A stretch of DNA of 64,000 nucleotides from Mucilaginibacter ginsenosidivorax (GTDB lineage Bacteria > Bacteroidota > Bacteroidia > Sphingobacteriales > Sphingobacteriaceae). Position numbers and translations under genes: made by a program. Below, piece after piece: positions 1 through 64,000 of the stretch. Location: contig NZ_CP042437.1 of NCBI RefSeq assembly GCF_007971525.1, forward strand, positions 930,001 through 994,000, given 5' to 3'. Every line of letters begins with the position of its first letter. Positions within the stretch are counted from its first letter, which is position 1. The notes beneath the pieces were generated by a model, which saw only the letters and a program-made list of their open reading frames with translations, was not told the DNA's origin and did not search any database.

Positions 1-190
1 ACAAATATTTTTCGGCCTCGTTGCGGTTGGCAAAGGCATTATCAATGGTTGCCACGTTATCGGGCACCACATCAAGGTAACTTTTTTTACAGGACGACAT
101 GCCTGCCACTATGAGCAGCAACAAGGCAAGGCCTATAGATTTCCGGCCCAAAAGGCCCGAATACCGGGTGTATATAGTTAACAATTTCAT
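1..190 (-). CDS. SusD/RagB-type outer-membrane lipoprotein, N-terminal part only
   Basis: Reading leftward from ATG at 188-190, the 63 visible residues form a lipoprotein signal peptide with lipobox GMSSC (Cys34), followed by KKSYLDVVPDN, the typical mature start of SusD proteins. The rest lies beyond the left edge. SusD proteins are surface glycan-binding lids over the SusC transporter. The gene follows the SusC gene by 22 bp on the same strand, so the two form the usual SusC-SusD unit, here probably for mannose-containing glycans given the neighbours. The family call rests on the N-terminus plus context, because the SusD helical domains are outside the window. Confidence 0.85.
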   Translation of the reverse strand, partial: MKLLTIYTRYSGLLGRKSIGLALLLLIVAGMSSCKKSYLDVVPDNVATIDNAFANRNEAEKYL

Positions 191-212
191 CTCGATTAAA
201 TTTTAGCAGGAT

Positions 213-3200
213 TTACAGTTGAACATTTATCCCCACGTTAAACACTTTTTGAACCGGGTAACCCAGCCCGTTACTCCCTTGCTCAGGATCCCAAAGCTTA
301 AAGCCGCTGATAAGGAACAGGTTGGTGCCGTTGGCATAAATCCTTAAGCCCGATATATGGAACTTTTTTAAGGTTTTATCTTTAATACTATACCCTAATT
401 CGGCGGTTTTCATGCGCATAAAAGCCCCGTTACGCATCCACCAGTTGGATGGCTGGTTATTGTTGGTATTTTGCGTTAAACCAAGCCTGGGCCAAAAAGC
501 ATATAAGTTCCGGTTATCTTCAGACCAGTGATCATTGGCCACTACGTTAAGCAAACCATGCTGGTAAGCGCCATTGGCCACAAAGGGAGAAATAGCCGTA
601 GGATCGATAAAAAATGACGACCGGGCCGATCCCTGGAAAAATGTACTGATATCAAAGTTTTTATAGCCGAACGAGAAGCCGAAGCCGTAAATAATTTCGG
701 GCGTGGTTGGGTAACCAAGGCCGTTAATCATATCAAGCGCGGTTATTTGCCCGTCGCCGTTTAAATCGCGGTATTTGATATCGCCTCCCCTCACCTCGCC
801 AAAGTTTTGCTTGGGCGAGTTTTTTACATCTTCGTCATCAACAAACAAGCGTTCGGCAACAAGGCCGTACACTTCGCCCAGTGATTGCCCCACGCGCGAC
901 AGGTATTGTTCATTTGCCGGGTAAGCAGGCTCTTCGTTTACCAGCAGCTTACTGGCCGCATAGGTAAATGTGCCCCGCATTTGCAGCCAGGCGCTGCCAA
1001 AGTTTTTATTATAATCAATAGCCACATCAACACCCTTGCCTTCGGCCACGCCTACGTTGGCGCTCACGGGGGCCGTAAGCCCCATGGTAGTGGGTATATA
1101 GGCCCGCTGCATTAAAATATTGCTGCGGCGCTCATGATAGGCATCTATGGTTATGTTTAGGGCATCAAACAAACCCAAATCCATCCCGATATTGGTTTTC
1201 TTTGATTTTTCCCAGGTGATGCCCTCATTGGCATATCTGGAGATAGAAACGCCAGGGCGGTTGTAGGCATAGTTTTCGCCAAAATATGATCCGAAAGTAC
1301 CATCGTTAAGGTTTACATTGGATAGGTAAAAAAACCTGTCGTTGGCATTACCAATCTGGTCATTACCCACCAAACCGTAAGTGGCGCGGAACTTTAACTT
1401 GGTGATGGTGTGCACTAAGGGTTCAAAAAACTTTTCGTTATTAACATTCCAGGCAACGCCTACTGACGGGAAAAACCCAAAACGGTTGTTGCGTGCAAAA
1501 CGTTCCGACCCGTTGTAACCAAAGTTGGTTTCAAACAGGTAACGGTTATCGTACCCGTAGGTTAGCCTGCCGCTAACGCCCTGGTTACGAAAAGGGAGCG
1601 ACGATTGCAAATCGCCGGCATTGCCGGTAACATAGTTACGCTGTATACCAATGAGCAGGCCGCTTATATTATGTAATTTGTTAAAAGTGCGGTTATAGTT
1701 TAGGGCAACCTCGGCGTAGTTGGTACTGTTTACTACTTTATTGCCCTGGTTGTAGTTAAGGTATTCGGTAGCCGATTTTTCGTTTAATAACGATAAGGTA
1801 TAACCTTTAGGATCGGTAGCCGAGGGGCTGGCCGCGTAATAAAACGGCGTATACTGCCTGCTCAGGTTAAAGTAAGCATAGCGCTGGGTATAAGCCATGG
1901 CCCTTGCCGAGAGGCCTTCGGTGATAAATTTCAGGTCCTGTTTAATTTCCAGCTGTACATTCAGGGTTGATGTGCTGTACTGCTGAAATCCAGATACCAT
2001 ATCGGCAAAAGGGTTATCATAAACATCGCCGTTTGAACCCCTTGGCGCGTTACCAAATAAGGGGTGCTTAACCAAAGGCAGATCAGACGCGGGGAATGTG
2101 GCCGGGAACAACACCGGGTTGGCATTTAACGCGCTGCCGAAAACAGCGCCGCCACCTCCTATTGGGCCGTTATAATCATCAAAATCTCCGGACGTACGTA
2201 CGATGGCCTCGGTAGATGAGGTGAGTTTTACGTTTACGTTCGACCGGATCTCGTAGCTTTTAAGGCTTACGTTGTTGTTGAAATTGTTACCTGTTTGCGC
2301 CTTTAACACACCATTATCTTTATTGGCCGATGCCGATATATAATATTGCGCCCGGTTAACACCGCCGCTGATGTTTAAGTTAAGCCTTTGGTTATTGGTG
2401 TAATTTTTAATTAACGAGCCAATCCAGTCGTTACTTGGGTACAGCAGCGGATTATCCCCGGCCATGGTGTGGTCAATTTTGTTTTGGGTGTAGGGCAACG
2501 GCGACAGCGGATTGCGGGTAAGGGCCGCTTCGTTTGATAATTTCATGTAGGTGATATTATCGGCCAGGGCAAAGTTTTGCGTGTTTGTTGAGGTAGAATT
2601 TTCAAACCGCACATTCATTTTGGTATCGCCCACTTTGCCCGATTTGGTGGTAACCAGGATAACGCCATTAGCGCCACGTGCACCATATAATGATGAAGCT
2701 GCTGCATCCTTCAGGATAGAAAACCCGGCAATATCATCGGGCTGAAGGCGGGCCAGCGTATTGGTGGTTGACTCCATCCCATCAATCAATATCAGCGGAT
2801 CGATTTTACCCGAGCCAAACGAGGTTATCCCTCTGATAAAGAATGAAGCGTTATCGGCCCCCGGTTCGCCACTGCGCTGGTACGATATTAAACCGGCAAT
2901 ACGGCCGGCAAGCATGGTGGTTAAGTTGCTGGTTGGCCCTTTTAACTCTTTGGGGTTAATTGTAGTGATAGAGCTTACCATACTTTCCTTTTTCTGGGTA
3001 CCGTAGGCTACTACCACAACCTCGTTCAGGTCGTTTTTATCGTCAAGCAAAACTACATTAATGGTGTGCCGCTGGTTAACGGCTACCTCTTGTTTGGCAT
3101 AGCCCAAAAACGAAAACACCAGGGTATCGGTGGCGTTGGGCACCTTAATGGTGTAATCGCCGCTAACTGTGGTAATGGTACCGCTTTTGGTATGTTTTAC

Positions 3201-3359
3201 GGCAACACTTACGCCGGGCATTACCAGCCCTTTGTTGTCGGTTACCTTGCCACTTACAGTAAATGCTGTTTGCGCCAGGGATACCTTCCCCAGGATCAAT
3301 AAAAACAGTAAGCAACAAAGGTACTTCACCTTCAAATAGGTAAAAATTCTTTCATTCAT
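213..3359 (-). CDS. SusC/RagA-type TonB-dependent outer-membrane transporter
   Basis: A 1048-residue protein with signal peptide (ending near VSLAQ, residue 30), a carboxypeptidase-D-like beta-sandwich (about residues 33-110, starting VSGKVTDNKG), the NEVVVVAYGTQKK segment that precedes the plug, a plug domain (about 120-240) and a C-terminal beta-barrel ending in INVQL. This is the standard SusC layout and length. It imports oligosaccharides across the outer membrane using TonB energy, paired with the SusD lipoprotein just downstream. There is no STN domain, so anti-sigma signalling is unlikely. A promoter with the proposed GntR operator lies 40-75 bp upstream. The alpha-mannoside substrate is inferred from the GH92 and mannose-6-phosphate isomerase genes nearby. 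Confidence 0.95.
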   Translation of the reverse strand: MNERIFTYLKVKYLCCLLFLLILGKVSLAQTAFTVSGKVTDNKGLVMPGVSVAVKHTKSGTITTVSGDYTIKVPNATDTLVFSFLGYAKQEVAVNQRHTINVVLLDDKNDLNEVVVVAYGTQKKESMVSSITTINPKELKGPTSNLTTMLAGRIAGLISYQRSGEPGADNASFFIRGITSFGSGKIDPLILIDGMESTTNTLARLQPDDIAGFSILKDAAASSLYGARGANGVILVTTKSGKVGDTKMNVRFENSTSTNTQNFALADNITYMKLSNEAALTRNPLSPLPYTQNKIDHTMAGDNPLLYPSNDWIGSLIKNYTNNQRLNLNISGGVNRAQYYISASANKDNGVLKAQTGNNFNNNVSLKSYEIRSNVNVKLTSSTEAIVRTSGDFDDYNGPIGGGGAVFGSALNANPVLFPATFPASDLPLVKHPLFGNAPRGSNGDVYDNPFADMVSGFQQYSTSTLNVQLEIKQDLKFITEGLSARAMAYTQRYAYFNLSRQYTPFYYAASPSATDPKGYTLSLLNEKSATEYLNYNQGNKVVNSTNYAEVALNYNRTFNKLHNISGLLIGIQRNYVTGNAGDLQSSLPFRNQGVSGRLTYGYDNRYLFETNFGYNGSERFARNNRFGFFPSVGVAWNVNNEKFFEPLVHTITKLKFRATYGLVGNDQIGNANDRFFYLSNVNLNDGTFGSYFGENYAYNRPGVSISRYANEGITWEKSKKTNIGMDLGLFDALNITIDAYHERRSNILMQRAYIPTTMGLTAPVSANVGVAEGKGVDVAIDYNKNFGSAWLQMRGTFTYAASKLLVNEEPAYPANEQYLSRVGQSLGEVYGLVAERLFVDDEDVKNSPKQNFGEVRGGDIKYRDLNGDGQITALDMINGLGYPTTPEIIYGFGFSFGYKNFDISTFFQGSARSSFFIDPTAISPFVANGAYQHGLLNVVANDHWSEDNRNLYAFWPRLGLTQNTNNNQPSNWWMRNGAFMRMKTAELGYSIKDKTLKKFHISGLRIYANGTNLFLISGFKLWDPEQGSNGLGYPVQKVFNVGINVQL

Positions 3360-3400
3360 GATGGGTTTGTGTAAAGGTTGACTATATAATTTGGTATTTG

Positions 3401-3437
3401 TATGTACATAATTACATATTAAAATAACAAAAACAAA
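3401..3437 (-). promoter_or_regulatory. Promoter of SusC with overlapping putative GntR operator
   Basis: On the minus strand the -33 box TTTG (3434-3437) is followed by exactly 19 bases and the -7 box TAATTATG (3407-3414; consensus TAnnTTTG). The -7 box is embedded in an 18-base site, TATGTACATAATTACATA on the plus strand (3401-3418). That site matches the one upstream of the second GH92 gene (16572-16589) at 17 of 18 bases. The start codon is about 40 bases further on. Overlap of operator and -7 box suggests repression. That GntR is the binding protein is inferred. Confidence 0.7.
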
Positions 3438-3849
3438 ATTTTTTGAAATAAAATTTAAATAAGTTGTGAATCAGTGCTTAAAACGTCACTTTATCCTGTG
3501 ATTTAATGATTTAGGTGTCCATTATATTAATTATAATGGTAAACATTCGAACATATTTATTAAATGTTGATACATTATAAAATATTTTAAAAAGATTCAC
3601 TAAAAACGAGAGGATGCAACGGAAAAACCGACTTTAAAAAGGCACAAAACAGGTTGTTGTAATTTGTATTGCATTTGTGTGCATTTGTATAACTTTTTTA
3701 AAAGAAAAGTTTCAATTAATGACATAAAAGTAACTCATAAGTGAGGGGTTTTAAACATCTTGCAGGGCACAGAAAGCCATAACGCAAAACAGGCCGCAAA
3801 GCGGCCTGTCAATCATGTTTTTATACTTTTAATGAAGTACACATCCACG
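3419..3849. other. Intergenic AT-rich stretch with one hairpin
   Basis: No gene is visible. It carries the upstream part of the SusC promoter and, at 3789-3809, a perfect 9-bp hairpin (ACAGGCCGC, AAA loop). On the minus strand the hairpin is followed by TTTT, so it may be a weak terminator for the leftward glycosidase gene at 4420-5718, although it is 600 bp from that stop codon. Confidence 0.4.
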
Positions 3850-4099
3850 CGTCATTGTAAGTATCCGGCAGATAAAACGTAAAAACATGAAGATGACTTG
3901 CAACGAAATATAGCTAAATCAATTTACTAAAGTATCGCTATTATGAGGTACGAAGCAATCCCGAACTATGTGGGACTTAGCACATCGGGGATTGCTTCGT
4001 ACCTCGCAATGACGATCGTTTAGTGCATCCGTTTAACTATATCCATTGCACGTCATAACGATTTCTCCAGGTTTCACCTGATGGTTACCAGCAATGACG
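3850..4099. mobile_element. 250-bp nested palindrome, MITE-like
   Basis: The ends are CGTCATTG (3850-3857) and CAATGACG (4092-4099). The outer arms are imperfect inverted repeats: GCAACGAAATATAGCTAAA on the left mirrors TTTAACTATATCCATTGC on the right. A central hairpin is built on GAGGTACGAAGCAATC / GATTGCTTCGTACCTC. There is no coding capacity. A related copy with the centre and right arm only lies at 60458-60625. The size, terminal inverted repeats and dispersed copies resemble a miniature inverted-repeat element. No target-site duplication was established. Confidence 0.55.
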
Positions 4100-4204
4100 G
4101 ATATTCGATATTGGTAATCAGCTTCTTGCAAACACATCATGGTGATTGATAAAATTTCGCGAAGCTCGGAAAAGGGGCGATGGCGTACATTGCATGGCGG
4201 CGAC

Positions 4205-4374
4205 GACTCACCCGGCTACGCTGCGCTGGCCACCCTCTCTTCGGCTTCGCCGGAAAGAGGGGCTTGAAAATTTATTATTTTTTTTCTCTATAATATATTG
4301 ATATTGAGCACTCAAGCCCCTCTTTCCACCGCAGGTGAAGAGAGGGTGGCGGGCGTAGCCTCGCCGGGTGAGTC
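4205..4374. repeat. Long hairpin repeat element, copy 1
   Basis: Two arms of about 65 bases begin with GACTCACCCGGC and end with GCCGGGTGAGTC. Each contains CCCTCTCTTC and GGAAAGAGGGGCTTGA, and they surround an AT-rich loop. A second copy is at 50435-50601. The sequences outside the arms (TTGCATGGCGG to the left, TTAGCCnGCGTTCAA to the right) have the same orientation in both copies, whereas the interior is reversed. The element lies just past the stop codon of the leftward glycosidase gene and could also act as a transcription barrier. Confidence 0.7.
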
Positions 4375-4419
4375 TTAGCCGGCGTTCAAGAGAGTGTTTC
4401 TTTTTTACTTACACAAGCC

Positions 4420-5718
4420 TTATTTATTCCTGGCAGCCCATTGTTTTAAAACGGTAATAGCATCATAAAGCACACCAGCCTCGCCCCTGAAATCGCCCGA
4501 ACCTTTCGGGGTGCCGCTTCGTACATCGTACCACTCAAAAAAACCTTTGTTGGTTATAACCCTATCCAGCATTGGCGATAACTCGGCATAAGCATCCTTC
4601 GCATAACCGTATGATAATAAGGGGGCTATCATGCGGCCGCCAAACCATGTCCAGTCGCCGCCGTTCTGGTAATCGTAGGAGTGCATGTTCGGGAAGCGCT
4701 CTGTTGGGTATGGCGGGTAAACGGTAATGCCGATAGTTGCATGCTTTTCTTTAGCTGCTGCAGCCACCATCTGGCGGTTTATTTCTTTAACCTCGGCCGG
4801 AGTATTAAAACCAGCCTGTATCGCACATATCGACCCGCCTAAATACAGGATCTCTTTTTCATTAAAATCGGGCGTAAAGGGGCTGCCATTCAGGTACAGG
4901 TGCGGGATATACTTTTGCGCTTTACTATCCCACAGATATTTACGTACGTTTTTTGTAACAGCAGCCGCTACAACCGACCAGTTTTGTTTGGCTTTATAGC
5001 CTTTGGGCTGCATGGCCACAAAATCGTGCAGGGCCATCACAAACATGGCATTATCATATATATCAATGGCCCATTTGGTTTTATCGTTAATAGCCACACC
5101 CCAGCCGCCATCGGCCTGCACATCGCCCCAATCAATAGTGGTAGCCCCGGTTACCAGGCCGTACTTTGCAGACCAGCGGTCTTTTTGCAGGTATATAAAA
5201 GCATCCTCCATACGCTGCAATACTGTTTTGCCACCAATCACTTCATTCAAAATGGTTTTATCGCCGGTAACATCAATATACTTTTTTACAGCCTGCACCA
5301 GCGATGATTCCTGGTCGGTCTCCACTGTATTTTTATGGGCCGCCCAGCCACGCAATAAAGGCGAGTAACGATATTTGTAACCCACGTTTGCTTTGGCGCT
5401 ATCTACCACACCATCAACTATATTACCATCGTCGCCCTGGATCTTAAAAAATAGTAGTATCTTTGTTTTAACCTCATCCTTAGGATGCACCCGGAGCGAT
5501 CCCTTAATAAAAGTATTAAAATCGCGGATCCAAACCTCGTTGTAGGATGTGCCTGCAGAAAAGCCCGAAAGTAATTTTAAAGCCCTGGCCTGGATGGTAT
5601 CTAACCGTTCATCGGCCATGATAGCTTTGGCAAGCGTCGCCTTACCTGTTGTTTGAGCGTTGGCAGCTAAGCCGGTAAACGTAGAAAGCGTAATAAAAAA
5701 AGGCAAAAGTATTTTCAT
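4420..5718 (-). CDS. Secreted (alpha/alpha)6-barrel glycosidase-like protein
   Basis: A 432-residue protein with signal peptide MKILLPFFITLSTFTGLAAN and a periplasmic domain rich in motifs typical of six-hairpin glycosidases: VWIRDFNTFIKGSL (about residue 65), TVETDQESSLVQAVKKYID, DIYDNAMFVMALHDF and GDWTWFGGRMIAPLLSYGY near the end. The family could not be fixed. It lacks the GH125 motif around AMWLRDS, so I do not call it an exo-alpha-mannosidase. Its position between SusC/SusD and the GntR/mannose isomerase genes, and a promoter matching theirs, suggest a role in mannoside breakdown. The acidic catalytic residues cannot be assigned by eye. Confidence 0.65.
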   Translation of the reverse strand: MKILLPFFITLSTFTGLAANAQTTGKATLAKAIMADERLDTIQARALKLLSGFSAGTSYNEVWIRDFNTFIKGSLRVHPKDEVKTKILLFFKIQGDDGNIVDGVVDSAKANVGYKYRYSPLLRGWAAHKNTVETDQESSLVQAVKKYIDVTGDKTILNEVIGGKTVLQRMEDAFIYLQKDRWSAKYGLVTGATTIDWGDVQADGGWGVAINDKTKWAIDIYDNAMFVMALHDFVAMQPKGYKAKQNWSVVAAAVTKNVRKYLWDSKAQKYIPHLYLNGSPFTPDFNEKEILYLGGSICAIQAGFNTPAEVKEINRQMVAAAAKEKHATIGITVYPPYPTERFPNMHSYDYQNGGDWTWFGGRMIAPLLSYGYAKDAYAELSPMLDRVITNKGFFEWYDVRSGTPKGSGDFRGEAGVLYDAITVLKQWAARNK

Positions 5719-5787
5719 GTAGGATTAATTTTATAAATGAAGCTATTTTAGGATATAATAACGCTGTTATCTGGCACCGACAACAAA

Positions 5788-5824
5788 TATGTACAAACAT
5801 AAAAACATTAAAATTCAATCCAAA
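5788..5824 (-). promoter_or_regulatory. Promoter of the glycosidase gene with overlapping putative GntR operator
   Basis: On the minus strand TTTG (5821-5824) is followed by 19 bases and the perfect -7 box TATGTTTG (5794-5801), which runs into TACATA. The combined plus-strand site TATGTACAAACATA (5788-5801) shares TATGTACA with the operator-like sites before SusC and the second GH92. It lies in the divergent gap (5719-6008) between this gene and the GntR gene, so the same site could also affect the regulator itself. Confidence 0.7.
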
Positions 5825-6008
5825 TTTATTCCGTGTTTTATTTACAGAAAATATAAAGCTATCTTTAAGTTTCAGACAATCCCGGTAAAAACAGCCGAAT
5901 GTTTTGTTTAGCACATAAGGGATAAACATATTAATAAAACAGTGGCCGTTAATTAACAAATTATTTAATTTGCACCATACTGTTTGTAAAACCTGGATAA
6001 ATACCAAC

Positions 6009-6743
6009 ATGAAATTTTCAATTGATCATAAAAGCAGCGTTCCTCTTCATATACAGGCCGAAAACCTGCTGAGAGAACTGATAAAAGACCCTGAATACCA
6101 GGCAGGTAAGCTTTTACCCAACGAAGTAGATTTGGCAAAAAAACTGGCCATTTCCAGGACCACGCTGCGCCAGGCTATCAACAAACTGGTTTATGAGGAA
6201 CTCCTGATCAGGAAAAAAAAGCTGGGAACAAAAGTGGCCCAGCCCAAAATGAGCTCAAAAGCAATGAACTGGCTAAGTTTTACCCAGGAAATGCAGGCTC
6301 GCGGTATTATCATTAAAAACTACGAACTACATGTAAGCTGGGTGTACCCGGACGATTATATAGCCAACTTTTTTGATATAAAAACCGAAAAAAAGATCCT
6401 GAAACTGGAGCGCTTAAGAGGAAATGCCGACGAAGCTTTTGTTTATTTTGTATCGTATTTTCACCCCAGGATTGGCCTTACCGGTGATGAGGATTTTAAA
6501 AAACCGCTATACGAAATGCTTGAAAATGAGCATTCTGTAGTTGCCGATTTATCAAAAGAAGAAATTAGCGCCAAAGCGGCCGATAAATTTATTGCCGGCA
6601 AACTGGAGATTGATATTGGCAGCCCGGTACTTTTCAGGAAGCGTTTTGTATTTGACCAGGGCGACCGGCCAATGGAGTATAACCTGGGTTACTACAAAGC
6701 CGAAAGTTTTGAGTATACAGTAGAAAGCCGAAGGACAAGCTAA
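6009..6743 (+). CDS. GntR-family transcriptional regulator (HutC/UTRA type)
   Basis: A 244-residue regulator. An N-terminal winged helix (about residues 5-75: VPLHIQAENLLRELI, then LAKKLAISRTTLRQAINKL) is followed by a UTRA ligand-binding domain (about 90-240), with the KKILKLERLRGNADE and PVLFRKRFVF strands typical of that family. UTRA regulators usually sense a sugar phosphate or similar metabolite and release DNA when it binds. I chose the ATG at 6009 over an in-frame upstream codon at 5970 because the HTH then starts in its usual place. The divergent glycosidase, the following isomerase gene and shared operator-like sites suggest it controls this mannose locus. Confidence 0.9.
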   Translation: MKFSIDHKSSVPLHIQAENLLRELIKDPEYQAGKLLPNEVDLAKKLAISRTTLRQAINKLVYEELLIRKKKLGTKVAQPKMSSKAMNWLSFTQEMQARGIIIKNYELHVSWVYPDDYIANFFDIKTEKKILKLERLRGNADEAFVYFVSYFHPRIGLTGDEDFKKPLYEMLENEHSVVADLSKEEISAKAADKFIAGKLEIDIGSPVLFRKRFVFDQGDRPMEYNLGYYKAESFEYTVESRRTS

Positions 6744-6768
6744 GCCGAAACTAAATATTAATTACTTG

Positions 6769-6815
6769 TTTGTAATTTAAATGAAATCTAATATGTTTGC
6801 ACATTATAACATATA
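6769..6815 (+). promoter_or_regulatory. Promoter of the mannose-6-phosphate isomerase gene with putative GntR operator
   Basis: The -33 box TTTG (6769-6772), 19 bases and the perfect -7 box TATGTTTG (6792-6799) are followed by CACATT, aligning with the TACATA that follows the -7 boxes of three other promoters in this locus. An outer inverted repeat TATGTT / AACATA (6792-6797, 6808-6813) also spans the expected transcription start. Confidence 0.65.
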
Positions 6816-6823
6816 ACGATTGT

Positions 6824-8635
6824 ATGAACAGAGGTCCCGTTTTAAAAAATGATGTCAAACCTGATATTCAAGAACTGAGGTCGACCAGCCAATTCCTTAT
6901 TCCGGCTGAAAAGCAATCGGCACAAAAATCTGGATACGATATCTACCCTACGTTTAAAATTGACGGGCCTATTTTTAACGGATTTGGAAAGCTGGCAAGC
7001 TGGATCATAGCGCAGCAGCAAAACATCATTATTGATGGATACTCGGGCGTGTACTGGGATATTTTTGTAAATCACCTTAATAATGAGCTTATTAATAAGG
7101 GAGCAAACGTAAACTGGATAAACATTAATGAAGCCTTAAAACCCGAATTGGTTATCCATGCCACAATAGAACCTTTTATGGGTGGCAACGACCCCTTGTT
7201 TGGGAAGATTTACGAAGATACCCTGGCAGATTTTTTTGACGAGGAACTGTTAAGCGAAATAACGCCTTTGAACGGCTGCCTGAACATTATTTATGGCTGC
7301 GGCGCGGCACTCAGCGGCTGGCAGGCACCCCTTATTTACCTGGATGTACCCAAAAACGAAATCCAATTCAGGTCGAGAGCCAACAAGATCTGTAACCTTG
7401 GCGATCACCAGCCTGCAGACCCTAAAATACAGTACAAACGGTTCTATTTTGTTGACTGGCCGGTACTTAATAAACATAAAAAGCAATTACTACCTGCTGT
7501 TGATATCATTGTTGACGAGCAAAGAATTGATGATATCAGCTGGGCAACCGGCGATACCCTCAGGAACGCGTTAAAACAGCTATCTGGCCATATGTTCAGG
7601 GCCCGGCCGTGGTTTGAACCAGGCGTATGGGGTGGCCGCTGGATAAAAGATAACATTAATGGCTTAAACGACGACGTGGTAAACTATGCATGGTCGTTTG
7701 AGTTGATAGCACCCGAAAACGGCATTATACTTGAATATGATGACCATATGCTTGAAGTATCATTAGATACCCTGTTTTTATACAACAGCCAGGCTATTTT
7801 AGGTAAAGCGGCAGATAGATTTGGTGATGCCTTCCCCATCAGGTTTGATTTCCTGGATACCTTTGACGGCGGCAACCTTTCATTGCAATGTCATCCTACC
7901 GTAGCTTACACCAAGGCAAATTTTGGCGAAGATTTTACCCAGGACGAAACTTATTATATTCTTGATGCCGAACCGGGGGCCGAGGTGTACCTGGGTTTCC
8001 AGGATAATATTGACGCACAGGAATTTAAAGCTGTACTGGAAGACAGTTTTCAAAACAACCAGCCCGTTGAGATAAAGGACTACGTGCAAACATTCCCGGC
8101 AAAAAAGCATGACCTTTTCCTGATTCCAAACGGCACGGTACATTGCTCGGGCAAAAACAATATGGTACTTGAAATAAGCGCCACGCCCTATATTTTCACC
8201 TTTAAAATGTACGATTGGCTTCGCCCGGATTTAAACGGAAACCCGCGTACATTAAATATCGACAGGGCATTTGAAAATCTAAACTTCGACAGAAAAGGCA
8301 GCGTGGTTACCGACACGTTAATATCAAAACAAAGGGTAGCCAAACAAGGTAAAGATTGGCAGGTAATTAACCTTACCACGCATCCCGAGCATTTTTACGC
8401 CGTTGAGCGTTTTGAATTTGACACCGTTGTTGAAGAAAACACCAATAACCAATGCCATGTATTAAGCCTGGTAGAAGGCGAAAGCATAAAAGTTACCACC
8501 AACGGGTTAACGCAAGTTATCCATTATGCCGAAACATTTATTGTACCGGCCAATGCGATAAACTACACAATGACCAATACCGGCAACAGCAGGGCAAAAG
8601 TGGTAAAAGCCTTTGTTAAGGATGAATGCTGTTAA
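6824..8635 (+). CDS. Class I mannose-6-phosphate isomerase with N-terminal kinase-like domain
   Basis: A 603-residue protein. The C-terminal half (about 265-600) is a type I phosphomannose isomerase cupin with candidate zinc ligands Gln355 and His357 (in LQCHP), Glu375 (DETYYIL) and His440 (IPNGTVHCSG). It would convert mannose 6-phosphate to fructose 6-phosphate. The N-terminal half (about 45-255) resembles a P-loop uridine-kinase-like fold (IIIDGYSGVYWD, then YGCGAALSG and IYLDVPKNE), but its glycine-rich loop lacks the GxxxxGK[ST] lysine, so it is probably not an active kinase. ATG 6824 is preferred over an in-frame TTG at 6797, which lies inside the -7 box. It is followed after 46 bp by a sugar transporter. 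Confidence 0.9.
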   Translation: MNRGPVLKNDVKPDIQELRSTSQFLIPAEKQSAQKSGYDIYPTFKIDGPIFNGFGKLASWIIAQQQNIIIDGYSGVYWDIFVNHLNNELINKGANVNWININEALKPELVIHATIEPFMGGNDPLFGKIYEDTLADFFDEELLSEITPLNGCLNIIYGCGAALSGWQAPLIYLDVPKNEIQFRSRANKICNLGDHQPADPKIQYKRFYFVDWPVLNKHKKQLLPAVDIIVDEQRIDDISWATGDTLRNALKQLSGHMFRARPWFEPGVWGGRWIKDNINGLNDDVVNYAWSFELIAPENGIILEYDDHMLEVSLDTLFLYNSQAILGKAADRFGDAFPIRFDFLDTFDGGNLSLQCHPTVAYTKANFGEDFTQDETYYILDAEPGAEVYLGFQDNIDAQEFKAVLEDSFQNNQPVEIKDYVQTFPAKKHDLFLIPNGTVHCSGKNNMVLEISATPYIFTFKMYDWLRPDLNGNPRTLNIDRAFENLNFDRKGSVVTDTLISKQRVAKQGKDWQVINLTTHPEHFYAVERFEFDTVVEENTNNQCHVLSLVEGESIKVTTNGLTQVIHYAETFIVPANAINYTMTNTGNSRAKVVKAFVKDECC

Positions 8636-8681
8636 TTAAAAATCTAAAATAAAAATAAACCATTACCTAAATTACCATTTC

Positions 8682-10091
8682 ATGAACCAGCAAAATTCAA
8701 AGTCTGTACAAAGCAGGTCTACCCTATTTTTGGTGGCCATTACTTTGGTAGCAACATTGGGCGGTTTACTTTTCGGTTTTGATATGGCCGTAATTTCGGG
8801 CGTACTGCCTTTTGTTAAAAGCCAGTTCTCGTTATCATCAGCTACAGAAGGTTGGTTTGTATCATCGGCATTGGTTGGCTGTATTATCGGCGTATCCTTC
8901 TCGGGCGATTTAAGCGACCGGATAGGCCGCAAAAAGATGTTAATGTTGGCGGCCATATTATTCCTGCTTTCGGCCATTGGCTCGGCGTTATCATCGGGCT
9001 TTACCTTACTCATACTGGCACGCATGCTTGGTGGCATGGGCGTAGGCGTGGCATCAATTGTAGCACCTTTGTATATCTCAGAAATTGCCCCCGCAAACGT
9101 GAGGGGTCGCCTGGTTACCTTTTACCAGCTGGCTATTACCGCGGGGATACTGGTGGCCTATTTAACCAACGCGGGCTTACTAAGTTTTTCGTTAAACTAT
9201 AAAGGCAGCGGATTGGGCGATATTTTAAACCTGGTACTGGTTAAGGAAGTTTGGCGCGGCATGTTGGGTTTAGGTACAGTGCCCGCCTTGCTATTTTTTA
9301 CAGGCTTATGTTTTGTACCCGAAAGCCCGCGCTGGCTTATCCAGCAAGGTAAAAATGATGAAGGGATAGCTATTTTGGCAAAAATTACCAATATGGCTTC
9401 GGCGCAAAAAGATGCTCTGCTAATACAAAACACCAAAAGCCAGGAGAAAGGATCATATAAAGAAGTGTTTTCGCCGGCCATGCGCAAACCCTTGCTTATC
9501 GGCCTGCTGCTGCCCCTGTTTTCGCAGTTTAGCGGTATTAACGCTGTAATATATTACGGGCCGCGTATTTTAAGCGATGCGGGCATTAACATCACCAATG
9601 CGCTACTTGGGCAAATCGTTTTTGGCATCGCCAATTTCCTGTTTACCATTATAGCCATCTGGAAGGTTGATAAAATGGGGCGCAGGCCATTATACATTGC
9701 AGGTTCGTTGGGTGCCACAGTGTGCCTGGCATTTACGGGCATTTGTTTTTACGCAGGTACAACCAGCAGCATCTCGTTAGTTATCAGCATTATACTATTC
9801 CTGGCTTGTTTCGCATTCTCTATCGGGCCGCTCAAATTTGTTATCGCTTCAGAAATTTTCCCTACCAAAATACGTGGCAGGGCTTTGGCTTTAAGTATCA
9901 TGGTGATGTGGATTGCCGATACTATTGTGGGGCAGCTTACACCCATGTTTTTAGGCTCGGTTGGGCCGGCAGCTACCTTTTGGTTTTTCTCGGCTTGCTG
10001 CCTGCTATCATTCTGGGTAGTATATAAACTGGTGCCCGAGACCAAGGGTAAATCGCTTGAGGAGGTTCAGGAGATTTGGGCGGGGCATTAG
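8682..10091 (+). CDS. Sugar porter family MFS transporter
   Basis: A 469-residue inner-membrane protein with 12 predicted membrane segments. Sugar-porter signatures are present: DLSDRIGRKKM between TM2 and TM3, RMLGGMGVGVASIVAPLYISE, PESPRWLI after TM6, VDKMGRRPL in the second half, and the terminal PETKGKSLEEV. It most resembles XylE/GLUT-type proton symporters. It likely brings mannose or another monosaccharide released in the periplasm into the cytoplasm, feeding the upstream isomerase (46 bp away, same strand, probably one operon). The exact sugar cannot be read from the sequence. Confidence 0.92.
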   Translation: MNQQNSKSVQSRSTLFLVAITLVATLGGLLFGFDMAVISGVLPFVKSQFSLSSATEGWFVSSALVGCIIGVSFSGDLSDRIGRKKMLMLAAILFLLSAIGSALSSGFTLLILARMLGGMGVGVASIVAPLYISEIAPANVRGRLVTFYQLAITAGILVAYLTNAGLLSFSLNYKGSGLGDILNLVLVKEVWRGMLGLGTVPALLFFTGLCFVPESPRWLIQQGKNDEGIAILAKITNMASAQKDALLIQNTKSQEKGSYKEVFSPAMRKPLLIGLLLPLFSQFSGINAVIYYGPRILSDAGINITNALLGQIVFGIANFLFTIIAIWKVDKMGRRPLYIAGSLGATVCLAFTGICFYAGTTSSISLVISIILFLACFAFSIGPLKFVIASEIFPTKIRGRALALSIMVMWIADTIVGQLTPMFLGSVGPAATFWFFSACCLLSFWVVYKLVPETKGKSLEEVQEIWAGH

Positions 10092-10403
10092 GCCTCACTC
10101 TGCCCGCAAAGACTAATGTGAGTACACATTTTACCAAAAGAAAATGTCATTTCGAACGAACAGAGTGGGATTGTGTGAGGGGGTGAGGAGAAATCTTATG
10201 CGATTTGCATTCCGAGGGGCCATGTTGATGCAGGGCGTTAAAGATTTCTCCTCGTACCTCGTTCGAAATGACAACTTCTTTTTATAGGGACTTGTGTGTG
10301 CCCAGCAGTCTTGGGGAGAGGGTTCTTGATTTACATGTTTTTTAAATCCTCTCCTTTGGAGAGGATTTAGGTGAGGCTCTTAACGATATATAAAATAAGC
10401 AAT
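10092..10403. other. Intergenic region filled with hairpin repeats
   Basis: No gene is visible. It contains the GTCATTTCGA hairpin element (10146-10272) and a perfect 11-bp hairpin AAATCCTCTCC-TTT-GGAGAGGATTT (10344-10368), followed by AGGTGAGGCT, a motif common in Bacteroidota spacers. No clear promoter for the following GH92 gene was found, so it may depend on read-through from the transporter gene. Confidence 0.45.
10146..10272. repeat. GTCATTTCGA palindromic element, copy 1
   Basis: The ends are GTCATTTCGAACGA and TCGTTCGAAATGAC, with inner inverted repeats GAGAAATCTT / AAGATTTCTC. A related 151-bp element is at 53179-53329. It is noncoding and would form a cruciform or a long RNA hairpin. 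Confidence 0.65.
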
Positions 10404-12677
10404 ATGATAAGGATACGCAAAACGGCTGTATTGTTCCTGGCAATTTCATGCGTGTATTTAAGCGGCGCCGCGCAAACAAAACAGCCGGTTGATTATGTTG
10501 ATCCGTTCATCGGCACATCTAATTCCCGGTGGATGCTGTTCCCTGGTGCCACCATGCCCAACGGAATGGTTAAGCTTAGCCCCGATAATCAAAGAGGTGT
10601 TTGGCAGGGCGGTTATGAGTATGCCGTAGGGAGTATCCATGGCTTTAGCTTTTTACACGGCTGGACAATGGCGGGCCTACTGACCATGCCTGCCAACGGC
10701 GATCTGTCCACATCACCAGGCGCGCCCGACGAACCGTTTAAAGGGGCCGGGGCCGGTTACCACTCCAGGTTCAGGCACGAGGATGAAAAGGCCTCGCCGG
10801 GGTACTATTCTGTTTTCCTGTTGGACCCGCAGGTTAAGGTGGAACTGACTGCAACCGAACGTATCGGTGTGCAGCGCTATACTTTTGCCAAAGACAGCTC
10901 GAACCGGATCATGATCCAGCTTAACATCCCGGCAGAGTATGGTTATGACCTGAAAGATGCTGTTATTACTAAAGTGTCCAACTCCGAGATACAGGGTTAT
11001 GCCAAAACAGCATCGGCCAATTTTAATGACTATACCCTGTATTTTGTAATGCAGTTTAACAAGCCTTTTCATGATTTTGAGGGATATGGAAACCAATCGG
11101 CAGTTAAGAGCAATAAAGAGATCAAAGGATCGGGCGAGTTGGGTGCATACGTTACCTACCCAACCTCCAAAACCGAACAGGTAATACTCAGAACAGGGAT
11201 CTCATTTGTTAATATGGACCAGGCCCGGCTCAATCTTAAAACCGAGTTGAAAGATTTCGGCTGGAATTTTGACGCCCTGGTAAAACATAACCGGACAATA
11301 TGGAATAATACCCTAAAAAGCATTGCGGTAACCGGTGGCAGCGAAACCGATAAGAAGAAATTTTACACCAATTTTTACCGCTGTTTCACTGCCAAGATGA
11401 TCATGAGCGATGCCAACGGAAAATATACCGATGCCTGCGAAAATGTACAGCAATTACCGGCCGGGCGCACTGCAATGATAGGTGGCGATGCTTACTGGAA
11501 TACCTTTTGGAATTTGAACCTGCTATGGACCCTGACATCGCCTGATATGGTGCAGCAACTGGTAGATACGCAGCTGGAAATGTATGAAAAAACAGGCTGG
11601 CTATCTAAAGGCCCTGCGGGGATTGAGTACTCGGGCATTATGGAGGGCTCGCATGAAATGGCATTGATTTCCAGCGCGTATTTAAAAGGCATAGTAACCA
11701 AAGATGCTGAGATAGCTTACCGCGCCATGAAAAAGACGATGGAGGTTGAACCCACTCCTACCTGCGGGGGCAATCCGGGCAATCCACAGATAACTGATTA
11801 TGCCAAATTTGGCTTTGTACCTGTTGAAAAAGGTGCCACCTCAAAAGCATTAGATTATGCGTACGATGATTGGTGCGTAGCCCAGATGGCTAAATTGCTG
11901 CATAAGGATGATGATTATAACTTTTTTTTAAAGCGATCTGCAAGCTGGAAAAACGTTTTTAACCCGGCAAGCCGCTACGTTACGCCAAGGAAAGCAGATG
12001 GCTCATTTATCCCTGATTTCGACCTTTTTTCTGTTAGTCATTTTGTGGAGGGCAACTCCTGGCAATATTCGTTATATGTGCCGCATGATGTTCCGGGTTT
12101 AATCAATTATATCCATAAGGATGAATTTTTAAAGCGGCTAACCATCGGCTTTCAAAAATCTGAGGTACACAAATTTGCGGCGCACGCGCTTGACCGTACT
12201 ATGGGGCAATCGGCCGAATATTATATTAACCAGGGCAACGAGGTAAATATGCAGGCAGCTTTCCTGTTTAATTATGCAGGCAAGCCATCCCTTACCCAAT
12301 ATTATACCAGGAAGATACTGAACACTTTTTATGATGCCTCGCCCTACGTTGGCTGGAATGGCGACGAAGACGAAGGCCAGATGGGTGCCTGGTTTGTATT
12401 AAGCTCGATGGGTTTATTTGAAATGAACGGCGGCACATCGCCCGATTTAAGGATTGATATTACCAGCCCCCTGTTTAGCGATATTAAAATCAATTTGAAC
12501 CCATCCTATTTCAAGGGAAAATCATTCGAGATTAAGGCATATCATAATTCGGCCAAAAACATTTACATCCGTACGGCAAAGCTAAACGGTAAAACCTTAA
12601 AGGGTAACCATATCAGCTTTAAAGATATTGTAAACGGCGGCAAGCTGGAGTTGTATATGAGCGCTGCCGCTAATTAA
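10404..12677 (+). CDS. GH92 alpha-mannosidase, secreted
   Basis: A 757-residue exo-alpha-mannosidase-type enzyme. Signal peptide MIRIRKTAVLFLAISCVYLS ends near GAAQ. The N-terminal beta-sandwich begins VDYVDPFIGTSNSRW and includes LFPGATMPNGMVKLSPDNQ. The (alpha/alpha)6 part contains YWNTFWNLNLLW, FVEGNSWQYSLYVPHDVPG with the probable catalytic acid Glu549, and WNGDEDEGQMGAW (acidic cluster 654-657) with the base and metal residues. GH92 enzymes are calcium-dependent and trim terminal alpha-mannose from N-glycans or yeast mannan. ATG 10404 is preferred to 10371 because it gives a clean signal peptide. It converges on another GH92 gene downstream. Confidence 0.95.
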   Translation: MIRIRKTAVLFLAISCVYLSGAAQTKQPVDYVDPFIGTSNSRWMLFPGATMPNGMVKLSPDNQRGVWQGGYEYAVGSIHGFSFLHGWTMAGLLTMPANGDLSTSPGAPDEPFKGAGAGYHSRFRHEDEKASPGYYSVFLLDPQVKVELTATERIGVQRYTFAKDSSNRIMIQLNIPAEYGYDLKDAVITKVSNSEIQGYAKTASANFNDYTLYFVMQFNKPFHDFEGYGNQSAVKSNKEIKGSGELGAYVTYPTSKTEQVILRTGISFVNMDQARLNLKTELKDFGWNFDALVKHNRTIWNNTLKSIAVTGGSETDKKKFYTNFYRCFTAKMIMSDANGKYTDACENVQQLPAGRTAMIGGDAYWNTFWNLNLLWTLTSPDMVQQLVDTQLEMYEKTGWLSKGPAGIEYSGIMEGSHEMALISSAYLKGIVTKDAEIAYRAMKKTMEVEPTPTCGGNPGNPQITDYAKFGFVPVEKGATSKALDYAYDDWCVAQMAKLLHKDDDYNFFLKRSASWKNVFNPASRYVTPRKADGSFIPDFDLFSVSHFVEGNSWQYSLYVPHDVPGLINYIHKDEFLKRLTIGFQKSEVHKFAAHALDRTMGQSAEYYINQGNEVNMQAAFLFNYAGKPSLTQYYTRKILNTFYDASPYVGWNGDEDEGQMGAWFVLSSMGLFEMNGGTSPDLRIDITSPLFSDIKINLNPSYFKGKSFEIKAYHNSAKNIYIRTAKLNGKTLKGNHISFKDIVNGGKLELYMSAAAN

Positions 12678-12867
12678 ACTTTAATCCTGAGCTGTAAAAT
12701 CCAGCGAATCTGCCGGTAATGGTATCCCTTAAAGTGTCATGTTTGGGTGATAAAATTTCACAAAATCCTGAAGGGAAATAGCATTCAAAAATAAAATACT
12801 GTCATGCTGAGTGGTAAAATTTAGCGAAATTCTGAAAGAGGGAATGACAATTAAAAATAAACCACTG

Positions 12868-13056
12868 TCATCCTGAGGCACGAAGGATCTATTCGCGAAC
12901 TTTATTGGCGGTTATGCATGGCGTACAATAGATCCTTCGCTATCGCTCAGGATGACAGAAAATGAAACTTGTCATGGGTAGGAACGAAGCATCTATTAGC
13001 GAACTTTTCTATCGCTCATGCATAGCTGATAGATCCTTCGTACCTCAGGATGACAG
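12868..13056. repeat. Two tandem GTCATCCTGAG-type hairpin units
   Basis: Unit one begins GTCATCCTGAGGCACGAAGG (12868) and ends GCTCAGGATGACAG (about 12959). Unit two follows immediately (from about 12969) and ends CCTCAGGATGACAGG. Both carry AGATCCTTCG near the right arm and TATT(C/A)GCGAACTTT near the left, so they are divergent copies of one element. Confidence 0.6.
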
Positions 13057-13082
13057 GAGGTGTGACATCGGTTTAATCTTCA

Positions 13083-13175
13083 ATGTCATGCCGAACTTGT
13101 TTCGGCACCCCACATGCTAAGTGTACTTCATGCGGGTCACCTATCCTGTGGGATCCCGAAACAAGTTCGGGATGA
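13083..13175. repeat. GTCATGCCGAACTTG-type hairpin
   Basis: Left arm TGTCATGCCGAACTTGTTTC and right arm GAAACAAGTTCGGGATGAC face each other, separated by GC-containing spacer. It is a different family from the neighbouring units but shares the terminal GTCAT / ATGAC ends. Confidence 0.6.
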
Positions 13176-13274
13176 CTTTCGTTTTTAAACATATCATAGT
13201 CAGTAACCAAGTATCCGCTTGCGAACCTCGCATTGTAGATTACATACAACTGTCCGATCCGAGTATAATCAAAA

Positions 13275-13306
13275 AAACTTGCGAAGTTTAAAAACTTCGC
13301 AAGTTT
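13275..13306. terminator. Perfect 15-bp hairpin, bidirectional terminator candidate
   Basis: AAACTTGCGAAGTTT and its exact complement are separated by two adenines. It lies 32 bp beyond the stop codon of the leftward GH92 gene and would end transcripts arriving from either side. Confidence 0.6.
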
Positions 13307-13337
13307 AGTCCCAGGCAAATGCGGGAGCTATAATTAC

Positions 13338-16300
13338 CTACTGCGTAACCGGCAAGTCCTTAATACCCCATGACTTATTAGGTTCGGGGCCCATTTCCAG
13401 CTTTAGCTCCCCTCCTTTTAACAATTCAGATGCGGGAAACCAGAAGGATTGCAGCGCTTTACCGTTAAGTGTAGCGCTTTGTACATATTTATTATCCCTC
13501 GATACGTTTTTAGCCTCGATGGTAAAGCTTTGCCCCCTGCCGTACGCGCCGTTAAGGTGAATGGTTACTTTAGGAAAAATGGGGCTTCCTATTTCGTATA
13601 TCGGGTGTGCACCGGCACCGCCATCTGTTTGGAAAAGCCCTAAGGCGTTCATTATAAACCACGAACTCATTTGCCCCTGGTCTTCATCGCCCAGGTAGGC
13701 ATTGGCTACACCAAAGCCGTAAAAACGATCGACCACCGAGCGGCTCCATTTTTGGGTAAGCCAGGGGTGTTTGCCCCAGTTAAACAGGAACGCAAACTGC
13801 ATACTTTGCTGGTTGCCCTGTATCACCGGGTAGTCCCAATACTGATCGCCGGGGGCATTAAACCTCAGCTTGTAGCTCTCTTTAAAGCCCCAGCTCAACC
13901 TGTCGATAAACTTATCCTGGCCTATTTTCTGTATCAGGCCGGGAACATCCTGGGGTACAAAAAACGTGAGCTGCCACGCATTTCCTTCTACATAATGCTC
14001 ATTAGCGCCCGACCGGAAAGGATCAAAATTTGGATACCAGATACCATCTGAATTTTTCATCCGCGAATACCCAATTGTTGTATCCATCGCATTTTTCCAA
14101 TAGCCCGACCTGGTTTTAAAGGTGTCGTAAATATCATTACGGCCTAATGACTTTGCCAGTTGCGAAACTGTCCAATCGTCATAAGCGTACTCCATTGTGT
14201 TTGAAAACCGCCCTTTATCATACGGCACATATTTGTATTCTAAATAGGCTTCCAGGTCTTCATTTCCTGCAAAGCCTGCCTTTCCTACTTTTTGTGCGGG
14301 CGTAGTCTGCATTTTCACCACAGCTTTAAGCACCTTTTGCGAATCATAATCGCGGATGCCCATCTGGTACGCGCCCACCATCAGCGGGATCTCGTGCTCG
14401 GCTACCATCACCGGCACGTAGTTCATCCCGGCGGGACCTTTTGCAAGCCAGCCATCAGCATCGTACATAGCCAGTTGAGATTTTACCCAGTTTGACGACC
14501 ATTCGGGCGTTGCCAGGTTCCAAAACTGGTTAAGGTTCCAAAAGGTGTTCCAAAACGCATCGCAACCCATTGCCGGCGATTTAGGGTCTTTCAATTGCTG
14601 CAGTTTTTTCGAGGCATCAATCCATTGCCCGTTTACATCACTCCAGGTATTGCGGCTGGCCAGCGCCCGGAACATGTTACTATAAAACCGCATTTTTTCG
14701 CGGCTATCGTTGGTGCTTATCTCCAGGCGCCCCAATAGCTTATTCCAGGTTTCCTTTTGGCCTTCACGTACTTTTTCAAAGTTCCAGTTATACGGTTTGG
14801 TAATTTCTTCTGTTAAATTTTGTGCCGCGTTATCAAGGCTCACCAGTGATATGCCGGTGCGGGTTTGTACCACCTGGTTTTCGCGGGTACCAAACTCCAC
14901 ATAAGCGCCCGCATTTTTAGGGTCAATAGCACCTACAATATCACCATCCCCTACTTTATTATTTACCCAGGTGCCAAATTTGCGTATTGGGCGGTCAAAC
15001 TCAATCACAAAATAAACTGTATAGTTTTGATCGACCCCGCCCGACCATGCATCCTTGGTAAATTGCTTGCTCGATCCTTCTATCCGGGTATCGCTAACCT
15101 TCTTTAATGTAACATCCTTTAGGCTGTAACCATATTCCGCCGGGATTTTCAAGTCAATCATTACCCTTGCATTTTCGGTTTTGGGGTAGGTATAACGTTC
15201 AAAACCGCAACGGGTGGTTGCCGTAAGCTCGGCTTTAATGTGATAATCGGTCAGCATTACTTTATAATACCCTAAAGGCGCTTCCTCGCTCGATTTATCA
15301 ATCTGCGAGCGGTAACCGCCATCGCGTTTACGCTCGTCGCCAATACGGGTTTGCAGCGGGCCGCTGGTGGGCATCATACCCAGGCCGGCCATTGTCCATT
15401 CATGAATGTGGCTAAATGTACCTATACTTTCAAAAGTGGGATCGTAACCACCCATCCAGCCCCCGTTTTGGTTATCGGGGCTCAGTTTAACCATCCCAAA
15501 AGGCATCCAGGGACCAGGTGCAATCATCCACCTGGAGTGAGCCGAACCCAGGCGCGTATCAACATAATCTGCAGGTGTTTGTAGCTTATTGGGCAACCGC
15601 AGCACTACTCCTTTTTCAAGCAAAGTATCGTTGCAAAAAACCTCGTAGCTGCTTTTTTTTGCGGCTGCAACAGCCGGCATAGGCGCTTCAAACACATACC
15701 TCGCCGAATCCAGTTTATCGGAAAAAATTATCTTGCCGTCCAGCTTAACCAGCAATTTAGGTTTTCCGCTCAGGTGCTGTGCATCAACAAGCAGCGGCTG
15801 ATATCTTTTTTTACCATCTTCAATATCATATGCCGCGGGTTTAACGCTGCGCAAAAAGATATTACCGGGAGCGGTTAGTTGTAGTTCCTTTGGACCATCC
15901 AGTTTAACCTGGTCAAATACCAGCCATGAGCCATCTATCGAGGTAATTTGGATTTCGTTTCCACCTTTGTGCAACAGGCCGTTTTTTATGGGGATGGTTA
16001 GCGTATAAGGATTGGCTTCACTAAGGTCGCCCTCAACAACCTTATTGTTTTTGCCGTTTGGCAGCCGGGTTTCAAACGACTGGCCGTTGATGACCACCTT
16101 TACCAATGGCGGCGAGGCGGCATTATAGCCAACCATGTTTATGGTAAAACTATACCCCCCATTAACCGGCAAAGTTTTTACACCAAACAAAATATTAAGC
16201 ACCTGCGAATGAATGCCCGAAGTACCGCCCGTGCCGCCCCAGTCATCATTCGGGCCAGGTAATACATATGGCCAATCAATTTCGGGTTTAGATAGCCCGA

Positions 16301-16499
16301 TCAGAAAAAAGCGGTCCTCCCATCCAAAGTCATGGTCTAAAAAATGTTGGTATGCTGCAGGAGCCAACGCCATCCCCAAACTACTGCGGTCGGCCTTGCC
16401 TATTTGCCAGATTGTGCCTTGTTGGGCAAAACCTCTGTTTAATGTAAAGCACAATGCGGCCATTAAAAGCACACTTTTTCTATTAATCCTTATAAACAT
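13338..16499 (-). CDS. GH92 alpha-mannosidase with N-terminal CBM-like module
   Basis: A 1053-residue secreted protein. After the signal peptide (MFIRINRKSVLLMAALCF, ending near GFAQ) come about 190 residues with TIWQIGKADRS and GGYSFTINMVGYNA motifs, like the C-terminal CBM-like domain of family 4 rhamnogalacturonan lyases. A short beta-sandwich linker follows, then a full GH92 domain from about residue 310 (ADYVDTRLGSAHSRW). Catalytic landmarks are the probable acid Glu838 in YVEGNAWQL and the acidic motif GDEDQGQMSSW. The start at 16499 was chosen for the signal peptide; upstream in-frame codons run through the promoter. It probably trims alpha-mannosides, with the extra module binding glycan. 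Confidence 0.93.
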   Translation of the reverse strand: MFIRINRKSVLLMAALCFTLNRGFAQQGTIWQIGKADRSSLGMALAPAAYQHFLDHDFGWEDRFFLIGLSKPEIDWPYVLPGPNDDWGGTGGTSGIHSQVLNILFGVKTLPVNGGYSFTINMVGYNAASPPLVKVVINGQSFETRLPNGKNNKVVEGDLSEANPYTLTIPIKNGLLHKGGNEIQITSIDGSWLVFDQVKLDGPKELQLTAPGNIFLRSVKPAAYDIEDGKKRYQPLLVDAQHLSGKPKLLVKLDGKIIFSDKLDSARYVFEAPMPAVAAAKKSSYEVFCNDTLLEKGVVLRLPNKLQTPADYVDTRLGSAHSRWMIAPGPWMPFGMVKLSPDNQNGGWMGGYDPTFESIGTFSHIHEWTMAGLGMMPTSGPLQTRIGDERKRDGGYRSQIDKSSEEAPLGYYKVMLTDYHIKAELTATTRCGFERYTYPKTENARVMIDLKIPAEYGYSLKDVTLKKVSDTRIEGSSKQFTKDAWSGGVDQNYTVYFVIEFDRPIRKFGTWVNNKVGDGDIVGAIDPKNAGAYVEFGTRENQVVQTRTGISLVSLDNAAQNLTEEITKPYNWNFEKVREGQKETWNKLLGRLEISTNDSREKMRFYSNMFRALASRNTWSDVNGQWIDASKKLQQLKDPKSPAMGCDAFWNTFWNLNQFWNLATPEWSSNWVKSQLAMYDADGWLAKGPAGMNYVPVMVAEHEIPLMVGAYQMGIRDYDSQKVLKAVVKMQTTPAQKVGKAGFAGNEDLEAYLEYKYVPYDKGRFSNTMEYAYDDWTVSQLAKSLGRNDIYDTFKTRSGYWKNAMDTTIGYSRMKNSDGIWYPNFDPFRSGANEHYVEGNAWQLTFFVPQDVPGLIQKIGQDKFIDRLSWGFKESYKLRFNAPGDQYWDYPVIQGNQQSMQFAFLFNWGKHPWLTQKWSRSVVDRFYGFGVANAYLGDEDQGQMSSWFIMNALGLFQTDGGAGAHPIYEIGSPIFPKVTIHLNGAYGRGQSFTIEAKNVSRDNKYVQSATLNGKALQSFWFPASELLKGGELKLEMGPEPNKSWGIKDLPVTQ

Positions 16500-16571
16500 A
16501 TATTCAAAATTGATTTGCGCATAAATTATTGCCGGTACATTAATAACTGTAAAATGAATTACATTATAATG

Positions 16572-16608
16572 TATGTACATAAATACATAAAATATTTCAT
16601 TGCGCAAA
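16572..16608 (-). promoter_or_regulatory. Promoter of the second GH92 gene with overlapping putative GntR operator
   Basis: On the minus strand TTTG (16605-16608), 19 bases, and TATTTATG (16578-16585; one mismatch to TAnnTTTG) running into TACATA. The plus-strand site TATGTACATAAATACATA (16572-16589) differs at one base of 18 from the SusC site at 3401-3418, 13 kb away. Confidence 0.7.
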
Positions 16609-16789
16609 TTTTTTATACAATACAACCAATAAATTTTTATTGACAGGGTACCATCAACGGAATGCCTACCGAAAAAAAACAGGCCATAGATGCGACCACC
16701 ATATAATTGGGCTATAAATTAAACGGGCGCGAGCGCCATTGTTTGAAATTTATTGTTTTATATATATTATTATTTTATTTAAAATAAAC

Positions 16790-16797
16790 TACATTTG
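16790..16797 (+). promoter_or_regulatory. Candidate -7 box for the hybrid two-component gene
   Basis: TACATTTG matches the Bacteroidota -7 consensus and lies 57 bp before the chosen start. No TTTG or TTG was found at the expected -33 spacing, so the call is tentative. The rest of 16609-16854 is AT-rich without recognisable features. Confidence 0.35.
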
Positions 16798-16854
16798 AGT
16801 AGGGTGGCTCTTTACAGAACACCCGGCCTTTACAAAACCTGTTATAAACACTTA

Positions 16855-19800
16855 ATGAGAAAATTATTATTTACCCTGGTGGGAGTATCTGCCCTTTCTG
16901 TATGTTTTTCTCAAAATTTATTTACAAAAAAGATAATGAAATACTCATTGAAAGATGGTCTTTCATTTGGTATAATCAACGGGATAACGCAGGACAACAA
17001 GGGCTTTATCTGGTTTGCAACCAGCGATGGCTTAAACCGGTTTGATGGTACAAACTTCAAGGTGTTTAAATTTGAACCTAATAATCCTTATAGCCTGCCA
17101 AGTAATTATGTTCAAAGTATATTTAAAGACAGCCAGGGAGATATTTGGATATCATCAAGAAGGGGGATTTATAAATTTGATACCAATAAAGAGCGTTTTA
17201 TAAAATTTAGCCCGCCAGGTGTTCCGTCAAACTATTTAAACAACGTAAACAGCATTTTCGAAAATAAAAAAAAGCTGTTGTGGTTTTCTTGTGGTGCATC
17301 GGGATTCTCCTCATATAACATAAAAACCCACCAGTTTAAAAACTACACTAAAAAAGAGCAGCCTGGTTTATTAGGCGATTTATCTGTCACTAATGTTATC
17401 GAAGATAGTTATGGACTATTATGGGTAGGAACAAGAGACGGTGGACTTAATGTTTTTAATACCAGCAATGGCGTGGTTTCAAAAAACATAAACGCTGAGT
17501 TTCCACTTAAACTTATACCTCAGGGCCTCATTACTTGTATTTATGAAGATCATAATCACAACATTTGGATAGCAACCAGTAAAGGCCTGGTACTTTACAA
17601 CAGAAAAGAAAATAACTTCCACCTTTTTTTAGGATCAACTTATAAATTACGAAGCAACTATTTTTTTTCGCTTTTAGAGGATGAACATAAAAATCTGCTT
17701 GTTGGCCTGTTGGATGGAGGCTTATATACTATAAATCTCGACAAGGCGGAAAAGTCATCTTATAAAGATATTACTATTGATCCGGTTAGGTCGGAAGATA
17801 ATTATAGCATTACCGCACGTACTATTGAAACTTTATTCCAGGACCGGGATAAAAACACATGGGTTGGCACTTATGGTGATGGAATTTATTTATTGAGCAA
17901 CGTTCCGGAAAAATTTCAAAAATTCCAGAGCGAACTAAAAGATAACTATGGCAGTAGCTTTTTAAGATACTATGGAATGTGTATGGATGATGAAGGGTAC
18001 CTGTGGATGGGTACCGATGGCGATGGGATATATAAGAAAAAATTAAGTGGCGAGGTTGTAAAATATTATAGGGCCAACGGACAAAAAGGCTCCTTAACCA
18101 GTAATAATATACTCTGCGCGTATAAAGATCACGCTAACACGTTGTGGTTTGGGTCGTACACGCATGGATTATTCAGGTACAATAAAACAACTGATTCTTT
18201 TACTAATTTTTACCATAAAGCAAATGATCCTACAAGTATCTGCTTAAACGATGTAAGGTCGATCATTGATGATTCAAAAAATAATTTATGGGTTGGTACT
18301 AATGGAGGAGGCTTGAGCTTATTACCAGCAGGCAGTGATAAGTTTATTAACTACAACCCACAAAATAGCGGCATTGGATCAGATTATATACGGGCACTTG
18401 CCGAAGATGGTAATGGCAACCTTTTTATAGGGACCTCGGCATCCGGCCTTAAATATTATATAAAAAATCAAAATAAGTTTGTTAACTATTTTAGTGACAA
18501 CGAGGCAGAAAAGTATTTGCCCAGCCATTTTATTTATTCTTTGTATTTAGATGAAAAAAAGAATCTTTATATAGGTACCGAAGGAGATGGCCTTGTTGTA
18601 TATGATATAAAAAACAAAAAGTTTAAAAGATATACCGAGAAAAGTGGATTGGCTGACAATACTGTAAATGCGATACAAAAAGATGAGGCCGGCGGTATTT
18701 GGATAAGTACCAACAGAGGACTATCGCGGATTGACCTGCAAACGGGTAAGATTATTAATTACGATAGCTCTGAAGGGCTGCAAGCCGGGCAGTTTAACCC
18801 GGGTTCGTCCATGTACAGCAGTACTAAAAAATTTATGGTATTTGGCGGTACCGAAGGTTACAATGTATTTTATCCGGCCAATGTTAAACAAAACTTATTT
18901 AAGCCCAAAGTTTTGATTACCGGCCTCCAGTTATTCGGCAAAGAAGTTGAAGTAGGTGAAAAAGACAGTATATTAAATACAGGTATTAATGAATCTACCC
19001 AAATCACCCTAAATCCCGATCAACCGGTTTTCTCGATACAATACGTGGCGTTAAACTATGCCTATGCCGAAAAAAGTGAATTTGCGTATCAACTGGCTGG
19101 ATTAGAAAAAAACTGGAATTACGTAAAAAATCAAAAATCAGTTACCTACCGCTATTTGCCACCCGGCGACTATGTATTTAAAGTTAAAGCAGCCAACCAG
19201 GATGGTATCTGGTTTGAAAACTATGCAACATTTAAGATAAAAATTTTGCCCCCATGGTATCAAACATGGTGGGCTTATCTAAGCTATTTGATAATAATTT
19301 CCACACTTATTTATTACTACTTAAGCTACCGCAGCAACGCCGCGCGGTTAAAGTACGAAGTAAAAATAGCCCAGATATCTGCCGAAAAAGAAAAAGAGCT
19401 GAACGAACGGAAATTATCTTTTTTTACCAACATTTCGCATGAGTTCAGGACACCACTCACCTTAATAATAAACCCTGTTAAAGAGCTGCTATTTAACCCA
19501 GGGGCAAAAGAAAACGAAACCACCAACTTAAGTATAGTTTTCCGTAATGCTCGTCGCCTCTTAAGTTTGGTTGATCAACTATTGCTATTCAGAAAAGCAG
19601 AGAGCGAAACCGACAGCCTTAAAATTGTGAGGCTGAATATTGTAAACTTATGTAAAGAGGTTTTTTTATGCTTTAGCCACCAGGCCAAAAGCAAAAATAT
19701 ATTGTTTGATTTTGTTTCTGAAACCGATGCTATAGAAGTTTTTGCCGATCGGGAGAAGATAGAAATTGTTTTATTCAATTTAATATCAAATGCCTTAAAA

Positions 19801-21042
19801 TTTACCCCGGACAATGGCATGGTAAATTGCTTTATTTCGCAAACAGAAACTTTTGTAAACATAGAAATTAAAGATACAGGGTGTGGAATAGCAGGAAATA
19901 TAGGCGAACAATTATTTGATAAGTTTTACCAGGTGCAAAATGAATCGTCATTTAATGGCGGCTTTGGTATTGGCCTTTACCTGGTAAAAAAGTTTGTTGA
20001 AAGCCATAAAGGAAACATTAGCTATACCAGTTTAAACGGCGCTGGCACCATATTTAAGGTTTGCCTGTTAAAAGGTAAAGAGCATTTAAGCCCAAATCTT
20101 ATTTTTGAAGATGTTATAGAAACCTCTGTTTTTCTGGATGAGCTTATTGAAAGTTATGAGGAAGTGCCCGGCTTGAGCAAAGACTCAAATGCTGCTAAAA
20201 ATAAAAAAAGCGACCCTTTTGATTTTGAGTCAAAATCTATGCTTATTGTGGACGATAATGAACAAATGAGGCAATATTTAAAACAAATTTTCTCGCCAAA
20301 GTTCGAAATTTTTGAAGCCGCAGATGGCGCCGACGGGCTTGATAAGGTGTACCAGTTTTTGCCAGACATCATTATTAGTGATGTAATGATGCAAGGATTA
20401 AGCGGTATTGAGTTATGCAGCAGGGTTAAAGAAGATGCTACCCTAAGCCACATACCGGTGTTATTATTAACCGCAAGTTCATCGCCCGAAATTAAACTTA
20501 AAGGGATTGAGGGCGGAGCCGACGATTATATCAGTAAACCATTTGAACGCGAATTACTTTTAGCGCGTGTTGAAGGTATTCTTAAAAGTAAAAACAGCCT
20601 GCAGAAATATTTTTATAATGAAATCACCCTAAAATCAAATGACCTTAAGGTGCCGCCTGATTATAAAGAGTTTTTAGCAGCTTGCATCAAGGTTGTGGAA
20701 GATAACTTAAGCGATGGGGATTTTTGCATAAAAACCCTTGCAGATGAGGTAGGAATGAGCCATTCCAATCTTTATAAAAAAATCAGGGCTATTTCGGGTC
20801 AATCTGCCAACGGGTTTATACGGTTTATACGCCTGCGAAAAGCTGCGGAGCTGTTCCTTAATACGGATTGTACAGTTTCTGAAGCTGCCTACAAAGTTGG
20901 CATTAATGACCCCAAATATTTCAGAGAACAGTTTAGCAAACTTTTTGGGCTCAATCCATCTGATTACATCAAAAAATTCCGCGTTCCTTTTCACGCCAAT
21001 ATCACCAGGAGTGTGGTGAAGGTAAAAATCAGCAAAAGCTAA
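16855..21042 (+). CDS. Hybrid two-component system sensor/regulator (HTCS)
   Basis: A 1395-residue one-protein signalling system. Order: signal peptide MRKLLFTLVGVSALSVCFSQ; about 14 Reg_prop blades forming two beta-propellers (to about residue 715; repeated IWIATSKGL-like strands); a Y_Y_Y domain (about 720-795, ending YLPPGDYVFKVKA); one membrane helix (about 803-823); HisKA with His862 in NISHEFRTPLTL; HATPase with NALKFTP and GFGIGLYLV; a receiver domain with Asp1176 in DIIISDVMM; and a C-terminal AraC HTH (about 1290-1390). It senses periplasmic oligosaccharide and would activate the adjacent SusC/SusD operon. ATG 16855 is chosen over an upstream TTG because it begins the signal peptide. 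Confidence 0.96.
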   Translation: MRKLLFTLVGVSALSVCFSQNLFTKKIMKYSLKDGLSFGIINGITQDNKGFIWFATSDGLNRFDGTNFKVFKFEPNNPYSLPSNYVQSIFKDSQGDIWISSRRGIYKFDTNKERFIKFSPPGVPSNYLNNVNSIFENKKKLLWFSCGASGFSSYNIKTHQFKNYTKKEQPGLLGDLSVTNVIEDSYGLLWVGTRDGGLNVFNTSNGVVSKNINAEFPLKLIPQGLITCIYEDHNHNIWIATSKGLVLYNRKENNFHLFLGSTYKLRSNYFFSLLEDEHKNLLVGLLDGGLYTINLDKAEKSSYKDITIDPVRSEDNYSITARTIETLFQDRDKNTWVGTYGDGIYLLSNVPEKFQKFQSELKDNYGSSFLRYYGMCMDDEGYLWMGTDGDGIYKKKLSGEVVKYYRANGQKGSLTSNNILCAYKDHANTLWFGSYTHGLFRYNKTTDSFTNFYHKANDPTSICLNDVRSIIDDSKNNLWVGTNGGGLSLLPAGSDKFINYNPQNSGIGSDYIRALAEDGNGNLFIGTSASGLKYYIKNQNKFVNYFSDNEAEKYLPSHFIYSLYLDEKKNLYIGTEGDGLVVYDIKNKKFKRYTEKSGLADNTVNAIQKDEAGGIWISTNRGLSRIDLQTGKIINYDSSEGLQAGQFNPGSSMYSSTKKFMVFGGTEGYNVFYPANVKQNLFKPKVLITGLQLFGKEVEVGEKDSILNTGINESTQITLNPDQPVFSIQYVALNYAYAEKSEFAYQLAGLEKNWNYVKNQKSVTYRYLPPGDYVFKVKAANQDGIWFENYATFKIKILPPWYQTWWAYLSYLIIISTLIYYYLSYRSNAARLKYEVKIAQISAEKEKELNERKLSFFTNISHEFRTPLTLIINPVKELLFNPGAKENETTNLSIVFRNARRLLSLVDQLLLFRKAESETDSLKIVRLNIVNLCKEVFLCFSHQAKSKNILFDFVSETDAIEVFADREKIEIVLFNLISNALKFTPDNGMVNCFISQTETFVNIEIKDTGCGIAGNIGEQLFDKFYQVQNESSFNGGFGIGLYLVKKFVESHKGNISYTSLNGAGTIFKVCLLKGKEHLSPNLIFEDVIETSVFLDELIESYEEVPGLSKDSNAAKNKKSDPFDFESKSMLIVDDNEQMRQYLKQIFSPKFEIFEAADGADGLDKVYQFLPDIIISDVMMQGLSGIELCSRVKEDATLSHIPVLLLTASSSPEIKLKGIEGGADDYISKPFERELLLARVEGILKSKNSLQKYFYNEITLKSNDLKVPPDYKEFLAACIKVVEDNLSDGDFCIKTLADEVGMSHSNLYKKIRAISGQSANGFIRFIRLRKAAELFLNTDCTVSEAAYKVGINDPKYFREQFSKLFGLNPSDYIKKFRVPFHANITRSVVKVKISKS

Positions 21043-21542
21043 ATTCTTAAAAACCCGAAGAACTTAAATATTCGTCGAATTTTACCAATTACCCCCTCAA
21101 GTTGTATGAATTTACCTCTCGTACACGGTATTTATTATGCTCATCTTAGTGCTGCCAATTATAAATGTACTAACCACATTTAATTTTATTTAGATAACAG
21201 TCTACCGTAATATCACATCGATAAACGCAGGTTTACCGACCATATTATTTTAGGAACAAAAAAGTTACAAAGGTTTGCGCAGCTATATAACTTATAATGA
21301 TAACAAGCGAATAGTACAACTTATTGCAACAATGAGTACTGCTGCCATTATTACCTGTAGTGAACCGTTACCAAAAAGAACCAATTTTTAATTTAACATA
21401 TAAACCCCAATAATGTATATGGAAGACAAATAACATCATCACCCACAACCCGGGAGATAGATTAAGGAACTAATCTACCCCCTATCCTATTAACCCGCTT
21501 TTATAGCGTGCATTAAATGTTAATTAACTTAAATAAGCTAAT
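21043..21542. other. Leader/promoter region between HTCS and SusC genes
   Basis: No gene is visible in 500 bases. It should hold the HTCS binding site and SusC promoter, but no convincing -33/-7 pair was found. A small inverted repeat TAGATTA / TAATCTA (21458-21477) and a palindromic GTTAATTAAC (21520-21529) just before the start are the only structures noted. Confidence 0.4.
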
Positions 21543-24500
21543 ATGGAATACAATTTACATAAGACTGTAAACTTGTTAAGGGTCTTTAAAATTGCGCTGA
21601 GTCAAATATTGATAGCATTAATATTTGTTGGATCGTCATACGCCGGCGTAGCAAAAATCGAAAAAACAAAATTTACAAAAACGAACGAAAAGGGGATCAA
21701 AGAAAATGCCCCCATTAAAGTTACAGGGAAGGTTACCGACCAGGCCACCGGCGAAACGCTGGTTGGCGTATCAATACTTATCAAAGGTACAAATGTGGGA
21801 GCTGTAACCGATGTGAATGGAAAATTCACAATTACAGCTGCCGAAAATGCGGTATTAGTAGTATCATATATTGGCTATACCACACAAGAGGTACCTGTAG
21901 ACGGTAAGCCTTTGCTTAACATCAAACTACAATCATCATCCAAAGGTTTGAATGAGGTTGTGGTGGTTGGTTACGGTGTACAAAAGAAAATAACCGTTAC
22001 CGGTGCGGTTGTCGCCGTTAAAGGTGACGAGCTGGTAAAGTCGCCTGCAACTAACCTTTCAAACTCCATAGCCGGACGTATGGCGGGTGTTACCGCTACT
22101 AATCCAGGTGGCGAACCTGGTTATGACGGTTCAACCATCCGGATTCGTGGTACCAATACCTTGGGTAATAGCGACCCGCTTGTGGTAATTGACGGGGTGC
22201 CATCGCCAGCCGGTCAGAACACTATTGATCGTATAAACCCGGCAGATGTTGAAAGTATCTCGGTTTTAAAGGATGCATCCGCAGCTATTTATGGCTCCCG
22301 GGCAGCAAACGGTGTTATTCTGATCACTACAAAGCACGGTAAATCGGGCAAGCCAGAGATATCGTATACTTATAATCACGGATGGTCGCAGCCAACTGTC
22401 CTTCCTAAAATGGCCAATTCAACAGAGTATGCTACTCTGGCAAATGAAATTGACTTATATAACCTGCCATCGCAATATTGGAGCGCCGCTTCCGCTGCGT
22501 TTAAAACAACCGGAAGCTTTACCAGGCCCGATAATGGCGCTACTTCTACAGCTTCATTTCAGCCAGCCGACTTTAAAAAATTTGCTGACGGATCTGACCC
22601 ATGGGGACACCCTAATACCGACTGGTTTAAAGAAACTTTGAAAACCTGGTCTCCACAATCACGCCAAAACATACAATTATCGGGCGGTACAGAAAATATA
22701 AAGTACCTTACCTCTATTGGCTATCAAAACCAGGACGGGTATTATAAAAATTCAGCTACCGGTTACAAACAATACGATTTTCGTACGAATATCGATTCCA
22801 AGATAAATAAATATGTTAACACCTCGTTTGGCGTATCAGGTCGTCAGGAAAATCGTTTCTTCCCTAACGGAGGAGGTGCCAGTGATATATTCAGGATGCT
22901 GATGCGTGGTTATCCTAATAAACCGGCTTACTGGCCAAATGGGTTACCGGGGCCGGATATTGAAAACGGCCAGCAACCCGTGCTGATTACAACTAATCAA
23001 ACAGGTTACAATAAGGATACGCGCTACTATGTTCAGACCAACGGGAGAATAGAGATAACCGTACCTGGCGTAGACGGATTAAAATTTACAGGAAACGTAG
23101 GCCTGGATAAATATATACAGCAAACAAAATCATGGCAAACACCTTGGTTTGTATACAGCTGGGATAACGTGACCAAAGATGCGAGCGGCACCCCTGTACT
23201 AACCAAAGTAGCACGCGGCCCGGCTCAGGCAAATCTTAACCAAGGGTCCGAGGATCAGTTTAGCAGCATGCTTGAAGGTATAGTAAGCTATAACCATAGT
23301 TTTGGCAGCCACAACGTTGTGTTACTTGCAGGTGTAAACAAGGAAAAGTCAAACTCCAGCTATTTTGGCGCCAACCGTAAATATTACAGCTCAACTGCTC
23401 TCGATCAATTATCTGCTGGTGGAAACGCAGAGATAGGTAACTATGGCGGTGCCTGGCAAAAGGCCCGTTTAAGTTACTTCGGCAGGGCTGGATATAACTA
23501 TAAAGAAAAGTACCTGGCTGAGTTTTTATGGCGGGTGGATGGCTCATACATCTTCCCACCAGATCATCGCTTCGGCTTTTTCCCTGGTATATCAGCCGGT
23601 TGGAGAATTTCGGAAGAGGATTTCTTTAAAAACAATATAAAGTTTATTCAAAATTTAAAGCTTCGCGGTTCATGGGGCCAATTAGGTAACGACCAGGCTA
23701 TTCTACCCGGCACCAGTACGCCGGCCGAATACGCGTTCCTTTCCTTATATAATATCGGCTCGTATATAATTGGTGGCGTGCCCGCACAAACGCTATCTGA
23801 AGGCCTGGCACCAAACCCGAACTTTACATGGGAAGTGGCCAATAACAGCGATGTTGCATTAGAGGGTACTACCTTGAATGGAAAATTAGACTTTGTGCTT
23901 GAGGCATTTTTAAATAAACGTACCCAAATATTATGGACACAGTCTGGAACTATTCCTGCCACTGGTATACCAGGCAACCTGCTGCCTCCTGTAAATTATG
24001 CAAAGGTGAGTAATAAAGGATGGGAGTTTCAGGTAAATTACCATGATAATATTGGCCAGGTACGATATAACGTAGGAGTTACCGGCAGCTATGCTAAAAA
24101 CAAGATCGACTTATGGAATGAGCCGGGAGGAGTGCCAGTGTGGCAAAGGTCTACCGGCCACCCTATCGGAAGCAACCTTTATTATGTATACACAGGCATA
24201 TTTGCTACACAGGCTCAAATTGACGCCAATAAAATTGACTACAGCGGTGTTGGTGCCAGTACCCTTCGCCCCGGAGATATGATGTATAAAGACGTAAATG
24301 GCGATGGTAAAATTAACGGTGATGACCAGGTAAGGAATGACAAAAACAATCAGCCAACTTTTCAGGGAGGTTTAAGTTTTGGGGTACAGTATAAAAACTT
24401 CGATTTAACTGTTTTATTCCAGGGTGCAACGGGCGCACAGCTTTACTTCCAAACCGAGTCGGGAACTATAGGTAACTTCACACAGTACAGTTACGACCAT

Positions 24501-24815
24501 CGCTGGACTGTTGATAACCCAAGTACGGTTTACCCCCGGACTGTTGACCGGAATAACCAATATTTCTCGAACGGAAATACCTATTGGCTGCTTAATATGA
24601 ACTATGTGAGGCTTAAAAACGTTGAGCTTGGATACACACTGCCATCTTCAATTGGTAAAGTAATTGGCATGAGTAATTTGCGTTTCTATGCAAACGGGCT
24701 TAACTTGTTCACGTTAGCAAAGCAGCACATATATGATCCTGAATCAACCAGTTCGGATGGTCACTATTATCCGCAGTCGAGGGTTATCAATTTGGGCGCA
24801 AGTATAAAATTTTAA
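21543..24815 (+). CDS. SusC/RagA-type TonB-dependent transporter, second locus
   Basis: A 1090-residue SusC. It has an N-terminal signal segment (about residues 1-35), a charged linker, a carboxypeptidase-D-like domain (VTGKVTDQATGETLVGVSIL, about 60-135), NEVVVVGYGVQKK before the plug (SISVLKDASAAIYGSRAANG), and a long beta-barrel ending INLGASIKF. It would import an oligosaccharide or other ligand captured by the SusD encoded 10 bp downstream. The adjacent HTCS gene is its likely regulator. It is not closely similar by eye to the first SusC of the window beyond family motifs. Confidence 0.96.
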   Translation: MEYNLHKTVNLLRVFKIALSQILIALIFVGSSYAGVAKIEKTKFTKTNEKGIKENAPIKVTGKVTDQATGETLVGVSILIKGTNVGAVTDVNGKFTITAAENAVLVVSYIGYTTQEVPVDGKPLLNIKLQSSSKGLNEVVVVGYGVQKKITVTGAVVAVKGDELVKSPATNLSNSIAGRMAGVTATNPGGEPGYDGSTIRIRGTNTLGNSDPLVVIDGVPSPAGQNTIDRINPADVESISVLKDASAAIYGSRAANGVILITTKHGKSGKPEISYTYNHGWSQPTVLPKMANSTEYATLANEIDLYNLPSQYWSAASAAFKTTGSFTRPDNGATSTASFQPADFKKFADGSDPWGHPNTDWFKETLKTWSPQSRQNIQLSGGTENIKYLTSIGYQNQDGYYKNSATGYKQYDFRTNIDSKINKYVNTSFGVSGRQENRFFPNGGGASDIFRMLMRGYPNKPAYWPNGLPGPDIENGQQPVLITTNQTGYNKDTRYYVQTNGRIEITVPGVDGLKFTGNVGLDKYIQQTKSWQTPWFVYSWDNVTKDASGTPVLTKVARGPAQANLNQGSEDQFSSMLEGIVSYNHSFGSHNVVLLAGVNKEKSNSSYFGANRKYYSSTALDQLSAGGNAEIGNYGGAWQKARLSYFGRAGYNYKEKYLAEFLWRVDGSYIFPPDHRFGFFPGISAGWRISEEDFFKNNIKFIQNLKLRGSWGQLGNDQAILPGTSTPAEYAFLSLYNIGSYIIGGVPAQTLSEGLAPNPNFTWEVANNSDVALEGTTLNGKLDFVLEAFLNKRTQILWTQSGTIPATGIPGNLLPPVNYAKVSNKGWEFQVNYHDNIGQVRYNVGVTGSYAKNKIDLWNEPGGVPVWQRSTGHPIGSNLYYVYTGIFATQAQIDANKIDYSGVGASTLRPGDMMYKDVNGDGKINGDDQVRNDKNNQPTFQGGLSFGVQYKNFDLTVLFQGATGAQLYFQTESGTIGNFTQYSYDHRWTVDNPSTVYPRTVDRNNQYFSNGNTYWLLNMNYVRLKNVELGYTLPSSIGKVIGMSNLRFYANGLNLFTLAKQHIYDPESTSSDGHYYPQSRVINLGASIKF

Positions 24816-24825
24816 TTAGAACGAT

Positions 24826-26685
24826 ATGAAAACATTTATAAAAAGTATTTCAACAATCGCGATACTGTCGGGAGTGCTGCTTGCATCATGTAAAAAGGAG
24901 TTTTTAAGTACTACACCATTGAACCAGGCATCGTCAGTTACTACCTGGGCAGATCCCAACCTTTCTGAAGCTTTTGTAACGGAGTTGTATAACGGCCTGT
25001 ATGAAGGGGAGCTTAATCAGGAGAACCTCGATTGCCAAACCGATAATGCGATCTATAACTTTGGAAAAGAGAACATTATGGAGGGCAACATAAGCCCGGC
25101 CAGCCTGGGCAACGTACCTCATACCTACGAGTGGGGTTCAATGTACGCCCGGATTAGGTCTGCCAACATCGCATTGGAGCAATTGGCCAAAACCACAATT
25201 GACAAAACACTGGCCGACAGGCTAATGGGCGAGGCCTTGTTTATGCGCGCCTACTATTATAACCAGTTGTTGCGTTATTATGGTGGGGTTCCACTTGTAA
25301 AATCGTCCTATGCTGCCAGCGCGACTGACTTTACGATTGCCAGGAGCAGCTATTCTGATTGTGTTGATTTTATAGTAGGCGACCTTGACAAAGCCGCGAG
25401 CCTGTTGCAAGGTAAATCATTAGCAAAAGGACGTGCCACAAGTGATGCAGCTTTGGCTTTAAAGGCAAGGGTGTTGTTATATGCCGCCAGTCCTTTACAT
25501 GACATGTCAGACGGATCGGCTGCGAAAGCGAAAATGACCGCACTTGACGGAGCTTTTAAGAATTACGAGTTGTTAGGATATACCACAGCCGACGTTAATG
25601 GCCGATGGAAAAAAGCGCAAAGCGCTGCACAGGCAGTGTTGAATTTAGGCTATGGCTATGCGCTTGATTTATCTGCGCCAGCTTCTGCAGCTGACGGTTT
25701 TACCAACTATCAAAATTCTTATTTATCAAGAAATGGTGGCGAAAAAGAAATTTTGTTCGCCCGTTATTTCGCCAATGCCAAAGATGAGTGGGGTGCATGG
25801 TATGCCCGTAACAATTGTACCAACGGCTACCACGGCTGGACATCGAGCGAGCCTACCCAAAACATGGTAGACGACTATGAGATGATGGACGGCTCAAAAT
25901 TTGACTGGAGCAAACCAGCTGAAGCAGCCGCACCTTATCAAAACAGGGATCCCCGTTTTTACGCTTCCATTTTATACGACGGTGCGCCATGGAAACCACG
26001 TACGCCTGATGGTGCAGGGATAGACCCGTACAATGAGATTCAAATGGGTACCTATCAAACCGGCAGCGCAGGCAGCGGTGCTATTGCTTACTTTGGTTTG
26101 GATACCAGGAATGGCCCTATTGAAAACTGGAACGGAACCCGCACCGGATATGCAATCAGGAAATTTATGGATCCTAACCCGGCTATTGTTGATAACAACA
26201 CCCGCCAGGAGGTACCATCGCCTATGATCAGATACACCGAAGTTGTATTTAACTATGTAGAAACTTGCTTAGCACTGGGCGACGAGGCCACAGCCCGAAC
26301 CTGGCTTAATAAGATTCGTTTCCGTTCGGGTATGCCGGCCATCACAGACGCAGGCGATGCATTGGTACAACGGTACCGGAACGAACGCAATGTGGAAATG
26401 TTGTTTGAAGAGCAGCGGTTTTATGACGCCCGCCGCTGGTTAATCGGTGCGCAAACACTTGGCAATAAAGCAAAAATTGTAAAAATTGTGGGTACTTTAA
26501 AGCCAGGAAAATCGGTAAGTGTTTATAGGTACAATACAGATAATTACAGTTACACCTATACGGTACAAGAACTTGACCCAGGAGTTGAAAACCGCACCTG
26601 GAAGGACAAAGTTTATTTTCCACCTATTAGCAGAGACGAGATTAATAAAAATAATAAGTTAATTCAAAACCCCGGATATAATTAA
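24826..26685 (+). CDS. SusD/RagB-type surface lipoprotein, second locus
   Basis: A 619-residue lipoprotein with lipobox LLASC (Cys22) followed by KKEFLSTTPLNQ, the usual SusD mature start. SusD landmarks include GEALFMRAYYYNQLLRYYGGVPLV (helical TPR region, about residues 130-150), DAALALKARVLLYAA, and near the end NERNVEMLFEEQRFYDARRW and KVYFPPISRDEINKNNKL. It forms the binding lid of the SusC transporter encoded just upstream and is translated from the same transcript. A strong terminator-like hairpin follows the stop codon. Confidence 0.96.
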   Translation: MKTFIKSISTIAILSGVLLASCKKEFLSTTPLNQASSVTTWADPNLSEAFVTELYNGLYEGELNQENLDCQTDNAIYNFGKENIMEGNISPASLGNVPHTYEWGSMYARIRSANIALEQLAKTTIDKTLADRLMGEALFMRAYYYNQLLRYYGGVPLVKSSYAASATDFTIARSSYSDCVDFIVGDLDKAASLLQGKSLAKGRATSDAALALKARVLLYAASPLHDMSDGSAAKAKMTALDGAFKNYELLGYTTADVNGRWKKAQSAAQAVLNLGYGYALDLSAPASAADGFTNYQNSYLSRNGGEKEILFARYFANAKDEWGAWYARNNCTNGYHGWTSSEPTQNMVDDYEMMDGSKFDWSKPAEAAAPYQNRDPRFYASILYDGAPWKPRTPDGAGIDPYNEIQMGTYQTGSAGSGAIAYFGLDTRNGPIENWNGTRTGYAIRKFMDPNPAIVDNNTRQEVPSPMIRYTEVVFNYVETCLALGDEATARTWLNKIRFRSGMPAITDAGDALVQRYRNERNVEMLFEEQRFYDARRWLIGAQTLGNKAKIVKIVGTLKPGKSVSVYRYNTDNYSYTYTVQELDPGVENRTWKDKVYFPPISRDEINKNNKLIQNPGYN

Positions 26686-26715
26686 AGGGGTATAAAATTC
26701 TTATATATTTATCCT

Positions 26716-26749
26716 AAAGAATGCCGGTGGTAAAATGCCGGCATTCTTT
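26716..26749 (+). terminator. Intrinsic terminator after SusD
   Basis: A 12-bp perfect stem AAAGAATGCCGG / CCGGCATTCTTT with a 10-base loop and a run of T residues, 31 bp after the SusD stop. It lies before the CRTAC1-type gene on the same strand, so expression of downstream genes probably drops or needs read-through. Confidence 0.75.
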
Positions 26750-26781
26750 TAAAGTTTTAACCTATAAATTTAAACGGCTTG

Positions 26782-29700
26782 GTGAACACTTACATTAAAT
26801 TATTTCCACAACTCCTTTTAACCGGAATTATTGCATTAACAAGTTGCGGGCATCCAACCGAAAATAAAGAGGCAGACGGAACCAACGGCAACACTTTATT
26901 CACTTTACTCACCCCCGAACAAACGCACGTTGATTTCAGCAATACGTTAACCGAAGGCTTAAATACCAACGTGTTAATGTATGAATACTTTTATAACGGT
27001 GGCGGTGTGGCAACCGGCGATTTAAACGGCGATGGTTTATTGGATATATATTTTACCGGCAACATGACCGATAATAAATTGTACCTGAACAAAGGCCATA
27101 TGCAGTTTACCGATATTACAACCGCAGCCGATGTAGCCGGCCGGCCCGGTCCCTGGAAAACAGGGGTTACCATGGCCGATGTAAACGGCGATGGCAAGCT
27201 GGATATTTATGTTTGCTATTCAGGAAACCTAAAGGCCGACAAACGCCAAAACCAACTGTTTATTAATGTTGGAAATGACAAAGACGGCATTCCGCATTTT
27301 ACAGAACAGGCACAACAATATGGATTAGCAGATGCAGGGTACAGTACACAGGCCGTTTTTTTTGATTATGACAGGGATGGCGACCTGGATATGTTTTTAT
27401 TAAACCACAGCCCAATTCAGTTGCCTGTTTTAGATGAGGCAAATACAACAGCTATCTTAAAAAAATCAGATTCGCCAAATGGAGTGCGACTGTATAGAAA
27501 CGACAATAATGTTTTTAAAAATGTAACCCAACAGGCCGGTATAAGCAGTTCTGATTTAACCTACGGCCTTGGGGCAGGAATAGCCGATATCAATGGCGAC
27601 GGCTGGCCCGATATCTATATATCTAATGATTACACTATCCCCGATTTCCTTTATATTAACAATGGTGATGGCACTTTCACCAATAAACTACAAACATCTT
27701 TAGGGCATACCTCCCAGTTTTCGATGGGAAATAATGTTTCTGACATCAACAACGATGCCTTACCCGATATTTTCACGCTGGATATGCTCCCCGAAGATAA
27801 TCACAGGCAAAAGCTATTATTTGCACCGGATAATTACGAAAAATTTGGATTAACGCTTCGTACCGGGTTCTATTACCAGTACATGCGCAATATGCTGCAA
27901 GTGAATAATGGGAACGGCACCTTCAGCGAGACAGGGCAACTATCGGGCATCTCAAATACCGACTGGAGCTGGGCCCCCCTATTTGCCGATTATGATAACG
28001 ACGGCTGGAAAGATCTGTTTGTAACCAACGGCTATACCCGCGATTTCACCAACATGGATTTTGTGAAATATATGGGCGATTTTTTGAAAGACAGAAGATT
28101 AATGCGTAAGGATATATATACCCTGGTACAGCAAATGCCGTCTTCGCAAGTAAAAAGTTACCTTTTTAAAAACAATGGCAATTTAACCTTTACCAACACC
28201 AGCGCTGCCTGGGGTATTACACAATCATCAAACAGTAACGGCGCAGTTTATGCCGACCTTGATAATGACGGAGATTTGGACCTTGTAACCAATAATATTA
28301 ATCAACCGGCATTTATCTATCAAAATGAATCAGATAAACAAGTAAACAACCACTACCTGCAACTTAAACTAAAGGGTGCGGCTAAAAACACACAGGGTGT
28401 GGGGGCGAAAGTTACCATTTATATAAAAAATAAAAAGCAATACCTTGAGCAAATGCCAAGCCGCGGCTTTCAATCAAGCGTTTCGCCAATATTGCATTTC
28501 GGGCTGGGTAAGGATCATGAGGTTGATTCATTGCGGATAGTATGGCAACAGGGAAAACAGCAGGTTTTAAAAAACATAAAAGCTAATCAGGAATTAACGC
28601 TTGAAGAAAAAAATGCGGTGAACGCCTCTCAGTTACCGGGCCCTATAACGCCTTTTTTCGCAGAAGTGGCTTCTCCCATAAATAATAAACAGGAAAAAAA
28701 CGCACTTAATGATTTTAAACGGCAACCACTTATGGTAAACCCGCTATCGTTCACAACCCCGTGTATGATAAAAGGCGATGTAAACGCCGACGGACTGGAG
28801 GATGTTTACGTAGGTGGCGGTAACGGAAAACCGGGCACTATTTATATACAACAGGCAGATGGTAAATTTGCCGCAAAATTACAGCCAGCATTTGAAGCAG
28901 ATAAAAAAAGCAACGATGGGGATGCCGTATTCTTTGATGCCAATGGCGATGGTAAACCGGATTTATATGTAGCCTCCGGAGGCTACGATAATTATACAGC
29001 TGATGACCCTTTATTACAGGACAGGCTTTATTTAAATGATGGGAAAGGCAATTTCACAAAGGCGAAAGATGCATTACCTACAATGCGCAGCAGTAAAAGT
29101 TGCGTAAGAGTTGCCGATATTAATGCCGATGGCCACCCCGACTTATTTGTAGGCGGCAGGGTAATACCCGGCAGGTATCCCGAAACGCCTCAAAGCTATA
29201 TATTGGTAAATGACGGCAAAGGGCATTTTACCGATGAAACTGCAAAATATAACGCTGCCCTGCAACATATAGGTATGGTAACCGACGCCGCCTGGGTAGA
29301 TATGAACGGAGATAAAAAGCCCGATTTGGTTTTAGTCGGAGAATGGATGCCGGTAACTGTATTAATAAATGAAGGCGGGAAGCTTGTAAATAATACAAAG
29401 GCTTATTTTGATAAGCCCAACAACGGCTGGTGGAACAAAATTATGGTGGCAGATTTTAACCACGACGGACACCCAGACCTTATTGTTGGCAACCAGGGAT
29501 TAAATACCCAATGCAAAGCCAGCGACAACGAACCGGCAGAAATGTACTTTAAGGATTTTGATGACAATGGCGCGATTGACCCCATACTTTGTTTTTATAT
29601 TCAGCATCAAAGTTATCCATACGTTTCAAGGGACGAGTTGTTAGAACAACTCAGTATTATGCGCCCGCGTTTCCCTGATTATAAGAGCTATGCCGATGCC

Positions 29701-30117
29701 ACACTTACAGATATTTTCACAGCTTTAGAGTTAAAAGGGGCCGGCCATTTACAGGCCAATAACCTGGCTACTACTCTTTTCTTAAGTGATAGCCAGGGCA
29801 GGCTGCATTCATCGTCGTTGCCTTTACAGGCGCAGTATTCACCCGTTTTTACAATAACCGGTCTTGACTATGATCATGATGGCAACCAGGATTTGCTTTT
29901 ATGCGGTAACATTAACAGGGCCAGGCTCCGTTTAGGCAAATACGACGCCAATTATGGCATTCTGTTGAAAGGCGATGGCAAGGGACATTTTGACTATATC
30001 CCTCAACTTCAGTCGGGCTTTAAACTATGGGGAGATGTAAGAAGTGTGATAGAAATTAACCACATTTTATATTTCGGAATTAATCAACAAGGGGTAAAAG
30101 CCTATAAAGAGTTTTAA
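26782..30117 (+). CDS. CRTAC1-type FG-GAP/VCBS repeat lipoprotein with ASPIC/UnbV domain
   Basis: About 1111 residues. A lipoprotein signal (IIALTSCG, Cys near position 22) precedes many FG-GAP repeats with calcium-binding DxNxDGxxD loops (for example GDLNGDGLLDIYF, ADVNGDGKLDIYV, ADINGDGWPDIYI, DLDNDGDLDLV). An ASPIC/UnbV-like segment follows around residues 530-610 (VGAKVTIYI, PSRGFQSSVSPILHFGLG), then a second set of repeats. Such proteins are surface-exposed beta-propellers found beside SusC/SusD genes. Their biochemical role is not established. There is no ATG at the right place: GTG 26782 or TTG 26779 must serve as start. The haloperoxidase-like gene starts 4 bp after its stop, indicating cotranscription. 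Confidence 0.9.
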   Translation: MNTYIKLFPQLLLTGIIALTSCGHPTENKEADGTNGNTLFTLLTPEQTHVDFSNTLTEGLNTNVLMYEYFYNGGGVATGDLNGDGLLDIYFTGNMTDNKLYLNKGHMQFTDITTAADVAGRPGPWKTGVTMADVNGDGKLDIYVCYSGNLKADKRQNQLFINVGNDKDGIPHFTEQAQQYGLADAGYSTQAVFFDYDRDGDLDMFLLNHSPIQLPVLDEANTTAILKKSDSPNGVRLYRNDNNVFKNVTQQAGISSSDLTYGLGAGIADINGDGWPDIYISNDYTIPDFLYINNGDGTFTNKLQTSLGHTSQFSMGNNVSDINNDALPDIFTLDMLPEDNHRQKLLFAPDNYEKFGLTLRTGFYYQYMRNMLQVNNGNGTFSETGQLSGISNTDWSWAPLFADYDNDGWKDLFVTNGYTRDFTNMDFVKYMGDFLKDRRLMRKDIYTLVQQMPSSQVKSYLFKNNGNLTFTNTSAAWGITQSSNSNGAVYADLDNDGDLDLVTNNINQPAFIYQNESDKQVNNHYLQLKLKGAAKNTQGVGAKVTIYIKNKKQYLEQMPSRGFQSSVSPILHFGLGKDHEVDSLRIVWQQGKQQVLKNIKANQELTLEEKNAVNASQLPGPITPFFAEVASPINNKQEKNALNDFKRQPLMVNPLSFTTPCMIKGDVNADGLEDVYVGGGNGKPGTIYIQQADGKFAAKLQPAFEADKKSNDGDAVFFDANGDGKPDLYVASGGYDNYTADDPLLQDRLYLNDGKGNFTKAKDALPTMRSSKSCVRVADINADGHPDLFVGGRVIPGRYPETPQSYILVNDGKGHFTDETAKYNAALQHIGMVTDAAWVDMNGDKKPDLVLVGEWMPVTVLINEGGKLVNNTKAYFDKPNNGWWNKIMVADFNHDGHPDLIVGNQGLNTQCKASDNEPAEMYFKDFDDNGAIDPILCFYIQHQSYPYVSRDELLEQLSIMRPRFPDYKSYADATLTDIFTALELKGAGHLQANNLATTLFLSDSQGRLHSSSLPLQAQYSPVFTITGLDYDHDGNQDLLLCGNINRARLRLGKYDANYGILLKGDGKGHFDYIPQLQSGFKLWGDVRSVIEINHILYFGINQQGVKAYKEF

Positions 30118-30121
30118 TTAT

Positions 30122-31459
30122 ATGAGCAGGAAGGCTTTTTTATCAACCATGCTTTTAGCGGCAGCTATTTTATATACCGGCTGCAATAAAAAGCAGGCTC
30201 AGCCGGCTTTAACAAGTGCCGATATCACCAAGGTGATTGATCATATGACGGTTATTATGATCCATGATGTAACCAATCCCCCGCTGGCAGCCCGGTTCTT
30301 TTCATACACCTGCCTTGCCGGTTACGAAGTTGTATCAGAAAATGACAAAAGTGTTAAAAGCATGCATGGCATTTTAAATGAATACCCCGTTGTAAAAAAA
30401 CCAGCTTACGCTAAAGGATATGTCTACCAGTTAAGTGCTTTAATAGCCATGATGGAAACTGCCGGAAAGATGCAGCCATCGGGCAGTTTACTGATCAAAT
30501 ACGAAGAGAGTTTTTTGGATTCGTGCAAAAAAATAGGTTTTACTGACGAGGTAATTGACAGTTCAAAACATTACGCGCAGGCTATAAGTAAACAGATACT
30601 GGCTTATGCCAAAAAAGACAAATACAACAGGATAAGCAATTATACCAGGTATACCCCACTTGGCAAAGATGGCACCTGGGACCCTACCCCACCAGCTTAT
30701 ATGGCTCCTGTTGAACCTTATTTTAATACCATCCGCCCGCTTACACTTGATTCTGCCTCGCAGTTCCTGCCGGCGCCTCCAATACCTTTTTCAAAAGATA
30801 AAAACAGCGCCTTTTATAAATTCATGATGATGAATTATAAAGCAAGCGCAGAAGGATTAACCGCCGAACAGCGAACAATAGCCGGCTTTTGGGACTGCAA
30901 CCCATTTGCCGTTCAGGATAACGGGCACATGCTGATAGGCTTAAAAAAGATTTCGCCAGGCGCGCATTGGATGGGAATTACCGGCATAGCATGCCGGCAG
31001 GCAAAAACCGGATTTTCAAAAGCGATGGAAATTCATACCATGGTAGCAACCGGGTTGCTGGATGGTTTTATATGCTGCTGGGACGACAAGTACCGCACCA
31101 ACAGGGTACGCCCCGAAACTGCAATACGTAAATATATTGATGTTAACTGGAAACCGTTGCTGCAAACCCCTCCCTTCCCCGAATACATTAGCGGTCACTC
31201 TGTAATATCATCAGCATCTGCGGTAATACTTACGCATTATTTTGGCGACAATTTTCATTATACAGATAACGTAGAAGAAAAATATGGCCTTACGCCCCGT
31301 AGTTTTAATTCATTTACGCAAGCTGCTACCGAGGCCGGTATGTCGCGGTTTTGGGGAGGTATTCATTTTAAAGATGCTATTGACAATGGCATAATACAAG
31401 GCGTTAAGGTTGGGCAATGGGTATTGGCCAAACACAATAACCAGGTACCAAATCATTAA
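30122..31459 (+). CDS. Vanadium haloperoxidase-like PAP2 superfamily lipoprotein
   Basis: A 445-residue lipoprotein (lipobox YTGC, Cys21) with the vanadate/phosphate pocket of the PAP2-haloperoxidase superfamily: Lys323 and Arg330-Pro331 in KYRTNRVRP, Ser357-Gly-His359 in YISGHS, and Arg409 with His415 in SRFWGGIH. The spacings (7 and 6 residues) match vanadium haloperoxidases. Members may be haloperoxidases or acid phosphatases, and the sequence alone does not decide. It is coupled to the CRTAC1-type gene (4-bp gap) and precedes a GH35 gene, so it belongs to the second SusC/SusD locus and acts on the periplasmic or outer-membrane side. Confidence 0.88.
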   Translation: MSRKAFLSTMLLAAAILYTGCNKKQAQPALTSADITKVIDHMTVIMIHDVTNPPLAARFFSYTCLAGYEVVSENDKSVKSMHGILNEYPVVKKPAYAKGYVYQLSALIAMMETAGKMQPSGSLLIKYEESFLDSCKKIGFTDEVIDSSKHYAQAISKQILAYAKKDKYNRISNYTRYTPLGKDGTWDPTPPAYMAPVEPYFNTIRPLTLDSASQFLPAPPIPFSKDKNSAFYKFMMMNYKASAEGLTAEQRTIAGFWDCNPFAVQDNGHMLIGLKKISPGAHWMGITGIACRQAKTGFSKAMEIHTMVATGLLDGFICCWDDKYRTNRVRPETAIRKYIDVNWKPLLQTPPFPEYISGHSVISSASAVILTHYFGDNFHYTDNVEEKYGLTPRSFNSFTQAATEAGMSRFWGGIHFKDAIDNGIIQGVKVGQWVLAKHNNQVPNH

Positions 31460-31543
31460 AAGGCATGTTTTTTTTACCTCAACAAATCAATTATAACTTA
31501 AACTGCACTATTATAAAATACAAACAGCTTTAATAACACCAAT

Positions 31544-33367
31544 ATGAAATTAAAACACCTTATCCTATCTATACTGCTCCTTTTAAATGTCATTAATACA
31601 ATTGCCCAAACCCATACTTTTACCCTGGGCAATGAATCATTTTTGTTAGATGGCAAGCCTTTCCAGATGATATCGGGCGAGATGCACTACCCCCGCGTAC
31701 CCCGTCAGGCCTGGCGCTCGCGCATGAAAATGGCCAAAGCAATGGGACTGAATACAATAGGCACCTATGTTTTCTGGAACCTGCACGAGCCGCAAAAAGG
31801 CAAATTCGATTTTACCGGGAATAACGATGTAGCGGAGTTTGTAAGGATAGCCCGGGAAGAAGGGCTATGGGTAATATTACGGCCAAGCCCGTATGTGTGT
31901 GCCGAATGGGAATTTGGGGGCTACCCGTATTGGCTGCAAAACGAAAAAGGCTTGGAAGTGCGTAGTAAAGAACCCCGGTACCTTAAAGAATACGAAAGTT
32001 ACATTAAAGAAATAGGCAAACAATTGGCACCGCTGCAAATAAATCATGGTGGCAACATATTGATGGTGCAGATAGAGAATGAGTATGGATCGTACGGTAG
32101 TGATAAAGAATATTTATCTATCAATCAAAAATTCTTTAAAGAAGCCGGTTTCGATGGCCTGCTGTACACCTGCGATCCGGCGCCCGATTTGGTAAAAGGC
32201 CACTTGCCCGGCCTGCTGCCGGCCGTTAACGGGTTGGATGATCCTGCTAAGGTGAAAAAGATAATCAACGATAACCATGATGGTAAAGGGCCGTATTATA
32301 TTGCCGAATGGTACCCGGCCTGGTTTGACTGGTGGGGCACCAAACACCATACCGTACCAGCCGAACAGTATGCAGGTCATCTTGATTCTGTTTTGGCGGC
32401 AGGCATATCCATAAATATGTACATGTTTCATGGTGGTACAACGCGCGGATTCATGAACGGTGCCAATTATAAAGACGAAACTCCATACGAGCCACAAATC
32501 AGCAGTTATGATTACGATGCCCCATTGGACGAGGCAGGTAATGCTACTTCAAAGTTTATGAAATTCAGAGAAGTAATACAAAAACACCTGCCCGCCGGCG
32601 TGAAACTGCCTGCTGTACCTGCAGCAAAACCTGCTATGGTTATACCGGCAATTAAATTCGCTCAGTCGGTAAGTTTGTTGAATGCGTTGCCAGCCCCCAA
32701 AACAAACATCACTCCGCTTACTTTTGAAGACCTGCGCCAGGATTATGGCTTTGTGTTATACCGAAACATAATTACAGGGGGCAAAGCGGGTGTGCTTAAG
32801 CTTAAAGAACTGAGAGATTACGCCGTAGTAATGGTTAACGGTAAAACCGTTGGCACACTTGACCGCCGTTTAAACCAGGATAGTTTAACGCTTACGCTAC
32901 CTGCCGGTAAAGCAACACTGGATATTTTAGTGGAAAACCTTGGGCGCATAAACTTTGGCAAATACCTGTTGCAAAACAAAAAAGGCATTACCCAAAAGGT
33001 GCTTTTTGCCGGCAGCGAAGTGCAGCATTGGAAAATGTATTCATTGCCCTTCGGTAATTTAAATGCGGTTAAGTATGGTACAGCTAAGCACAATTCCCAT
33101 TCACCGCTCATTAAAAAGGGAAGCTTTAACCTTAACAAGGTTGCGGATACCTACCTCGACCTGAGCAGCTGGGGCAAAGGTGTAGTTTGGGTAAACGGAC
33201 ATAACCTGGGACGGTATTGGAATATCGGCCCGCAACAAACGCTATACCTGCCTGCAGAGTGGCTAAAAAAAGGACACAACGACATTGCCATCCTGGAACT
33301 ATTAAAACCGGAACAAGATCAATTATCCGGATTGAATAAACCTGTTTTAGATAAGTTACAGCCCTAA
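31544..33367 (+). CDS. GH35 beta-galactosidase, secreted
   Basis: A 607-residue exo-beta-galactosidase-type enzyme. Signal peptide MKLKHLILSILLLLNVINTI (cleavage near AQ) is followed by a TIM barrel with MISGEMHYPRVPRQAW, TYVFWNLHEPQKG, the acid/base motif ENEYGSYG (residues 178-185) and the probable nucleophile Glu255 in AEWYPAWFDWWG. C-terminal jelly-roll domains include GVVWVNGHNLGRYWNIGPQQ. Length is typical for bacterial GH35. It removes terminal beta-galactose from oligosaccharides. It lies 84 bp after the haloperoxidase-like gene and is the only glycosidase of the second locus, hinting at a beta-galactoside-containing substrate. Confidence 0.95.
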   Translation: MKLKHLILSILLLLNVINTIAQTHTFTLGNESFLLDGKPFQMISGEMHYPRVPRQAWRSRMKMAKAMGLNTIGTYVFWNLHEPQKGKFDFTGNNDVAEFVRIAREEGLWVILRPSPYVCAEWEFGGYPYWLQNEKGLEVRSKEPRYLKEYESYIKEIGKQLAPLQINHGGNILMVQIENEYGSYGSDKEYLSINQKFFKEAGFDGLLYTCDPAPDLVKGHLPGLLPAVNGLDDPAKVKKIINDNHDGKGPYYIAEWYPAWFDWWGTKHHTVPAEQYAGHLDSVLAAGISINMYMFHGGTTRGFMNGANYKDETPYEPQISSYDYDAPLDEAGNATSKFMKFREVIQKHLPAGVKLPAVPAAKPAMVIPAIKFAQSVSLLNALPAPKTNITPLTFEDLRQDYGFVLYRNIITGGKAGVLKLKELRDYAVVMVNGKTVGTLDRRLNQDSLTLTLPAGKATLDILVENLGRINFGKYLLQNKKGITQKVLFAGSEVQHWKMYSLPFGNLNAVKYGTAKHNSHSPLIKKGSFNLNKVADTYLDLSSWGKGVVWVNGHNLGRYWNIGPQQTLYLPAEWLKKGHNDIAILELLKPEQDQLSGLNKPVLDKLQP

Positions 33368-33483
33368 AATTCGCAGGCTATAGATATAGCGTTACATCCT
33401 GTCCCCTTTATTAAGCCTTAGGAACAAGCACTATTGCAATAATGGGTTAGTTTAAAACTAACAGAATACTAACAAATAAATAA

Positions 33484-33515
33484 AAAAGCCCTTCCTAATT
33501 AAAGGAGGGGCTTTT
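33484..33515. terminator. Bidirectional intrinsic terminator
   Basis: A 13-bp stem (33484-33496 with 33503-33515; AAAAGCCC / GGGCTTTT core, one G-T pair). On the minus strand it is followed by six T residues and ends the tRNA-Gln transcript; on the plus strand it can end the GH35 transcript. Confidence 0.8.
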
Positions 33516-33519
33516 AGCG

Positions 33520-33590
33520 TTTTCCCACATGGACTCGAACCACGATTGTCTGAACCAGAATCAGAAGTGCTACCATTACACCATAGGAAA
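33520..33590 (-). tRNA. tRNA-Gln (anticodon CTG)
   Basis: A 71-nt cloverleaf on the minus strand: acceptor TTTCCTA pairs with TGGGAAA, D arm GTG-CAC, anticodon stem TCTGA/TCAGA with loop TTCTGGT (anticodon CTG at 33556-33558 of the plus strand), and T arm CGTGG-TTCGAGT-CCATG. Discriminator base A; CCA is not encoded. CTG reads the glutamine codon CAG. Confidence 0.93.
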
Positions 33591-33662
33591 ATAACAACCG
33601 GGCAGAATTAAACCTGCCTGGTGTGCAAATATAACACGTATGGCTTTATTTAGCAAAAATAG

Positions 33663-34091
33663 TTACAGGCCGGTTTCAGTATATTTTTTGAAATTATCCA
33701 GGATAGCCTGCCAGCCGCCCCTTTGCATTTCAATTGGATTTTGATCTTCCGGGTCAAATGTTTCCGTTACTTTAGTGGTGTCACCATCTCCAACAAATTC
33801 AATTTTCACTTTCCGGCCGTCACCAAGTCCATATTCCATCAGGCTATATTGCACTACATTACTGTAAACGCCTTCAAAATCAAAGCTGAAACTTCCATCT
33901 TTTGCGGCCATGGTGGTTTTAAACTTGCCGCCTGTTTGCGCGTCATTATCAGCATAAGGCGCGTGCCAATCGTCTGATGCATGACACCATTGGGTAATAT
34001 GCGCCGGTGCAGTCCATGATTCCCAAACTTTTTCTATGGGTGCGTTTACCGTTGCCTCTACTGTAATAGCCGTTTTGTCTGCTGTTTCCAT
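33663..34091 (-). CDS. SRPBCC / AHSA1-type domain protein
   Basis: A 142-residue cytoplasmic protein of the START-like AHSA1 family. It has VEATVNAPIEKVWESWTAPAH at the start, HASDDWHAPYADND in the middle, FEGVYSNV, and the TKVTETFDPEDQNPIEMQRGGW helix region near the end. The fold makes a hydrophobic ligand-binding cavity; specific functions in this family are mostly unknown. It stands alone between tRNA-Gln and an SDR gene, all read leftward. The 136-bp gap to the SDR gene contains nothing recognisable. Confidence 0.85.
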   Translation of the reverse strand: METADKTAITVEATVNAPIEKVWESWTAPAHITQWCHASDDWHAPYADNDAQTGGKFKTTMAAKDGSFSFDFEGVYSNVVQYSLMEYGLGDGRKVKIEFVGDGDTTKVTETFDPEDQNPIEMQRGGWQAILDNFKKYTETGL

Positions 34092-34227
34092 TTTATATTT
34101 TTTTGGTTGATTTACTTTTGATAAAATTAGCAGAATATTTTAAAAAGGAATATGGCTAAATGCGACAATTGTCGGGTGTGAATTACAGGTACAAGTTTGA
34201 CAAGCAAAATCATTTTAGCAAGACTAA

Positions 34228-35010
34228 CTACAAATCGCCCTTCATAGATTTTGCCCCCACCTTACTGGTTTGCTTTAGCAAAAAACCGGGGGCTACCCTG
34301 CTTACAACTTTTAATATTTTAGCAATCCCCGGATATATCTCGTAGTTATCTTTTTGCAAACCTTTAATCGCATCATCAATCAGTTTAACGGGGTCCATCA
34401 GCATTTTCCCGTCAAAATTTTCTTCATCGGTAAATTTATCGCTCAAGGTGGTCTTAGCGCCCGGTGCTACTAACTCAAATACTTTTACATGGGTATGCTT
34501 CAGTTGTACCCGCAACGATTTTGTATAAGAACGCAGGCCTGCTTTTGTTGCCCCATATATCGGCGAAATTGGAAATGGCGCCATCGCAATCCCCGATGTT
34601 ACATTCAAAATGGCAGCCGATTGTTGTTTTTTCAACTGCGGCAAAAATTGCTGTACCATACGGATAGGCCCCATTAAATTGATCTCGACTTCGCGTGTGA
34701 TATCCTGTAGGGTTATCGAAGCATCGTGCAGGATTATCTTGCGCATCTCGCCAGCGTTATTGATCAGGATATTCAGGTCAGGAAAATGTTCTATTACCTG
34801 ATTGTACAAAGTAATAATTTGTTCCGGGTCGCTCACATCACTTTTAAAGGTATGCACGCCGGGCAATTTAAGTTTTGTTTCATCAAGCCTGGCCCCGTCC
34901 CTGCCTGTTATAATTACGGTGTTACCCAGATCAAGCAATCTTTTGGCAAATTCGTAACCGAAACCGCTGGTGCCGCCTGTTATTAATATGGTATTATGCT
35001 TAAGTTCCAT
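34228..35010 (-). CDS. Short-chain dehydrogenase/reductase
   Basis: A 260-residue classical SDR. The cofactor motif TGGTSGFG is near residue 12, NNAGE near 86, the catalytic serine in NVTSGIA and the catalytic YGATK (Tyr-x3-Lys) about residues 150-154. The family resembles DltE-like oxidoreductases; the substrate is unknown. It is divergent from an AraC-type regulator gene (35237), which probably controls it. This arrangement of a reductase beside an AraC regulator is common for genes induced by reactive carbonyls or aromatic compounds, but that role is only an inference. Confidence 0.9.
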   Translation of the reverse strand: MELKHNTILITGGTSGFGYEFAKRLLDLGNTVIITGRDGARLDETKLKLPGVHTFKSDVSDPEQIITLYNQVIEHFPDLNILINNAGEMRKIILHDASITLQDITREVEINLMGPIRMVQQFLPQLKKQQSAAILNVTSGIAMAPFPISPIYGATKAGLRSYTKSLRVQLKHTHVKVFELVAPGAKTTLSDKFTDEENFDGKMLMDPVKLIDDAIKGLQKDNYEIYPGIAKILKVVSRVAPGFLLKQTSKVGAKSMKGDL

Positions 35011-35236
35011 CTTTTGTTTATTAATAAATATTGATAAACAAAGGTATGGCGGCTATACAAGCCTGGTTTGCATTATTCAATCTATTGTTTACCAGATTCA
35101 AACCGGCCATATTTTTCAAAAGTCAAAAAAAAGCTTTAAGCGCAAAATAACCTGTAAGCTATTTATCATATTCAAACCACAAAGGCTGTTTATATCAATT
35201 CAATCATTACCTTTACTACAACACGCCACAAAACGT

Positions 35237-36169
35237 ATGCAAGCCATCACCATCGACGAATTTTATAAACAGGTAGGTAAAGACGATGCAGAATCGCTGT
35301 TACCGGACGGGATCAATAAAGAAATAGGACATTTTAATATATTCAACCTGGAAGAACTGATTCCCCGCTTTAAAGACGACCCGGGGCATATGCCCTACAA
35401 TAGGCGGGCTTACTATAAAATAAGCCTGGTGAGGGGGAAAAATATTGCAGAGTATGCAGACAAGGTGATTCACATCGAAAAAAACGCCTTACTTTTTGCT
35501 ACTCCTAAAATACCCTATAACTGGGTGCCGCAGGATATGGACCAGGCCGGGTACTTCTGCATTTTCACCAGCGACTTTTTAATACAATCAAAAAGTGGGG
35601 CTGTGTTAGATGAATTACCCATCTTTCGCCCGGGTGGCTACCCGGTTTTCCAGGTTACCGATACACAGGCCAACGAACTGGAGCTCATGTTTAAAAAAAT
35701 GCAGCAGGAGATAGGTTCTAATTATTTGTTTAAGTACGATCTTATCCGCAATTATGTAATGGAAGTAATTCATTACGGGCAAAAGCTGGAGCCCTTAACC
35801 ACCTACAACAGTGCCCATAATGCATCGGCCAGGGTATCTTCCCTGTTCATCGAACTGTTGGAAAGGCAATTCCCGATAGCATCGCCTCAGCAAAAAATAA
35901 CTTTGCGAACTGCCCGTGATTATGCCGACCGTCTTGCCGTGCACAGTAATCATCTCAATAAAGTATTAAAGGAAAATACCGGCAAAACCACAACCGAGCA
36001 TATTACCAACCGGCTTATCCAGGAAGCCAAAATCCTGCTCAAACAAACCGATTGGAATATATCAGAAATTGCCTACAGCCTGGGATTTGAACAGCTATCG
36101 CACTTTTCAAACTTCTTTAAAAAACAAACATCACTATCGCCAATTGAAATACGGGCAAAAATTGTTTGA
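35237..36169 (+). CDS. AraC-family transcriptional regulator
   Basis: A 310-residue regulator with an N-terminal cupin-like sensing region (about residues 20-160; YKISLVRG, then GYFCIFTSDFL) and a C-terminal double HTH (about 205-310: LAVHSNHLNKVLKENTGKT, then NISEIAYSLGFEQLSHFSNFFKK). I chose ATG 35237 because the open frame upstream (from 34970) overlaps the divergent SDR gene and has no family similarity. The AraC protein is likely to control the divergently read SDR gene 227 bp away. Confidence 0.9.
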   Translation: MQAITIDEFYKQVGKDDAESLLPDGINKEIGHFNIFNLEELIPRFKDDPGHMPYNRRAYYKISLVRGKNIAEYADKVIHIEKNALLFATPKIPYNWVPQDMDQAGYFCIFTSDFLIQSKSGAVLDELPIFRPGGYPVFQVTDTQANELELMFKKMQQEIGSNYLFKYDLIRNYVMEVIHYGQKLEPLTTYNSAHNASARVSSLFIELLERQFPIASPQQKITLRTARDYADRLAVHSNHLNKVLKENTGKTTTEHITNRLIQEAKILLKQTDWNISEIAYSLGFEQLSHFSNFFKKQTSLSPIEIRAKIV

Positions 36170-36249
36170 AATTGATAAATAGCTGATTGATGATTGCAAA
36201 CCTGTTACGGATAACGGCACGTAGCTTAGCGCTATAAAAACATCACATC

Positions 36250-36606
36250 ATGACCATCAAATTAATCAGCGGAGCACTTATCTTATTTGCAGCCTTTATG
36301 AGCATTAAACACGGCTGGCAGGGACTAACCATGAAACCAAACGCCACCGGCCCCGAAGCAGATTTATTTGGCAAATTAAATTTAAGCCACGCCACGTTAA
36401 AAGTAATATCTATTTTGACACTGTTAAGCGGGATACTTATCCTTATACCCCAAACTTTTGTTGCGGGCAACTTACTTAATGCAGCCCTGATATTCTTCCT
36501 AATGATAATGTTTTTTTACGTAGGGGAATTTAAAGCCGCTTTAATTGAGATACCTTTTCTGCTTATACCATTAGTGTTGATATATTTGAAATATCCACTT
36601 GGATAA
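36250..36606 (+). CDS. Small four-helix integral membrane protein
   Basis: A 118-residue, very hydrophobic protein with four likely membrane segments (about residues 3-20, 47-68, 70-90 and 95-115) and a short loop MKPNATGPEADLFGKLNLS between the first two. It is DoxX-like in size and layout, but I do not recognise a specific family motif. It follows the AraC gene by 80 bp and slightly precedes a DUF4272 gene. Function unknown. Confidence 0.7.
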   Translation: MTIKLISGALILFAAFMSIKHGWQGLTMKPNATGPEADLFGKLNLSHATLKVISILTLLSGILILIPQTFVAGNLLNAALIFFLMIMFFYVGEFKAALIEIPFLLIPLVLIYLKYPLG

Positions 36607-36613
36607 ATTACTT

Positions 36614-37285
36614 ATGATAAACAAATCATTCATTGGTAGAAAAAAAGCGATTGAAAAGCGATTGAGCGATCATGGCATCAGCGATATTAAAATACAGTAC
36701 CTGCCTTATCTTGATTTTGATCCAGAAAGCTTAGCAAAACCTTTTGACATTGGCTGCCGGATTATCATTTTGTATGCAGTTTCGATTGCAGCACAGCATG
36801 AAAAACATCGTCAAAAAATCATGGACTGGTTAAAAGCTGAGAGCCTATGGGAATATGTTAGTGAACGGGAAACAAAATTGTTTGAAGGAAAAGTTAAAGA
36901 CAGAAAGGCACTGGTAAATTTTTCATGGCAAATAGAAGCGGCTTATGTATTGGCCTGGTCGCTTGGATTAGTTACTAAACTTTCCGCTTCCTGCCAGCCT
37001 ATTGACGACGAGGAATTTAATGAATTTGATACCGTTATACCTTCAGTTGGCGAGCCTTTAAATGATTTTTTAACCAAACTGCATTATATCGACGAAACAA
37101 CCATTATTGACGAAAACCTTTTTAATGAATTGGTTACCACTTACCTGAGAGATATTTATTTCAATGGCAACCCAAACACGTCGACCGTAGACAGCGTCGT
37201 TTCTTTCGAAAGACATAAAGCGCTGAACTGGCTTCGCCGCTTCTCCGGAATTGAAGAGTGGGATGAAACAGATACCTCAACCTAA
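36614..37285 (+). CDS. DUF4272 domain protein
   Basis: A 223-residue soluble protein matching the DUF4272 pattern: FSWQIEAAYVLAWSLGLV in the middle and SFERHKALNWLRR ... EEWDETDTST at the end, with the conserved ERH-ALNWL and WDE signatures. The function of the family is unknown. ATG 36614 is preferred to TTG 36599, which overlaps the previous stop codon. It may be cotranscribed with the small membrane protein gene (8 bp before). Confidence 0.75.
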   Translation: MINKSFIGRKKAIEKRLSDHGISDIKIQYLPYLDFDPESLAKPFDIGCRIIILYAVSIAAQHEKHRQKIMDWLKAESLWEYVSERETKLFEGKVKDRKALVNFSWQIEAAYVLAWSLGLVTKLSASCQPIDDEEFNEFDTVIPSVGEPLNDFLTKLHYIDETTIIDENLFNELVTTYLRDIYFNGNPNTSTVDSVVSFERHKALNWLRRFSGIEEWDETDTST

Positions 37286-37314
37286 AATTGCGATATGCGA
37301 TAGCGTTTATATGG

Positions 37315-37722
37315 TTATTTTGCCCGCATTTTATTCCCTTTTGCCTCATGTGTTACCTCGGCGAGCCCCATTGCTTCCATTAGGGGCGGAATGTACATGC
37401 CAAAACGGCCACGTAAACCTTTCTTGAGCCCGTACCAGCCGCCAACAGGATTTTCGGGAGAGCGTCCCCATGCTTCAACGGTACCTTCTTTAGCCGGTTT
37501 TTGTTCGTCGGCACTTCCCAGTTCCATCCAATCGCCGTGCTGCTTAAGCATTGCATACAAATCGTCAAGGCAACGGTAATCATACAGCAACACTGTTTTG
37601 CCAACGGTGCATACCAAAACTTCTTTACCATCTTTCACGTCTGTGTGCATGGTATATTCTGATGATAGCGGCGGCGTTTTAAGCGCCAACGGGGCTTGTT
37701 TAGTACCAATTTGTTCTTTCAT
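37315..37722 (-). CDS. Conserved-looking hypothetical protein
   Basis: A 135-residue soluble protein that I do not recognise. It has no signal peptide or membrane segment. Visible traits: a beta-rich N-terminal half (EVLVCTVGKTVLLYDYRCLD), a tryptophan/glycine-rich middle (VEAWGRSPENPVGGWYGLKKG) and a basic C-terminus. Codon use matches its neighbours, and the product is a plausible folded protein. It converges on the DUF4272 gene. Confidence 0.65.
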   Translation of the reverse strand: MKEQIGTKQAPLALKTPPLSSEYTMHTDVKDGKEVLVCTVGKTVLLYDYRCLDDLYAMLKQHGDWMELGSADEQKPAKEGTVEAWGRSPENPVGGWYGLKKGLRGRFGMYIPPLMEAMGLAEVTHEAKGNKMRAK

Positions 37723-37841
37723 CGTATCAAAGCTAAATTAACGTCTGTTTGATATTTTATCAATTGGTTTTAAAGTTAGCAGATAATCAGATACACTCAT
37801 AAGTTTTGCCCGTATCTTCAGAAAAAGCAGCAAAAAATCTC

Positions 37842-37870
37842 TAAAAAAAACCGCTTACAATGTAAGCGGC
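37842..37870 (-). terminator. Intrinsic terminator of the Dps gene
   Basis: Perfect stem CCGCTTACA / TGTAAGCGG (37851-37859, 37861-37869) followed on the minus strand by eight T residues, 35 bp beyond the Dps stop codon. Confidence 0.85.
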
Positions 37871-37904
37871 TTCCTGTCTTAATTCTTGATTCTCTTTATT
37901 AGGC

Positions 37905-38384
37905 TTAATCCTCGTTCACAAATGAACGAAGCATCCAGGTGTTTTTTTCATTAAATTGCATAAAGCGGTTAACCATATCGTTGGTACCATCATCGCCGGC
38001 TTTGGCTGTGATATCTAATATCTCCCGCTCCTTGGCAATCAGCGCGGCCAGGTCATCAATGATAGCTTTTACCATCAAGGTATCCTTTAATCCTATGGTT
38101 TGAATTTCCTTGATCTGCGCGGTTTCAATGTAGTCTTTAAACGTACTGTATGGCGGTTTCCCTAACGAAAGAATCCTTTCAGCCAGTTCATCAATGGTTA
38201 GTAAAGCGGCAGTATACAGTTCCTCAAATTTAAGGTGCAATGTAAAAAAACTTGCCCCTTTTACATTCCAGTGGCATCCGCGTAGTTTTTGGTAATGGAT
38301 GTGGTAATTTGCCAAAAGGTCGTTTAAATGATCGACAACGGGCTTTACTTTTGATTCTTCCAAGCTAATTTGTTCAGCATTCAT
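37905..38384 (-). CDS. dps: Dps-family DNA-binding ferritin-like protein
   Basis: A 159-residue Dps/ferritin-like four-helix protein. The ferroxidase signature is visible: KLRGCHWNVKG, LHLKFEELY and TIDELAERILSLG, with the His, Asp and Glu residues that form the intersubunit iron site of Dps dodecamers. It stores iron and uses hydrogen peroxide to oxidise it, protecting DNA under stress. It is a single gene with its own terminator and is divergent from the DUF4905 operon. Confidence 0.92.
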   Translation of the reverse strand: MNAEQISLEESKVKPVVDHLNDLLANYHIHYQKLRGCHWNVKGASFFTLHLKFEELYTAALLTIDELAERILSLGKPPYSTFKDYIETAQIKEIQTIGLKDTLMVKAIIDDLAALIAKEREILDITAKAGDDGTNDMVNRFMQFNEKNTWMLRSFVNED

Positions 38385-38479
38385 AGTAGTGGTGATTTAG
38401 TGCTTTTAACATTACCACAACGGCAATGTTTGGTAAAATTACCACTGTTTTGAAGATATTAAGCATATTTACACACTTT

Positions 38480-39259
38480 ATGACAAAGTTGCTACCGTTC
38501 ATTCAACATCAATGTAAATGGCCCGTATGGCGTATGGAAATTGATGAGCTGAGTAATATTATATTCCTGGAGGTGCGCAACGGTGCGGACAAGCTGGTAT
38601 CGTTTACATCGATCGGTTTAGATAACGGCATGGTAAATTTTGACGGCCTTACAACGCCCGAGCGATGGCTTACGGGTATCGAGACGGCGTTTGACGGGGT
38701 GTTTGTTCTGCACAACTATCAGTCAGAAAAAGGGCCGGCACATAAAGGGTTAACAGCCATTGACGGGCACACCGGAAAAACCTTGTGGAGCAATTACAAC
38801 CTGGCATTTGATTACCTGTCGGTAAATGGCCCGGTGGTTTACAATACACAGATACAGCCTAAAAAACTTTTTCTGGCGGATATCAAAACCGGCGAAACGG
38901 TTAGAAACTATCAGCCTATTATTGATGAAGTTTTAAACAACCGTATTTTAAGCCCGCAGGTGTTACCGGTGCAGGCGTTTAAAAGTTTGCCTGACGGTGT
39001 TGAAGCCTACGGAAATACCGTGGATTACCTTGAACACAATAATTTTAGAATTGTATCTTTGCACACGTTTTTGGATGGGCAACTGAAGCAAGTCCTTTAT
39101 ATTTTTGACGATGAAGGTGATACGGTTTATCACGATTTGTTGCAAACCGATATACAAAAATTGCAGCCCGAGGCGTTTGTAGTACATAATAATAAACTGA
39201 TCTACCTTAAAAACAGGTCGGTATTAATCGTTTTAAATTTACAAAATACTGTATTATAA
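38480..39259 (+). CDS. DUF4905 family protein
   Basis: A 259-residue protein with a repeated beta-strand pattern suggestive of a propeller or beta-sandwich (WRMEIDELSNIIFLEVRNG, GLTAIDGHTGKTLW, KKLFLADIKTGETV). I recognise it as the DUF4905 family of Bacteroidota, function unknown. ATG 38480 is chosen; the frame is open further upstream without family similarity. It lies 6 bp before the LysM gene, which itself overlaps uridine kinase, so the three form one operon. Confidence 0.75.
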   Translation: MTKLLPFIQHQCKWPVWRMEIDELSNIIFLEVRNGADKLVSFTSIGLDNGMVNFDGLTTPERWLTGIETAFDGVFVLHNYQSEKGPAHKGLTAIDGHTGKTLWSNYNLAFDYLSVNGPVVYNTQIQPKKLFLADIKTGETVRNYQPIIDEVLNNRILSPQVLPVQAFKSLPDGVEAYGNTVDYLEHNNFRIVSLHTFLDGQLKQVLYIFDDEGDTVYHDLLQTDIQKLQPEAFVVHNNKLIYLKNRSVLIVLNLQNTVL

Positions 39260-39265
39260 CATATT

Positions 39266-40291
39266 ATGAAATTAAAGGTCCTTTTATTGATCGCTCCCGT
39301 ACTAACCATTTCTGTCTCCGTTTTTGCAAGCACTGCTAAAGATTCTATCGGCGTTGAAAATCAGAATGGTAAAAAAATCATCCTCCACAAATTAGATCCT
39401 AAAGACAATTACTACTCTATAGGCAGGCGCTATAAAGTAAGCCCAAAAGCCATTATCCAGTTTAATAACAACGCCCCGCTTAAAATTGGCGGCACCATTA
39501 AAGTACCTACCGACCTGCCGTTTGATGAAACGCAGGCAGTTACTACAGCACAGCCTGCAAAACCGGCTGTTCAACCAGTGGTAGTACAGCAAAAGCCCCA
39601 GGTTCAGCCCCCTGTTGCCAAAACGCCAACTGTAGTTCAACAACCGGTTGCACAGCCACAGCCGGTAGTTCAGCAACCCGTTGCAGCAGCGCCAAAACCA
39701 GCTACACCCGCACCACCAACAACACAGCCATCCGCAGCTGTAAATATGGATAATGTACAACAGTACAAGGTATCGGCAGGCGAAACGATTTACTCCATAG
39801 CCAAAAGGTTCAATACTTCAGTTGAGGATATCAGAAATTTAAACAACTTAAGTTCGGATGACCTAAAAGCCGATCAGATCATCAAAGTTCGCACCGGTAT
39901 GCCACCGGAAGAACGTACGGTTGCCAAGCAGGATGTATTGAAAACCGATTCGGCAAACATGCCCATTGACAGCGCCGACGCAAAATTTAAAGCCAACCGC
40001 TTTGGCTTATATGAAAAAAATGAAAAAGGTGTAGCCACCTGGATAGATGACACCAGCCTTGACCCTAAAAAGGAGCTGGTTTTACACCGCACCGCGCCAA
40101 TAGGCACGGTTATTAAAATTACCAACCCAATGAATAACCATACTACTTATGCTAAAGTAGTGGGCCGTTTCACCGATAGCGAGGCTACCAAAAATGTGCT
40201 CATTGTAATGACCAAAAATACTGCCGATGCTTTAGGCGCCTTAGATAAACGCATTAACGTAAATATCAGCTACGGAAGCCCGAATGAATAA
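39266..40291 (+). CDS. LysM and RlpA-like (DPBB) cell-wall protein
   Basis: A 341-residue exported protein. The signal peptide ends near VFAS. A first LysM-like domain (about 35-80: YYSIGRRYKVSPKAIIQFNN) is followed by a Pro/Gln/Val-rich linker with repeated VVQQPVA units (about 90-160), a second LysM (about 168-212: VSAGETIYSIAKRFNTSVEDI) and a C-terminal double-psi beta-barrel (about 265-338: GTVIKITNPMNNHTTYAKVVGRF), as in RlpA. It likely binds peptidoglycan. The stop codon overlaps the uridine kinase start by 8 bp. Confidence 0.85.
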   Translation: MKLKVLLLIAPVLTISVSVFASTAKDSIGVENQNGKKIILHKLDPKDNYYSIGRRYKVSPKAIIQFNNNAPLKIGGTIKVPTDLPFDETQAVTTAQPAKPAVQPVVVQQKPQVQPPVAKTPTVVQQPVAQPQPVVQQPVAAAPKPATPAPPTTQPSAAVNMDNVQQYKVSAGETIYSIAKRFNTSVEDIRNLNNLSSDDLKADQIIKVRTGMPPEERTVAKQDVLKTDSANMPIDSADAKFKANRFGLYEKNEKGVATWIDDTSLDPKKELVLHRTAPIGTVIKITNPMNNHTTYAKVVGRFTDSEATKNVLIVMTKNTADALGALDKRINVNISYGSPNE

Positions 40292-40916
40292 ACCTTATAT
40301 TATTGGAATTGCCGGTGGAAGCGGATCTGGCAAAACTTTTTTTTTGAAATGTTTCCTGGAGCATTTTACTGCCGATGAAGTATCCCTGGTGTCGCAGGAT
40401 GACTACTATATCCCCGTGGCACACAACATGACCAAGGAGGAAAACAAGCTGTACAACTTTGATTTACCCTCGACTATAGATGACCGACATTTTCATGACG
40501 ATATTGGCAAGCTTTTAAATAAAGAGCCCGTGATTAAGCATGAGTATACTTTTAATAACCCCGATGCCATCTCAAAGGTGTTGGAAATAAAGCCTGCCCC
40601 AATCCTGATAGTAGAAGGCCTGTTTATACTGCACTTTAAAGAAATTGCCGGCATGCTGGATATGAAAATTTTTATAGAGGCCGAAAACGACATAGCCCTG
40701 CAGCGCCGCCTTAAACGCGATTTGCTGGAACGTGGCTACTCCCACGATGATGTGATGTACAAATGGGTAAACCATGTGGTACCAGCCTATAAAGAGTTCC
40801 TGTTACCCTACAAAGATGAATGTGATAGGGTGATAACCAACAACACACACATTGCAGATGATATCATCGCGGTAACTGAAGAAATATCAGCTGATTTGAG
40901 AGAAAAACTATTTTGA
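40284..40916 (+). CDS. udk: Uridine kinase
   Basis: A 210-residue cytoplasmic kinase with P-loop GIAGGSGSGKT (residues 8-18), SQDDYYIP, NFDLPSTID, and the VEGLFILHF and LKRDLLERGY lid segments. It phosphorylates uridine and cytidine to UMP/CMP in pyrimidine salvage. Its stop codon TGA (40914-40916) shares its final A with the first base of a 35-nt inverted-repeat arm described separately. Confidence 0.93.
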   Translation: MNKPYIIGIAGGSGSGKTFFLKCFLEHFTADEVSLVSQDDYYIPVAHNMTKEENKLYNFDLPSTIDDRHFHDDIGKLLNKEPVIKHEYTFNNPDAISKVLEIKPAPILIVEGLFILHFKEIAGMLDMKIFIEAENDIALQRRLKRDLLERGYSHDDVMYKWVNHVVPAYKEFLLPYKDECDRVITNNTHIADDIIAVTEEISADLREKLF

Positions 40917-41004
40917 TTTGAGGATTTGAAAATTTGAGAATTTGAAAATGATTAACAGATTATTTCAAACATTTTCAAATCTTCAAATTTTCAAATCCTC
41001 AAAT
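40916..41004. repeat. Short inverted-repeat element (empty form)
   Basis: Two 35-nt arms (40916-40950 and 40970-41004) are inverted repeats matching at 33 of 35 positions, with a 19-base centre. Each arm is itself built of short units (ATTTGAGG, ATTTGAAA, ATTTGAGA). The same right arm occurs at 42530-42564 around a four-helix-bundle gene. The element lies between two convergent stop codons, so it can also act as a hairpin terminator. Confidence 0.75.
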
Positions 41005-41007
41005 TAT

Positions 41008-41343
41008 TTAGCTTCCTATAATTTTCCTGGTTTCGTTGTGGTAATCAGTTTTAGTAATTACACCGGCCCTGAATAAGTTTCTCAGCTTTGTGAGTTCGGC
41101 TTCTATTTTAGGGCAGCAGTTGTGGGTATTAAGTTTATAGGAGCGTAGTGGGTCTTTATCGGTGCGGAGCGCCCACACTAACGAAATTATCCAGGCTATC
41201 ACAGTCCAGCCTAAAAGCACGTTCAACAGTAGCACTGATAAAAAGTTATTTTTTTCCCTGGCCATTATAGATGGCAGCAGATAAACAGGCATTGTAATGG
41301 ATAACAAAATAAAAATTAGTATCAGTTCTGGATAATCTATCAT
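41008..41343 (-). CDS. Superinfection-immunity-like membrane protein with SHOCT-type tail
   Basis: A 111-residue protein with two membrane segments (about residues 6-26 and 34-58; LLNVLLGWTVIAWIISLVWAL) resembling the superinfection immunity (T4 Imm-like) family. A cytoplasmic tail, ELTKLRNLFRAGVITKTDYHN, follows and looks like a SHOCT oligomerisation motif. In the phage family such proteins block entry of related phage DNA; chromosomal homologues are often just small membrane proteins of unknown role. No other phage or defence genes are beside it. Confidence 0.7.
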   Translation of the reverse strand: MIDYPELILIFILLSITMPVYLLPSIMAREKNNFLSVLLLNVLLGWTVIAWIISLVWALRTDKDPLRSYKLNTHNCCPKIEAELTKLRNLFRAGVITKTDYHNETRKIIGS

Positions 41344-41437
41344 AACTTAATTTAATATTGTCATTTATACGCAATAACTTACCTGTAAGATGCAAATAAT
41401 TTTCTATTAATGCCATACCTCATTATAGGTATTTTTT

Positions 41438-42094
41438 TTAAACCACAATTTCCGGCACCTCCCCTTCTATAATTAACTCCCCGGCAGTCGCTTTTATTAT
41501 CTCTTCTACTGTTACGCCAGGTGCCCGCTCCAACAATTTAAAGCCACCCTGCGGCAAAACGTCAAATACGCCCAATTCGGTTACTATCTTTTTTACACAG
41601 TGCACGCCGGTTAATGGCAAGGTGCACTTAGGTAATAACTTCGATTCGCCCGCTTTGTTTACTTGCTGCATAGCTACAATGATATTTTCTGCCGATGCCA
41701 CCAGGTCCATAGCGCCGCCCATGCCTTTCACCATTTTACCGGGAATTTTCCAGTTAGCTATATCCCCATTTTCGGATACTTCCATGGCGCCAAGTATAGT
41801 CAGGTTAACCTTCCTGGCCCTGATCATCCCGAAACTCATAGCCGAATCAAAAATTGACGAACCCGGCAACATTGTAATGGTTTGCTTACCCGCATTAATT
41901 ACATCCGGGTCTTCCTCTCCTTCAAACGGAAAAGGCCCCATCCCTAATAATCCGTTCTCCGATTGTAAAACTACGTCCATGGTTTCGGGGATGTAATTGG
42001 CCACTAATGTTGGGATACCTATACCAAGGTTAACATAGTAACCGTCTTTTATTTCTTTGGCGATGCGTTTGGCGATGCCGTTTTTATCTAACAT
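41438..42094 (-). CDS. scoB: Succinyl-CoA:3-oxoacid CoA-transferase subunit B
   Basis: A 218-residue beta subunit of class I CoA-transferase. The catalytic glutamate lies in the QSENGLLG motif near residue 50, followed by GPFPFEGEEDPDVINAGK, LPGSSIFDSAMSFGMIR and CTLPLTGVHCVKKIVTELGVF. With subunit A it moves CoA from succinyl-CoA to acetoacetate or a related 3-oxoacid. The gene starts only 7 bp after the inner end of an inverted-repeat element containing a four-helix-bundle gene, which separates it from subunit A. Confidence 0.95.
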   Translation of the reverse strand: MLDKNGIAKRIAKEIKDGYYVNLGIGIPTLVANYIPETMDVVLQSENGLLGMGPFPFEGEEDPDVINAGKQTITMLPGSSIFDSAMSFGMIRARKVNLTILGAMEVSENGDIANWKIPGKMVKGMGGAMDLVASAENIIVAMQQVNKAGESKLLPKCTLPLTGVHCVKKIVTELGVFDVLPQGGFKLLERAPGVTVEEIIKATAGELIIEGEVPEIVV

Positions 42095-42101
42095 ACAATT
42101 A

Positions 42102-42564
42102 ATTTGAGGATTTGAAAATTTGAGGATTTGAAGATGAATTTAATTTTCATACTACCCATTTTTTGCACTCGCTATAATTTTTGATACTATTTTATTGATC
42201 ACCTTCAACTTCTCAATCAATGACATACTAAATGGATAACCCTTGGAAAACTGGCAAAGCAATAGGAAATACTCAGTCTCGTCGGCTTCCTTGGCAGCTA
42301 TTTTAAATTTGTGTATAAAATCATTTTTGCTTTCTGCGTTTTGTGCCTCGCGTACATTAGCCCCAATTGATGTCCCGGATCTGATAATTTGTTTCGCAAT
42401 AGCGAATTTCCTATTGGCTTCCAACTCCTCTGAAAACTCTATAATATCAAGTGCAAACTCAAAAGTCAATTTAACAATCAGGTTTTCTTTATCGTCTCTC
42501 ATTAAAATATTATTCTACCAATTTTTATTCATTTTCAAATCTTCAAATTCTCAAATTTTCAAAT
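42102..42564. mobile_element. Inverted-repeat element carrying a four-helix-bundle gene
   Basis: A 463-bp unit bounded by 35-nt inverted arms, 42102-42136 and 42530-42564, made of ATTTGAGG/ATTTGAAA-type units. The right arm matches that of the 89-bp element at 40916-41004. One gene (42152-42502) fills the interior. The arms touch the stop codon of scoA on one side and end 7 bp before the scoB start on the other. Transcribed with the operon, the arms could pair and bracket the insert in a long stem, as 23S intervening sequences do. Mobility is inferred. Confidence 0.6.
42152..42502 (-). CDS. Four-helix-bundle protein (23S rRNA intervening-sequence / S23 type)
   Basis: A 116-residue all-helical protein of the IVP/S23 family: LTFEFALDIIEFSEEL, FAIAKQIIRSGTSIGANVREAQNAES, FIHKFKIAAKEADETEYFLLL and EKLKVINKIVSKIIAS. 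The RSGTSIGANVREA motif is diagnostic. Relatives are encoded inside excised 23S rRNA intervening sequences, and the fold is also used by Avd of diversity-generating retroelements; the molecular function is unclear. Here it is between the two CoA-transferase genes on the same strand, inside a pair of inverted arms, and not in rRNA. No reverse transcriptase is nearby. Confidence 0.88.
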   Translation of the reverse strand: MRDDKENLIVKLTFEFALDIIEFSEELEANRKFAIAKQIIRSGTSIGANVREAQNAESKNDFIHKFKIAAKEADETEYFLLLCQFSKGYPFSMSLIEKLKVINKIVSKIIASAKNG

Positions 42565-43254
42565 TAACCTCACTGTCCTATGTTCAATCCGTTTTTCGTA
42601 ATCTTTCCCCTGAAAAATCCGGTGAACGTAAATTCCTGGCGTATGGATATGATCGGGGTCCAGCTGTCCTGGTTCAACAAGTTCCTCTACTTCGGCAATG
42701 GTTATCTTGCCGGCCATGGCCATAACTGGGTTAAAATTCCGGGCGGTTGATTTATAGATGAGGTTGCCCATGGTATCACCTTTCCAGGCTTTTACAATGG
42801 CAAAATCGGCATCGAAGGCCATCTCCATCAGGTAATCTTTACCATTAAAATTGCGCACTTCTTTGCCTATAGCTACCTCGGTACCTACTCCAGCCGGGGT
42901 AAAAATAGCGGGCATGCCGTACCCCGCAGCCATACAGCGGGTTGCCAGGGTGCCCTGGGGTATCAATTCTACCTCCAGTTCGCCGCTCAACAGCTGATGT
43001 TCAAATTCAGCATTTTCTCCTACGTATGATGAAATCATTTTTTTTACCTGGCGTTGCTGCAGCATCAGGCCGATGCCAAAATCATCAACGCCGGCATTAT
43101 TACTAATACAAGTAAGCTGCTTTATTCCTTTTTTTACCAGTGCGGCTATACATTTTTCGGGTAATCCGCATAAACCAAAACCACCCAGCATCAGGGTCAT
43201 ACCATCCCGGATGTCGCGGATGGCCTCATCGGCATCACTAACTACTTTGTTCAT
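42559..43254 (-). CDS. scoA: Succinyl-CoA:3-oxoacid CoA-transferase subunit A
   Basis: A 231-residue alpha subunit with the CoA-transferase signature LMLGGFGLCGLPEKCIAAL near residue 25, CISNNAGVDDFGIG, and PAIFTPAGVGTEVA. It forms a heterodimer with the subunit B encoded downstream, but the genes are 464 bp apart instead of adjacent. The last codons and the stop (ATT TGA) are made of the outer bases of the inverted-repeat arm, so insertion of that element may have redefined the C-terminus (ending HRTVRLI). Confidence 0.95.
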   Translation of the reverse strand: MNKVVSDADEAIRDIRDGMTLMLGGFGLCGLPEKCIAALVKKGIKQLTCISNNAGVDDFGIGLMLQQRQVKKMISSYVGENAEFEHQLLSGELEVELIPQGTLATRCMAAGYGMPAIFTPAGVGTEVAIGKEVRNFNGKDYLMEMAFDADFAIVKAWKGDTMGNLIYKSTARNFNPVMAMAGKITIAEVEELVEPGQLDPDHIHTPGIYVHRIFQGKDYEKRIEHRTVRLI

Positions 43255-43283
43255 GTTTTATAATTGGTTATTTCAAAACTACT

Positions 43284-43316
43284 GATAAGAGTCAAGAATC
43301 AAGAGTCAGGAATCAA
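43284..43316. repeat. Short unit repeat (TCAAGAATCAAGAGTCAGGAA type)
   Basis: Successive units of TCAAGAATCAAG and TCAGGAATCAAG lie upstream of scoA in the divergent gap 43255-43461. No clear opposite arm is present, so it may be a decayed member of the same style of repeat as the ATTTGAGG arms. The rest of the gap shows no clear promoter. Confidence 0.45.
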
Positions 43317-43461
43317 GATTTTTTAATTGGCGTTCACCGACGATAAATTATTCTTCCACCATATTGAAGCTGTCTTAAATCTTGCTCTTTAACTTTCGAC
43401 CTTCAACTCTATCTCAATAATTAAAAAATTAAAACAATTAGAAAATTCAAATATTATAATT

Positions 43462-44025
43462 ATGCATCAACACATAAAACCTATGGAATTAAAAGACACC
43501 GGGTTTGGTGAAAGTAATAACTTACCAAACGAACAAACGCCAAATAAACCTAACGCATATCGCGTAGATGACGATGATAACCTGACGGAAGAAAACCTGC
43601 AGCATGGCTACCCGACTTCAAAAGACAACATGAAAAGGCAAGATGCTCCGGGTATGGAAGGCCGCGGCATGGGCGGGCAAAGTTTTGGCGAAAACAACCT
43701 GACCCCATCGGGTGATGATCCGGCCAACCCATCGCAAAACGCTGGTTATAACAATGAGTATTTCCGCCGCACGCAGCCATCTGAAGAGCACCCGGAGAAT
43801 AATAATTTTAAGGATCTCAACCAGTCAGGGTATTCCGATTACAATGCGGCTACAGGTAGTCAGGGTAACGGCGAAAATGCCGGCAGCGAGAAAGACGAAA
43901 AACCAGATGAATCGCAGCAACAATACCAGGAAGGTACTGCCGATGATGACGGTCAAGGCCAAAACAAACAGGCAAACATTCCCGGACCAAATGAGGTTCC
44001 AGATCAGCAGAAAGTTGGTGAATAA
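43462..44025 (+). CDS. Hydrophilic, probably disordered acidic protein
   Basis: A 187-residue protein almost without hydrophobic residues. It is rich in Asn, Gln, Asp, Glu, Gly and Pro (for example DDDDNLTEENLQHGYPTS, GMEGRGMGGQSFGENN, SEKDEKPDESQQQYQEGT). No signal peptide, domain or transmembrane segment is visible. This composition suggests an intrinsically disordered protein, perhaps stress- or desiccation-related, but nothing in the sequence proves this. In-frame length and codon use support a real gene. An alternative start is ATG 43483. Confidence 0.65.
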   Translation: MHQHIKPMELKDTGFGESNNLPNEQTPNKPNAYRVDDDDNLTEENLQHGYPTSKDNMKRQDAPGMEGRGMGGQSFGENNLTPSGDDPANPSQNAGYNNEYFRRTQPSEEHPENNNFKDLNQSGYSDYNAATGSQGNGENAGSEKDEKPDESQQQYQEGTADDDGQGQNKQANIPGPNEVPDQQKVGE

Positions 44026-44044
44026 AAATAGATATGCATATCTA

Positions 44045-44205
44045 CAGATTTCAGATGTGCAGATGTTTTCTGAACTCGGATTTTTCAGATTAAAGGATTT
44101 ACAAGAAAGGTGGTTTTATAAATCAAAATCTAAAAAATCCGGTAAATCTTGTTAACCAAGTTCGGACAAAATCATCTGCACATCTGAAATTTGAAATCTG
44201 CACAT
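44045..44205. repeat. Inverted-repeat element with CAGAT-unit arms
   Basis: Left arm CAGATTTCAGATGTGCAGAT (44045-44064) faces right arm CATCTGCACATCTGAAAT (44173-44190), with inner complements TGAACTCGG / CCAAGTTCGG. It fills the gap between two convergent stop codons (44025 and 44209). A partial copy of the right arm occurs at 56626-56664. Confidence 0.65.
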
Positions 44206-44208
44206 TTG

Positions 44209-45294
44209 TCACCACTTAATATTCTTATCCATAAAGGCTATCAGGTCATCGGCCATAGCCTGCTGCTCTTTGGCGCTTGGGTGTCCCGGTGTATTTTTGT
44301 AGGGGATCATGTGGGTGTAAATACCTTTATCGCTTAAACTTGCAACCGCTTTTTCGATATATCCGGGCCATGGCGAACCGTCTTTAGTGGCATCCATACT
44401 GCCCAAGATGCAAAGAATTTGAGCTTTTGGATATTTTTTGCGGATATTTTTCACCAGCTCCCGGTACGCTTTGATAATTTGATCGGCCTCGGGTGGTTTT
44501 GTGCCGAACCGCTCTTTAAATTGCGGGTTATCAGGTATTTTAACTATCCACGAATCATTTTGGAACAGGTTGATAACCACTACATCGGGTGTATATTTTG
44601 TAAAATCCCATAGGCTTGTCGGGTCGGTTGGGTCAAGGCGGTTATACATTTCGGGCATGATGAGCGGGAACCAGCTAACCATTACGCCGATGCCACTTTT
44701 AGCTGTAGCCACATAAGCTGCATCATAATGACGAGCCGTTATAGCGGCGTAGCTAATGTAGCCGTTTTCATAAGGCGCACTCCCCCTATCCTGCCCGGTG
44801 GTGTCCTCAACAGCGTAACCACAGGTGATGGAGTTGCCAAAAAATTCAATTTTGCGTTTTTTAACCGCTGGCGGCGGTAATATTGATGACCCTTTATCTA
44901 AAATAAACTGCACAAAAGTGGTTTTGCCCTTATCCCATTCGGTGCGCTTAAACAGCTCAAGGCTATGGTTACCGTCGGGCAGGCCCTCGGCAAGGGTGTA
45001 TGTTTTTTGGGCATTCTCCAGGTGTAAGGTATTGATTACCTTACCATCTACAATAATTGTGAAATAATTTTCGCCTCGCTCATCCTGTAACACGGCTGAT
45101 ACGCCGGTGCCTTTAAAGTTAATTACAGCCGATGACCCTGTCCAGTAAAATTCCGCAGCCTCATCGGTCATGTTAATACGGCCGGTATAGCGGATATGGG
45201 TATCCTTGCTTTTGAGCACCAGGCTTTGCGCCTGGCAAGTTGATAGGGCTCCTGAAGTTACCAGGAACAGAATTATAAAGTAAAGTCTACGCAT
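44209..45294 (-). CDS. CE2-like SGNH carbohydrate esterase
   Basis: A 361-residue secreted protein. The signal peptide ends near CQAQ. An N-terminal jelly-roll (about 25-145; RYTGRINMTDEAAEFYWTGS, TIIVDGKVINTLHLE) precedes an SGNH hydrolase domain with FFGNSITCGYA (catalytic Ser about residue 156), VVINLFQNDSW and the C-terminal GHPSAKEQ with the catalytic His. This two-domain layout is that of CE2 acetyl esterases, which deacetylate xylo-, manno- or glucomanno-oligosaccharides. It stands alone, not inside one of the two SusC/SusD loci. Confidence 0.85.
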   Translation of the reverse strand: MRRLYFIILFLVTSGALSTCQAQSLVLKSKDTHIRYTGRINMTDEAAEFYWTGSSAVINFKGTGVSAVLQDERGENYFTIIVDGKVINTLHLENAQKTYTLAEGLPDGNHSLELFKRTEWDKGKTTFVQFILDKGSSILPPPAVKKRKIEFFGNSITCGYAVEDTTGQDRGSAPYENGYISYAAITARHYDAAYVATAKSGIGVMVSWFPLIMPEMYNRLDPTDPTSLWDFTKYTPDVVVINLFQNDSWIVKIPDNPQFKERFGTKPPEADQIIKAYRELVKNIRKKYPKAQILCILGSMDATKDGSPWPGYIEKAVASLSDKGIYTHMIPYKNTPGHPSAKEQQAMADDLIAFMDKNIKW

Positions 45295-45493
45295 TTTTTT
45301 GCCGGTTTACAGGCCTAATTTATGAAATTTGCCGACGCAAAACAAGCCTGCAAATACCCGTCCTGCCAGGCATCTTTCTAAACCCTTTCAAACACCAAAC
45401 CCACACCTTTGAATACCTTTACAAGCGCTGTTGAAGCACCCAGCCAACTAATGACCAATGACAGCGCAGCGAAATGACCAATGACGCGAAGCC

Positions 45494-45856
45494 CTAATCA
45501 ACCGGTGTGCCAAATTGTAACAGGTAACCGTTGTAATCGTAAATGGCAAATTCGCGCATGCCAAAATCAAAGGTTTCAATGGGGTAGCAAATAATGGCCT
45601 GCTCCTTCAATTCTTTCCACAACTCGTCAACCTTATCGGTGCGGATGTACAACGAGCCGGTAAACTTAGGCATTCCGAAAGGCTCATGCTCATTGGGTAA
45701 GGCAAACATGATCTCGATATCATCCCGGCTAACTGTTGCCCAGCCCCAGCGTTCATCATAGCCAATACAGGTGAAGCCAAGGTTACTGATGTAATAATCT
45801 ACCGTTTCCCGTACCTGCCGGGTATATAACATTGGAGTGATAGTTTTTAAGGCCAT
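45494..45856 (-). CDS. VOC/glyoxalase-fold protein
   Basis: A 120-residue protein of the vicinal-oxygen-chelate superfamily (glyoxalase/bleomycin-resistance type): TPMLYTRQVRETVDYYISNLGF, WGWATVSRDDIEIMFA, GSLYIRTDKVDELWKELKEQ and REFAIYDYNGYLLQFGTPVD. The start at 45856 is chosen because upstream in-frame sequence has no family similarity. Substrate unknown. No resistance context is visible. Confidence 0.85.
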   Translation of the reverse strand: MALKTITPMLYTRQVRETVDYYISNLGFTCIGYDERWGWATVSRDDIEIMFALPNEHEPFGMPKFTGSLYIRTDKVDELWKELKEQAIICYPIETFDFGMREFAIYDYNGYLLQFGTPVD

Positions 45857-46099
45857 TGGTTTATAATATTTGGAAAATATACTAACTTTTTCAATATCCA
45901 AAACCATCCTTTGATCTTTGAGCCTCGTTTGCATCAAACAAGTTACTCAGGGCACTATTTTTGATCTTTTTGTCGCGGTTATCCCTCTTTATAGGCATTA
46001 TCATTTGCTATAGTACCGCGGCGCTTATAGTAGCCGGCGAGAAAAACAATAAGCTATAACAGAAAACGACACCTTTCCATAGCTTTTATAAAGGATAAT

Positions 46100-48469
46100 T
46101 TATTTCAAATAAACATAAGTTATCCCATCGCCGCCCCTATCGGCGTGCTCGTCTTCCAATCTGTCAACCTGGTCGTATTTTTTGAGGTACTGGCGAATCA
46201 TTTTGCGCAAAATACCGTCGCCTCTACCGTGGATGATTTTAAGGTTACCAAAACCCATCATCAGTGCACGGTCAAACAGTTTTTCAATATTGTGCAGGGC
46301 ATCCTCGGTGCGCTGGCCACGTACGTCAATCTCCGGACTAAAATTAGCAAAATCGCTGGTATGCGAGTTCATCGTCCGCCTTACCTCTTTGGGTACCGAT
46401 GATTTGCTCACCCGCTCCACCTTTTTCTTTTTAGCCACGGTGCGCAAATCGCCAATTGCAATTACCACGTTATCGCGGATGATCTCTATCACCTGCCCGG
46501 TAGTTTCCGAGTCGGTTAATTTTACCCAGTCGCCAGGCTTCAGTTCCTCCTCAGCGGCTGCAGCCGGGCTTTGTTTTACCGGCTCAACCTTTACCGTGTT
46601 CTTTTTAAGTTCAATATTCAGGTTTTCGCGCAGGGTGCGGGTTTTTTCTTTATCGGCATTGCTGCTTTTAATTTCGGATATGGTGTTTTCAACCAGCTTA
46701 TTGGCGTTCAGGATAATATTTTTGGCCTGGTCTTTAGCCTCACGTATCAGTACTTTTTTATTTTCGTCCAGGTAGCTTTTCAGTTTTTCGTTCTCGGCCT
46801 GCAACTCGTTAACCTTGCGCTGTTGCTTATCCAGTTTTTGTTTGGTTTCAAATATCTCGCGTTTTTCGCGTTCCAGGTCAACCAACAGGGTATCTACCTT
46901 TTTCTGGCCTTCGCTTATTTTATTACGGGCCAGGTTAAGTACGTTTGGCGGCAGGCCTATTTTTTGGGCTATCTCAAAAGCGTACGAGCTGCCGGGTTTA
47001 CCAACTTCCAGGCGGTAAAGCGGCTTCATCTCTACGTTATTAAACAGCATCGATGCATTCTCGATCCCTTCGGTATTGCTGGCGAATATCTTGAGGTTGC
47101 TATAGTGCGTGGTTACCATCCCCCTCACCTTTTTATGGTTCAGCGATTCCAGTACGGCTTCGGCAATGGGGCCGCCAAATTGCGGGTCGGTACCGGTACC
47201 AAACTCATCAATCAGTATCAGGGTTTTACCATTAGCCTGCTCCACAAAATTTTTCATTTTGGATAGGTGGGCGCTGTAAGTACTCAAATCGCTCTCGATA
47301 GATTGATCATCCCCTATATCAACAAACATTTGCTTAAACACCCCTATCACGCTGGCCTCAGCAGCCGGTATCAGCAAGCCAGCCTGTACCATCATTTGCA
47401 ACAGGCCTACGGTTTTCATACAAACAGATTTACCGCCGGCATTGGGGCCCGATACCACGATAATGCGTGTGCCTTCATCAATCTGTACATTTAAAGGCAC
47501 AACCGTTTTTTGCTCCTTTTTAAAGTTCAGAAACAGCAATGGGTGGCGGGCGTTAAATAATTTCAGCCTTGGTTCGTTCACCACCTGGGGCATTTCGCCT
47601 TCAATATCAATGGCAAACAGGGCCTTGGCGCGTACAAAATCAAGCTTGGTCAATAAGGCATGGTACGATAACAAAAGCGGCGCATAAGGTCTTAACTCGG
47701 TTGTTAAGGCTGTCAATATCTTTACAATCTCGCGGCGGCGCTCAAATTCCAGGTCGCGTACGCGGTTGTTGAGGGTAAATACCTCTTCGGGTTCCATGTA
47801 AACGGTTTGGCCCGAGGCCGATTCATCGTGAATAAAACCTTTTAGCTTACGCTTGTTTTCGGCAAGTAGCGGGATACACAACCTGCCATCGCGTACCGTA
47901 AGCGATCCATCTGCAGTCCAGCCGCTTGATGATGCATTTTTAAAAATCTGGTCGATTTTTTTGCGGGCTTCCTGCTCGGCTTTGGCTATGCCCGATGTTA
48001 TTTCCTGCAATTCGCGCGATGCATTGGGGCGTATTTTCCCTTTGGGATCAATAACGGCATCTATCTTTTTCAGGATGGCTTTCTCAATAGGCAGGTGCTC
48101 AAAAAGCGCCTCCAGGTTAGGGTAAAGTCCTTCTCGCTCGCTAAAATAAGCGATAACGGCAAATACGGTTTGCAGGGAAGCCTGCACCTGGTAAAACTCC
48201 TCCTCGCTCAAAAAAACACCTTCTATACGGGCTTTATTGGCCAGGGATTTAATATCAAAAAAATGGTGAATGGGTAGTGCAGCGTCGTTTACCAGGATAT
48301 TTTTAAACTCGTTGGCCTGGCTCAAAAACTTGGCAATTTGGTCGTAATTGCTCATCACCTGTATCTTATCAACCATTTGCTGGCCCATCTCGCTCAGGCA
48401 ATGAGCTTTTATTAATTCCTTTACTTCGGTAAACCCAAGCTTATCTACACTATTAATTGGGTACAGCAT
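46100..48469 (-). CDS. mutS2: Endonuclease MutS2
   Basis: A 789-residue MutS2. It has an N-terminal core with clamp helices, a P-loop ATPase with Walker A GPNAGGKSVCMKTVG (about residue 336) and Walker B ILIDEFGTGTDP, a coiled coil (about 515-620), a KOW-like small domain (ELKPGDWVKLTDSETTGQV) and a C-terminal Smr endonuclease domain (EIDVRGQRTEDAL, then IIHGRGDGILRKMI). MutS2 acts on recombination intermediates and, in some bacteria, on collided ribosomes. The start overlaps the end of the DUF4296 lipoprotein gene by 17 bp, suggesting cotranscription. Confidence 0.95.
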   Translation of the reverse strand: MLYPINSVDKLGFTEVKELIKAHCLSEMGQQMVDKIQVMSNYDQIAKFLSQANEFKNILVNDAALPIHHFFDIKSLANKARIEGVFLSEEEFYQVQASLQTVFAVIAYFSEREGLYPNLEALFEHLPIEKAILKKIDAVIDPKGKIRPNASRELQEITSGIAKAEQEARKKIDQIFKNASSSGWTADGSLTVRDGRLCIPLLAENKRKLKGFIHDESASGQTVYMEPEEVFTLNNRVRDLEFERRREIVKILTALTTELRPYAPLLLSYHALLTKLDFVRAKALFAIDIEGEMPQVVNEPRLKLFNARHPLLFLNFKKEQKTVVPLNVQIDEGTRIIVVSGPNAGGKSVCMKTVGLLQMMVQAGLLIPAAEASVIGVFKQMFVDIGDDQSIESDLSTYSAHLSKMKNFVEQANGKTLILIDEFGTGTDPQFGGPIAEAVLESLNHKKVRGMVTTHYSNLKIFASNTEGIENASMLFNNVEMKPLYRLEVGKPGSSYAFEIAQKIGLPPNVLNLARNKISEGQKKVDTLLVDLEREKREIFETKQKLDKQQRKVNELQAENEKLKSYLDENKKVLIREAKDQAKNIILNANKLVENTISEIKSSNADKEKTRTLRENLNIELKKNTVKVEPVKQSPAAAAEEELKPGDWVKLTDSETTGQVIEIIRDNVVIAIGDLRTVAKKKKVERVSKSSVPKEVRRTMNSHTSDFANFSPEIDVRGQRTEDALHNIEKLFDRALMMGFGNLKIIHGRGDGILRKMIRQYLKKYDQVDRLEDEHADRGGDGITYVYLK

Positions 48470-49061
48470 TAAGTTTTTTTCTATGTTTTAATTTTTTTGC
48501 CGAGTCGATTTTTGAATTCATTGCTCGTTTAGTTTTTGCTTGTTTAGCCAAATCGGCCTTTAACGAATCGGCTTTGTGGGCCATTACCCTTTCCCTGATT
48601 TTTGCCTGCTTAACCGAATCGGCTTTTTGGGCAGGTGTTTTTGGTTTAAGGAGCGCTTTCCGTACCGAATCTGCTTTTAGCGAATCGGCCTTTTGGGTAG
48701 TTGCGCGTTGTTTGTTTTGAGCCAGGTTAACAGAATCTGACATGGTTTTTATCCTAACCTCAACAGAATCATATATTTTAAACAGCTTGTCGGGTTCGCT
48801 GGCGTAATACTGCATGCTTTTCCTGAACTGGGCCGAATCGGTATCGAATTTCCTGAAAGCATCTAAATATTTGCCCATGCCATATTTGTACAGGCTATCG
48901 CCCCCCTGCAAGCCGTTATACAACGATCCATCTATCAGGTGTATCTGCACCAGTAAGCCAGTCATTTTTTGGGGCTGGATAAATTTTGAGGGGACACTAT
49001 CGCTTTTGCAACCGCACAAAAAAAGTGTTACTGAAAAAAACAAGGTCAAGTATTTATACAT
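48453..49061 (-). CDS. DUF4296 lipoprotein
   Basis: A 202-residue lipoprotein (lipobox LFLCGC, Cys18). The DUF4296 core (about 35-115: KMTGLLVQIHLIDGSLY, KYLDAFRKFDTDSAQFRKSMQYYASEPDKL) is followed by a low-complexity, Lys/Ala/Asp-rich helical tail with repeated QKADSLKADSV units. DUF4296 proteins are Bacteroidota lipoproteins of unknown role. It overlaps the mutS2 start by 17 bp and is divergent from the YggS-type gene. Confidence 0.85.
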   Translation of the reverse strand: MYKYLTLFFSVTLFLCGCKSDSVPSKFIQPQKMTGLLVQIHLIDGSLYNGLQGGDSLYKYGMGKYLDAFRKFDTDSAQFRKSMQYYASEPDKLFKIYDSVEVRIKTMSDSVNLAQNKQRATTQKADSLKADSVRKALLKPKTPAQKADSVKQAKIRERVMAHKADSLKADLAKQAKTKRAMNSKIDSAKKLKHRKKLNAVPN

Positions 49062-49104
49062 TCTGTAATTTAGCGGCTGATTAATTAAGCAAATTTACGG
49101 ATAA

Positions 49105-49794
49105 ATGAGCATTGCAGATAATATCAAAAGCTTAAAAAAAGAAACGGAGGCCGGCAAGGTAATATTGTTAGCCGTATCAAAAACAAAACCGGCTGCCGAA
49201 GTGCAGGAAGCATACGATGCCGGGCAGCGTTTATTTGGCGAAAACCAGGTACAGGAACTGGTTGAAAAGTATGAGCAATTGCCCAAAGATATTGAATGGC
49301 ACCTGATTGGCCACCTGCAAACCAATAAGGTAAAGTACATAGCACCTTTTGTAAGCATGATACAATCTGTTGATAGCATAAAGCTGCTGCAGGAGATAAA
49401 CAAACACGCCCAAAAGGCCGACAGGGTAATTGATTGCCTGCTGCAAATTTATATTGCCGACGAGGAAACCAAATTTGGGTTGGGTTTTGATGAAGCGATA
49501 GATCTGCTACGATCGGATGAATTTGCAGCTTGTAAAAACATCCGCATCCGCGGACTGATGGGCATTGCCACCAATACCGATAACGAGAAACAGATAAAAG
49601 AAGAATATTACGAACTGAAGACCTTTTTTGACGGAATAAAAGTGAGCTATTTCAGAAAAGATGATAGTTTTAACATTTTATCGATGGGCATGTCGTCCGA
49701 TTATAAAATAGCCATTGAACAAGGCAGCAACATGGTACGCCTGGGCAGCACTATTTTTGGCACCAGGGTGGTGAAGCATTGGAAGAATAATTAG
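49105..49794 (+). CDS. YggS-family PLP homeostasis protein
   Basis: A 229-residue single-domain PLP-binding protein. The PLP lysine is probably Lys26 in LLAVSKTKP. Family signatures are LFGENQVQELVEKYEQLP, WHLIGHLQTNKVKYI, RGLMGIATNTDNE and ILSMGMSSDYKIAIEQGSNMVRLGSTIFG. Proteins of this family bind pyridoxal 5-phosphate and keep its level balanced; no enzyme activity is known. It has its own promoter region, divergent from the DUF4296-mutS2 pair. Confidence 0.93.
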   Translation: MSIADNIKSLKKETEAGKVILLAVSKTKPAAEVQEAYDAGQRLFGENQVQELVEKYEQLPKDIEWHLIGHLQTNKVKYIAPFVSMIQSVDSIKLLQEINKHAQKADRVIDCLLQIYIADEETKFGLGFDEAIDLLRSDEFAACKNIRIRGLMGIATNTDNEKQIKEEYYELKTFFDGIKVSYFRKDDSFNILSMGMSSDYKIAIEQGSNMVRLGSTIFGTRVVKHWKNN

Positions 49795-49883
49795 TTGGTG
49801 AGTGGTTGAGTGGGTTGATTAAGTTGGATTGGGTTGATTAGGTTGTCTGAATCAGAATTAGCAGAATTAAAGAATTTACAGAA

Positions 49884-50408
49884 TTGGAAAACGAACAAAT
49901 AACAAACAATATTAATCAAAAGCTCCCACATCAGGGGGCAGGGGGGCCTATCCTGCGTGTTGCCACCGTTGAAGACTGTCCGCGACTGATGGAACTGGTA
50001 CATGAGCTGGCCCTGTTTGAACGGGCGCCGGAAGAAGTAACCGTTACTTTAAACGAATTTATTGACGCCGGTTTTGGCGCTAAACCTGTTTGGAAGGCTT
50101 ATGTGGCCGAAGTTGACGGGCTGATAGTAGGTTTCGCGCTTTATTATATCCGCTACTCCACATGGAAAGGCTGCCGCCTTTACCTGGAAGATTTAATTGT
50201 TACTGAAGCCTGGCGCGGCAAAAAAATTGGTAAACTTTTGATTGAAAGGCTAATGGCGGAGGCCAAAGAACTTGGGTTTAGCGGCATGGTTTGGCAAGTG
50301 CTGGATTGGAACGAACCGGCCATCAACTTTTACAAAAAATACGAGGCCAGTATTGAGGCGGGATGGCTTAATGTGTCGTTGTCAAAAGAGCAGTTGGAGC
50401 GGTATTAA
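49884..50408 (+). CDS. GNAT N-acetyltransferase
   Basis: A 174-residue acetyltransferase with N-terminal LRVATVEDCPRLMELVHELALFE, the core LYLEDLIVTEAWRGKKIGKLLIERL (acetyl-CoA pyrophosphate loop RGKKIG) and VLDWNEPAINFYKKY. It resembles diamine/spermidine acetyltransferases, but the substrate cannot be assigned. The only start upstream of the conserved region is TTG 49884, which lies within a repeat of GAATT-rich units (49843-49885), so the true N-terminus is uncertain. Confidence 0.85.
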   Translation: MENEQITNNINQKLPHQGAGGPILRVATVEDCPRLMELVHELALFERAPEEVTVTLNEFIDAGFGAKPVWKAYVAEVDGLIVGFALYYIRYSTWKGCRLYLEDLIVTEAWRGKKIGKLLIERLMAEAKELGFSGMVWQVLDWNEPAINFYKKYEASIEAGWLNVSLSKEQLERY

Positions 50409-50434
50409 CGAGAGCGGCGTTGCATGGCGGGGAA

Positions 50435-50601
50435 GACTCACCCGACGAGGCTACGCCCGTCATCCTCTCTTCACCTGCGGTGGAAAGAGGGGCTTGAAAA
50501 GTTAATAAACACAGCCAATGGCCGACTACACCCCGTCTTCAAGCCCCTCTTTCCGGCGAAGCCGAAGAGAGGGTGGCCAGCGCAGCGTAGCCGGGTGAGT
50601 C
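50435..50601. repeat. Long hairpin repeat element, copy 2 (interior inverted)
   Basis: The arms begin GACTCACCCGACGAGG and end GTAGCCGGGTGAGTC. The left arm here corresponds to the reverse complement of the right arm of the element at 4205-4374, and the reverse, whereas the outer flanks keep the same orientation in both. It lies just after the GNAT gene and before a lipoprotein gene. Confidence 0.7.
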
Positions 50602-50682
50602 TTAGCCAGCGTTCAAAAACAAATGTCCTTGTAAAACCAAACCAACTATTGGTGTATTAAGCTATATAAAACATCATCTAAC

Positions 50683-51477
50683 ATGAAAACCCTAAGCAAG
50701 CTTTGTTTTATTTTAGTTGGATTTGCATTTGCATCGTGCCAATGGAGCGTTAAAACCAAAGAAGATAAGGTGGTTTTTAAAGATACGCTTCGTTATTCAA
50801 CAGATGGCCTCATTACATTTCCGGTAACGCTTCCAGGACAACCTGCAAATCATAAGGATACGGTTGTAAAAGCCAGTTACGTGGTTTTTGATGGGCAACC
50901 AAGGCTTAATGATTCAATTATGCAGAAATTATCGGGCATTTTTACCAATGGCAATGCCGATATTAAATACCTGCATAACACATCCAAATTTTTACTGGCT
51001 TATGCCGATTATTTAAAAAAGCATCCCGGGTGGATTGTAAGCGCCTATGCCAAGGTATTGATGCAGGATTCCAGCATTACCACGCTTGAAGTTAGTGGTT
51101 ATACCTACCAGGGCGGCGCACACGGATCATCAGGTACCTATTTTATCAACTGGAATACCAAAGCCAATAAAAGCATCACCTTAAATGATCTTTTTATTGA
51201 TGGTTATGCTGATAAATTAAAAGCTGTTGCTGAACGCATTTTCAGGAAAGATGAAAAACTAAGCGATACAGCATCCCTGGCGCGCGACTATTTTTTCAAG
51301 GATAATAAATTCGCACTGAATGATAATTTCTCAGTTACACCAATCGGGCTTAAATTCATTTATAACCAATATGAAATCAAGCCGTACGCTGCCGGGATAA
51401 CCGAGTTATTTATCCCCTATTCACAAATTAAAACATTACTCCGGCCAAATTCGGTTGTGGGTAAATTTATTAAATAA
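50683..51477 (+). CDS. DUF3298 / RsiV-like lipoprotein
   Basis: A 264-residue lipoprotein (lipobox FASC, Cys19). The DUF4163/DUF3298 layout is visible: YTYQGGAHGSSGTYFINWNTKA followed by SITLNDLFIDGYADKL, FALNDNFSVTPIGLKFIYNQYEI and ITELFIPYSQIKTLL. Related domains occur in anti-sigma factor RsiV, where they bind lysozyme, but here no membrane anti-sigma part is present. The aspartate kinase gene begins at the next base after the stop codon, so they are cotranscribed. Confidence 0.8.
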   Translation: MKTLSKLCFILVGFAFASCQWSVKTKEDKVVFKDTLRYSTDGLITFPVTLPGQPANHKDTVVKASYVVFDGQPRLNDSIMQKLSGIFTNGNADIKYLHNTSKFLLAYADYLKKHPGWIVSAYAKVLMQDSSITTLEVSGYTYQGGAHGSSGTYFINWNTKANKSITLNDLFIDGYADKLKAVAERIFRKDEKLSDTASLARDYFFKDNKFALNDNFSVTPIGLKFIYNQYEIKPYAAGITELFIPYSQIKTLLRPNSVVGKFIK

Positions 51478-52734
51478 ATGCTTGTATTTAAATTCGGAGG
51501 GGCATCAGTTAAGGATGCCGATGGTATTATCAATTTGGCCAATGTTGTTAAACAATACGATGGCCAACAATTACTCATAGTGGTATCGGCCATGGGCAAA
51601 ACCACCAACGCGCTGGAGAAGCTTACTAAAGCCTATGTAGATCAAACAGAGGATATGCACGGGATCTTCGACAGCATCAAAAAATATCACTTTGATATTT
51701 TGCACGAGCTGTTTGAGGCCAACGATCCTGTTTTTGACGATGTGGCCAATACTTTTGTGGAGATTGACTGGGCCATTGAAGATGAACCGCATGATAGCTA
51801 CGATTTTATTTACGACCAAATAGTATCCATTGGCGAATTGGTATCAACCCGCATCGTATCTGCTTACCTGAACAAAGCCGGCATAAAAAGCCAATGGCTT
51901 GATGTGCGCGGTTATATTCATACCGATAACAGCTACCGGGAAGGCATTGTACAATGGGATAAAACGCGGGCAAGCATCAGCAAGGATATTCCGGCTATGC
52001 TGCAAAAAGGAACGGTGGTAACACAAGGTTTTTTGGGTGGTACATCCGAAAACTTTACCACTACCTTAGGCCGCGAGGGATCAGATTATACCGCGTCCAT
52101 CTTCGCCTCCTGCCTGGGTGCCGAATCGGTTACCACCTGGAAAGATGTTCCCGGCATCCTGAATGCCGACCCCAAGTATTTTGACGACACAGTAAAATTT
52201 GATGAGCTATCTTATACCGAAGCCATCGAGATGACTTATTACGGCGCCAGCGTTATCCACCCAAAAACAATAAAACCTTTACAAAACGCCAAAATACCCC
52301 TGCTGGTGAAACCCTTTACCCATCCCGATGCCCCCGGCACAGTGATTAAAGAAGATGGCTTCAACAAATTCGAAAAACCTGTTATCATTCTTAAACAAAA
52401 CCAGGTATTGCTTTCTATATCGCCTATTGATTATTCCTTTGTTTCAGAAGATCATCTGAGTGGCATCTTCGGCCTGTTTGCCCAAAACCAGGTAAAAGTA
52501 AACGTAATGCAAACGTCGGCCCTTAGTTTTACGGTTTGTTTTGATTATTACGAAGAGCGCTTTGAAAAACTGCTGCGCAATCTTAAACAGGAATTTAAAG
52601 TAAAATACAATAGCGGATTAACGCTGATTACCACCAGGCATTACGATGAAAATTCGCTGAAAGAATTAACCGCCGGAAAGACAATACTACTGGAGCAAAT
52701 CAGCAGGAATACGGCACAAATAGTGGTGAGGTAA
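51478..52734 (+). CDS. Aspartate kinase
   Basis: A 418-residue monofunctional aspartokinase. The kinase core begins FKFGGASVKDADGI and includes VTQGFLGGTSENFTTTLGREGSDYTAS and TWKDVPGILNADPK. C-terminal ACT-type regulatory segments follow (about 305-418; LSGIFGLFAQNQVKVNVMQTS). It makes aspartyl phosphate, the first step toward lysine, threonine and methionine. The start ATG directly follows the stop of the upstream lipoprotein gene. The ACT region implies feedback control by an amino acid, probably lysine or threonine. Confidence 0.92.
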   Translation: MLVFKFGGASVKDADGIINLANVVKQYDGQQLLIVVSAMGKTTNALEKLTKAYVDQTEDMHGIFDSIKKYHFDILHELFEANDPVFDDVANTFVEIDWAIEDEPHDSYDFIYDQIVSIGELVSTRIVSAYLNKAGIKSQWLDVRGYIHTDNSYREGIVQWDKTRASISKDIPAMLQKGTVVTQGFLGGTSENFTTTLGREGSDYTASIFASCLGAESVTTWKDVPGILNADPKYFDDTVKFDELSYTEAIEMTYYGASVIHPKTIKPLQNAKIPLLVKPFTHPDAPGTVIKEDGFNKFEKPVIILKQNQVLLSISPIDYSFVSEDHLSGIFGLFAQNQVKVNVMQTSALSFTVCFDYYEERFEKLLRNLKQEFKVKYNSGLTLITTRHYDENSLKELTAGKTILLEQISRNTAQIVVR

Positions 52735-52874
52735 GTATTTTAGGGATCGGCAGTGGATTCATCGGCACAAATTACCACCTCGCCGATACAATACACTGTA
52801 TAATATGTGGCTTTGGTACTTTTAGATAAATAAAGGTTTAGTAATTAAAACATTCATCAAAAAAACTTAAAATT

Positions 52875-53030
52875 ATGGGATTAGGAGCACCCGAAATAAT
52901 ACTCATCATTATTGCAGTATTGTTATTGTTTGGCGGCAAAAAAATTCCTGAGCTGATGCGCGGCATGGGCCAGGGCTTAAAGGCATTTAATGACGGTAAG
53001 ACCGAAAAAGACGCCGCCATTAAAGAATAA
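52875..53030 (+). CDS. tatA: Twin-arginine translocase subunit TatA/E
   Basis: A 51-residue protein, short for the family: [20 protein letters not shown], then [20 protein letters not shown]. The N-terminal membrane helix, FGGKKIPEL hinge and amphipathic helix are diagnostic. It forms the pore-building component of Tat export of folded proteins. tatC is not in the window. One Tat-type signal (RRDFIKK) is present at 63656. A strong terminator follows. Confidence 0.92.
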
Positions 53031-53052
53031 TTTAACTTAAAAAAGGAAAGCC

Positions 53053-53089
53053 AAAAAAGGCGCATGAGGTATCTCGATGCGCCTTTTTT
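53053..53089 (+). terminator. Intrinsic terminator of tatA
   Basis: Stem AAAAAAGGCGCAT / ATGCGCCTTTTTT (13 bp) with an 11-base loop, 23 bp after the stop codon, ending in six T residues. Confidence 0.9.
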
Positions 53090-53178
53090 GGTTGCAAACA
53101 CGGTAAAACTTTTTACAGCAATATACTATCTACATAAACAAACGAGGTGTGGACATATCTTTTTAACAAAAAAAAATT

Positions 53179-53329
53179 GTCATTTCGATAGAGCTTGAGG
53201 GAGATAGAGGGGGGCGCGAAAGAGAAATCCTATATGATATGCATTCACTAAGCACTGTTGTATAGCATATCGTCGAAGATTTCTCCTCACTCCGGCGCTC
53301 AATTCCCACCCCGGTTCGTTCGAAATGAC
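53179..53329. repeat. GTCATTTCGA palindromic element, copy 2
   Basis: The ends are GTCATTTCGA and TCGAAATGAC with inner GAGAAATC / GATTTCTC, related to the element at 10146-10272. It occupies most of the 53090-53426 spacer, in which nothing else is recognisable. Confidence 0.65.
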
Positions 53330-53426
53330 ACCGTTTTATCATTGATAAGATCCAAAGAAGCGGTTACATGATAAGGCCTTGAGGTTGGGCGAAAGATTTT
53401 GAATATTTTATACCTCGCAATGCTTT

Positions 53427-54128
53427 TTAGCCCTCCATCTCCAAAACCAGCATCACCGCGCTATTGCTTAAAGCTTCCATATCAGCTTCTTCCACACCCC
53501 ACAAAGCAAGGCCGTCGCGTTCGTGCATCAGGCGGCCTTGTAACTCAAAGGCGCCGGCAATTACAAACGCATAAAACAACGAACCTGGTGCTTTCAAGCG
53601 ATAAAGCGCGTCGGCACGGCCATCAAACCGGCCAATGTGCAGGTTAAAAGGCAGCCTGAATAAAGTAGGGATAATACTTATCAATTCATTTTGCCTGCCC
53701 TCAAAATCAAAGCTGAACGTTTGCTTAAAAAACGGAAACACTTCTGTATCAGCATCTATCTGCAGCTGCAAAAAGTTAACCCAATGGTTTGGGTAAGGGT
53801 TATTTAAAGTTAAAACATCGCCGCTGTTTGCGTAATTAATATATACCTCGCCTACATCCACTACCGTACTTTTCCCTTCGGCATCCTCAACAAGCAGGGC
53901 GCCGGTTACCGGCACCGCTACAAAATAGCAGGCATGTTGTACCTGAATGGTAATTGATTTACCGGCAGCCAAAATCTCGTCGTTAAACACCCGCAGCGGG
54001 CCAAATGCTTTACGGTGCTCATTAAAATGCCCGTCGTAATTAAAAGTACTGCACCGCCTGAAGGTATTATTTTCGGTAATTACCCGCTGATCAGCAAGGT
54101 GAATCTGCCCGGGTGAGGTCTTTTCCAT
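53427..54128 (-). CDS. Pirin-like bicupin protein (YhaK type)
   Basis: A 233-residue protein with two cupin halves. The N-terminal half has RRCSTFNYDGHFNEHRKAFGPLRVFNDE and a C-terminal half ends FYAFVIAGAFELQGRLMHERDGLALWGVEEADMEAL, the typical quercetinase/pirin C-terminal pattern. The canonical metal-binding HxH motif of the first cupin is not obvious here, so enzymatic activity is uncertain. It overlaps the upstream hypothetical gene by 38 bp. Confidence 0.75.
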   Translation of the reverse strand: MEKTSPGQIHLADQRVITENNTFRRCSTFNYDGHFNEHRKAFGPLRVFNDEILAAGKSITIQVQHACYFVAVPVTGALLVEDAEGKSTVVDVGEVYINYANSGDVLTLNNPYPNHWVNFLQLQIDADTEVFPFFKQTFSFDFEGRQNELISIIPTLFRLPFNLHIGRFDGRADALYRLKAPGSLFYAFVIAGAFELQGRLMHERDGLALWGVEEADMEALSNSAVMLVLEMEG

Positions 54129-54642
54129 GTTGTTGCAATTTTTGGAGTGAATGAATGTTTACGTATGGCGGCAGTTTAAACAGGTTGCTCAGCACTTCTT
54201 CGTCGCCGGTTGCTTCGGGCCGGTAATCGGCTATCAGCAAAAAATCGGCAATGGTATCGTGCCAAACCAGTGTGCCTGTATAAAAATTAACAGCCACCTG
54301 GTGCCGGGTTTTATCGTTGATATCAGAGTTGATGATCTCGAACTGAAATTTATTGAACTTTAAAAAACGCTTACCCACGTTATTAAGCACATCGGGCACA
54401 ATGCCGCCTAATTGCTGTAAATACCCGGTTATGGCCGGGGTAACCATACCGGCAAGCCTTTGCGCGTTTGGCACGTGTTTTAGCAGGTCGGCATAGCTGG
54501 TAAAAGCGGTACCGTGGCTATAGTTCTGGGCCTGCATTTTAAATTCCATGTACGATGCCTCAAACACCACTTTATCCCATTGTTTGGCTGAGTTTATATC
54601 GATGACCTTTCGGTAGCAAAGTGTAATTACGCGGGTATCCAT
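54091..54642 (-). CDS. Hypothetical protein coupled to the pirin-like gene
   Basis: A 183-residue soluble protein that I do not recognise. No signal peptide or membrane segment. The N-terminal half is helical (YADLLKHVPNAQRLAGMVT, ITGYLQQLGGIVPDVLNNVG) and the C-terminal half is beta-rich (FNKFQFEIINSDINDK, VAVNFYTGTLVWHDTIADFLLI). The end of the gene overlaps the pirin-like gene by 38 bp, indicating translational coupling and perhaps a joint function. Confidence 0.7.
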   Translation of the reverse strand: MDTRVITLCYRKVIDINSAKQWDKVVFEASYMEFKMQAQNYSHGTAFTSYADLLKHVPNAQRLAGMVTPAITGYLQQLGGIVPDVLNNVGKRFLKFNKFQFEIINSDINDKTRHQVAVNFYTGTLVWHDTIADFLLIADYRPEATGDEEVLSNLFKLPPYVNIHSLQKLQQHGKDLTRADSPC

Positions 54643-54654
54643 GTTATAATACGG

Positions 54655-55398
54655 TTAAGCAGGTACGCTCATGCTGATAGATAATACAAAACCGGCTGTT
54701 TTGCTGCCGGTTATGGTAGCCAGTTCAAGGGTATAACCATCGCTGAACACGCCATCGGTAGCGTTGTAGGTATAACCGCTCATACCTTTACTATAGCCTG
54801 CCACAGTAGCTAAAGCCGTACCTGTTCCTTCAGGAAAAGCTATTTGTGTAACTTTTAATGATGTGCCTGCCGAATTGTATATATGCACGTGAATGTGCGT
54901 GGCACGGCCGGTATACCAACCCGGGAAGATGGATGTAAAAGAAACCAGGCCATTAGCATCGGTAGTTTGCCTGCCACGTAAAAAATGTACCGATGTGTAA
55001 TTGGTAGATTGTGTGCCGCTGCCGCCATATTCTGAATAATTACCTTCGGCATCGCAGTGCCAGATATCAACCAGTGCGCCAGATAAGGCATTGCAGCTGT
55101 TATTGCTGTTGTTAACAGTGATATTAACAGTCATTTTATAACCGGTACGGTCGCCTGTAATATCGCTTCGTACATATGATGCTGGTGAATGGGTTGGATA
55201 AGGCCCCTCGGTTTCAGTTTCGATAACGCTGCAGGTGCCTGAGCTGGAACTTGACCCGGAAGAACTACTTGATGAAGAAGTGGTGCCTGATGTACTGCTG
55301 GTGGTAGTTGTTACTGAATCTTTTTTGCAGGCTTCAACCAATACAGATGTAGACACTGCGCCTATCATCAGGCTTTTTAAAAAATTTTTACGTTCCAT
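54655..55398 (-). CDS. Intradiol ring-cleavage dioxygenase-like lipoprotein
   Basis: A 247-residue protein with a lipoprotein-like signal (VEAC, Cys24), a Thr/Ser-rich low-complexity linker (about 30-55) and an intradiol dioxygenase domain. Visible are ETEGPYPT, DIWHCDAEGNYSEYGG, FLRGRQTTDANGLVSFTSIFPGWY and GRATHIHVHIY, containing candidate Fe(III) ligands (two Tyr, two His in the HIHVH region). In cytoplasmic relatives these enzymes open catechol or protocatechuate rings. An exported version with a flexible tether would act outside the inner membrane; the substrate is unknown. Confidence 0.88.
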   Translation of the reverse strand: MERKNFLKSLMIGAVSTSVLVEACKKDSVTTTTSSTSGTTSSSSSSSGSSSSSGTCSVIETETEGPYPTHSPASYVRSDITGDRTGYKMTVNITVNNSNNSCNALSGALVDIWHCDAEGNYSEYGGSGTQSTNYTSVHFLRGRQTTDANGLVSFTSIFPGWYTGRATHIHVHIYNSAGTSLKVTQIAFPEGTGTALATVAGYSKGMSGYTYNATDGVFSDGYTLELATITGSKTAGFVLSISMSVPA

Positions 55399-55582
55399 GA
55401 TTTTAATCTTTTTAGTTTATATTTTGTGATGCCGGTTAATGATTCAAAAGTAAAATGTATCAGGAAAGTGACACATGATGTGTCGGTAAGCGAGAGTTTT
55501 GTGTCGATGAAAAGGTAAGCCGGCTAAACAATTCGTTGTAAATAGCCTTATATTGGGGCAATACAAATCCATAAAAGCAAAA

Positions 55583-56200
55583 ATGGCAATGCGCGGGTAT
55601 TCAAGTTTCAGATTTTTAGTCATCGCGCTTCCATGGCAATTGCTTTTATGCCTGCATATTAACACCGCCGCTGCCCAGTTGCGTACCCCACGATTTGATG
55701 ATGCCATCATGATAGATTTACAGGAGCACCGTACCCCTGCCCAAACCGGTTTTTTCCTGTTTATAAGCAATCACCTGGAATATGGCAATATTGGTGTGCC
55801 TGCAGGTTTGCTGGTTGGTGGTATTATTGGCAACGATAAAGGGATGCGGCAAAATGCATTATACGTGGCCAGCAGCACAGCCATCTCTGCCGGATTAACC
55901 CAACTGATTAAGGTGCTGGTAAAACGCCCGCGACCATTTATCCAGAATATCAATATCAGCCCCGTTTACCGTCCCGGAAACTACTCTTTTCCGTCGGGGC
56001 ATAGCTCATCATCATTTGCCACCGCAACGGCTTTATCGGCCGCTTACCCCAAGTGGTATGTGATAGTCCCGGCTTATTTATGGGCAGGCTCAACCGCGTA
56101 TTCAAGGATGTACCTGGGTGTACATTATCCTACAGATGTAGCTACCGGTGCAGGATTGGGAGCTGCGAGCGCATTGCCGATGTTGTTTTTGAAAAAGTAG
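55583..56200 (+). CDS. PAP2-family phosphatase
   Basis: A 205-residue membrane or secreted acid phosphatase of the PAP2 family. The catalytic motifs are complete: KVLVKRPRP (Lys and Arg-Pro), PSGHSSSSFATATAL and SRMYLGVHYPTD. It probably removes phosphate from a lipid such as undecaprenyl or phosphatidylglycerol phosphate. The signal/anchor is at the N-terminus (LVIALPWQLLLCLH). ATG 55583 chosen over TTG 55553. It is divergent from the dioxygenase gene. Confidence 0.88.
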   Translation: MAMRGYSSFRFLVIALPWQLLLCLHINTAAAQLRTPRFDDAIMIDLQEHRTPAQTGFFLFISNHLEYGNIGVPAGLLVGGIIGNDKGMRQNALYVASSTAISAGLTQLIKVLVKRPRPFIQNINISPVYRPGNYSFPSGHSSSSFATATALSAAYPKWYVIVPAYLWAGSTAYSRMYLGVHYPTDVATGAGLGAASALPMLFLKK

Positions 56201-56461
56201 TGATTTAGGCAATTTTTTAATTTAGTCCTGCTTTATAAAAAGGTATTTAATTTACCCCTTACAAAACGGTAGCGAATCTGGCAGTTTTAAAGGTTAAGAT
56301 ACCCGATTTTTCTGGCTGTTTTTTTTATTTTTTACAAAAAACCTCAATTTTATTTTTGTGTAAATAAATGCACTATTTGTATCAATAAATAGCGTATTTG
56401 TTGCTGAAAAGTTCTAATTAATTATCTTTTTTTACTTGTTTATACATGAATAAAGAGTGGT

Positions 56462-56492
56462 TTTGAAATATAAAAGGAAGCTTGTAAATTTG
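56462..56492 (+). promoter_or_regulatory. Candidate promoter upstream of the metE leader
   Basis: TTTG (56462-56465), exactly 19 bases, then TAAATTTG (56485-56492), a perfect match to the Bacteroidota sigma factor consensus. A transcript from here would have about 210 bases before the riboswitch. A weaker -7-like TACTTTTT near 56697 is an alternative. Confidence 0.5.
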
Positions 56493-56625
56493 TACTGTAT
56501 ACCCACAAAAAACGGTTTCTATGTTGTTTTTTACCGCATTGGATTTACGGGTGCCACTTTATTCGCACGAATTAGTTTCTTTCAATTTTGACGCCAACGC
56601 CATGCGTCATAGATCAAAAAATCGC

Positions 56626-56664
56626 CTGCACATCTGAAATCTGCACATCAAAAATCTGCACATT
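56626..56664. repeat. Partial CAGAT-unit repeat
   Basis: CTGCACATCTGAAATCTGCA and following units match the right arm of the element at 44045-44205 in the same orientation. No matching left arm is present. Confidence 0.55.
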
Positions 56665-56709
56665 TTTTCCCATCTTTACAGCCAATAAAGTTCTTTACTT
56701 TTTTTCTGC

Positions 56710-56890
56710 AGAGTGGTTCCCGGTGTTTAAAGCACAGGGATTAATAAGGAACCGTGTGTAAATCACGGGCTGTCGCGCAACTGTAAGTAACAGAAAAGGT
56801 TGTTGCCTTTAACAATGTCCATTGTTCGCCCCCGCGCGAATGAGAAGGACGGCAACAATGTTACAAGCCAGGATACTTGCCCCTATGTAA
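56710..56890 (+). promoter_or_regulatory. Cobalamin riboswitch
   Basis: Cobalamin aptamer features occur in order: GGTTCCCGG, the TTAATAAGGAACCGTGTG region, AAATCACGGGCTGTCGCGCA (the conserved receptor region), CAACTGTAAG, and the B12 box CAAGCCAGGATACTTGCC (56865-56882). It precedes metE, which encodes the B12-independent methionine synthase. Cobalamin binding is expected to reduce metE expression when the B12-dependent enzyme can work. Downstream, ATGCTTTCG (56899-56907) and CGAAAGCAT (56999-57007) can pair and may belong to the expression platform. Confidence 0.93.
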
Positions 56891-57066
56891 AAGACAATGC
56901 TTTCGCGCAATGAAGCAGTAGTCGAAGAAAAAAGAATGATGTACATGGCTGTAATACGCCTGTATGTTATGCTTTTGCCTTTTATTACCATTTTACTCCG
57001 AAAGCATACCGAAAACCGTAAGGAGCATTAAGTCAAATTAATGTTTAACCAAAAACGTTTTAGCGT

Positions 57067-59373
57067 ATGCTCAAAAACAATCTCGGGTACCCTCGTGTAG
57101 GTGCCCACCGTGAACTCAAAAAAGCCAGTGAACAGTACTGGGCAGGTAAAATTACCCGCGACGATTTGTTTGCCGCCGCACGACAAATTCGCCTGCAAAA
57201 CTGGCAAACCCAGGTTGATGCCGGTATCGACCTGATCCCCTGTAACGATTTCAGCTTTTACGACCAGGTACTGGATACCTCGCTTATGCTGGGCAACATC
57301 CCCGAACGGTACACCCCGGTATTAACCCAAAACAAGGCCAATACCGAAATTGACCTGTATTTTGCAATGGCCCGCGGCTACCAAAAAGACGGCCTGGATG
57401 TTACAGCCATGGAAATGACCAAATGGTTTGATACCAACTATCACTACATTGTGCCGGAGTTTGTACAAAACCAGCAGTTTAAACTATTTAGCGAAAAGGT
57501 TTTTGACGAGTTTATACTGGCCAAACAACACACCGGCAACACACCAAAACCGGTATTAATTGGCCCGGTAACCTACCTTTTGTTAGGTAAAGAAAAACAA
57601 CCCGGTTTTGATAAGATAGACCTGATTAAAAAACTGGTGCCGGTTTATATTGAAGTATTAAAACGGCTGGCAAGTTATGGGGCTATTTGGGTGCAGCTTG
57701 ATGAGCCCTTCCTGGCGCTTGACCTTACTGACAAGGAAAAAGCGGCCTATGCCTATGCCTATATGGAGATAAACAAACAATGTCCCGGTATTAAAGTATT
57801 GCTCACTACCTACTTCGAGAGCCTGCACGAAAACACCGAGCTGGCTGTAACACTGCCGGTAAGCGCTATTCACGTTGATTTGGTACGTGCGCCCGGTCAG
57901 TTATATAAAGTACTCACTGTATTGCCCGATAGCCTGAGTTTATCGTTAGGCGTTGTTGATGGCCGCAACATCTGGAAAAACGATTATGTACGCTCGTTAA
58001 CCCACATTAAAAAGGCAATTGCTGTATTAGGTACCGATAGAGTGATGATAGCCCCAAGCTGCTCGCTGCTGCATACCCCGTTCGACCTGGACTTGGAAAC
58101 TGCCATCATCCCCGAGATAAAAAACTGGATGGCCTTTGCCAAACAGAAACTAAACGAGATAAACGAGCTGGCGCAGATCATCGGCGGTAATAATGAACTG
58201 CTGCAGGAAAACCTGCGCGCCCTCACCAGCCGCAACCTTTCAAAACTCATTCATAAGCAGGATATCAAACAACGCGTGGCGGCCATTACTGATGCCGATG
58301 CACAGCGCGAAAGCGGATTCATCACCCGCCAGAAAATTCAGCAGCAACGCTTTAAATTACCACTGTACCCTACAACTACCATAGGATCGTTCCCGCAAAC
58401 TGATGATATCCGCTCTTTAAGGGCAAGGCTAAAAAAAGGCGAACTAACCGAAAAACAATATGATGCTGAGATAGAAAAAGCCACTATTGATGCCATCCGC
58501 TGGCAGGAAGAGATAGGCCTGGATGTACTGGTACATGGTGAATTTGAACGTAACGACATGGTAGAGTACTTTGGCGAACGTTTAGACGGCTTCCTGTTCA
58601 CCAAAAATGGCTGGGTGCAAAGCTACGGCAGCCGCTGTGTTAAGCCACCGGTTATTTATGGCGATGTAAGCCGCCCGGCGGATATGACGGTACGTTGGAG
58701 CAGCTTTGCGCAGCAAAACACCGATAGGCTGATGAAGGGTATGCTAACCGGCCCTGTAACTATACTGCAATGGTCGTTTGTGCGGGATGATCAGCCACGA
58801 TCCGAAACTACCAACCAGATAGCTTTGGCCATCCGCAACGAGGTTGTAGCCCTGGAGGCAGCCGGCATAAAAGTGATCCAGATTGATGAGCCTGCTATTC
58901 GTGAGGGCTTGCCGTTGCGTAAAAAAGATTGGCAAAATTACCTGAACTGGGCGGTAAAAGCATTCCGTATTTCGGCCAGCGGCGTACGCGACGAAACGCA
59001 GATCCACACGCACATGTGCTACAGCGAGTTTAACGATATCATTGGCAACATTGCCGATATGGACGCTGATGTAATAACAATTGAAACCTCGCGCTCGCAA
59101 ATGGAATTATTGGCTGCCTTCGCCGATTTTAAATATCCAAACGAAATTGGCCCCGGTGTTTATGATATCCATTCGCCACGCGTACCCACGGTTGATGAAA
59201 TGGTAAGTCTGCTGGAAAAGGCATCTGAACTGTTGCCCGCCGGCAATTTATGGGTAAATCCCGACTGTGGATTAAAGACCCGTAAATGGCCCGAAACCCA
59301 GGTGGCGCTCATAAATATGGTGGCCGCAGCAAAACATCTTCGTCAGTTAGTTGTAGAAACAATAGTATCCTGA
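57067..59373 (+). CDS. metE: Cobalamin-independent methionine synthase
   Basis: A 768-residue MetE of usual length with the two-domain structure. The N-terminal domain starts NNLGYPRVGAHRELKKASEQ; the C-terminal catalytic domain starts around residue 435 (TTIGSFPQTDDIR). Zinc ligands are visible as His649 and Cys651 in THMCYSEFNDI and Cys734 in NPDCGLKTR. It transfers a methyl group from 5-methyltetrahydropteroyl-triglutamate to homocysteine to make methionine without B12. The upstream cobalamin riboswitch is the likely regulator. A good terminator follows. Confidence 0.97.
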   Translation: MLKNNLGYPRVGAHRELKKASEQYWAGKITRDDLFAAARQIRLQNWQTQVDAGIDLIPCNDFSFYDQVLDTSLMLGNIPERYTPVLTQNKANTEIDLYFAMARGYQKDGLDVTAMEMTKWFDTNYHYIVPEFVQNQQFKLFSEKVFDEFILAKQHTGNTPKPVLIGPVTYLLLGKEKQPGFDKIDLIKKLVPVYIEVLKRLASYGAIWVQLDEPFLALDLTDKEKAAYAYAYMEINKQCPGIKVLLTTYFESLHENTELAVTLPVSAIHVDLVRAPGQLYKVLTVLPDSLSLSLGVVDGRNIWKNDYVRSLTHIKKAIAVLGTDRVMIAPSCSLLHTPFDLDLETAIIPEIKNWMAFAKQKLNEINELAQIIGGNNELLQENLRALTSRNLSKLIHKQDIKQRVAAITDADAQRESGFITRQKIQQQRFKLPLYPTTTIGSFPQTDDIRSLRARLKKGELTEKQYDAEIEKATIDAIRWQEEIGLDVLVHGEFERNDMVEYFGERLDGFLFTKNGWVQSYGSRCVKPPVIYGDVSRPADMTVRWSSFAQQNTDRLMKGMLTGPVTILQWSFVRDDQPRSETTNQIALAIRNEVVALEAAGIKVIQIDEPAIREGLPLRKKDWQNYLNWAVKAFRISASGVRDETQIHTHMCYSEFNDIIGNIADMDADVITIETSRSQMELLAAFADFKYPNEIGPGVYDIHSPRVPTVDEMVSLLEKASELLPAGNLWVNPDCGLKTRKWPETQVALINMVAAAKHLRQLVVETIVS

Positions 59374-59378
59374 CGGGT

Positions 59379-59414
59379 AAAAACAGGCAATTTGCGTATA
59401 CTTGCCTGTTTTTT
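59379..59414 (+). terminator. Intrinsic terminator of metE
   Basis: Stem AAAAACAGGCAA / TTGCCTGTTTTT with an 11-base loop and six terminal T residues, 6 bp after the metE stop codon. Confidence 0.9.
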
Positions 59415-59431
59415 CAGATTTTTGGCATTTT

Positions 59432-60436
59432 ATGAGATTAAAAAGTAACGCGGTTATTACAGGGGTTGGGGGTTTTGTTCCGGATAATATATTAAGTAAC
59501 AGTGATTTAGAGAAGATGGTTGACACAAACAGCGATTGGATTGTATCACGTACAGGAATTAAGGAAAGAAGAATTTTAACCGACCCTACGCTTGCCACCT
59601 CGGATATGGCCGTTGCCGCTGTGAAAAATTTGTTAGAAAATACAGGTGTTTCCGCAGAAGAAATTGATTGCCTTATAATAGCAACATCAACCCCCGATCA
59701 CCTGCTTTTATCAACCGCCAGCATCGTGTGCGATAAAGTTGGTTTAAGCAATGCCTGGGCTACCGATGTAAATGCTGCCTGCAGTGGTTTTTTATATGCC
59801 TACACGCTTGGTGCAAGCCTTGTAGAAAGCAACCGGTACAAAAAAGTTATTGTAATTGGCGCCGATCAAAACAGTGCTATCATTAATTATAAAGACCGCA
59901 ATACCTGTATCCTTTTTGGCGATGGCGCCGGTGCTGTTTTACTGGAGCCAACCACAGAAGATATTGGTTTAATGGATAGCGTTTTTAAAACTGACGGCCA
60001 TGGCCGCGAATACCTGCTGGTACCTGGCGGCGGTTCAAAAATCCCGGCTACTGTTGATTCTGTTGAGGCTAACCAGCATTACATTCGCCAGGAAGGCAGG
60101 ATTGTATTTAAGGCAGCCATTAAAGGCATGACAGAAACCTGTACCGAGGTGTTAAAACGCAACGATATGACGATTGATGATGTAAACTGGCTGATACCAC
60201 ACCAGGCCAATTACCGCATCATCCATGCTGTTGGCGAAAACCTGGGTTTATCCGAAGACCGTGTTAAGGTAAATATTGACAGGTATGGTAATACCACAGC
60301 TGCAACCATACCACTTTGCCTTTGGGATTTTAAAGACGACTTTAAACACAACGATAACGTTATTTTTACCGCATTTGGCGCCGGCTTCTCATGGGGTGCA
60401 ACCTTGTTAAAATGGGGTACCTTGAGGAAAGCGTAA
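59432..60436 (+). CDS. 3-oxoacyl-ACP synthase III (FabH type)
   Basis: A 334-residue ketoacyl synthase III with the catalytic triad Cys117 in NAACSGFLY, His257 in IPHQANYRI and Asn287 in YGNTTAATIPL. It condenses an acyl-CoA primer with malonyl-ACP to begin fatty-acid synthesis. It stands alone, not beside plsX or other fab genes, so it may be a second, specialised FabH with a different primer preference. ATG 59432 is chosen; the frame is open further upstream into the metE terminator. Confidence 0.9.
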   Translation: MRLKSNAVITGVGGFVPDNILSNSDLEKMVDTNSDWIVSRTGIKERRILTDPTLATSDMAVAAVKNLLENTGVSAEEIDCLIIATSTPDHLLLSTASIVCDKVGLSNAWATDVNAACSGFLYAYTLGASLVESNRYKKVIVIGADQNSAIINYKDRNTCILFGDGAGAVLLEPTTEDIGLMDSVFKTDGHGREYLLVPGGGSKIPATVDSVEANQHYIRQEGRIVFKAAIKGMTETCTEVLKRNDMTIDDVNWLIPHQANYRIIHAVGENLGLSEDRVKVNIDRYGNTTAATIPLCLWDFKDDFKHNDNVIFTAFGAGFSWGATLLKWGTLRKA

Positions 60437-60457
60437 GCTCCGAAAATATTAAATTAC

Positions 60458-60625
60458 CGTCATTGCGAGGTACGAAGCAATCCACGACATGCTAAGTACC
60501 AAATAGTTCGGGATTGCTTCGTACCTCGCAATGACGGTAGTTTTAGGACATTGGGTTTAACTATATTTCGTTGCACTTCATAATTTTTTTTTCAGGTTTG
60601 CCTGATGTGAATACTCCCAATGACG
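60458..60625. repeat. Partial copy of the 250-bp palindromic element
   Basis: It contains the central hairpin (CGTCATTGCGAGGTACGAAG ... CGTACCTCGCAATGACGG) and the right arm (TTTAACTATATTTCGTTGCA ... CCCAATGACG) of the element at 3850-4099, but lacks the left arm. It ends 35 bp before the thioesterase start codon. Confidence 0.65.
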
Positions 60626-60660
60626 TTTTTATTTGGCATAGGCCATCAAAATACCTCTCC

Positions 60661-61047
60661 ATGACCATCGAAGAAAGAATAAAAGCATCCGAAACGCGGA
60701 TTTTCAAAACCGTGTTTCCTAATAATACCAACCATTACGATACGCTGTTTGGCGGTTCGGCTATGGCCATGATGGATGAGGTAGCATTTATAACCGCTAC
60801 CCGTTTTACACGAAAACGGATGGTTACCGTATCATCCGACAGGATTGATTTTAATAAACCTATCCCGGCGGGCACCATTATCGAACTGGTGGGCACCGTA
60901 TCGCATATTGGCAACACCAGTATGAAAGTTTTAGTGGAGATATTTATTGAAGAAATGTACTCTTTTGTGCGCGAAAAGGCCATTACCGGCACTTTTACGT
61001 TTGTGGCTATTGACGAACATAAACACCCTGTAAAGGTTGTAGATTAA
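60661..61047 (+). CDS. Hotdog-fold acyl-CoA thioesterase
   Basis: A 128-residue YciA/BFIT-type thioesterase: NHYDTLFGGSAMAMMDEVAFITATRF contains the catalytic-site Asn and Asp, followed by VTVSSDRIDFNKPIPAGTIIEL and GNTSMKVLVEIFIEEMYS. It hydrolyses acyl-CoA thioesters in the cytoplasm. ATG 60661 is chosen because the open frame upstream lies within a repeat element. Confidence 0.9.
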   Translation: MTIEERIKASETRIFKTVFPNNTNHYDTLFGGSAMAMMDEVAFITATRFTRKRMVTVSSDRIDFNKPIPAGTIIELVGTVSHIGNTSMKVLVEIFIEEMYSFVREKAITGTFTFVAIDEHKHPVKVVD

Positions 61048-61138
61048 TACGTTTATGTTAATACCGCTGATAACATTGCCTATTTAAAGCCAATTAAGTT
61101 TTATAATTTAGTTGCTTATAAATCTGCACATCGGCTTC

Positions 61139-63607
61139 ATGAACAAAAAAATAGCAACCTTATTGATGGCGCTGACGCCATTCACGGCCTTTTGCCAGCA
61201 AAATTTAAAACTTTGGTATAAACAACCTGCAAAGGTTTGGACAGAGGCGCTGCCTTTGGGCAACGGCCGGCTTGGTGCCATGGTATTTGGCCGTGTAGGC
61301 CACGAACTCATCCAACTGAACGAAGCCACTTTATGGACCGGCGGCCCCGTGCGCACCAACGTAAACCCGCATGCTTATGACAATTTACTGCTGGCAAGGG
61401 AAGCGCTGTTAAAAAATGAAGATTATGCCCAGGCCAACGAGTATGCAAAAAAAATGCAGGGCTATTATTCAGAATCCTATTTACCACTTGGCAATCTCAC
61501 CATCACCCAACAGTTAACAGATACCGTCCCCACGACTTACTACCGCGACCTGGATATCAGTAATGCTATTGCCACAACCCGTTACACAATCGATGGCGTA
61601 GAGTACAGCAGGCAAATCATCAGTTCAGCACCCGACCAGGTTATCGCTATCAGGTTTACCGCAAGTAAAACCGGGCAATTAAATTTCACCCTGGGCATCG
61701 GCAACCAGTTGAAATACCAAAACGTTGCTGTATCCAACAACCAAATTTTAATGAAAGGGCAAGCCCCGGCGCACCTGCAGCCTAACTATGTTGATTTCAA
61801 AGATACTGTTGCCCTTAATGATAAACCTGGTTGCCGTGGCATGCGCTATGAATTACAGGTTAAAGCCATTAATAAAGATGGTGTAGTAAGTGCCGATGCC
61901 AACGGCATTACAGTGAAGAACGCAACCGATGTAACTATTTTTTTATCGGCAGCAACCAGCTTTAACGGCTTTGATAAATGCCCGGATGCCGAAGGTAAGG
62001 ATGAGCATAAATTAGCTAAAGATTATCTGGATAAGGCGGTAAAATATAGCTGGCCGGCGCTACTGGCGCATCATTATGCCGATTACCATAAATATTTTAA
62101 CCGGGTATCCTTTAATCTTGCCACTCTTGCCGGTGATGCAAACGCATTGGTACCAACAGATGAGCGGCTGTTTAACTATTCGGAAGGGGCTAAAGATCCG
62201 TCATTTGAAACATTATATTTCCAGTTCAGCAGGTATTTGCTGATCTCCTGCTCGCGCCCCGGCGGTCCGGCGGCTAATTTGCAGGGTATCTGGAATAAGG
62301 AGATCCGGCCGCCATGGAGTTCAAATTACACCACCAATATCAATGTGCAAATGAACTACTGGCCTGCCGAGGCAGCCAATCTGTCGGAAATGCAATTGCC
62401 GTTTATCAACTTTATAAAAAACGCTGCTGTGACTGGCCACGTAACAGCCAAAGAATTTTACCACACCCGGGGTTGGGCCGTGCACCACAACAGCGATATA
62501 TGGGCATTATCAAACCCGGTTGGCGATTTGGGTCATGGCGACCCCATGTGGGCCAACTGGACAATGGGATCGCCATGGTTATCGCAGCATTTATGGTGGC
62601 ATTACCAGTTTACCAACGATAAGACCTATCTTAAGGATACTGCGTACCCGCTTATGAAAGGTGCCACCCATTTTTGCATGGATTTTTTGGTGCCTTACAA
62701 GGGTTACCTGGTAACTGCCCCTTCCCTATCGCCAGAGAATAGCTTTATTGACGATAAGGGCAAACAAGGTACCGTATCTGTAGCCACTACCATGGATATG
62801 GCCATCATCTGGGATTTGTTTACCAACGTGATAGATGCCGCTGGTCAATTAGGTACAGATAAGGCCTTCCGCGATTCGGTTATTGCCTACCGCAAGCAAT
62901 TATACCCGCTGCACATCGGCAAAAAAGGAAACCTGCAGGAATGGTATAAGGATTGGGAAGATACCGATCCGCATCACAGGCACGTATCGCATTTATTCAC
63001 CGTTTTTCCGGGCCATGAGATCTCTCCTATCCAAACACCGGAACTGGCCGCTGCCGCAAAAAAAACACTGGAACTTAGAGGAGATGCCGGTACCGGGTGG
63101 AGCCTGGCATGGAAAATTAACTTTTGGGCTCGATTGCTGGATGGTAACCATGCCTACAAAATGATCCATTACCTGTTAAGGCTCACCGGATCGTCAAAAA
63201 CCAATTATGCCAATGGCGGCGGTTCATATGCCAATTTGTTTGATGCCCATCCGCCATTCCAGATAGATGGCAACTTTGGGGCATTATCCGGAATGTGCGA
63301 AACGCTGGTGCAAAGCCAGTCGGGCGAGATCAGCCTGTTACCAGCCATTCCGGATGCCTGGGCCGAAGGCAATATTTCGGGCTTAAAAGCTCGCGGCAAT
63401 TTCCAGATAGCCATGAACTGGAAAAACAAGCAGATAGTTACAGCGTCAGTTTTATCGGTAACCGGCGGTATATGCAAATTGCGTACGGCCACGCCGTTAA
63501 AAATTACGGGGGTACAGGCAAGGTCGGTAAAAACAGCTAATGGTTATTTAACCGGCTTTAATACTAAAAAAGGAATGTTGTATAAAATAACCGGCTCAAA
63601 AATATAA
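61139..63607 (+). CDS. GH95 alpha-L-fucosidase/alpha-L-galactosidase, secreted
   Basis: An 822-residue enzyme. The signal peptide MNKKIATLLMALTPFTAFC precedes the GH95 N-terminal beta-sandwich (LWYKQPAKVWTEALPLGNGRLGAMVFG, LNEATLWTGGP). The (alpha/alpha)6 domain includes GIWNKEIRPPWSSNYTTNIN, VQMNYWPAEAANL, GNLQEWYKDWEDTDPHHRH and SYANLFDAHPPFQIDGNFG. GH95 inverting enzymes remove terminal alpha-1,2-L-fucose or L-galactose. It is followed by an SGNH hydrolase, which may deacetylate the same glycan. Confidence 0.94.
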   Translation: MNKKIATLLMALTPFTAFCQQNLKLWYKQPAKVWTEALPLGNGRLGAMVFGRVGHELIQLNEATLWTGGPVRTNVNPHAYDNLLLAREALLKNEDYAQANEYAKKMQGYYSESYLPLGNLTITQQLTDTVPTTYYRDLDISNAIATTRYTIDGVEYSRQIISSAPDQVIAIRFTASKTGQLNFTLGIGNQLKYQNVAVSNNQILMKGQAPAHLQPNYVDFKDTVALNDKPGCRGMRYELQVKAINKDGVVSADANGITVKNATDVTIFLSAATSFNGFDKCPDAEGKDEHKLAKDYLDKAVKYSWPALLAHHYADYHKYFNRVSFNLATLAGDANALVPTDERLFNYSEGAKDPSFETLYFQFSRYLLISCSRPGGPAANLQGIWNKEIRPPWSSNYTTNINVQMNYWPAEAANLSEMQLPFINFIKNAAVTGHVTAKEFYHTRGWAVHHNSDIWALSNPVGDLGHGDPMWANWTMGSPWLSQHLWWHYQFTNDKTYLKDTAYPLMKGATHFCMDFLVPYKGYLVTAPSLSPENSFIDDKGKQGTVSVATTMDMAIIWDLFTNVIDAAGQLGTDKAFRDSVIAYRKQLYPLHIGKKGNLQEWYKDWEDTDPHHRHVSHLFTVFPGHEISPIQTPELAAAAKKTLELRGDAGTGWSLAWKINFWARLLDGNHAYKMIHYLLRLTGSSKTNYANGGGSYANLFDAHPPFQIDGNFGALSGMCETLVQSQSGEISLLPAIPDAWAEGNISGLKARGNFQIAMNWKNKQIVTASVLSVTGGICKLRTATPLKITGVQARSVKTANGYLTGFNTKKGMLYKITGSKI

Positions 63608-63655
63608 TCAACTTCATAGGAACGGGTAACCTGCCAACAAATACAAACAAGCGAA

Positions 63656-64000
63656 ATGACGAACGACAAAACAAACCAACGACGCGATTTTATAAAAAAG
63701 GTTACTTTAACCGCCCTGGGCTCCATTGCTGCACCCCATGTTTTTGCCACGCCTTTATCAACGGTATTTAAAGATAGCACCAATGCCAAAACCATCCTCT
63801 TCCAGGGCGATTCAATAACCGATGGCGGGCGATCATATGATAAAGACTGGAACCATATTATGGGCCAAAGTTTTCCGTACCTGGTAGCGGGCCGGCTTTG
63901 GTTTGATCATCCCGACCAGCAAATGATGTTTTTAAACCGTGGCATCAGCGGCCATACCGTACGTGACCTGCAGGCCCGCTGGCAAAAAGACACATTAGAT
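63656..64000 (+). CDS. SGNH/GDSL hydrolase with Tat-type signal, N-terminal part
   Basis: 115 residues are visible before the window ends. The N-terminus has a twin-arginine motif (QRRDFIKKVTLTALGSIAAP), then the SGNH block I FQGDSITDGGRSYD with the catalytic serine and the block-II-type glycine in NRGISGHTVRDL. It is probably an esterase of rhamnogalacturonan acetylesterase/lipase type exported folded through Tat. It follows the GH95 gene by 48 bp, so the two may act together on acetylated fucosylated glycans. The rest lies beyond the window. Confidence 0.88.
   Translation, partial: MTNDKTNQRRDFIKKVTLTALGSIAAPHVFATPLSTVFKDSTNAKTILFQGDSITDGGRSYDKDWNHIMGQSFPYLVAGRLWFDHPDQQMMFLNRGISGHTVRDLQARWQKDTLD

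Follow-up and report, generated by a model that had tools for sequence, protein, structure and literature searches.

The mannose locus of Mucilaginibacter ginsenosidivorax raises the question of what a conserved hexamer is doing immediately behind the -7 boxes of four of its promoters, and which protein reads it. Within the window, by which we mean the whole 64-kb stretch of DNA analysed, the original prediction placed TTTG, exactly 19 bases, a -7 box and this hexamer at each promoter. All four sites are present to the base, as composite elements at 3402-3437 (-), 5789-5824 (-), 6769-6804 (+) and 16573-16608 (-), in which the -7 box (TAATTATG, TATGTTTG, TATGTTTG and TATTTATG) is followed by YACAT. 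Two of the four boxes fit TAnnTTTG, while TAATTATG and TATTTATG depart from it by one base. The hexamer had been taken as an extra element beside the -7 box. It is indeed conserved, but it does not stand alone: TACATA forms either one arm or the core of a longer palindrome, the 14-bp TATGTA-N2-TACATA, and this palindrome shares bases with the -7 box. The evidence set out below makes it very probable that the four sites are the operators of one local regulon, under a mannose-phosphate-responsive GntR repressor that blocks their promoters (Table 1).

Table 1. Genes of the mannose locus and its surroundings, with operator sites (window coordinates; registers give the offset of the -7 box from the operator)
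Feature	Position	Strand	Description
gntR	6009..6743	+	244 aa; N-terminal GntR wHTH, C-terminal UTRA effector domain; candidate repressor for the mannoside regulon
SusC-like TonB-dependent transporter	213..3359	-	Pfam Plug and CarbopepD_reg_2; first gene of the SusC(/SusD) transcript
Secreted glycosidase	4420..5718	-	MGH1-like, below Pfam cut-off
Class I mannose-6-phosphate isomerase	6824..8635	+	603 aa; N-terminal domain of ~250 aa without family match
MFS sugar porter	8682..10091	+	Pfam Sugar_tr 1.3e-124; NCBIfam TIGR00879 sugar porter above cut-off
First GH92 exo-alpha-mannosidase	10404..12677	+	Pfam GH92 1.1e-133
Second GH92 exo-alpha-mannosidase	13338..16502	-	Pfam GH92 3.3e-131; CBM-like domain present
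HTCS gene	16795..21042	divergent from second GH92 gene	Hybrid two-component regulator
SusC operator TATGTACATACAAA	3397..3410	-	-7 box TAATTATG 3407-3414; TTTG 3434-3437; register -4; score 19.8
Auxiliary weaker operator-like palindrome AATGTTGATACATT	3563..3576	.	~166 bp upstream of SusC operator; score 12.0-13.1
Glycosidase operator TATGTTTGTACATA	5788..5801	-	-7 box TATGTTTG 5794-5801; TTTG 5821-5824; register 0; score 20.0
Isomerase operator TATGTTTGCACATT	6792..6805	+	-7 box TATGTTTG 6792-6799; TTTG 6769-6772; register 0; score 14.5
Second GH92 operator TATGTACATACATT	16568..16581	-	-7 box TATTTATG 16578-16585; TTTG 16605-16608; register -4; score 19.3

The palindrome stands out when all gapped palindromes with 5-bp arms and gaps of 0-8 are enumerated without bias in the intergenic regions flanking 80 GntR orthologs. 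TATGT-N4-ACATA occurs in 61 of the 80 loci and ATGTA-N2-TACAT in 50, against 1.0 and 0.5 expected from dinucleotide shuffles, and these two top-ranking palindromes describe one and the same 14-bp site. Refinement gave an 18-column matrix with the consensus wwTATGTAyrTACATAww. At a score of at least 14 there are 186 sites across 77 loci, the other three loci having none at this threshold. The sites lie almost entirely in front of genes: 176 are no more than 350 bp from the start of a gene and five fall inside coding sequence, though coding sequence makes up 90% of the DNA. They are also selective among genes of the same loci. A site is found upstream of 21/24 genes of the second GH92 class, 9/9 of the first SusC class, 35/53 glycosidase genes, 26/51 isomerase genes and 57/79 gntR genes, compared with 35/454 unrelated genes and 0/9 HTCS genes. 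Among the site-bearing genes counted as unrelated are sugar kinases of the ROK type, from Dyadobacter, and, in locus L112, a GH38-like gene, both identified by reading the sequence. The operator at ROK-family kinase genes recurs in five Dyadobacter loci (L075, L076, L077, L078 and L087), which suggests that a mannose kinase is part of the regulon in these loci.

The site accompanies the gntR gene in other genera and families as well. Sites are also present at all five orthologs that share 48-60% identity and come from four other families of the class, the best per locus scoring 14.4-19.7, and isomerase, GH92, MFS or SusC genes lie nearby. Of 20 comparison genomes from the same genus without the GntR protein, 18 also lack the long isomerase, and the isomerase-like loci of the set carry no site above 10.2. 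Because the loci were chosen by GntR presence, common descent explains some of the conservation seen between close relatives. For the remainder, selection is favoured by the varied gene orders, the occurrence in several families and the register analysis.

Within the window, the four sites rank first to fourth of the 64 kb under a matrix trained without the eight closest loci, where a Markov background predicts ~0.33 sites scoring at least 14. None of 2000 shuffles of the six gaps of the locus yielded four gaps reaching that score. The isomerase site is clearly weaker than the other three. The ATG of gntR at 6009, correctly placed by the original prediction, lies ~208 bp downstream of the glycosidase operator. 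The gap between the MFS and first GH92 genes has no operator directly upstream of the latter, the best score there being 5.0. A match at 56433 (score 12.9), ~620 bp before a cobalamin-independent methionine synthase gene, was considered as a further member of the regulon and is taken as a chance match.

All four predicted sites were recovered, and a fifth, weaker one adds to them. This auxiliary palindrome upstream of SusC has counterparts 159-178 bp before the main site in four other loci (L037, L038, L042 and L101), so that five species including the present one carry it, although one of these sites scores only 10.0. It may have a role in looping. A second site at ~160-178 bp is also what might be expected if the same GntR protein acted mainly as an activator, or in a dual role, with the auxiliary SusC site serving activation or looping. 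We consider such a role very unlikely. Most sites cover the -7 box and the DNA on its +1 side, a position at which bound protein would obstruct RNA polymerase, and NagR and HutC, which are related proteins of the HutC type, both act as repressors (PMC4333415, PMC12977541).

At the scale of the genome, it is the composite element rather than the bare palindrome that is distinctive. TTTG-N19-TAnnTWTG-YACAT occurs five times in 7.8 Mb and its reversed control not at all, and four of the five occurrences are the mannose-locus sites. The remaining one lies at genome position 1008711 in front of an ABC-F-like gene, and its sequence (TATATTTGCACAT) leaves the palindrome incomplete. The original prediction would have been undermined by a hexamer common behind the -7 boxes of unrelated genes. 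TTTG-N19-TAnnTWTG has 180 matches in the genome, and YACAT comes next in just five of them (~0.5 expected from base composition); the hexamer is thus not common behind -7-like boxes. This rarity bears on a rival reading, that the shared sequence is an extended -7 promoter element favoured by the primary sigma factor, with no operator at all. The reading does account for the fit of all four sites to TTTG-N19-TAnnTWTG, which is near the TTTG and TAnnTTTG consensus of the Bacteroidota primary sigma factor (PMC7366714). It is nevertheless most unlikely to be right, not only because so few promoter-like matches in the genome continue with YACAT, but also because the position of the palindrome relative to the -7 box differs by 4 or 8 bp from one gene class to another. 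The palindrome moreover occurs in reverse orientation and apart from any -7 box, unlike a sigma-factor element.

By itself, TATGT-N4-ACATA is not enriched in its own genome (four occurrences against nine for the control) and shows no general excess over the control in 400 genomes of the family and no enrichment in genomes encoding the GntR protein, which indicates a signal that is local and context-dependent. Allowing one mismatch gives 25 forward matches against 21 for the control, with those outside the locus mostly scoring lower, and no mannose genes were found at the two one-mismatch loci inspected (L005 and L007). A 10-bp palindrome, TATGTACATA, was rejected as the operator; it occurs six times in the genome against five for its control, and its presence here follows from the 14-bp site in register -4. 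The local character of the signal also weighs against a global regulator. A Crp-like protein, as BT4338 in Bacteroides, might be thought to read the palindrome in place of the local GntR protein, given that the motif proposed for the Bacteroides Crp-like regulator, wwwTATGTTnTAnAACATAwww, has the identical outer half-site TATGT/ACATA (PMC3878776). The half-sites of that motif are, however, separated by six bases instead of the four found here, and TATGT with a gap of 6 is not among the enriched palindromes. Since the sites in addition cluster at the mannose locus and follow the gntR gene, and the palindrome lacks genome-wide enrichment, we give this assignment very little weight.

For sites within 160 bp of a gene, overlap of the operator with TTTG-N18-20-TAnnTWTG was compared with shuffles of the upstream flank in which the operator was kept, and was seen in 57 cases against 2.2 expected. 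The -7 box falls at an offset of 0 from the operator in glycosidase and isomerase promoters, -4 in those of the first SusC and second GH92 classes, and -8 in MFS promoters, and almost nowhere else. These three registers are spaced 4 bp apart. In the window the layout is less uniform than first described: the TTTG spacing is exact throughout, but two registers are in use. Of the sites of the asymmetric TATGTTTGTACATA/TATGTTTG type, 36 point towards the gene and five away from it, and 23 of the 36 gene-directed sites have TTTG exactly 19 bases upstream. Whichever the register, a dimer on the operator would sit over the -7 box or immediately downstream of it. We favour, with somewhat less assurance than the regulon itself, the view that -7 box and operator form one fused element kept across several Bacteroidota families (TATGTTTGTACATA being both at once), that each of the three registers is typical of a gene class, and that a single GntR protein governs the alpha-mannoside pathway in full, from the outer membrane to glycolysis.

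The candidate reader is the only UTRA protein encoded in the 7.8-Mb genome, and a HutC-type palindrome fused to the -7 box upholds the original suggestion that the GntR/UTRA protein at 6009 is the likely reader of a shared operator. It matches Pfam GntR with 53.2 bits (cut-off 27; 2.3e-14) and UTRA with 88.5 bits (cut-off 23.8; 4.7e-25). Its closest solved relatives include NagR/YvoA and DasR, with a PDB match of 2e-23 to NagR. The histidine utilization repressor equivalog of HutC, NCBIfam TIGR02018, is matched with 78 bits, below its cut-off of 220. A GntR wHTH joined to a UTRA domain, a GT...AC palindromic predicted operator and an equivalent of Arg48 place the protein in the GntR/HutC subfamily. 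In NagR, Arg38 reads G-5 and Arg48 reads G-4 (PMC4333415). Arginine occupies the Arg48 column in 83/83 aligned orthologs, and the Arg38 position, V40 in the present protein, is V, I, L or M; the retention of one and replacement of the other agrees with the T-5 G-4 of the operator. In the effector domain, the phosphosugar residues Arg133, Arg135, Tyr167, Arg211, Glu222 and Tyr228 (NagR numbering) are invariant or nearly so. Changes from NagR in the pocket (Glu145 to Phe, Ser165 to Pro and Ala224 to Asn) are consistent with another sugar phosphate as effector. The AlphaFold model of the protein (pLDDT 59.8) was too poor for use.

These observations lead to a model for the regulon in which the GntR protein would bind the sites as a repressor and respond to a phosphosugar. 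A GntR dimer is predicted to bind TATGTA-N2-TACATA through the core TGTA-N2-TACA. At the glycosidase and isomerase promoters the left half of the palindrome is the -7 box TATGTTTG itself; at the SusC and second GH92 promoters the palindrome begins within the -7 box and extends towards +1. Repression is proposed because the operator overlaps the promoter, and the bound protein may keep the primary sigma factor off the -7 region. Mannose that is taken up and phosphorylated would then supply the phosphosugar that binds the UTRA domain and releases the GntR protein from DNA. The presence of mannose-6-phosphate isomerase in the regulon makes mannose-6-phosphate the most likely effector. Release would open transport (SusC/SusD and MFS), hydrolysis (the GH92 enzymes and the glycosidase) and entry into glycolysis (the isomerase) together.

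The gene content of the locus merits separate description. The MFS porter gene is probably cotranscribed with the isomerase gene. A SusD-like gene comes after the SusC ortholog in locus L037. The glycosidase reaches 25 bits against Pfam PF22422 (cut-off 27) and no PDB match was found for it; its family is unsettled, yet the operator is present in its upstream region across many loci. In the isomerase, residues 261-586 match 1qwr with an E-value of 9.3e-12. The structure model (pLDDT 90.7) has a Foldseek match of 1.1e-23 to 1qwr, and structural alignment gave a Z of 31.3 and an rmsd of 2.4 over 310 residues. Known isomerases are matched only from about residue 250 onward. The preceding 250 residues have no match in Pfam or NCBIfam, and among the structural relatives listed by VIA-align none corresponds to them, the list being filled by the C-terminal domain. 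They are confidently predicted to form an alpha/beta domain and are kept in 31/31 aligned relatives. The gaps beside the first GH92 gene (10130-10290 and 12700-13200) contain dispersed imperfect inverted repeats of the GGATGACAG / CATCCTGAG type that resemble small interspersed repeats. The HTCS gene next to the second GH92 gene precedes a separate SusC/SusD cluster, which also includes an FG-GAP/ASPIC protein and a GH35 beta-galactosidase and is probably the one that this regulator serves.

Control of mannoside SusC/SusD genes by a GntR protein was at first presented as a departure from their usual regulation. This overstated the case: comparative genomics led in 2013 to the prediction that ManR (BT2103), a GntR-family regulator of Bacteroides thetaiotaomicron, governs the uptake of mannose, its conversion to fructose-6-phosphate and an oligo-alpha-mannosidase operon with SusC/SusD (PMC3878776). 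As far as a comparison by description alone allows, the two systems share a GntR regulator and matching regulon gene content, control here being deduced from the sites. They differ in range, with ManR in Bacteroides and the present regulon mainly in Sphingobacteriaceae, Chitinophaga, Dyadobacter and four more families. Pseudomonas HutC, a GntR/HutC subfamily repressor with the operator TGTA-N2-TACA (PMC12977541), shares the GntR wHTH, a HutC-type effector domain and this core palindrome. HutC, however, regulates histidine utilization, and the promoter overlapped by its hutU site is of the sigma-54 type, whereas mannoside genes and the Bacteroidota -7 box are involved here. NagR/YvoA of Bacillus subtilis and DasR of Streptomyces are relatives over the full length of the sequence, with the Arg48-type contact to G-4 and a phosphosugar pocket that is mostly kept (PMC4333415); the present protein departs from them in having V or I for Arg38, T-5 for G-5, and altered Glu145, Ser165 and Ala224 positions. 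The HTCS_Man systems of B. thetaiotaomicron likewise control alpha-mannan SusC/SusD loci, but are hybrid two-component regulators with direct-repeat sites (PMC3878776), and the HTCS adjoining the present locus precedes another SusC/SusD cluster.

Our literature search found no described version of the regulon for Sphingobacteriaceae, Chitinophaga or Dyadobacter, and no local regulator of alpha-mannoside use for soil- or plant-associated Bacteroidota outside Bacteroides. With GntR control of mannoside SusC/SusD genes already known by prediction from ManR, what is new here is a well-conserved example and its anatomical detail. Operators embedded in the -7 box provide natural material for asking how much variation the Bacteroidota -7 element can accommodate, and the promoters offer a possible mannose-responsive element for genetic tools in the phylum. 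For alpha-mannoside use in soil- and plant-associated Bacteroidota, the locus provides a concrete candidate operator and a candidate regulator to go with it.
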